Positions 1 through 24,537 of a DNA stretch of 24,537 nucleotides are shown piece by piece. The stretch spans positions 1 through 24,537 of the IMG/VR virus record IMGVR_UViG_3300025395_000214; one strand, given 5' to 3'. This DNA comes from a virus. The position numbers were made by a program, and so were the translations under genes. Positions within the stretch are counted from its first letter, which is position 1. Each line of letters begins with the position of its first letter. The notes below the pieces were generated by a model. It saw only the letters and a list, made by a program, of their open reading frames with translations, ran no database searches and was not told the DNA's origin.

Positions 1-48
1 AAGACAATCAAAACTCTGAAGGCGCTACCAGGCCCTCGGCGAGACTGA
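1..48 (+). CDS. C-terminal end of an unidentified gene (partial)
   Basis: The first frame is open from base 1 and ends at TGA 46-48, giving a short basic tail (KTIKTLKALPGPRRD). The gene starts outside the window. It lies 11 bases before the next gene in the same direction, so it is probably the preceding late structural gene. Too little is present to identify it, and an open frame of 15 codons could also arise by chance. Confidence 0.4.
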   Translation, partial: KTIKTLKALPGPRRD

Positions 49-59
49 AAGAGGTGACG

Positions 60-611
60 ATGACGGAAGAATTTAAGGTTCGCATAGCAACGCCAGAAGA
101 CGTTCATCAGCTTATGGACATGGGCATTGCTGCGAACAATGAAATTGGAATTGCGAAAGCAAATCCAGAGAAGTTGCTTATGGACATTTGGCCTGCGTTG
201 CATCGCGACGGTGGCATCATTGGTGTGATCGGCAAACCTGGCGAGAGAATTGAGGGCGGCATTGTCCTTAAAATTACTAACCTCTGGTATTCCGACGAGC
301 AGTTTCTTGAGGAGAGAATTGTTTATGTGCGTCCAGAGTTTCGCAAGTTTGGCAGAACATTAGGCTTATACGGTGGCGTAAAATCACGTTTTGGTAAGCT
401 TATAGAATTCGCGAAGCATGTTTCAGATGAAATGAAAATGCCTCTCACCGTTGGCATCTCAACGTCAATTGGCTTCAAGGGTAAGGCGCGCATGTATCAA
501 CACTATCTTGGCGATCAAGCTGGTGCATTTTTTTTATATGGTCGGCAGCATCACAAGGACGGCTTTGTTCCAACGCAGGACAAAGAGCCAGAATTAGCTG
601 CGGCTGAGTAA
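60..611 (+). CDS. GNAT-fold phage protein of the structural region
   Basis: A protein of 183 aa. The C-terminal half carries a pattern I associate with GNAT-like proteins of podovirus structural operons: IVYVRPEFRKFGRTLG, a helix with LIEFAK, a strand with PLTVGIS, then a closing MYQHYLG and GAFFLYGR. A clear acetyl-CoA pyrophosphate loop (Q/RxxGxG/A) is not seen, so acetyltransferase activity is not assured. The protein may be a structural or assembly factor using the fold. I chose ATG 60 rather than the in-frame GTG 54 because AAGAGG at 49-54 is a good ribosome site 5 bases upstream of 60 and overlaps the GTG. The gene sits between an upstream late gene and the giant internal-virion gene, 12 bases before it. 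The family assignment is from recognition of the pattern; the function is not known. Confidence 0.6.
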   Translation: MTEEFKVRIATPEDVHQLMDMGIAANNEIGIAKANPEKLLMDIWPALHRDGGIIGVIGKPGERIEGGIVLKITNLWYSDEQFLEERIVYVRPEFRKFGRTLGLYGGVKSRFGKLIEFAKHVSDEMKMPLTVGISTSIGFKGKARMYQHYLGDQAGAFFLYGRQHHKDGFVPTQDKEPELAAAE

Positions 612-623
612 GAGGATACGACT

Positions 624-3600
624 ATGGGTATGGGAATGGGCGGTGGCGGTGGTGGCGGTCAAGGGCCATCAATGACGATGTTTAACGGCACGTCCACCGT
701 GACGCCGCCGGAAGAAGTCTTGCAGATGTATCGCTCTATTAATCCTAGAGCGCAGGCTGCGGCTGACACGCCCTGGGAAAATTATTCCAACAACCCGAAT
801 GATTTCGTCGCGCCGTTTAACGATTACCAATACGCCGGCCTTGGTGGCATGGGCGCTAACTTGCAGACGGCAACGCCCTTTGTTCAGAACGCCGCGCAAC
901 AATACAATGGCGCTGATCAACTCTACGGCATGTCAGATGCTATGGCCGGCAGCGCGGCTGGACAGTCTGTTGCGAATTACGGTGCGCCTGATGCAATAAC
1001 GGGCGGCTACTACAACAACGCAATGGATCAATACGGGAAGGCCGCGAATGCTCCTGGCGGCTTAGACGTGGGCAATCCATACTTGCAGGGTGGCGCCGGA
1101 TTAATTGGTCAGGGCGGTCAGGGGACGACGCCTGTCGGCTACAATGAAATTCAGCAATATGAATCTCCTTATCAGTCGCAAGTCATCAATTCGACGATGG
1201 GCTTGCTCAATCAACAAAACGAGCAGGCAATGTCCGGCTCGCTCGGAAATGCAGTTAAGTCAGGCGCATTTGGTGGCGATCGCGCTGGCATTGCGGCGGC
1301 TAATCTTAACCAGCAACAAACGCTCGCCAATGCGAATGTTCTAGGCGGATTAGAGAACCAGAATTACGCGCAGGCATTAGGGGCTGCGCAACAAACGCGT
1401 GGCATGAACCAAGCGGATCTACAGCGTCAACTCGCGGCTGGTCAGGCTCTTGGCCAAATTGGTTCAGAGGCCGGTCAATTACGCAATCAAGACCTCGGTC
1501 GATCGCTTGCGGCTGGTCAGCAAATGGCTGGCCTCGGCACGCAGAAGTATCAAAACTACACGGCGCAACAGGCGCAAGAGCAGCAAGACCTTTCTCGTCA
1601 AATGCAGGCGGCGCAGCAATACGGGCAGAACGCAGCCGGCGTGTCGAATGTCGCGCAAGGCATGGGCAATCTCGGATTTGGATTGCAGTCAGGTATTGGC
1701 AACGCGTTAGAAAATTACTTTGGCGCAGGCACAGCATTGCAGCAAACGTCGCAAGCACAAAAAGACGCGATGTATAATCAGTGGCTGCAACAAAAAGCAT
1801 ACCCTTTCATGACCACACAATGGTTGGCGGATATGTATGGGTCGCTTGGTCCGTTGTATGGTTCGACGACGACATCAAGCGGCACATCAATGTCGATGCC
1901 GATGTCCGACCCACGCGTCAAAACGGGCGTCAATGGATTTAAGCGCGGCGGCGAGGCTGACAAGCCGGAGGTTATTGGACGCACATTCGACGGCCAGGAC
2001 ATTTATCGCTACAGCCTCGGCGGTTCAGCGCCTCAAATTGGCTTAATGGCTGATGAGGCCGCGCAGCGCGACCCAAGCACGGTTCATCACGACAGCCACG
2101 GCTTAATGCACCTTGATTACGCTCGCGCGACGGACGACGCGGCGAAGATTGGTCATCACGTCGGCGCAAACAGGCGCGACCACTTTGCTGGCGGCGGCTT
2201 GGCGGGCGCCTTGGCCGCTCAGTCGCAGATGTATGCAGCCAAGAAGCCTGGGCAAGTTGGTCCGGGCGGCAATAGTTTTGTTCCGCAGGGCAAGGGCGGC
2301 GGTCACGGCATGTTGACTGCGCCCCCGCCGAATGTTCCGAAGGCTGAATTAACGCAGCCAAAACCACAGCATGCCCCGCCAGACGTTGCGGGTGGCCTTG
2401 AGAAGATGAAGGGCCTCGCTGGTGGCAAGGGCGGTCTTGGCGGACTATTTGGCAGCAACGGTCTTGGGGGCGCCTTCAACACGGCGTCGAATGCCACTTC
2501 GGCTGCTACGCCTGCGGCTGCGACTGCGGAAACAGTTAGCGCAACGCCCGCATCGACTACGCCTGCGGAAGAATTTCCGAAGGCAACTCCTGCGAGCACT
2601 GACGCGGCGCCATTGCCGCCATCAAGACCGTCAGACCTATCAACTGCCTTGATAGATGCCGACGCCTCGAAAATGGCGAGCGACATTGATCAGAATGCCG
2701 CGGATGCTGTGGACACTGCCGACGCGAGTGACGGCCTCGGAGAAATTGCTGATGATGCTGTCGGATTAGCAAATAGAGGCGGTCGGATTAATCGCGCCGT
2801 TGGTGGCGTTATGCCGTTCAACAACAACAAGGGCGCCATACCGTTTTCACCAAATGGCGGCTCGATGCCGTTTGAGCAGGGCATGGCGAACAATGTTGTC
2901 CCGGCTGCGGTGATGAATGACCAGCATCACCCACAGATGCCAATCAGCCAGCCGCCAGACATGATGAAAATGGCGGGCCAAGGAGGCGGTGGCGGCAAGA
3001 AAGGCGGCGGCGAGGGCGGAAAGCAGGCCGAGCAATTAATGAAGCAGGGCATGGAGCAGATGAAGGGCATGGCCGAGAAGGGCCAGAAAGCCGCCGAGTC
3101 TGCGCCATCTAAAATCACTGAGCAGGCAACGAAGCCTGTTGAGGACGTCGCCGACAAAACACAACTCGCCAATAGCACTGAGCATGCCGCAAACAGCGCG
3201 GAGAACACGTCTCAGGAGGGCCTGGGCAATGTTGAACAGGCCGCCAATAGCGCGGAAAATGGAGCCAATGAGGGCCTCGGAAATATCGGCGGCGACATTG
3301 GCAATAAGGCCAGCGAGGCCGGCAGCGGCATGCAGGAGAGCGCCACTGAGGGCCTTGGCGACCTCGGCTCGTCTATGGGAGACGCTGGGGGTGGCCTGGG
3401 CGACGCCGCCGGTGACGCCGGGGCTGAGATGGCGGACGCCGCCGGTGACGGCCTCATGGGAGCCTCTGAGGACGCTGCGGCTGGCATGGGAGACATGGCT
3501 GCGGAGGCTGGGGCTGACGCGGCTGCGGCTGGCGCGGAGGCTGCGGCTGGTGGCGGCGCGGAGGGCCTTCTCGGTCTTCTGCCATTACTGCTCTTGAAGC

Positions 3601-6263
3601 GTGGCGGTCGCGTTCCGAGGAAGACATTCAGTGCCGGTGGTCCAGACAGTGACGTCAGTGCGTCTGACGATAATGGACCGGATGGCGGATTGGCGCCACC
3701 GCCAGAAGCACCGACACCGAACAAGCCTATTGAGCTTGTCAAAGTTGAAGAGCCTCGGCGTCAGGAGCAGCAACAACCTGTGCAGGTTGCCGAAGCTTCA
3801 ACGACGAAAAATGATGCAACGCCTGCGGATGACGGCTTCAATCGTCATGTCGGCACGGTGTTAAAGGTGGAAGGCGGCTACACGCCAGATGACGCCGGAC
3901 ACGGTCCATCCAACCGTGGCATTAACGCCGCAGCGCATCCGGGCATGGACATTAAGAATATCTCTGAAGGTCAGGCGCGAGATATTTATCGCAAAGAATA
4001 TTGGGATGGCGCCGGCATTGGTAAGTTGCCAGCGAACATGCAGGGCCTTGCGTTTGACGCGTCCGTTAATCAGGGACCGGGCAGGGCAATGAAGTGGGCG
4101 CAACAAGCTGGCGACGACCCATACAAGCTCTACAAGCTACGTCAGGATCATTATCAAAGTTTGCTTGATCAAAATCCCGGCAAGTATTCGCGTTATGCAA
4201 ATTCCTGGAATGGCCGTCTAAACGCACAAGCGCAACTCGCTGGCATTAAGGACATCAGCAATCTGCAAGTAAACGGGCATCCTGCGCGCAACACAGGTGG
4301 TGGGCCGGAATATCTTGATCGCTCAATGATGGCGTCTACGGACGGTCACGAGCAACAAATCGGACCCGGAGCAGAAGAGGGCGGTCTCGGCGCGATGGAC
4401 GTCATTCTGCCGATTGCTGCGGCTGGCTTACAGTATGCCGCAAACAGAAAATATTATGGATCCGGCCCCGCGGCTGCGGCTGCTATTTCGAGCGGCCTTG
4501 GCTTGGCGGGCAGTATGCGCACGGCTGGCTTGGAGGAAGAGAAAATACGCCATCAGATGCAAGTCGAGGATGAGCGTCTCCGTATTCAGCAAGAGGACGC
4601 TGTTAGAGCGGGTCAGAAGTGGGAAGCTGAGCAGGCTGCAACACAGCGAGAAATTTTGAAGCGTAAGGCGCAGGAAGAGGCGATCAAGACGATGCGTCAA
4701 GGCGCACAGCCTAGTCGCCCAGATGAGGGTTATGGACCGCCTCCAGAACCAAATGCGCAGCCACCAGCGAACACACCTCCACAGGTTACGCCGCCGGCGC
4801 CGGTTAATCCCGCGCCAAAGGTTCCAGCGCCTGTAGAGACGCCTCCACCGCCACCGCAAGCGACGCCGAAGACGCAAATTGTTCCCGTTCCAGAAACGCC
4901 TGTGAATAACGAGCAGCAAAGCGATGGCCTCGCCGGCAATCGCCAGGTTCAGCCACAACCCGCAGTCGTTAAGCCGAGCAACACATCAACGAATGCTGAT
5001 CGTGTTGTTGAGAACGAAATTGAGCCGTCAAAACCCAAAGTGCAGGAAGTTCAGCCGGCGCCGACCTTCAACACTGCGAAGGACAAGGGCTCATTCTTCC
5101 GCACATTGCAGGACGAGGACAACCCTTACTATTGGGACGCTCAAATACAGAACGAGAAAAAACAGGCCGACGCGGCTCTCTCTACAAACTCGCCGGAAAT
5201 GATGGCCGAGTATGAGAAGCACATGCTGGCCGCTCGTGAGGCGCAAGCCAAAAAGATCGAAGCCGCAAATCGCGAAGTCATCACTGACCGCTACGGTAAC
5301 AAGTGGCGCAATCCTGGATTGGCTGAACAAAAGGCCGAGGCGGGGGCTCTCGTTAAGAAAACTGAAGAGGAAGCATCACAGTCTGTAAGAGATCAGCATG
5401 AGCTTGTTGATTGGGAGCCAACGGGTGGTGGCGCCACGCGTCAAGTAACAAAGGCCGAAGCCATCCGTCTATCCAAAGAGGGCAAGGGCCGCATGGTTGA
5501 CGAGAACGGCGACGAAATCCCCGTCAGCGGTTACGTCAAAAAGCAGCCTGAGATATTCGCCAAGAAGCAGGAGGCTATCCAGAAGCGTTATGATGAAATG
5601 ACGCAATCCTATCTGGAGCGTCCAAAGTCTCTCAATAACTTCAAGCAAATGGCGCATCTCTTGGAGAACATTGAGACAGGCAAGTGGTCTGGAACATTGC
5701 AAGAGGCTGCGGCAAGGGCCAAGGCGCTTGGGTTTGATATTCCCGACAGCGCAACTGTTAATCCTGCGGCGTTCCAGGAATACGGCAAGTTCTCCATGGC
5801 CAACGTGATGAATGTTGCCAAGGACACGTCAAACAAAGTGCTTGCGATTGAGCTCAATCAGATTGAGCGCGCCAATCCAAATATCGAGATGCAGCCGGAA
5901 GCAAATCGCCTCATCCTCGGACAGAATATCGGCATCGCAAATTGGCAGAACAAATTCTACGAGGATTATTCCGAGTGGTATAGCAAGCATTCAACTGCAA
6001 CGGATGACTCAAACTTCTCCAAGAAGTGGGTGAATGAAAACCCGCTCCAAGATTACATTGATGACGCGACGAAGAATGTCTTCGCGGTTGGGTCTAAAAA
6101 TCCTCCATTAGAGAAGGGAAAAACCGGCGTTGATGTGCCGTCTGAAAGGCGCGTTGTTGGCAGAGAATATCCAATGCCAGATGGAAGAAATGCTGTCTGG
6201 ACTGAGACAAAGAGTGGTAAAAAGGGCTGGGTCGTAAAGCAGAAGGATCAACCTAGTGACTGA
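624..6263 (+). CDS. Giant internal-virion/DNA-ejection protein with S74-like and GH108 muramidase domains
   Basis: A protein of 1879 aa, unusually large and modular. It opens with a Met/Gly-rich start. Residues ~180-420 are Gln/Ala/Gly-rich helices (GAFGGDRAGIAAANL, repeated LAAGQ) typical of phage DNA-injection proteins. Residues ~428-505 are S74-like (SDPRVKTGV, DGQDIYRYS, IGLMADEA, LDYARA). Low-complexity Gly/Ala/Asp follows, with an 18-residue tandem repeat (AANSAEN..EGLGN) near 850-890, and a hydrophobic run GLLGLLPLLLL lies near 980. A GH108 muramidase domain covers ~1073-1205, with EGGY and candidate catalytic E1083, then YWDGAG and DASVNQGPG. A charged coiled coil covers ~1303-1362 and a proline-rich linker ~1363-1426. 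The C-terminus is mixed helical. The expected role is to travel inside the capsid and be ejected with the DNA, with the muramidase opening peptidoglycan. AAGAGGA precedes ATG 624. It overlaps the next gene by 8 bases, suggesting coupling. Confidence 0.8.
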   Translation: MGMGMGGGGGGGQGPSMTMFNGTSTVTPPEEVLQMYRSINPRAQAAADTPWENYSNNPNDFVAPFNDYQYAGLGGMGANLQTATPFVQNAAQQYNGADQLYGMSDAMAGSAAGQSVANYGAPDAITGGYYNNAMDQYGKAANAPGGLDVGNPYLQGGAGLIGQGGQGTTPVGYNEIQQYESPYQSQVINSTMGLLNQQNEQAMSGSLGNAVKSGAFGGDRAGIAAANLNQQQTLANANVLGGLENQNYAQALGAAQQTRGMNQADLQRQLAAGQALGQIGSEAGQLRNQDLGRSLAAGQQMAGLGTQKYQNYTAQQAQEQQDLSRQMQAAQQYGQNAAGVSNVAQGMGNLGFGLQSGIGNALENYFGAGTALQQTSQAQKDAMYNQWLQQKAYPFMTTQWLADMYGSLGPLYGSTTTSSGTSMSMPMSDPRVKTGVNGFKRGGEADKPEVIGRTFDGQDIYRYSLGGSAPQIGLMADEAAQRDPSTVHHDSHGLMHLDYARATDDAAKIGHHVGANRRDHFAGGGLAGALAAQSQMYAAKKPGQVGPGGNSFVPQGKGGGHGMLTAPPPNVPKAELTQPKPQHAPPDVAGGLEKMKGLAGGKGGLGGLFGSNGLGGAFNTASNATSAATPAAATAETVSATPASTTPAEEFPKATPASTDAAPLPPSRPSDLSTALIDADASKMASDIDQNAADAVDTADASDGLGEIADDAVGLANRGGRINRAVGGVMPFNNNKGAIPFSPNGGSMPFEQGMANNVVPAAVMNDQHHPQMPISQPPDMMKMAGQGGGGGKKGGGEGGKQAEQLMKQGMEQMKGMAEKGQKAAESAPSKITEQATKPVEDVADKTQLANSTEHAANSAENTSQEGLGNVEQAANSAENGANEGLGNIGGDIGNKASEAGSGMQESATEGLGDLGSSMGDAGGGLGDAAGDAGAEMADAAGDGLMGASEDAAAGMGDMAAEAGADAAAAGAEAAAGGGAEGLLGLLPLLLLKRGGRVPRKTFSAGGPDSDVSASDDNGPDGGLAPPPEAPTPNKPIELVKVEEPRRQEQQQPVQVAEASTTKNDATPADDGFNRHVGTVLKVEGGYTPDDAGHGPSNRGINAAAHPGMDIKNISEGQARDIYRKEYWDGAGIGKLPANMQGLAFDASVNQGPGRAMKWAQQAGDDPYKLYKLRQDHYQSLLDQNPGKYSRYANSWNGRLNAQAQLAGIKDISNLQVNGHPARNTGGGPEYLDRSMMASTDGHEQQIGPGAEEGGLGAMDVILPIAAAGLQYAANRKYYGSGPAAAAAISSGLGLAGSMRTAGLEEEKIRHQMQVEDERLRIQQEDAVRAGQKWEAEQAATQREILKRKAQEEAIKTMRQGAQPSRPDEGYGPPPEPNAQPPANTPPQVTPPAPVNPAPKVPAPVETPPPPPQATPKTQIVPVPETPVNNEQQSDGLAGNRQVQPQPAVVKPSNTSTNADRVVENEIEPSKPKVQEVQPAPTFNTAKDKGSFFRTLQDEDNPYYWDAQIQNEKKQADAALSTNSPEMMAEYEKHMLAAREAQAKKIEAANREVITDRYGNKWRNPGLAEQKAEAGALVKKTEEEASQSVRDQHELVDWEPTGGGATRQVTKAEAIRLSKEGKGRMVDENGDEIPVSGYVKKQPEIFAKKQEAIQKRYDEMTQSYLERPKSLNNFKQMAHLLENIETGKWSGTLQEAAARAKALGFDIPDSATVNPAAFQEYGKFSMANVMNVAKDTSNKVLAIELNQIERANPNIEMQPEANRLILGQNIGIANWQNKFYEDYSEWYSKHSTATDDSNFSKKWVNENPLQDYIDDATKNVFAVGSKNPPLEKGKTGVDVPSERRVVGREYPMPDGRNAVWTETKSGKKGWVVKQKDQPSD

Positions 6264-9200
6264 TGAGCTCCTTTCTGACGACGCATTCTCCGCACCACAA
6301 GGTAAGGAAAGCAACTCAGAGCCAGAGTTGTTGAGTGACGAACACTTTGCTGCGCCGACTGAAGGCAAGACTGAAACCAAGTCTGAAGGCAAGGGAATAC
6401 TGTCAAACAACAATGACGGCTGGGTAAGTGGCGCCGCAAAGGGAACAGCAACCGGCGCCATCAAGGGTGGCATTGCTGGAACTGTCGGCGTGCCGGCGAT
6501 GATCCGCGACATGAATAACGCTGTGCTCGACTTTGGTTACGACAAGGCAAGCAAATACATTCTTGGTCACGACGAAGAGCAGCGCAAAAGGGAACAGGAA
6601 AACAGAGACCGATTAAGAAAAGATATTGGCGTCCAATCACTCCTGCCTAACACTGAGCAAATCTATAAGAGCACAGTTGAGCCAGTTGCTGGTGAGTATA
6701 AGCCTGAGAGCGGCGTTGGTCGCGCAGCCATGGGCGCCGTTGAGGCCGTCACCATGGGCGGCAATCCAGTAAAGAGCATTCCCAAGCTAGTTGATACGGC
6801 ACGACGGGAAGGCCCCGGCGCCGCTAAAGCAATTGGCGAGTATTTGGGTTCTAATAGTGTGAAGCAGGTGGCCAAGGACAGTCTCGGCGCAGCGGGTCGA
6901 ACACTAAAAGATAACGGCATTAATGCGTTGTCTGGTGCGGGATCGACTGCGACGTATGATTTAACGGGAAATCCTTACCTTGCATTTGCCGCCGGCATTG
7001 CTCCGGGTGGAGCCGCGCGTCTTGCGAGCATGGCGGGCAAGGGCATTCCACCGATATCAAAGACGGATCGAGAGCGTCAGGCTGTCAGAGACCTTGATAA
7101 ATTCTCATCTGATCCGCAGGCATTGAGGGAAAAGATTTGGCCGAAGGAAGGCCCGACGCAGGATGAAATCATCCCCGGTGCGCCACTGACAATGGGCCAG
7201 AGATACGGCGACCGTGGTCTGCTTGAATTAGAGCGCGCCATGGAGGCCAGCGAGGGCGCCAAGACGGCCAGTGGTGAGAGCGTCAAGCACTTCAATGAGC
7301 TCGCCGGGCAGCGCAATGAGGCGCACAGAAATGCCGTCGCTGGATTGCGCACAGAGGGCGCCGACGCACTGGACGTTCCGCGTCACGTTGATAGCCACTA
7401 CGACCGCATAATGAATGAGGCCGAGCAGGAGCATCAGCGCCTACTGCAAAAGTCTGAGGAATTGTCCTCACGCCTCGGCGAGGGCCGTGACGCCAGTGCG
7501 ATCGGTGAGGATTTGAGATCATCACTTGAAGCTGCAAAGAAGGCAGAGAGTGAAAAGCTGGACAGACTTTACAAGACCGTTGACCCTGACAAGAGCCTTC
7601 ATCTTTCAACGAACCCGGTGCAGGAAGCTTCGACCAGTATTCTGACAAACAAGAGCGAGTATTCGACGGCCCTGTCTCCCATTGAGAAGGAGATTTACGA
7701 ACAGGCCGCGAGTATGCCGAATGTTCTAAAACTGGACGATATAAGAAACTTCGACTCAAAATTGTCTGAGGCGATGTCTGATGCGCGCCTATCGGGGCGT
7801 CGGCAGGAGCTCGCCAGGCTTACCCAATTGAAGATATCAATTAAGGACGCTATTAATAACGCTGTCCAGCATCAGAGCGCCTGGGAACAGCAAGCGGTTA
7901 AACGTGGCGTCTTAAAGCCAGAGGATACACTTGAGCACAGACTCAAAGTTTACGGAGCCGAAACCGAACGCGCTGTGGGGGAGGACGCCTCTGCAAGTGC
8001 TCGAAAAAGTGTTGTCGGAGCAGAAGAGCCCACAGGAGAGGGCAATGTTCCTCCAGAGATGCGAGCAGGGAGCGAGGGAAGCCGGCGACCTAATGGCTCT
8101 GAGGGCGATCAAAGATTACAAGGCGAAGGCTCTAGCGCAGGAAGGGTCGAATTCGATCCTAAGTCCGAAGGAGTAGGCTCAAAAGCCTCTCAGGAACAAT
8201 CACAGCCGAATAAGACCGAAAGCGGTGCGGCGCGCCCCAACATGACGAAGGAGGCGGCTGAGAGGCTTGCCGTTGCGAATAAGGCGAATGAGAAATTCCA
8301 GACGACCTACAATGAGGGTCCAGTTGGCGCCGCATTAGAGACCAACGGCTTCGCCAAGCAATACAATACTGGTCACTCTTCTGTTCCTGCCAAGGCAGTA
8401 GTTGCGGGTGACAAGGGTTACGAGACAGCCAAAACGTTTTTGAACGCCGCCAAGCAGGATCCACAGGCCGTCACGGCGATGCAGGATCAGGTGCTCAATC
8501 GATTACGGGCGACTGTAGGCATCAATGGAAGAATAGATCCCAACAAGCTTGCAAAGTGGAAGCAGAATTTCTCTGGAACGCTTCGTGCGATCGACGAGCA
8601 TGTCCCAGGCTTTTCATCCACGTTTGATGATGCTGCAAAAGCTGAGACGGCGTTCAGAGACTTCGCAGTCAAGACCAAGCAGACGCAGGCTGAGTTAAAG
8701 AAAAACCCGCTCAATCGTTTCTTTGGCCTCAAAACTGGCACTGACGTTGAGAATGCCGTCGGCAGCATGATGACATCGGGCAAGGTCGGCGACGCGAAGA
8801 CTGTCATTGAGCACTTCAAGAAAAACGCTCCTGAGAGTTTGGACGCGCTGCGCACGTCATTCATTGATTGGCTGACGCGCAAGAAGAGCAACACAGGCGT
8901 GGGCGCCAACACTGACACGCACATACTGAGTTACGACAAACTAAACACAATGCTAAGAGACAACCATGAGGCCCTTTCGGCCTTGTTCACGCCACAGCAA
9001 ATGGAAGTCTTGCGCAATGTTCGCAAGTCTATGCAGTATGCGGATCGCTCCAACTGGACACGCATTGCGGGTAGCCCTGGGACGGCGAAGGATAAGGCTG
9101 CGATTGATGCGTTCCTAAAGAAGAGCGGCGATCAGTTAGACAAGCCTCTGCACTGGATACTTATCGATCATGCAATGGGTGGCGGCATGTCACTCGCAAG

Positions 9201-9579
9201 TCTTTTTGGTGCAGCTAAAGTCCACACGCACTTGAATGCGTGGAGCGCCGGAAAGTCAGAACAGATACTGAGACGAATGCTGACGGATCCATCCTTTGCG
9301 CGTCAGATGATGATGAAGCATCCGAACGTGGCGCCAAAGGACATGCCAACTCTTATTGATAAGTTGCTTGTCAATGCCGGCATGACGGAGACCGAGCGCC
9401 AAGCCAGACCAAAGCGAGCAGCCGGCGGAAGAATGTCACGCAAGGCCATGACTGCGGATCAATTAATTCGCGGTCTTGAGATGGCGCGCAATCAGCAAAA
9501 GAAAAACACAGAGACGATCCTAGACAAGCCGGACGAGGCTGTTGTCCGCGCTTTATCTATCGCTAACGAGCAAATCTGA
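6256..9579 (+). CDS. Second large internal-virion-type protein (1107 aa)
   Basis: GTG start at 6256 with GAAGGA 8 bases upstream, overlapping the preceding stop. The N-terminus has two copies of ELLSDxxFxAP (residues 4-14 and 24-34). A glycine-zipper-like stretch, GAAKGTATGAIKGGIAGTVG, follows near 57-76; it could insert in or span a membrane. Residues ~90-570 and ~660-1050 are mostly long charged helices. Residues ~570-660 are low-complexity Glu/Gly/Ser and coincide with an alternative-frame ORF (see 7931-8176). The C-terminus has KRAAGGRMSRKAM and a closing LDKPDEAVVRALSIANEQI. I recognise that closing pattern from ends of phage internal-virion proteins, though I cannot name the family. No catalytic motif was seen. 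Position, length and composition suggest an ejection protein acting with the 1879-aa protein. The C-terminal tail may be a packaging or docking signal; that is inference. Confidence 0.7.
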   Translation: MTDELLSDDAFSAPQGKESNSEPELLSDEHFAAPTEGKTETKSEGKGILSNNNDGWVSGAAKGTATGAIKGGIAGTVGVPAMIRDMNNAVLDFGYDKASKYILGHDEEQRKREQENRDRLRKDIGVQSLLPNTEQIYKSTVEPVAGEYKPESGVGRAAMGAVEAVTMGGNPVKSIPKLVDTARREGPGAAKAIGEYLGSNSVKQVAKDSLGAAGRTLKDNGINALSGAGSTATYDLTGNPYLAFAAGIAPGGAARLASMAGKGIPPISKTDRERQAVRDLDKFSSDPQALREKIWPKEGPTQDEIIPGAPLTMGQRYGDRGLLELERAMEASEGAKTASGESVKHFNELAGQRNEAHRNAVAGLRTEGADALDVPRHVDSHYDRIMNEAEQEHQRLLQKSEELSSRLGEGRDASAIGEDLRSSLEAAKKAESEKLDRLYKTVDPDKSLHLSTNPVQEASTSILTNKSEYSTALSPIEKEIYEQAASMPNVLKLDDIRNFDSKLSEAMSDARLSGRRQELARLTQLKISIKDAINNAVQHQSAWEQQAVKRGVLKPEDTLEHRLKVYGAETERAVGEDASASARKSVVGAEEPTGEGNVPPEMRAGSEGSRRPNGSEGDQRLQGEGSSAGRVEFDPKSEGVGSKASQEQSQPNKTESGAARPNMTKEAAERLAVANKANEKFQTTYNEGPVGAALETNGFAKQYNTGHSSVPAKAVVAGDKGYETAKTFLNAAKQDPQAVTAMQDQVLNRLRATVGINGRIDPNKLAKWKQNFSGTLRAIDEHVPGFSSTFDDAAKAETAFRDFAVKTKQTQAELKKNPLNRFFGLKTGTDVENAVGSMMTSGKVGDAKTVIEHFKKNAPESLDALRTSFIDWLTRKKSNTGVGANTDTHILSYDKLNTMLRDNHEALSALFTPQQMEVLRNVRKSMQYADRSNWTRIAGSPGTAKDKAAIDAFLKKSGDQLDKPLHWILIDHAMGGGMSLASLFGAAKVHTHLNAWSAGKSEQILRRMLTDPSFARQMMMKHPNVAPKDMPTLIDKLLVNAGMTETERQARPKRAAGGRMSRKAMTADQLIRGLEMARNQQKKNTETILDKPDEAVVRALSIANEQI
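7931..8176 (+). CDS. Possible nested gene in the +1 frame of the 1107-aa protein gene
   Basis: An 81-aa ORF starting with TTG and preceded by AGAGGA (7920-7925) at a 5-base spacing, ending at TAG 8174-8176. The product looks like an ordinary helical protein (TPLQVLEKVLSEQKSPQERA, then LMALRAIKDYKAKALAQEG). By hand count, 58 of 81 codons end in G or C in this frame. Only 35 of 81 do in the host frame over the same bases, whereas the host frame just downstream (8227-8334) has 25 of 36. The host frame here is Glu/Gly/Ser low-complexity. It could be a real overprinted gene, a former independent gene swallowed by a fusion of its neighbours, or a segment of the large protein shifted by two compensating indels. 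No family is recognised. The TTG start lowers confidence. Confidence 0.4.
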   Translation: MSTDSKFTEPKPNALWGRTPLQVLEKVLSEQKSPQERAMFLQRCEQGAREAGDLMALRAIKDYKAKALAQEGSNSILSPKE

Positions 9580-9588
9580 GGATTAGAC

Positions 9589-10953
9589 ATGGCCACGCCG
9601 AATATTAATCTCACCCTGCCACCATACAATTCTCAGAATTGGAACACGCCGACTAACAACAATTTCACGATCCTTGATCAGGTTCTCGGCGGCAATCTAT
9701 CCGTCCCTATCACCGGCGACTACGCTTTGTCGCAAGAGCAATTGCAAAACCGCTCACTTGTGTTCAGCGGCACGATCGGCACCAACAACGCATACATCGT
9801 GTTCCCTAATGGAATTGGTGGTTCGTGGATTGTTTCAAACAACCTGTCAGGCTCGACGGGCACGATTTCACTGCGCACTGCCGGCTACAAGCAGGCTCCT
9901 GTGATCGTCCCTCCACAAGGCTCCACGATCGTCTACTCTGATGGCAAAGACATCTACAGCGCAGTCTCCGGCTCAGAGGGCGCGTATCTGCCTCTCGTCG
10001 GCGGCACGATTAGCGGCCCATTGTCTGTGCAGGGGAAGTTTTCCGCTAGCACAAGCGAGTTTACGGGCACGGCTATATTTCAGTCTGCGTCGTTTGATAA
10101 TATTTCAGTCACCTCTGGGATCGAGTTGTCGTCATCGACAGTCGGGTTGAAGAAGTTGTCTCTGGCCGGCGCGTCTTTTGTCGGCTCTGAGGTTTTAGCA
10201 GCCAAAGGATCGAGCGTTCTTGATGGCGACGTGAACATGCCGTCGGGGAGCCTGACTGTTGCCTTTGGTGGCCTGACCGTCAAAAACTCAACTGCCGTCA
10301 ACTCTCTCAACGGCGGCACGACTGTGCCAAACGGCGCGGCGCTGACGATTAAATCCGGTGCAACATTCACGGTTGAGGACGGTGCGCGTCTCGCTCTATC
10401 CGGCGTGTTCTCGCCGACATCTGTGAACACCGGCGACGTTAAGTCTAGCACCGGCGTAACGGTCACAGGCTCTGGCGGCGTGGACGCTGGCAGTGGTGGG
10501 TTCAAGACGGCTGGTGGCGTCAACGCGACGGGTGACTCAACATTTGGCGGCAAAATCACGGCCAATGGATTTGTCACTTGCAACGCCGGTCTTGCCACAG
10601 CCGGATATACGGCGTTCTACGGTCCGACAACTGTGTTCTCAAATGGCGGCGCGGCTGTCTACTTTGCTCCAAACAGCGGCACAAACTATCAGTCGGCAGT
10701 GGCTGACGTGGGCGCTACCGTTGGCCTATTCGATAACACGTTCACCAAGTTTGCCGTCCTCAACAAAAGCACCGGCAAGTTTACAGCATCCGGCGGCGTC
10801 GGCATCAGCGTGAATAGTCCGGTGACGGAATCTATTGCGCGGGCCTATCCGCAAGCTGTTTCCCAGCCATCCGGTTACGCCTCTCCAGTGCTGGATATCG
10901 AGGTCGTTCTGGCTGCGATGATTGATGAGATTGTAGCGTTAAGGGGGCGCTAA
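9589..10953 (+). CDS. Tail fibre / receptor-binding protein
   Basis: A protein of 454 aa, rich in Gly, Ser, Thr and Asn with regular short beta-strand periodicity. The N-terminus (NINLTLPPYNSQNWNTPTNN, residues 4-23, then NFTILDQVLGG) is of the kind that docks fibres to the virion. YLPLVGGTISGPLSVQG, near residues 133-149, is the classic fibre repeat. The centre (residues ~190-350) reads like a beta-helix or triple-beta spiral (GGTTVPNGAALTIKSGATF, GSGGVDAGSGGFKTAGGVN). The last 45 residues become helical (LDIEVVLAAMIDEIVALRGR) and probably close a trimer. It lacks an S74 chaperone at its own C-terminus. ATG 9589 follows GAGGA at 9578-9582. It is the last late gene before the attachment site and probably determines host binding. 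Confidence 0.75.
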   Translation: MATPNINLTLPPYNSQNWNTPTNNNFTILDQVLGGNLSVPITGDYALSQEQLQNRSLVFSGTIGTNNAYIVFPNGIGGSWIVSNNLSGSTGTISLRTAGYKQAPVIVPPQGSTIVYSDGKDIYSAVSGSEGAYLPLVGGTISGPLSVQGKFSASTSEFTGTAIFQSASFDNISVTSGIELSSSTVGLKKLSLAGASFVGSEVLAAKGSSVLDGDVNMPSGSLTVAFGGLTVKNSTAVNSLNGGTTVPNGAALTIKSGATFTVEDGARLALSGVFSPTSVNTGDVKSSTGVTVTGSGGVDAGSGGFKTAGGVNATGDSTFGGKITANGFVTCNAGLATAGYTAFYGPTTVFSNGGAAVYFAPNSGTNYQSAVADVGATVGLFDNTFTKFAVLNKSTGKFTASGGVGISVNSPVTESIARAYPQAVSQPSGYASPVLDIEVVLAAMIDEIVALRGR

Positions 10954-10958
10954 ATGCG

Positions 10959-10976
10959 CGTCGGCAAAACGTCGGC
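10959..10976. repeat. 18-bp direct repeat, left copy (candidate integrase arm site)
   Basis: CGTCGGCAAAACGTCGGC, identical to 11155-11172. Each copy is itself two CGTCGGC heptamers separated by AAAA, an 11-base period close to one helical turn. It lies 46 bases from the tRNA-derived core. Repeats flanking an attP core are typical of arm-type integrase or excisionase binding sites; that role is inferred. Confidence 0.6.
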
Positions 10977-11022
10977 AGAATTTACGAGGAGGCAAAAAAT
11001 CTTGCTAAGCATTTGATTTTCC

Positions 11023-11069
11023 TGGTCGGAGTGAGAGGATTCGAACCTCCGACCCCCTCGTCCCGAACG
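11023..11069 (-). other. attP core: 3' half of a tRNA-Pro(CGG) gene
   Basis: Read on the minus strand, the sequence runs from the anticodon loop (TTCGGGA, anticodon CGG), through a variable loop, a T arm (GGAGG, TTCGAAT, CCTCT) and the acceptor 3' strand CACTCCG, to A and CCA. The D arm and the 5' acceptor strand are absent: the upstream bases are AT-rich and unrelated. A tRNA fragment ending exactly at CCA next to an integrase gene is the normal sign of a phage attachment site that restores the tRNA on integration. Homology probably ends near 11069, where the anticodon stem stops pairing. Confidence 0.85.
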
Positions 11070-11131
11070 AATGATTTTATTTTATTGCCGTTGTTTTTAT
11101 TGAAATATTATTTCGTCTTGTTGCGTCTCAA

Positions 11132-12223
11132 TCACTGTTTGTTCACGGCGTTCACGTCGGCAAAACGTCGGCGCGTCAGTGCTTCGGCGGCGCGTGTCAT
11201 TGCCTTAGTCCCGATGTGACCATACGTCTGTTCTACCATAGCCTCGGTCATACCGAGGAATTTAGCTGCGTCGGATGGCTCTGCGCCGTTTTCCATCATC
11301 CAGGTTGCGGCGGTGTGTCTCAATGTGTGCGGTGTGACGTCGCGCAAACCAGCGGCCCTCACAGCCTTATCAAATGCATTTTTGATCCGCAGAATTGGCT
11401 TGCCTCTAAATTCAATTAAAGAGTGCGTGCATAGGCCAAGTCTTTGCCAGCGACGAATGTGCGCGAGGAGGGGAGCGGGCAATACAACTGGTGGCTGTCT
11501 CTTTTTGGTGGCTCTTTTGCCGAATGCTTTGCGGTAGAATACGCCGCTGTTTATGTCGATAAAGCCTTTGCCGCTTGTTTGCGTCAGAGAGGCGCCACAG
11601 ATGGCTCCAGAACGTGAGCCGGTGTAAAGTCCTATTAAAATGAAACGCGCAACGTGTGGGCTTCTACGGTAGGCTGCAAGGAGCAGTCGAGCGGCCTCCG
11701 ACCTTGTCAGCCATCTATCCCGCGGTGAAGACTTTTCCGGCAGCGGGACGTCAACGATCTGTTCGCAAAGTCCTTCTCTGCGGTGATGGATGATTGCTGC
11801 GCGCAAGTCTTCTAATTCACGACGGGCTGACGCCACGCTCACGCGGCTTTTAACATATGCCCTGCACGACGGCCCTGAGACATAGTCAAGCTGTTTGCCA
11901 CCAAAAAATCTGAGCAGCTTTTCTGCTCTTTGCGCAGTCTCTTTAGGCCGCGCATGCTTTGGCGCAATGTCGCGCAGGTATAGGACGATTACGTCTTCTA
12001 TCGGGACGTTGGAAGGGTGACGACATCCGCGGTCGTCCTCGATGTATTTTTGGGTGATGTATTCTTTGAGCCGCTCTTGAGCCTCTCGATGAGCATTTGC
12101 GCCGCATCCTGTGCTCTTTTTCTTGTTTCCGTCTCGGATGATCCACCTTGCTGGAATGACGCGACCGTCTCGCACGCGTTCTTTCTCAAGGTTGAGGTAT
12201 GGTCCCTTGGACTCTCTTGGCAT
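11132..12223 (-). CDS. int: Tyrosine-type site-specific integrase
   Basis: A protein of 363 aa that would recombine attP with the host tRNA-Pro gene. The N-terminal ~50 residues (MPRESKGPYLNLEKER, WIIRDG, STGCG) form an arm-binding-like domain. The core-binding region covers ~70-160 and the catalytic domain ~170-345. Visible catalytic residues are R204 (TGSR), H299 and R302 (HTLR), and nucleophile Y334 (TYGH). The usual LGH histidine is a methionine (LGM, ~325), a variant I have seen in many phage integrases. Its stop lies 62 bases from the tRNA-derived core. It is the last gene of the leftward operon and its start is buried in the excisionase gene. ATG 12223 is preferred because the conserved N-terminal motif begins there. 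Confidence 0.93.
   Translation of the reverse strand: MPRESKGPYLNLEKERVRDGRVIPARWIIRDGNKKKSTGCGANAHREAQERLKEYITQKYIEDDRGCRHPSNVPIEDVIVLYLRDIAPKHARPKETAQRAEKLLRFFGGKQLDYVSGPSCRAYVKSRVSVASARRELEDLRAAIIHHRREGLCEQIVDVPLPEKSSPRDRWLTRSEAARLLLAAYRRSPHVARFILIGLYTGSRSGAICGASLTQTSGKGFIDINSGVFYRKAFGKRATKKRQPPVVLPAPLLAHIRRWQRLGLCTHSLIEFRGKPILRIKNAFDKAVRAAGLRDVTPHTLRHTAATWMMENGAEPSDAAKFLGMTEAMVEQTYGHIGTKAMTRAAEALTRRRFADVNAVNKQ
11155..11172. repeat. 18-bp direct repeat, right copy, inside the end of int
   Basis: Identical to 10959-10976 and placed on the other side of the attP core. It falls within the last codons of the integrase gene, encoding part of RRRFADVNAV on the minus strand. The left copy is non-coding, so conservation there is not explained by coding. 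The bases between core and repeat (11071-11150) are AT-rich and could bend. Confidence 0.6.
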
Positions 12224-12378
12224 TGGTCAAACATCCGATCTAGGTCTTCCTGTGTCGTCCAATCCTTGCCAGCAAGGCGATAAATAACCAAGCGACCACG
12301 ATCGCGCTCTTTGCGCAGGGATCCGACAGAAACGCCAAGGTTCTTAGCGGCTTCGGTTAATCTGATGCGGGTGGCCAT
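11998..12378 (-). CDS. Excisionase-like DNA-binding protein
   Basis: A protein of 126 aa. Residues 1-55 form a MerR/excisionase-type winged helix-turn-helix (RIRLTEAAKNLGVSVGSLRK, then ERDRGRLVIYRL and WTTQEDLDRMF). The polar C-terminal tail (GGSSETETRKRAQDAAQMLI, then LKSGSKNTSPKNTSR) resembles tails I recognise on excisionase-like proteins next to phage integrases. The tail is encoded in a second frame over the first 226 bases of int. I chose ATG 12378 over the longer frame because the helix-turn-helix starts there and AGGGA precedes it. Expected role: steering integrase toward excision and perhaps regulating int. Calling it excisionase rests on fold and position. Confidence 0.75.
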   Translation of the reverse strand: MATRIRLTEAAKNLGVSVGSLRKERDRGRLVIYRLAGKDWTTQEDLDRMFDQCQESPRDHTSTLRKNACETVASFQQGGSSETETRKRAQDAAQMLIERLKSGSKNTSPKNTSRTTADVVTLPTSR

Positions 12379-12413
12379 AATCGGATCCCTGTGAATATCG
12401 GGAATAAAGGTGA

Positions 12414-12752
12414 CTAAAATGGGATACAATCATCAACGTCAGATGAACTGCCGCTGCCGTAAATCATCGTCTCACCCTTTGGCGGTTCTATCGTGACGAT
12501 ATCCATCCAGTGAGTGGCTATTTTGCAGCCGCCCTTAATTTCCGTTTCAATTTCCCACATGCCCTCCATGTCGCATCCGCACCAACGGTCGTAGTGATAA
12601 GTGACATTTTTGGCTATCTCGCCGACATTCCCAACTCTGCGGGGTTTAACGAAAACGTGGCGCAGCCAAACATGGATCGCTCTGTCCTTCGGAGCGGTCT
12701 CAATAGGTTGCCACACACCGATGTTATTTTCCATTTTCTTATCTTTTGCCAT
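12414..12752 (-). CDS. DUF551-like phage protein with an SSB-like C-terminal tip
   Basis: A protein of 112 aa. WQPIETAPKDRAIHVWL at ~14-30 and the later ATHWMDI are the hallmarks of DUF551-type phage proteins (WxPIeTAPkD ... ptHWmp), whose function is unknown. ATG 12752 is chosen because AGGAGA lies 9 bases upstream and the upstream HNH gene ends one base before it. An alternative is ATG 12734. The protein ends exactly in DVDDCIPF, close to the acidic DDDIPF tip that bacterial SSB uses to recruit repair and replication partners. The middle is Cys/Trp-containing (DRWCGCDMEGMW). It is part of the leftward recombination operon. Confidence 0.65.
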   Translation of the reverse strand: MAKDKKMENNIGVWQPIETAPKDRAIHVWLRHVFVKPRRVGNVGEIAKNVTYHYDRWCGCDMEGMWEIETEIKGGCKIATHWMDIVTIEPPKGETMIYGSGSSSDVDDCIPF

Positions 12753-12753
12753 T

Positions 12754-13164
12754 TCAACTATTCTCCTGGAACATGCTGCGAGGTGGCAGCGTCTTCTTTT
12801 CAATGCGCGGTTGTTTTCTCCTGTTTGAAAAGCCGCGTGATTGAATCTTCTGCTTTGGGGCCTCAATGCCGAGGTGACGCATTTTTTGACGCTTTGCTTT
12901 TGCTATGCGGGCATTGTCTCCGGCTTTCCCAAAAGTCTTATCTGCCGCACAAGCCTTGTGGGCTGGCGCCCTGTTATCGTCATCGTTAGAACCACCAAGA
13001 CCAAGAGCGCGAACGTGCTCATCTATCCAGAGCTCCCCAGCTTGAATTTGTTTGCCGCAGACGACGCAAATACCCTTGTGTCGCTCAAACAGCTTTAATC
13101 GCTGTGTCGGCGTGAGGGATTTACGCTGCGTCGTCCCTAAATCAGTCGTCAATGGTAATTCCAC
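12754..13164 (-). CDS. HNH endonuclease
   Basis: A protein of 136 aa if the GTG at 13164 is used. The HNH/zinc-finger motif is clear: CVVCGKQI (C33, C36), then DEHVRALGLGGSNDDDNR and APAHKACAADKT (H50, N64, H69, C72). The C-terminal half is strongly basic. HNH proteins of this size are common in phage early and packaging regions, acting as DNA nicking or cleaving enzymes. Here it follows ninB with a 23-base overlap and precedes the DUF551-like gene. The start is uncertain: GTG 13164 and TTG 13152 are both possible and neither has a strong ribosome site. The catalytic family call is firm; its biological substrate is unknown. Confidence 0.85.
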   Translation of the reverse strand: MELPLTTDLGTTQRKSLTPTQRLKLFERHKGICVVCGKQIQAGELWIDEHVRALGLGGSNDDDNRAPAHKACAADKTFGKAGDNARIAKAKRQKMRHLGIEAPKQKIQSRGFSNRRKQPRIEKKTLPPRSMFQENS

Positions 13165-13519
13165 GCTCAGTGCTAAACGCGATGATCATTTCCAAGAGCT
13201 CAGACATTTCGTCTTTTGTTAGCTCACTTGAGGAGTGTCGATTACCAACAAAGATCACGCCTCCATTGATCCCCGGCACAGAAAGATTTCCCCAAAGCGA
13301 ATTGAGAAAAATATCCTTCCACGCATGCTCATCGAATTTGTGACCATCCCACTCGACTGACTTTGCAATCTTGCGCAGATAGGGCCACAGCAAAGAATTT
13401 TGATCACGCGTTCGCTTGTTCGGTCTGCGAAAGGCAACTGAAATTCCAGGCGTGGCCTTTTGTATCCAGCCTAAAACTTGGTTTCGATTGTCTTGCGTAA
13501 TCTGAATCCAGTTAGGCAT
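13142..13519 (-). CDS. ninB: NinB-like recombination mediator
   Basis: A protein of 125 aa, close to the ~140 aa usual for NinB (lambda Orf). The recognisable pattern is FRRPNKRTRDQNSLLWPYLR, then SVEWDG, HAWKDIF, a short glycine loop (VPGINGG), SSSELTKDEMSELLEMIIAF and the end ERGITIDD. Lambda Orf binds single-stranded DNA and SSB and helps load the annealing protein, replacing RecFOR. GGAG ~10 bases upstream supports ATG 13519. The gene sits just downstream of the exonuclease/annealing-protein block, which fits a phage homologous-recombination module. Confidence 0.85.
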   Translation of the reverse strand: MPNWIQITQDNRNQVLGWIQKATPGISVAFRRPNKRTRDQNSLLWPYLRKIAKSVEWDGHKFDEHAWKDIFLNSLWGNLSVPGINGGVIFVGNRHSSSELTKDEMSELLEMIIAFSTERGITIDD

Positions 13520-13525
13520 TGGTCG

Positions 13526-13792
13526 TTATCTCCACTCAGGAGCAAACGGAATGTTGTCGTCCAGTTGGGACGCCAAACTTGCGGAGCCACCCTTGTCCGC
13601 TTGCTTCTCCTTTGGCTTGATATTGCCAGAGAAGAATTTGCCGCCGTCACGCTTGCGCTCCTTCACCCACAGGTTGACGAAATATTCCTTGCCCTCAACG
13701 TTTACGGAGCCGGTAAACTCAGGGTGAGTGTCCTGTGTGCGACGATCGTTACGAGAGATAATAATGGTGTTGGTATTGTCGTATTGGCTCAT
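13526..13792 (-). CDS. Small phage protein, DUF736-like/possible OB-fold
   Basis: An 88-aa protein. The core THPEFTGSVNVEGKEYFVNL, then WVKERKRDGGKFFSGNIKPK, is a short all-beta pattern seen in many phage early regions, resembling DUF736. A small single-strand-DNA-binding fold is possible but not shown. Near the end it carries LDDNIPF, an SSB-tip-like motif, followed by APEWR. ATG 13792 overlaps the TGA of the upstream gene (ATGA), indicating translational coupling. Neighbours are recombination genes. Confidence 0.6.
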   Translation of the reverse strand: MSQYDNTNTIIISRNDRRTQDTHPEFTGSVNVEGKEYFVNLWVKERKRDGGKFFSGNIKPKEKQADKGGSASLASQLDDNIPFAPEWR

Positions 13793-14013
13793 CCGTTTCT
13801 CCTGATCATATCCTGACGTGACTTGTATCTCTCACGCAGGATTTCCTTATGGTCTGTCGTCAACCTAAAAATTTGCTTAGAGTTGTAATCAAACCAATTC
13901 TTCAATTCCTGCGCCGATGTCGCCATCTCCAAGGCAAACGTCACCAGCGCGAGAATGTCCTCCGAAAGTTCACGCTCAGTTGAACTTTGCTTGCAATCGT
14001 TCTGTAAGGTCAT
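13789..14013 (-). CDS. Small protein matching the C-terminal domain of the annealing protein
   Basis: A 74-aa, mostly helical protein with ALEMATSAQELKNWFDYNS, then IFRLTTDHKEILRERYKSR. This pattern aligns by eye with residues ~166-200 of the 211-aa protein at 14599-15234: shared AT, L..W, N, I..L, E.LRE.Y with near-constant spacing. It may be a stand-alone interaction domain of the same recombination complex, but no function is established. Its first 38 bases overlap the end of the YqaJ gene, and its stop overlaps the next start as ATGA. Confidence 0.6.
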   Translation of the reverse strand: MTLQNDCKQSSTERELSEDILALVTFALEMATSAQELKNWFDYNSKQIFRLTTDHKEILRERYKSRQDMIRRNG

Positions 14014-14599
14014 CCAACTCTGCGAGGAATTTAATAACCTCGTCCTCTAGCCGTTTCACAAATGCATCATCACGCTCAATCCGCTTAACCCACATGCGCA
14101 ACTCAGTCGGCGCCTGATCACAGTATGATATAAAGTCACACCAATTGCGTTCTGGCATGCAAGCAAATCCCCAATGAATTTGCGTCAAATATTGCGGTGG
14201 CACTTTTTCGCTAAGCAAATATTCGCAATGCGTTTTTAGTTGCGGCGCCTTAATCTCAATCAATCCGTCACCAACAAGTCCGTCTGGCGAATAGCCGGAG
14301 TTTTGAATTTCTGGATGATCGACAAACAAAACTTGGTGGACTTTAACGTCGTGCAAAAGAGAGTAGGTGACACGCGCAATTGGCTCCTGCCGTGTGCCGT
14401 TAGCCATGAACCTGTTCACTACGTTCTCAGTGGGAACCTGTGTCAGGCGCTCTATTGCTAGCTCGTGCATGTAGTTGGCGCGCTCGGCCTTTGGCTTGCC
14501 GCTGCGGTCTGTGTCGATGATGGAGAAGACGCGACTTGCCGTGACTTTGCCAAGCCGCATTCTCTTCCAAAAATCACTGCCTTGTGTGATCTCAGTCAT
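13976..14599 (-). CDS. YqaJ/lambda-Exo-type recombination exonuclease
   Basis: A 207-aa protein, the usual size for YqaJ-family phage exonucleases. Motifs in order: MRLGKVTASR (~14-23), NGTRQEPIARVTYSLL (E72), SGYSPDGLVGDGLIEIKAP with predicted metal-binding D106 and E115 and catalytic K117, and PPQYLTQIHWG (Q137, Q140). Family members processively resect one strand of double-stranded DNA ends and hand the single strand to an annealing protein. That fits the gene directly upstream, whose TAA overlaps this ATG as TAATG. The C-terminal ~35 residues are helical. Confidence 0.9.
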   Translation of the reverse strand: MTEITQGSDFWKRMRLGKVTASRVFSIIDTDRSGKPKAERANYMHELAIERLTQVPTENVVNRFMANGTRQEPIARVTYSLLHDVKVHQVLFVDHPEIQNSGYSPDGLVGDGLIEIKAPQLKTHCEYLLSEKVPPQYLTQIHWGFACMPERNWCDFISYCDQAPTELRMWVKRIERDDAFVKRLEDEVIKFLAELDDLTERLQAKFN

Positions 14600-15234
14600 T
14601 ACGCCGCCTTCGCTGCAAGACGTTGCTTCTGGTCAGAGTAAATCTCCCGAAGAGCCTCTTGATCAGCCTCTAACAGCTTGGAAATGCGCTCGGCGTTAGT
14701 GACGCCCCAAGTGTTGAGAGCCTTGAGCGTTGCAAGGGATGTGATTTCAGCAATCAGCTTGTCGCGCTGCGTCTTTGATTCATCCTCAGAGGCGTAGTCG
14801 ATCGCCTCGGTGACAGGCGCCGCAACACTATTCTGCGTGATGGTGACAGTGACGTCCTTGAATGCGTCGGCCTCGTCCTCGGCGTAAATATCGCCATGAA
14901 GATTGAGAAGCTTCAATACAACTCGATCTTTTCCGCGCTTTTCTGCCATCGACACAGGGTAGGAGTTTTTATTGTTTGACGGCGCCGCCTCTCCATACGA
15001 CCACTCTGAGCGATCACCCAGATGGCCGGTGACGCGAATGACAGCGATCTTTTTCTCGCTGTTCATTTCAGCCTCGTGTGGCTGGTCAAAAGTAATGCCA
15101 GCCTTCGCCGCAATAATCTCAATAGCCTTGTGATAAATCACAAGCACACCGTGGCAATCCCACACGGCGCTCTTGGGGTCAGGATGATACTTTTTAAGTA
15201 TCTCCAACTGACGCGCATCAAGCTGCTTAGCCAT
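14599..15234 (-). CDS. Putative phage ssDNA-annealing recombinase
   Basis: A 211-aa protein paired with the YqaJ exonuclease. Residues 20-120 have WDCHGVLVIYHKAIEIIA, ITFDQP, GERSEW-like GDRSEWSYGEAAPSNNKN, then YPVSMAEKRGKDRVVLKLLN. The MAEKRxxDRVxLK signature recalls the single-strand annealing protein groups around ERF and Sak/Rad52-like proteins. I recognise this type from phages of alphaproteobacteria but cannot fix the subfamily. Residues ~158-205 form a helical C-terminal domain that recurs as the 74-aa protein at 13789-14013. Expected role: annealing resected strands during phage recombination. ATG 15234 overlaps the upstream stop (ATGGCTAA). Confidence 0.6.
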   Translation of the reverse strand: MAKQLDARQLEILKKYHPDPKSAVWDCHGVLVIYHKAIEIIAAKAGITFDQPHEAEMNSEKKIAVIRVTGHLGDRSEWSYGEAAPSNNKNSYPVSMAEKRGKDRVVLKLLNLHGDIYAEDEADAFKDVTVTITQNSVAAPVTEAIDYASEDESKTQRDKLIAEITSLATLKALNTWGVTNAERISKLLEADQEALREIYSDQKQRLAAKAA

Positions 15235-15436
15235 TTAACTTAACCTTTCTGTGTTTTTCGACCTGCACCCAGCGAATTGCTTGACGCATGTAGTGGTGGA
15301 ACTGCCAAGGATCCTTCCCGTAGATTGTTGGACGGCGCAGATATGAAAGCGCCGTCTCCCGACTGAACTGCGCCATGTAAAGTCTGTGGTTCATGGCGTT
15401 GTGTTCATCGTCAGTGATGTAAGGAAGGGGTGTCAT
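15227..15436 (-). CDS. Small conserved-looking phage protein, unknown
   Basis: A 69-aa protein. The motif content is tyrosine and arginine rich (AMNHRLYMAQFSRETALSYL, then GKDPWQFHHYMRQAIRW). I do not recognise a family. ATG 15436 is chosen because it overlaps the upstream stop as GAATGA, implying coupling, and the longer frame upstream reads over the preceding gene with no typical protein character. It ends by overlapping the start of the annealing-protein gene. Confidence 0.6.
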   Translation of the reverse strand: MTPLPYITDDEHNAMNHRLYMAQFSRETALSYLRRPTIYGKDPWQFHHYMRQAIRWVQVEKHRKVKLNG

Positions 15437-15672
15437 TCCGCTGCGTCCTGTAAAGCAGGGCGGCGCATAACCTCGTTGAATGCAGCAACTGCATCTTCGA
15501 TTGTGTAAGCGTCTTCTTCCAATAAGTGGAAAACGGTAGACGGAAAAATTCCGCAATTGAGCCCACGTTCCTTCACCACAAGAACTGCACAAGGGTCGCC
15601 TTCTGGTGATTTGAATTTCTGGACGTGTAACTCAATGCGACCGTCCAAAAATGTTATTGCTTCCGTTTTCAT
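15433..15672 (-). CDS. Small phage protein, unknown
   Basis: A 79-aa protein with an alternating beta start (MKTEAITFLDGRIELHVQKF, then CAVLVVKERGLNCGIFPS) and a helical end (YTIEDAVAAFNEVMRR). No family is recognised. It is coupled on both sides: its ATG shares a base with the upstream TGA (TGATG), and its stop overlaps the next start. GGAG lies ~10 bases upstream. It is part of the leftward early operon. Confidence 0.6.
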   Translation of the reverse strand: MKTEAITFLDGRIELHVQKFKSPEGDPCAVLVVKERGLNCGIFPSTVFHLLEEDAYTIEDAVAAFNEVMRRPALQDAAE

Positions 15673-16004
15673 CAGTAATCTCCATCGTCATAGCCAACAG
15701 TGGCGTTGATTGATTCAATAACTTGGTCGTAGACGTGCGTACTGTCTTCGATCAGGTGCAAAAGCTTGCCAGTAGGAACGAAAGCTGGGCCGAGATCGCT
15801 GTAGCGATCCTCGCGCATCACAATGCTGTTGATCTCAAACTCTGGATCGTAGCCTTCTTCGTCCCACGTCGTGGGCGCGCCATAAGTTGTAAGCGTCCAC
15901 TCAATTTCGAGAACAAACTCGGCGCCCATCATGCTGAAGTAAGCTTCGGCGGTGCCGTTTGAGTCAGGACGGCTGGAGCGTGTGCGATAAAACCGATAGC
16001 CCAT
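15672..16004 (-). CDS. Acidic phage protein, unknown
   Basis: A 110-aa acidic protein. A beta-rich middle (AEFVLEIEWTLTTYGAPTTW, then PEFEINSIVMREDRY) and an acidic C-terminus (GYDDGDY) are visible. No family is recognised. GGAGA lies ~7 bases before ATG 16004. It follows the 114-aa gene by 33 bases and overlaps the next start by one base. Confidence 0.6.
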   Translation of the reverse strand: MGYRFYRTRSSRPDSNGTAEAYFSMMGAEFVLEIEWTLTTYGAPTTWDEEGYDPEFEINSIVMREDRYSDLGPAFVPTGKLLHLIEDSTHVYDQVIESINATVGYDDGDY

Positions 16005-16037
16005 TGAAATTCTCCGAGAGAGGGAAGAGAGGCTGCG

Positions 16038-16382
16038 TTAAGCAGCCGTCTCCCAGAGTTTGGTGGCTTCGATGGTGAGGCGATCGGCGCCCTTCACTGT
16101 GTTGTAGTAGCCAGCGAGGGTGTCTTTGCCGAGATCAGCTTCAAGACGCTTAGCGTCTAGACGTTGTGAGTCTTTTGAAGATGATTTGAGAAGAGACCAC
16201 TTTGAAGCAATCACGCGCTGACCAGATGTCAGGCGATCCTTCAGTGCGGCGTTGTAAATTTTCTCAACAGCCTCAAGCTCGGCGAGCTTAGCTTTGATGT
16301 CGCCAAATTCATTGACGATCGCGTCAAGGTCGTTGCGTTGAGCGAGTGCCTCTTTGAGGTCTTGGAGATTTGTAGCGGACAT
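16038..16382 (-). CDS. First gene of the leftward early operon, unknown
   Basis: A 114-aa protein with an N-terminal helical half (LQDLKEALAQ, FGDIKAKLAELEAVEK). The C-terminal half has the pattern QRVIASKWSLLKSSSKDSQR, then LDAKRLEADLGKDTLAGYYN and a closing LTIEATKLW. I recognise this as a type common in phages of alphaproteobacteria but without a known role. GGAAAGGG precedes ATG 16382 by 9 bases. A strong promoter with an embedded operator lies immediately upstream, so it should be the first gene expressed leftward and directly repressor-controlled. Confidence 0.65.
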   Translation of the reverse strand: MSATNLQDLKEALAQRNDLDAIVNEFGDIKAKLAELEAVEKIYNAALKDRLTSGQRVIASKWSLLKSSSKDSQRLDAKRLEADLGKDTLAGYYNTVKGADRLTIEATKLWETAA

Positions 16383-16420
16383 TGTTTATAGCCCTTTCCA
16401 TCAGCGTTTCGATGGATTGG

Positions 16421-16448
16421 ACTATACAGTAACGTAACAGATAGTCAA
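16421..16448 (-). promoter_or_regulatory. Leftward early promoter (P-left)
   Basis: On the minus strand, -35 TTGACT (16443-16448) and -10 TATAGT (16421-16426) each match the sigma-70 consensus at 5 of 6 positions, with a 16-base spacer. The spacer contains the operator motif also found beside cro. Transcription would start about 30 bases upstream of the 114-aa gene. Confidence 0.7.
16428..16439. promoter_or_regulatory. Operator in P-left
   Basis: AGTAACGTAACA, matching TGTNACGTNACA at 9 of 10 defined positions. The wider CAGTAACGTAACAG has dyad symmetry around ACGT. It fills the space between -35 and -10, so a bound repressor would block RNA polymerase. A half-site CGTAAC lies at 16459-16464. 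Confidence 0.6.
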
Positions 16449-16490
16449 GCAAATGAATCGTAACTATTCAAACTTTTTTTGTAAAACTTT

Positions 16491-17174
16491 TTATCCAGCT
16501 AAAACAATACGATGGGCTGACTTCACACGCTTCCTAGAGAAAATAATCTCCCTGCGAGGGTTAAATTGTTCAAGCACGAGGGCGTCATCTGAGATGGCGA
16601 TGAATCGTTTTATGTATCCCTGAACGTGGTGATCCTTCTCACCTGTAACCTGCGCAACCACGAAGTCGCCCCGGCGCACAGGTAAATAGGGAGACACATA
16701 GACAGTCTCGCCCGGAATGTAGCGCGGCTCCATGCTCTCCCCAGCCACAAGCACAGCGTAGGCGTCCTTGACGGACGATATCGGCGCCGGAGCTTGGATG
16801 GTGTCGATCCGCTCGGCCATGGTGACGCCGCCATCTGGGCCGGCGAGGGCGCTCCCATAAAGCGGGATCATCCCGCCTGGTTCAGCGTGTCTGAGTTCCT
16901 GGTTGATCGCCACCGCCGGGATCGCGTCGTAGGACATGGCCTTAATTTCCAGCCCGACTGAGCCGCCAGTGTAGAGCCAATCGACGTCCACGCCCAAAAC
17001 TTCCGCCATTTTTACGCAGGCGTCATAGGGAGCTCTGCGGTCGCCGCGGGCGTAGGAGCAGACAGTCACGGCGCTCAGCTTGGACCGGCGAGCCAGATCC
17101 GTCGGGCCGTCAATCTTTGCTCTGTGCATGGTTTCGCGCAGGCGCTCGGCTATCCACCCGTTCTCTTTACTCAT
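16491..17174 (-). CDS. CI/LexA-type self-cleaving phage repressor
   Basis: A 227-aa protein. Residues ~8-70 form an XRE helix-turn-helix (DLARRSKLSAVTVCSYARGD). Residues ~105-225 form an S24 peptidase domain with a probable Ala111-Gly112 cleavage site (GSALAGPDGG), catalytic Ser147 (AGESMEP) and Lys189 (YIKRF). The Ser-Lys spacing of 42 is close to that of lambda CI. It should maintain lysogeny and be inactivated through RecA during DNA damage. AGAGG ~9 bases upstream supports ATG 17174. No clear terminator follows its stop, so its transcript may run on into the leftward operon. It is divergent from the cro-like gene across 131 bases holding the operators. Confidence 0.92.
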   Translation of the reverse strand: MSKENGWIAERLRETMHRAKIDGPTDLARRSKLSAVTVCSYARGDRRAPYDACVKMAEVLGVDVDWLYTGGSVGLEIKAMSYDAIPAVAINQELRHAEPGGMIPLYGSALAGPDGGVTMAERIDTIQAPAPISSVKDAYAVLVAGESMEPRYIPGETVYVSPYLPVRRGDFVVAQVTGEKDHHVQGYIKRFIAISDDALVLEQFNPRREIIFSRKRVKSAHRIVLAG

Positions 17175-17191
17175 TAACGCAACCTCTAAGC

Positions 17192-17210
17192 GGTTAAGTA
17201 TTCATTAACC
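17192..17210. repeat. Inverted repeat in the repressor leader
   Basis: GGTTAA and TTAACC are separated by 7 bases. It lies within the predicted untranslated leader of the repressor gene, 18 bases before its start codon. It differs from the TGTNACGTNACA motif, so it may be a site for Cro or a weak RNA hairpin. No function can be assigned. Confidence 0.35.
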
Positions 17211-17246
17211 ATTACAACCATCAAAGCACTTTTCCACACACAAAGA

Positions 17247-17258
17247 TGTAACGCTACA
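17247..17258. promoter_or_regulatory. Operator O1 between repressor and cro
   Basis: TGTAACGCTACA matches TGTNACGTNACA at 9 of 10 defined positions and has a dyad ATGTA....TACAT at 17246-17259. It covers the predicted start point of the repressor promoter, so binding there would autoregulate the repressor. Confidence 0.6.
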
Positions 17259-17286
17259 TATTAAGAACTTGACTATAACGTCACAA
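17258..17286 (-). promoter_or_regulatory. Candidate repressor promoter (P-RM)
   Basis: On the minus strand, TTGTGA (17281-17286) and TAATAT (17258-17263) are separated by 17 bases; each matches consensus at 4 of 6 positions. It overlaps both operators, as expected for an autoregulated repressor promoter. The start would fall near 17251, giving a leader of ~76 bases. Confidence 0.4.
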
Positions 17287-17297
17287 ATTGATATTGA
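17269..17297 (+). promoter_or_regulatory. Candidate rightward early promoter (P-right)
   Basis: -35 TTGACT (17269-17274) is followed by a weak -10, TATTGA (17292-17297), at 17 bases; GATATT at 15 bases is an alternative. TTGACTAT is identical to the start of P-left. Operator O2 fills the spacer. The predicted start lies at about 17304-17306, virtually at the ATG of the cro-like gene. Confidence 0.45.
17274..17285. promoter_or_regulatory. Operator O2 in P-right
   Basis: TATAACGTCACA matches TGTNACGTNACA at 9 of 10 defined positions. Its centre is 27 bases from the O1 centre. It occupies the P-right spacer and overlaps the -35 of the candidate repressor promoter. Confidence 0.55.
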
Positions 17298-17305
17298 CAT
17301 AGACC

Positions 17306-17554
17306 ATGGAACGAATCAAGCAACTTATTAACCTTTGGCCCTCGGCTGAGATATTCGGTGACGAAATCGGCCTCAAGTGGCGTTCACATGCTCGTGTCAT
17401 GCGCTGGCGTGGTCGCATACCGCGCAAGTATTGGCCTAGCGTTATCGCGGCGGCGCGCAAGCGTGGGTTTAAGGGTGTCGATAAGCCATTCCTTGAAGAG
17501 GCGCACGATGGTCTGTGTATGCATGGCCACCGTCGCGTGAAGAGGGCGGCTTGA
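17306..17554 (+). CDS. Cro-like regulator
   Basis: An 82-aa protein divergent from the repressor. The pattern IKQLINLWPSAEIFGDEIGL, then WRSHARVMRWRGRIPRKYWP and SVIAAARKRGF matches small Cro/YdaS-like helix-turn-helix proteins found opposite repressors in temperate phages. It should compete for the shared operators and favour lytic growth. There is no purine-rich ribosome site before ATG 17306, and an in-frame TAG at 17300 rules out a longer N-terminus, so a leaderless transcript is plausible. The next gene starts 2 bases after its stop. Confidence 0.75.
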   Translation: MERIKQLINLWPSAEIFGDEIGLKWRSHARVMRWRGRIPRKYWPSVIAAARKRGFKGVDKPFLEEAHDGLCMHGHRRVKRAA

Positions 17555-17556
17555 TC

Positions 17557-17766
17557 ATGAATATGCGTATGGGCGCCATTAAGATGATCATCGACGGTTT
17601 TTCAGAGGCCTTGTCAAAGGCTGAAAACATTACAGACCCGAACGACAGGGCCAAGGCATATATGGAGGCGAAGGTAAATCTCACGCCTTACACATTGGAA
17701 GCGATACGCGATGCGGATCGCATAGCAATGGAGCAGGAAATTTCTCGGCGCATCAGCCGATCGTAA
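17557..17766 (+). CDS. Small early protein, unknown
   Basis: A 69-aa helical protein (MRMGAIKMIIDGFSEALSKA, then AKAYMEAKVNLTPYTLEAIR). No family is recognised. ATG 17557 is chosen because AGAGGG lies ~10 bases upstream and the gene begins 2 bases after the cro stop, so it is probably cotranscribed with cro. A strong hairpin follows 28 bases after its stop. Confidence 0.55.
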   Translation: MNMRMGAIKMIIDGFSEALSKAENITDPNDRAKAYMEAKVNLTPYTLEAIRDADRIAMEQEISRRISRS

Positions 17767-17794
17767 TCGCAAGCAGTTTCCCCGCTTGTGACCC

Positions 17795-17828
17795 GCGGGG
17801 CCAGAACTCAACCTCCCTCTGGCCCCGC
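17795..17828 (+). terminator. GC-rich hairpin after the cro operon
   Basis: GCGGGGCCAG and CTGGCCCCGC form a perfect 10-bp stem with a 14-base loop. It is followed by TCTCTCT rather than a clean T run, so intrinsic termination is plausible but not certain. It could be partial, allowing read-through or antitermination into the replication operon. Confidence 0.5.
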
Positions 17829-17855
17829 TCTCTCTAACCGTGAAGGGCTTAAACA

Positions 17856-18242
17856 ATGTCCAAGGCTGTAAAGATTTCCACCGCTGTCGCCGCATTTTTC
17901 ATGGCAGTTTCGCCAGTTCATGCGCGCCCCGACAGTCCAGAAGACAAGGCATATATTGATAACATTACCGTGTATGGAAAAACGATGGTCAGCGCGAAAT
18001 ATGCTGCACGTTTCTGCCCAGCGCGCATTCGATACAATGACAAGTATTTTGCCAATGAGCCGCCAATTATGATGAGCCCAGATGATTATAATGCTCTCAT
18101 TGAGAAAGTAATGACTGAGACAAAGACTAAATTAGATCGTCAGCGTTTGCGTTTGGGAGACAGTCAATTCTGCAACACTTTCATCGACTTCATTGACGCA
18201 AACTATGATCGGAATTTCCAGCCGATTGTCGTGACGAAATAA
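17856..18242 (+). CDS. Secreted/periplasmic small protein, unknown
   Basis: A 128-aa protein with a classical signal peptide: MSKAVK, then a hydrophobic core ISTAVAAFFMAVSP, with probable cleavage after VHA (residue 23). The mature part has two cysteines (ARFCPARI, SQFCNTF) that could form a disulfide, and no enzyme motif. It lies just beyond the immunity region. An exported early product there could be a lysogenic-conversion or superinfection-exclusion factor; that is inference from position only. No strong ribosome site precedes ATG 17856 (GTGAAGGGC at 17840-17848 is the nearest). Confidence 0.7.
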   Translation: MSKAVKISTAVAAFFMAVSPVHARPDSPEDKAYIDNITVYGKTMVSAKYAARFCPARIRYNDKYFANEPPIMMSPDDYNALIEKVMTETKTKLDRQRLRLGDSQFCNTFIDFIDANYDRNFQPIVVTK

Positions 18243-18266
18243 AGTTTCACTGACCAAATTCTACAA

Positions 18267-18290
18267 CAGAGAAACAAAGTCGTTTCTCTG
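18267..18290 (+). other. Perfect 9-bp stem-loop between genes
   Basis: CAGAGAAAC and GTTTCTCTG pair perfectly around a 6-base loop, 24 bases after the secreted-protein stop. No T run follows directly. It may protect the upstream mRNA end or act as a weak terminator. A weaker CCGCA/TGCGG stem-loop follows at 18320-18336. Confidence 0.4.
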
Positions 18291-18353
18291 AACGCTAGAG
18301 TTTTGCGTGAGAGCGTGTCCCGCAGCGCCTGTGCGGCCAGAATAAACAAACGC

Positions 18354-18367
18354 ACGGCAATAGCCGT
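18354..18367 (+). other. Small stem-loop beside the ParB-like ribosome site
   Basis: ACGGC and GCCGT pair around AATA, ending 3 bases before AAAGGAG of the ParB-like gene. It is positioned to influence ribosome access, but five base pairs is short and this may be chance. Confidence 0.25.
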
Positions 18368-18383
18368 AAAAAGGAGAGACACA

Positions 18384-19586
18384 ATGACTAAAGTAAATTT
18401 GCATGACTTGAAGCCTAATCCGACCCGCGATCTTAAGGTTGATCCTATTGATAAGGAGCACGCCAAAGTCATCAAAAAGTCCATAGCTAATTATGGTTTT
18501 TGGCCGGGCGTCACTGCGCGTAAGAATAAGGAAACGGGCGAACTAGAAATCCTCGCCGGTCACACGCGTGTTCTCGCTGGGATCATGTCTGGCATTGAGA
18601 CTGCCGACATCACGATCATCCCAGACTGCGATGACGTAATGGCTTTCGGCATTTACGCAACTGAGAACCAAAGCCAGCGAGGCAATCAATCAACGTCACT
18701 CGGAGGCACAATCGCAAGCGCCTACAAGCTGGTTTGCCTTGAGCTTTTAGGTGTAGGCCAGCCTACACCTCAAAATAGACAAGCGTTTGATCAGGGTGTT
18801 GGCTGGCGTCAGCTTGAGGCTTTTTTTGAAAAACATCCCGTTCACGGCATAACCACTAATATAATTCAAAATCAACTCGCTGCGCTGAAAGCCTCTGGAG
18901 ATGCCGAGAGGATTGCAAAACAGGCGCAGAAAGAAATAGAGGCGCAAAATAAAGAGCTTGAGCAAGAATTAGCCGCCGAAGCAGCGAAAGCGGAAAAGCG
19001 TGGTGATACGCGATCCGCGAATGCTGCAAAGAAACAGATTGAGATTGTGCATAAGAAGACTGAAGCGATGGCCAAGGTCGTCGAAAAGGCCAAGCCGTCT
19101 GAATCTGGGGCGCCGCTGATTGATCGCAACGTTGCCAAGATCATCAAGTCGCCATCAGTGTGCGACACGTTTTGGAACCTTTGTAAGAAGGATGGCGGGG
19201 AATACCTGCCCCTAAACAAGCAAGTTGAGTTTGCCAAGCACCTTGTGAAAAAGGCTGAAGAGGTCGTTCACAATGGTGAGATCAACTCACGCTTTATTCA
19301 TGAGCACTTCACGCTGGAGCTCATGGGCGCCAAGCGCGCACAACGCCAGATCACCAAGCAAGAGCAGGAAAATATTGCTCGGCAGTCGTGGCGCGAACGT
19401 CAGAAAAGTTACCAGACATATGCTGCCGCTGGTGCTCGCGCATTCTGCGACAACGTTGAGAAAATGGTTCGGCTTGAGAAGTCTCGTCCGAAGGATGAAC
19501 GCTTGCTGATCATTGGGAATTTCAAAACTGCCGTTGATGACCTCCGCCGTTATCTCGACGTTTTGAAAAAGCACGGCCTTGCTTAG
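18384..19586 (+). CDS. ParB-like nuclease/partition-family protein
   Basis: A 400-aa protein. The N-terminal ~110 residues form a ParB/sulfiredoxin-like domain: LHDLKPNPTRDLK, IDKEHAKVIKKSI, LAGHTRVLAG (equivalent to the ParB GExR box), then ENQSQRGNQ. A predicted long coiled coil covers ~165-245 (Lys/Glu/Ala-rich) and a helical C-terminal region ~255-400. It is longer than ParB domains alone and no helix-turn-helix partition motif was found, so plasmid-like segregation is not assured. Related phage proteins are annotated as ParB N-terminal domain proteins without a fixed role. AAGGAG 7 bases before ATG 18384 decides the start. Confidence 0.75.
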   Translation: MTKVNLHDLKPNPTRDLKVDPIDKEHAKVIKKSIANYGFWPGVTARKNKETGELEILAGHTRVLAGIMSGIETADITIIPDCDDVMAFGIYATENQSQRGNQSTSLGGTIASAYKLVCLELLGVGQPTPQNRQAFDQGVGWRQLEAFFEKHPVHGITTNIIQNQLAALKASGDAERIAKQAQKEIEAQNKELEQELAAEAAKAEKRGDTRSANAAKKQIEIVHKKTEAMAKVVEKAKPSESGAPLIDRNVAKIIKSPSVCDTFWNLCKKDGGEYLPLNKQVEFAKHLVKKAEEVVHNGEINSRFIHEHFTLELMGAKRAQRQITKQEQENIARQSWRERQKSYQTYAAAGARAFCDNVEKMVRLEKSRPKDERLLIIGNFKTAVDDLRRYLDVLKKHGLA

Positions 19587-19624
19587 TAGGCCACACGTCG
19601 GGCGAATGCCCAGAAGGGTAAAAT

Positions 19625-20389
19625 ATGAACAATATTGTTACAGGCGCAGATGCGTCAAAAGTTGATGGTCGTCAGGACGCTGGTTATCGCAAGATTGGTT
19701 TGCGTTACCATGGGCTTGTCAAGTCTTTCGCCGATCAGTTTGGTCAGCCGAAAGGCAAGGAGCCTATCAAGGCGCAGGTCAAGGATTTTGACTTGTTCCT
19801 TGCCGAGTTTGGACTTGTTCAGCTTCCAGCAATGGAACCTGTCGATCCTGCTACGGACGATGGTCACTGGAGACCAAAAGACGGCGCCCAGAGTGATGCG
19901 TGGATTGCGCATTGCACGCGGAGATATCGTCTGCTCGGTGAGTTAAACAAGTCTTTCTCTCATCGGCGTGTTCGTGAGGAGTTAAATCTCCACCCGTTTC
20001 ACGTTTCTATTTCACACGGTGAAGTAGTTATCAGACTGACACAGGACAAGGTCGTTCTCGGCGAGCTTTCCTCTGAGGTTGAACGCGTAGTCAAGACGAA
20101 GAAGAGTAAGGTTCTTCACCTTATGCGTTCGTCAGACTTTGACGCTCTGTCGCCTACGCAGCAAGACAAGGTCGAGACTTTATTGGATGCAATCGAAAAG
20201 CTTGAGCGCGATGTTCAGTCATCGACGGAGTTTTTGACGCGCCAGTATAATCGCCTCCGTCTCTCGTTTGAGAGCGACGTCAAAACGGGGCGTCTGCATC
20301 CTAAAAACGGTGGCCTCATAGATTTTGTAAATCTGAGAGATGAGGAAGAGGACGCCTCTGAAAGCGCCCTCCACACCGTCGAGGCTTAA
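19625..20389 (+). CDS. Early-operon protein, unknown
   Basis: A 254-aa protein that I do not recognise. The N-terminus is mixed (IGLRYHGLVKSFADQF). The middle has aromatic and basic segments (RRYRLLGELNKSFSHRRVRE). A likely coiled coil covers ~170-220 (QDKVETLLDAIEKLERDVQS). It has an acidic tail (LRDEEEDASES). AGAAGGG precedes ATG 19625. It follows the ParB-like gene after 38 bases, is probably cotranscribed with it, and is the last gene before a strong hairpin. Confidence 0.7.
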   Translation: MNNIVTGADASKVDGRQDAGYRKIGLRYHGLVKSFADQFGQPKGKEPIKAQVKDFDLFLAEFGLVQLPAMEPVDPATDDGHWRPKDGAQSDAWIAHCTRRYRLLGELNKSFSHRRVREELNLHPFHVSISHGEVVIRLTQDKVVLGELSSEVERVVKTKKSKVLHLMRSSDFDALSPTQQDKVETLLDAIEKLERDVQSSTEFLTRQYNRLRLSFESDVKTGRLHPKNGGLIDFVNLRDEEEDASESALHTVEA

Positions 20390-20401
20390 ACATCGATAAA
20401 A

Positions 20402-20427
20402 GAGAGGGGCGCGGCAACGCCCCTCTC
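20402..20427. terminator. Strong hairpin, possible terminator
   Basis: GAGAGGGGCG and CGCCCCTCTC form a perfect 10-bp stem with a 6-base loop, 12 bases after a stop codon. On the plus strand the tail is ATACGG, with no T run. On the minus strand the stem is followed by TTTT. It may end plus-strand transcription without a strong U tract, or block antisense transcription. Confidence 0.5.
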
Positions 20428-20464
20428 ATACGGCAAAATAGCCAAGCAAAAATAAGTAAATTTA

Positions 20465-20480
20465 TCGTGAAATTTCACGA
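20465..20480. promoter_or_regulatory. Perfect 16-bp palindrome upstream of the methyltransferase
   Basis: TCGTGAAATTTCACGA is a perfect palindrome without spacer, 58 bases before the methyltransferase start and beyond the hairpin. It is a likely protein-binding site (operator or replication-linked site). A second perfect palindrome, ACGAGCTCGT, lies at 20488-20497. No clear sigma-70 promoter was seen in 20428-20538. Confidence 0.5.
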
Positions 20481-20538
20481 ACCAAAGACGAGCTCGTGTC
20501 GCGTTTTGAGTAACGAGTAAAACTCCGAGGATATTATT

Positions 20539-21558
20539 ATGGATCTTGTTCGCTATGACGCGGCTTGCCGCGCCTTGGCCGAGGCTTGTGCTATCGACGA
20601 AGTCAAAGATATCGCCGACAAGTCTTACGCCCTACGTCAATACGCCAGACAGGCTGAGAATAGAGAGCTCGAAATACAGGCTCTCGAAATACGTCTGCGC
20701 GCAGAACGCCGCCTTGGTCAGATGCTTAAAGAGCAGAAAGACACAACTGGCTTGGCGCCCGCTGGTCGTCCATCGAAAAAGCCTAAAAAGGAAGTAGCAA
20801 ATTCTATCCCGACACTAAAAGAGGTCGGGATATCTCACAACCTGTCGTCGCGCGCGCAAAAAGTTGCAGCAATACCAGAGGCAGAGTTTGAGACAATTGT
20901 CGGGGAGTGGCGTGATCGTGTGACGCGCGAGAACGATCGCGTGTCGATGAAATTATTCACCGCTGCCGATAAAGCCGATCGTCGCGCGCAGCGTGAAACC
21001 GAACTGACGAAGCGCATTCTTGAAATGCCAGATCAGCAATTCGGTGTGATTTACGCGGATCCTCCGTGGGCATTTGAAGTGAGGTCAGACAAGGGCCTCG
21101 ATCGTGATGCGCGCAATCACTACCCCTGCTCATCGACACAGGAGATATGCGACATTGATGTTCCGTCTATATCTGGTCCTGACAGCGTTTTATTTATGTG
21201 GGCGACTTGTCCGATGCTTCCTGACGCAATGGCTGTGATGGCCGCGTGGGGCTTTTCTTACAAGTCACACTACGTTTGGGTGAAAGATAAAATCGGACTT
21301 GGTTACTGGAACAGAAATCAGCATGAGCTCTTGCTGATCGGCACGCGCGGCAATGTTCCGGCGCCGGCTCCTGGGACACAGTTCCCATCAATCATTGACG
21401 CGCCAGTAGCAGAGCACTCCGTCAAGCCCGCGATCTTCGCTGAGATGATTGAGGGTTATTTCCCAACACTTCCCAAGATTGAATTGTTTTGCCGTGGCGC
21501 CGCTCGTCCGGGTTGGTGGTCGTATGGCTATGAGGCCGAAGAAGGAGAAGGTCAGTGA
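20539..21558 (+). CDS. MT-A70-family N6-adenine methyltransferase
   Basis: A 339-aa protein. The C-terminal half (~165-335) is an MT-A70 methyltransferase: GVIYADPPWAFE with the DPPW catalytic motif at 174-177, SVLFMWATCPML, YVWVKDKIGLGYWNRNQHEL and LFCRGAARPGWWSYG. The N-terminal half (~1-150) is helical and carries a putative DNA-binding stretch (PTLKEVGISHNLSSRAQKVA). Phage enzymes of this type methylate adenine in DNA, probably for protection from restriction or for regulation; the target site is unknown. GAGGAT ~8 bases upstream supports ATG 20539. The stop overlaps the next start as GTGA. Two palindromes precede the gene. Confidence 0.88.
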   Translation: MDLVRYDAACRALAEACAIDEVKDIADKSYALRQYARQAENRELEIQALEIRLRAERRLGQMLKEQKDTTGLAPAGRPSKKPKKEVANSIPTLKEVGISHNLSSRAQKVAAIPEAEFETIVGEWRDRVTRENDRVSMKLFTAADKADRRAQRETELTKRILEMPDQQFGVIYADPPWAFEVRSDKGLDRDARNHYPCSSTQEICDIDVPSISGPDSVLFMWATCPMLPDAMAVMAAWGFSYKSHYVWVKDKIGLGYWNRNQHELLLIGTRGNVPAPAPGTQFPSIIDAPVAEHSVKPAIFAEMIEGYFPTLPKIELFCRGAARPGWWSYGYEAEEGEGQ

Positions 21559-21803
21559 GTAAAGGTAACGAACCAAAGCTTATGCAGATCGCTGAGCGCA
21601 TCGTGAAGTTGAATAAGGAGAAGGCTCAGACTGATGAGATCCTCAAAGAGGTCTACTCAGAGGCTCGCAATGTTGGTTTTGAGCCAAAGATTTTGAAGCG
21701 CGCAATCCGCATCATGGAAATGAATGAGGCTGATCGCAACAAGATGCGGGCAGAGGATGAAGTGCTCGGTCTTTATCTCAACCAACTGGATTTGGGTTTC
21801 TAA
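21555..21803 (+). CDS. GapR-like (DUF2312) nucleoid protein
   Basis: An 82-aa protein matching GapR along its length: IAERIVKLNKEKAQTDEILK, then EVYSEARNVGFEPKILKRAI, then DEVLGLYLNQLDLGF. Host GapR proteins of alphaproteobacteria bind AT-rich and overtwisted DNA and help replication and topoisomerases. A phage copy may organise phage DNA or interfere with the host protein; that is inference. GTG 21555 is used because GAAGGAGAAG is just upstream and it overlaps the methyltransferase TGA. The following gene starts directly after its TAA. Confidence 0.85.
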   Translation: MSKGNEPKLMQIAERIVKLNKEKAQTDEILKEVYSEARNVGFEPKILKRAIRIMEMNEADRNKMRAEDEVLGLYLNQLDLGF

Positions 21804-22160
21804 ATGTATCGGCCACTCACTCAATCAATTGTGTTGCGCTTGCCGCCTCCAATTTCAACGAATGCTCTTTGGCGTTCAGTGCGTGGCCGAAACATTAAAT
21901 CCGAGCGTTACCGTGAGTGGGAAGTCAAGGCCGACATCATGGTGATTGAGCAGAAGGTCGGTCGAATTGAAGGGCCATATGGTCTGACAATCAAGCTGCC
22001 GCGCAAGTGTCGCGTCGATATCGACAACACCGCCAAGTGCATCAACGACACCGCGCAAAGAAATGGCCTCGTAGAAAACGATTCAAAGTGCATGCGGCTT
22101 CTCATTGAGAGAGGCGTTGAGGATGAGACCGTGTGCTTCTTCATATCAACCAAGGAATAA
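21804..22160 (+). CDS. rusA: RusA-type Holliday-junction resolvase
   Basis: A 118-aa protein, the usual RusA length. LRLPPPISTNALWRS at 11-25 and the acidic centre VDIDNTAKCIND, then GLVENDSKC are diagnostic. D72, D74 and D93 reproduce the spacing I recall for the three catalytic aspartates of E. coli RusA (D70, D72, D91). It should cleave four-way junctions produced by recombination or replication before packaging. The start abuts the upstream stop (TAAATG), which suggests translational coupling. Confidence 0.9.
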   Translation: MYRPLTQSIVLRLPPPISTNALWRSVRGRNIKSERYREWEVKADIMVIEQKVGRIEGPYGLTIKLPRKCRVDIDNTAKCINDTAQRNGLVENDSKCMRLLIERGVEDETVCFFISTKE

Positions 22161-22164
22161 GAAA

Positions 22165-22743
22165 ATGATGAACGGCACCCAGTATGTCAGTCGTGGTCCT
22201 TTGTATCAAAAGTGCGTGGCAAATCCGATGGAACAGCAAAAGAGAGAATTATTTGAACGTATTCGCGACATTCGTGCGAAGGCTAGACGTATTGAGATTA
22301 TTGCTCCTTCCGACACTGCCACGCAGGAGGAGGTGATTAAAAAAATCAAAGAGGCGAAGAAAAAGCAGGAGACCGTCGAGAAGCTTGATACATTTACAGG
22401 TTTTAAGGAAATAAACGGGACGCAGACGCTAAGATTTATTATTCGCGCTGTGTCTGCTCATTTTGATATTCCAGTGGCTGATCTGAAGAGCCACAAGCGC
22501 AAGGCTTATATCTGTTATGCGCGGCACGTTGCCTTCTGGCTGGCGTATCGCATGACGACAAAGTCATTGCCAGAAATTGGCGCCGCATTCGGTGGCCGTG
22601 ATCACACAACAATCCTGCACGGCGTGAAGAATATCGAGAAGCGTTATCGCGATCGTGAAGGGAAAGCTTGTTCAGACATTCACTCGCTGCGCGTGGCGTT
22701 TGCGTATGAGGCTGGCCCAGAGCTCCTGTATTGGGGCGCTTGA
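22165..22743 (+). CDS. Stand-alone DnaA domain IV protein
   Basis: A 192-aa protein. Residues ~22-75 form a predicted coiled coil (EQQKRELFERIRDIRAKARR). Residues ~88-160 are the DNA-binding domain IV of DnaA: FIIRAVSAHFDIPVADLKSH, then CYARHVAFWLAYRMTTKSLP, EIGAAFGGRDHTTILHGVKN. The signature GGRDHTTILH is intact at 143-152, so it may recognise DnaA boxes. There is no AAA+ ATPase domain, so it cannot act as a normal initiator by itself. Possible roles are phage origin recognition, transcription control or competition with host DnaA. ATG 22165 is chosen because AAGGA lies 8 bases upstream; ATG 22168 is possible. Confidence 0.87.
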   Translation: MMNGTQYVSRGPLYQKCVANPMEQQKRELFERIRDIRAKARRIEIIAPSDTATQEEVIKKIKEAKKKQETVEKLDTFTGFKEINGTQTLRFIIRAVSAHFDIPVADLKSHKRKAYICYARHVAFWLAYRMTTKSLPEIGAAFGGRDHTTILHGVKNIEKRYRDREGKACSDIHSLRVAFAYEAGPELLYWGA

Positions 22744-22970
22744 TGTCTGAGATCGATCCTCCATCAATCATTCCAAACATGGAACCGATCGACGGCATTC
22801 GACGAGATTTTATTGCTGAGTGTCTCGATCATGTTGCGCGCATGGCGTCTAATGGATGCCACGCAATCTCGCTCGGCGATGACAAGCTTTACGAAATGCA
22901 GATTGAATTAATGCGGCTCACACTACTCGCTGCAATGAACACCTATAAAGAAATGAAGGCTCAGCAATGA
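22743..22970 (+). CDS. Small protein before the helicase, unknown
   Basis: A 75-aa, mainly helical protein (GIRRDFIAECLDHVARMASN, then YEMQIELMRLTLLAAMNTYK). No family is recognised. Its ATG shares a base with the upstream TGA (TGATG) and its stop overlaps the helicase start (ATGA). It is thus translationally coupled between the DnaA-like protein and the helicase, and may be a partner of one of them. Confidence 0.6.
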   Translation: MSEIDPPSIIPNMEPIDGIRRDFIAECLDHVARMASNGCHAISLGDDKLYEMQIELMRLTLLAAMNTYKEMKAQQ

Positions 22971-24466
22971 AAGAGCTCCGTTCACTCAGGGATTATCAAT
23001 CCAACGCCAAGGCCGACCTTGATAAGGCATTTGCTGATGGATTTAAGCGCGTCATCCTGCAAGGGCCATGTGGCTTTGGGAAGACATTAACGGCGGCGCA
23101 CATAGCCTATGACTTTATCTCTAAGGGCAAGCGCGTGTGCTTTGTTGTGCCGCGCCTGACATTGATCGATCAGTCAGTTGACGCTTTCACGGCTGAAGGC
23201 TTTGACGAGTATCTAGGCGTAATCCAGGGCCATCACTGGATGACGGATTACAACCGTCTATTTCAGATTGCCTCGTTGCAAACTCTGACAAGACGCAAGC
23301 TGCCGGATATTGATCTCTTCATCGTCGATGAAGCGCACATGACCTCCAAGGCATTCCTAAAGCTTCTGACGATGTATGCTGATGTGCCTGTGGTCGGTCT
23401 AAGCGCCACACCCTGGAAAGTTGGTCTGGGTCGCGTCTACGACAAGCTGATCATTGCTGAGACGACGGCTGGCTTAATCAATCGAGGATACCTCGTCCCG
23501 TTTCATGTTTTCGCGCCAGCGCCAAAGATTGATCTTGATGGCGTCAGGGTTCTGTCCACAGGCGACTACAACCAAGGACAGCTATCAAAGGCTGTAAATA
23601 AAAAGCACATCGTCGGCGACATCATTAAGCACTGGCAAAGGCTCGGCGAGAACAGGCTGACAATTTGTTTTTGCGTCGATCGGTCTCACGCCAAGCATGT
23701 GCAGGAGCGGTTCGAGGAGGCTGGTGTCAACGCGGCTTACGTTGACTGCTTCACTGAGGACGATGATCGGCGCCAGATTATTGCGGACTTCAAGGCTGGC
23801 AGGATCAGGGTGATCGCCAACGTCGGCATTCTCACGACGGGATTTGATTGCCCGGAGGCGTCATGTCTGATTGATGCGGCGCCGACCAAGAGCCTCATGC
23901 TCCACGTTCAGAAAATTGGCCGTGTGTTGAGAACGGCGCAAGGCAAGACGAATGCGATTATTCTTGACCATGCCAACAACTCGACGACGTTAGGACTCGT
24001 CACGCATATTAACCGTGACTTTCTTTGTGACGGCACGGATGAGAGCAGGGTGAGGACAAAGGACGTAGCGTCTAAGGAACCTCTTCCCAGGCTGTGCGAT
24101 GAGTGCAAGACGGTTGTCCCACGCGAGCACAACACTTGCACAAACTGCGGCGCCAAGATGCTGAAGTTCACGACGGTTGTTCACGACGATGGCGTGTTGC
24201 AGGAATTCGGCGCCCAGACAATCGTGAGGCGTAACGAGGGCATCCTTGCTGAGCAGCGCAGGGAATTTTTCTCCGGCTTAAAACATTACGCTCGGCAGCG
24301 CGGTTACAAAGACGGCTGGGCTGCATTCAAGTTTAAGGAAAGATTCGGTGATTGGCCGAACAAACTTGGCGTCAATCACACTGATCCAAAACCACCAACG
24401 ATTGAAACGCTGAATTGGATTCGCTCAAGACAAATTGCTTACGCGAAATCAGTAGCGCGAGGATAG
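22967..24466 (+). CDS. SF2 DEAH-box helicase with C-terminal zinc ribbon
   Basis: A 499-aa protein. RecA-like domain 1: Q-motif-like LRDYQ, Walker A GPCGFGKT (33-40), DEAH (121-124) and SATP (146-149). Domain 2: TTGFDCPE (290-297) and QKIGRVLR (315-322, arginine finger motif VI). Then a zinc ribbon, CDEC...CTNC (C377, C380, C391, C394), and a basic helical tail with RQRGYKDGWAAFKFKERFGD. This arrangement resembles phage helicases of the UvsW/SSL2-like group, which remodel branched DNA in replication and recombination. It is the last complete gene of the rightward operon in the window. Confidence 0.88.
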   Translation: MKELRSLRDYQSNAKADLDKAFADGFKRVILQGPCGFGKTLTAAHIAYDFISKGKRVCFVVPRLTLIDQSVDAFTAEGFDEYLGVIQGHHWMTDYNRLFQIASLQTLTRRKLPDIDLFIVDEAHMTSKAFLKLLTMYADVPVVGLSATPWKVGLGRVYDKLIIAETTAGLINRGYLVPFHVFAPAPKIDLDGVRVLSTGDYNQGQLSKAVNKKHIVGDIIKHWQRLGENRLTICFCVDRSHAKHVQERFEEAGVNAAYVDCFTEDDDRRQIIADFKAGRIRVIANVGILTTGFDCPEASCLIDAAPTKSLMLHVQKIGRVLRTAQGKTNAIILDHANNSTTLGLVTHINRDFLCDGTDESRVRTKDVASKEPLPRLCDECKTVVPREHNTCTNCGAKMLKFTTVVHDDGVLQEFGAQTIVRRNEGILAEQRREFFSGLKHYARQRGYKDGWAAFKFKERFGDWPNKLGVNHTDPKPPTIETLNWIRSRQIAYAKSVARG

Positions 24467-24537
24467 GTTGTGGAGAAGCATCGTTCGTAACGCCGGAATC
24501 GTTTGACGAAAATTATCCAATGCTGGCAACATAAAAA
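24467..24537 (+). other. Window end without a supported gene
   Basis: All three plus frames hit stops within this stretch, and no start with a ribosome site is seen. One frame is open back into the helicase gene and ends near 24532, but it has no convincing start. I see no hairpin or promoter here. Confidence 0.5.

Follow-up and report, generated by a model that had tools for sequence, protein, structure and literature searches.

Does the gene of a large virion protein in this phage carry a second gene in another reading frame? The question was raised by positions 7920 to 8176 of the window, by which we mean the whole stretch of 24,537 nucleotides analyzed (positions 1 to 24,537 of IMG/VR record IMGVR_UViG_3300025395_000214). 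The initial annotation had noticed an open reading frame (ORF) shifted by +1 and had proposed a nested gene, a swallowed former gene or a double frameshift. Conservation in distant relatives, considered below, makes it highly probable that the nested gene is real and separately translated, its role being left out of this judgement.

The nested reading frame and its setting

The enclosing gene, hereafter the host gene (6256..9579, + strand), encodes an 1107-aa putative internal or ejection virion protein. Entirely within it, on the same strand and offset by +1, lies the candidate nested gene of 81 aa (7931..8176, + strand), defined from the ORF list, its homologues and constraint tests. It starts with TTG, ends with TAG at 8174-8176 and is preceded, after a 5-base spacer, by a Shine-Dalgarno-like (SD) AGAGGA (7920..7925, + strand). 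The sequence AGAGGA five bases before a TTG and the stop end at 8176 had been correctly annotated, whereas position 7920, given as the beginning, is that of the ribosome-binding site, the ORF proper starting at 7931. A TAA stop (7913..7915, + strand) closes the +1 frame just 5' of the nested start; in the window lineage this frame is open from 7916 only, that is, 5 codons upstream of TTG.

A recount of GC at third codon positions gave 58/81 in the +1 frame and 35/80-81 in the host frame, and the earlier hand counts (58/81 versus 35/81) proved exact. The 81-codon window of the host gene with the lowest GC3 begins at 7984. High GC at first codon positions was also found in other stretches of the host gene, so that GC phase alone is weak evidence. 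Openness of the frame by chance was unremarkable as well, since synonymous resampling of host codons left the +1 frame free of stops over the nested stretch with a probability of ~0.14, and it was therefore not counted as evidence. It is conservation in relatives, and not openness, that lifts the candidate ORF far above chance.

In the host frame, the stretch over the nested gene (7930..8178, + strand) encodes a Glu/Gly/Ser/Arg-rich linker that joins the conserved N- and C-terminal parts, in agreement with the Glu/Gly/Ser-rich composition noticed initially, and the host alignment breaks at host residues ~563-643. Directly upstream, the gene of a 1879-aa internal virion protein (624..6263, + strand) encodes a DNA-ejection segment (phrog_4287, residues ~299-501) and a lysozyme/endolysin segment (phrog_315, residues ~1052-1220). 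Its 3' end overlaps the host gene by 8 bases, which suggests translational coupling. Directly downstream lies the gene of a 454-aa putative tail-fibre-like protein (9589..10953, + strand), for which no PHROG match was found; its role was assigned from its position, and the gene order is kept in the diverged phages L018 and L021 described below. The remainder of the window, 11132-17174 on the minus strand and 17306-24466 on the plus strand, constitutes a temperate module, including an integrase (11132-12223, -), pieces of a RecE-like exonuclease (13976-14599 and 16038-16382, -), a CI-like repressor (16491-17174, -), a ParB-like protein (18303-19586, +), a DNA methyltransferase (20539-21558, +) and a helicase (22967-24466, +). 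The ORFs at 14599-15234 (211 aa) and 19625-20389 (254 aa) had no PHROG match at E 0.01.

Homologues and constraint on the +1 frame

The window, an IMG/VR contig, was compared with three contigs from other metagenomes, which were about 99.9% identical or better over the region and carried the nested ORF unchanged; four independent contigs, the window included, agree on it. Direct searches of the phage collection with nested peptides gave no real match, and none was obtained for the 1107-aa host protein against phage records. Diverged phages (L018-type contigs and L021) were reached via the neighbouring 1879-aa protein. Their host-protein homologues (1482 aa in L018 and 1473 aa in L021) are about 34-35% identical to that of the window. 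By tblastn, the nested product matched L018 with 46% identity (E 7e-10) and L021 with 43% identity (E 7e-8). Both matches lie at the corresponding place of the host gene and are shifted by +1 against a host ORF that is itself uninterrupted.

Searching plasmids with the 1107-aa protein added Aureimonas pAU20g and plasmids of Microvirga lotononidis and M. terrae, at ~25% identity (host homologues of 1040 aa in pAU20g and 1160 aa on the Microvirga plasmid). An HMM of the nested product matched pAU20g and the two Microvirga plasmids at the equivalent place, in +1 of the host (E 1e-6 to 2e-7). When the whole 7.3-Gb plasmid collection was searched with the Microvirga nested peptide, matches were confined to the two Microvirga plasmids and, with E 0.08, to the nested site of pAU20g. 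Nested homologues thus occupy the equivalent place, in the same relative frame, in loci L018, L021, L084, L085 and L086, the last two being those of M. lotononidis and M. terrae. That the large protein might continue in the +1 frame in its relatives was also checked and not borne out: the host ORF remains open without a change of frame in L018, L021, Aureimonas and Microvirga, where the +1 homologue is encoded separately and has a stop of its own. These relatives support the nested gene among the options initially put forward.

The distribution of the nested gene is narrower than that of its host family. Wider scans were performed with the C-terminal motif and the upstream protein as queries, the latter reaching many more distant phages. 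The nested gene went undetected in about 20 phages whose ejection operons are more distant and was not found in the fetched Paracoccus, Rhizobium, Methylobacterium, Roseivivax and MW202711 relatives; it is therefore not universal to the host family. The bacterial genome contigs scanned did not contain it either. In the records searched, it was found only within the ejection-protein gene and never free-standing.

Several observations concern the plasmids themselves. On the Microvirga plasmid, the host homologue lies one gene after a homologue of the DNA-ejection protein (phrog_4287). Two circular Hyphomicrobiales plasmids, L093 (NZ_CP141051.1, 12056-23446) and L094 (NZ_CP006374.1, 19625-24333), bear a phage-like ejection operon with the large protein and, in Microvirga, also the phrog_4287 homologue. 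The annotation given for these two plasmids contains no terminase, portal or capsid gene, and they may be phage-plasmids, remnants or helper-packaged satellites. Between M. lotononidis and M. terrae, host codons ~360-600 are almost identical and the first ~360 codons have diverged, a mosaic that suggests recombination. The 3' part of the compared stretch, nested gene included, is nearly identical between the two, and the substitution analysis of this pair gives no independent test because the nested stretch is too alike.

Constraint on each frame was computed against a null in which host amino acids were kept fixed, synonymous codons were redrawn from the usage of each gene and the resulting +1 translations were scored. 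The +1 similarity was above this null in 10 of 10 pairs among the five lineages, with z between 4.9 and 14.7, the observed score being reached by 0-1 of 2000 resamples. In an ancestry-preserving control, in which all frames were scanned along the real host alignment, the +1 score peaked at the nested gene for the pairs window-L018 and L018-L021; no +1 peak appeared in the sliding control for window-L021, where the windows are cut by alignment gaps. Local BLOSUM62 scores for the window were 41 in the host frame versus 104 in the +1 frame against L018, and 31 versus 94 against L021. Both frames are conserved between L018 and L021 (140 for the host versus 149 for +1, host-frame z 13.9), and host-frame similarity is weaker for the window lineage (z 2.2-3.6). 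The host ORF is open in all five lineages, and the host frame is thus also coding.

Synonymous positions of the host frame led to the same picture. Between L018 and L021, identical synonymous codons amounted to 22/35 within the nested gene versus 213/534 outside (p 0.012), identity at host codon position 3 was 0.58 versus 0.32, and the gene-wide maximum of 25-codon synonymous identity (20/25) fell in the nested gene. The initial annotation had held that the signal points to selection on the +1 frame, and both the conservation and the resampling tests bear this out; the comparisons indicate that purifying selection on the putative +1 product exceeds that imposed by the host frame.

Two explanations that dispense with a nested gene have to be considered here. 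A compensated double frameshift, by mutation or by sequencing or assembly error, in which the +1 peptide would be the original host sequence displaced by two indels, would account for a host frame that loses its usual codon bias and turns low-complexity where the +1 frame resembles an ordinary protein, but its probability is negligible, given that the four assemblies are concordant, that the host ORF runs through in L018, L021, pAU20g and Microvirga with a +1 homologue having its own stop, and that L018 and L021 conserve the host frame too (score 140, z 13.9), error being excluded by the near-identical contigs from three other metagenomes together with the distant homologues. It is also very improbable that no second gene exists and that the +1 similarity is a by-product of host amino-acid conservation or of RNA-level constraint. 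Host conservation does slightly raise similarity in other frames, and an RNA element could in principle explain synonymous constraint. However, synonymous resampling with host amino acids kept failed to reproduce the similarity, conservation in the window lineage is lower in the host frame than in +1, and one would not expect an RNA element to maintain, within a single frame, a BLOSUM-like amino-acid pattern together with a start and a stop. The signal very likely reflects the nested gene itself and not a frameshift artefact.

Initiation, product and possible role

The homologous start column reads TTG in the window, TTG in L018 and ATG in L021. At this place, CTT of the host frame is replaced by TAT in L021, and the concomitant replacement of TTG by ATG left the +1 frame with a start codon. 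The AGAGGA-5-TTG arrangement is common to the window and L018, and the SD is weak in L021. The duplex of the nested start with the anti-SD was estimated at -5.8 kcal/mol, close to the values of window genes at 624 (AGAGGATACGACT-ATG, -5.8) and 9589 (GAGGATTAGAC-ATG, -5.9). As an SD, the nested site is ordinary, since 11-14% of sites in the host gene score equally well. For Aureimonas and Microvirga, the best start is uncertain and falls outside the homologous column. The RNA is less strongly structured around the starts of the three phages than over the gene on average, most clearly in L021.

Translation of the +1 frame could also follow from a programmed +1 frameshift just before the conserved core, generating a shortened ejection protein of ~640 aa with a three-helix alternative C-terminus that ends at TAG 8174. 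Such a shift would make internal initiation unnecessary for the conserved +1 peptide and would suit the weak start or SD signals in L021, Aureimonas and Microvirga; moreover, upstream of the nested start, the +1 frame is free of stops over 5 codons in the window and over 20-25 codons in L018 and L021. Since this frame is open only from 7916 in the window, the shift would need to fall at about 7916-7988. Against this, the excess of +1 conservation begins only at the start-codon column: in 16-codon windows of L018 versus L021, +1 z values were 1.5, 1.4 and 0.3 upstream of that column and 4.0-4.9 just after it, and constraint of the frameshift type 5' of the start (0.3-1.5) was not seen; the excess is lost by the nested stop (z -0.8). 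In addition, the host codons at the start in the three phage lineages (CTT GAG, CTT GAA and TAT GAA) share no slippery motif, and the +1 codon remained a start where the L021 host codon changed. A programmed frameshift is therefore unlikely. Internal initiation is favoured over it because the start is kept in L021, the SD is shared, RNA structure is weaker and no slippery motif is present, and the nested gene is likely to have an independent start.

The nested products are 67-81 aa long and hydrophilic (GRAVY -0.56 to -0.72), and their sequence contains no lipobox and no membrane or hydrophobic segment. A core conserved in tblastn matches and alignments (residues 20-66; 7988..8128, + strand) covers most of three predicted helices. 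It follows the pattern PLQVLE..V...P.ER..FLQ..E......DL..L.A.+DY+.K, of which E...P...F...E...DL...A is conserved family-wide. Structure models were built from three phage sequences only, and AlphaFold2 models of two phage lineages (pLDDT 72 and 77) agreed on a three-helix fold, with helices at residues 20-29, 34-51 and 54-73 of the nested product. A soluble three-helix protein of ~9 kDa is thus predicted.

As had been advised initially, the 81-aa product was searched against phage proteins and structures, and no significant family or fold match was returned by Pfam, PHROGs, NCBIfam, PADLOC, PDB sequences or Foldseek against PDB and BFVD. SlyX, DNA polymerase III theta and a scaffolding family were each matched by one or two members, at E 0.0077-0.3, and were rejected as non-significant or below the curated cut-off. 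As judged by the Pfam, PHROGs, NCBIfam and PADLOC searches, the protein family is previously undescribed and unannotated.

A ddrB-like ParB domain (Pfam PF18763, E 3e-30 and 1e-25) is present in the host homologues of L018 and L021 and absent from the 1107-aa protein of the window. It belongs to ~370 extra residues that follow the nested gene directly in L018 and L021 and are missing from the window and from pAU20g, as seen when L018:17024-18445 and L021:16565-18034 are set against window positions 7930-8180. The alignments place the gain or loss of this polyvalent domain exactly at the downstream edge of the putative nested gene. In the window and pAU20g, which have no DdrB-ParB insert, the nested stretch is kept as essentially the whole linker. 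Retention of the nested stretch in the absence of the insert would be expected if what is preserved were the nested gene and not the linker.

Taken together, 7931..8176 is best read as a genuine coding gene that occupies the +1 frame where a late virion or ejection gene encodes its linker. On the polycistronic late mRNA, ribosomes would initiate internally at TTG 7931 via AGAGGA and produce the 81-aa soluble three-helix protein, while other ribosomes would read the same bases as the unstructured linker of the 1107-aa ejection protein. The product would be synthesized along with the ejection proteins and could be a small partner of them, for example an assembly chaperone or a minor component of DNA ejection. 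Concerning origin, overprinting of the linker is more parsimonious than the swallowing of an older small gene.

A partner of the ejection apparatus is the simplest role because, in the records searched, the gene was invariably enclosed in an ejection-protein gene and no free-standing copy was seen, and because it is retained where the neighbouring DdrB-ParB domain is absent. Resting on genomic context, this assignment is tentative, and a late protein acting on the host cell is an equally serious alternative. Small orphan phage proteins commonly have anti-defence, superinfection or host-takeover roles, and the nested gene may be one that merely uses the linker as a coding niche, in a function unrelated to ejection. 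Its presence on plasmids, where counter-defence would be useful, agrees with this alternative, as does the DdrB-type domain of the L018 and L021 host homologues, a domain of polyvalent proteins linked to injected counter-defence (PMC5512222). Its confinement to the ejection-protein gene in the records searched and the lack of a match in PADLOC, Pfam or NCBIfam argue against it. A more elaborate form of the partner role, in which an unannotated out-of-frame gene family in the ejection or polyvalent-protein genes of phages and alphaproteobacterial plasmids would supply an obligate co-injected or co-assembled partner, with the overlap setting the ratio of the two, is rather doubtful.

Comparison with known systems

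Well-supported nested genes in structural genes of dsDNA phages are rarely annotated because gene callers reject overlaps. The present one can be traced over five lineages down to ~25% identity of the host protein, which is deep for an overprinted gene, and it indicates that a giant ejection protein can offer, in its disordered linker, a niche for further coding. Isolated bacteria carry a homologue (Aureimonas sp. AU20 and Microvirga lotononidis), making translation and function testable. The literature covered, which included few subscription papers, contained no description of a nested gene in proteins of this class.

DdrB-type polyvalent proteins have a ddrB-like ParB domain and are encoded beside late virion genes, as described in PMC5512222, whose main text has no word starting with 'overlap' and, in the passages covered, describes no nested gene. 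The L018 and L021 host homologues, with such a domain next to late virion genes, resemble them, whereas the host protein of the window is without it. In phage P1, the annotated ORF iddB likewise lies wholly within ddrB (L081:3447-3845; NC_005856.1, 26577-26975). However, it is on the strand opposite to ddrB, whereas the nested gene is on the same strand as its host; a search of the P1 stretch with the nested profile gave no homologue, and no similarity between iddB and the nested product was found.

Out-of-frame HNH endonuclease genes hidden in phage methylase genes (the ShiLan element) were recently described (PMC11855218). They share with the nested gene a non-ATG start, a shifted frame and a host ORF that is left open and apparently unharmed, but they are sporadic homing insertions with an HNH fold, whereas the nested gene is common to five lineages. 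A hidden HNH homing endonuclease was rejected, the nested product having no match in Pfam, PHROG or NCBIfam.

The classic example of such a layout is lambda Rz1, a small gene embedded in the +1 frame of Rz on the same strand and often missed by gene callers (PMC6139136). In both cases, a small gene lies wholly within the +1 frame of a larger gene of a dsDNA phage. Rz1 is an outer-membrane lipoprotein for lysis encoded near the end of Rz, whereas the nested gene is in the middle of a virion or ejection gene. A lambda-type o-spanin was also rejected, since the product has no lipobox or hydrophobic segment and the host gene belongs to an ejection operon, not to a lysis cassette. Embedded +1 genes are thus already known in dsDNA phages; what is new here is the protein family and its unusually deep conservation.
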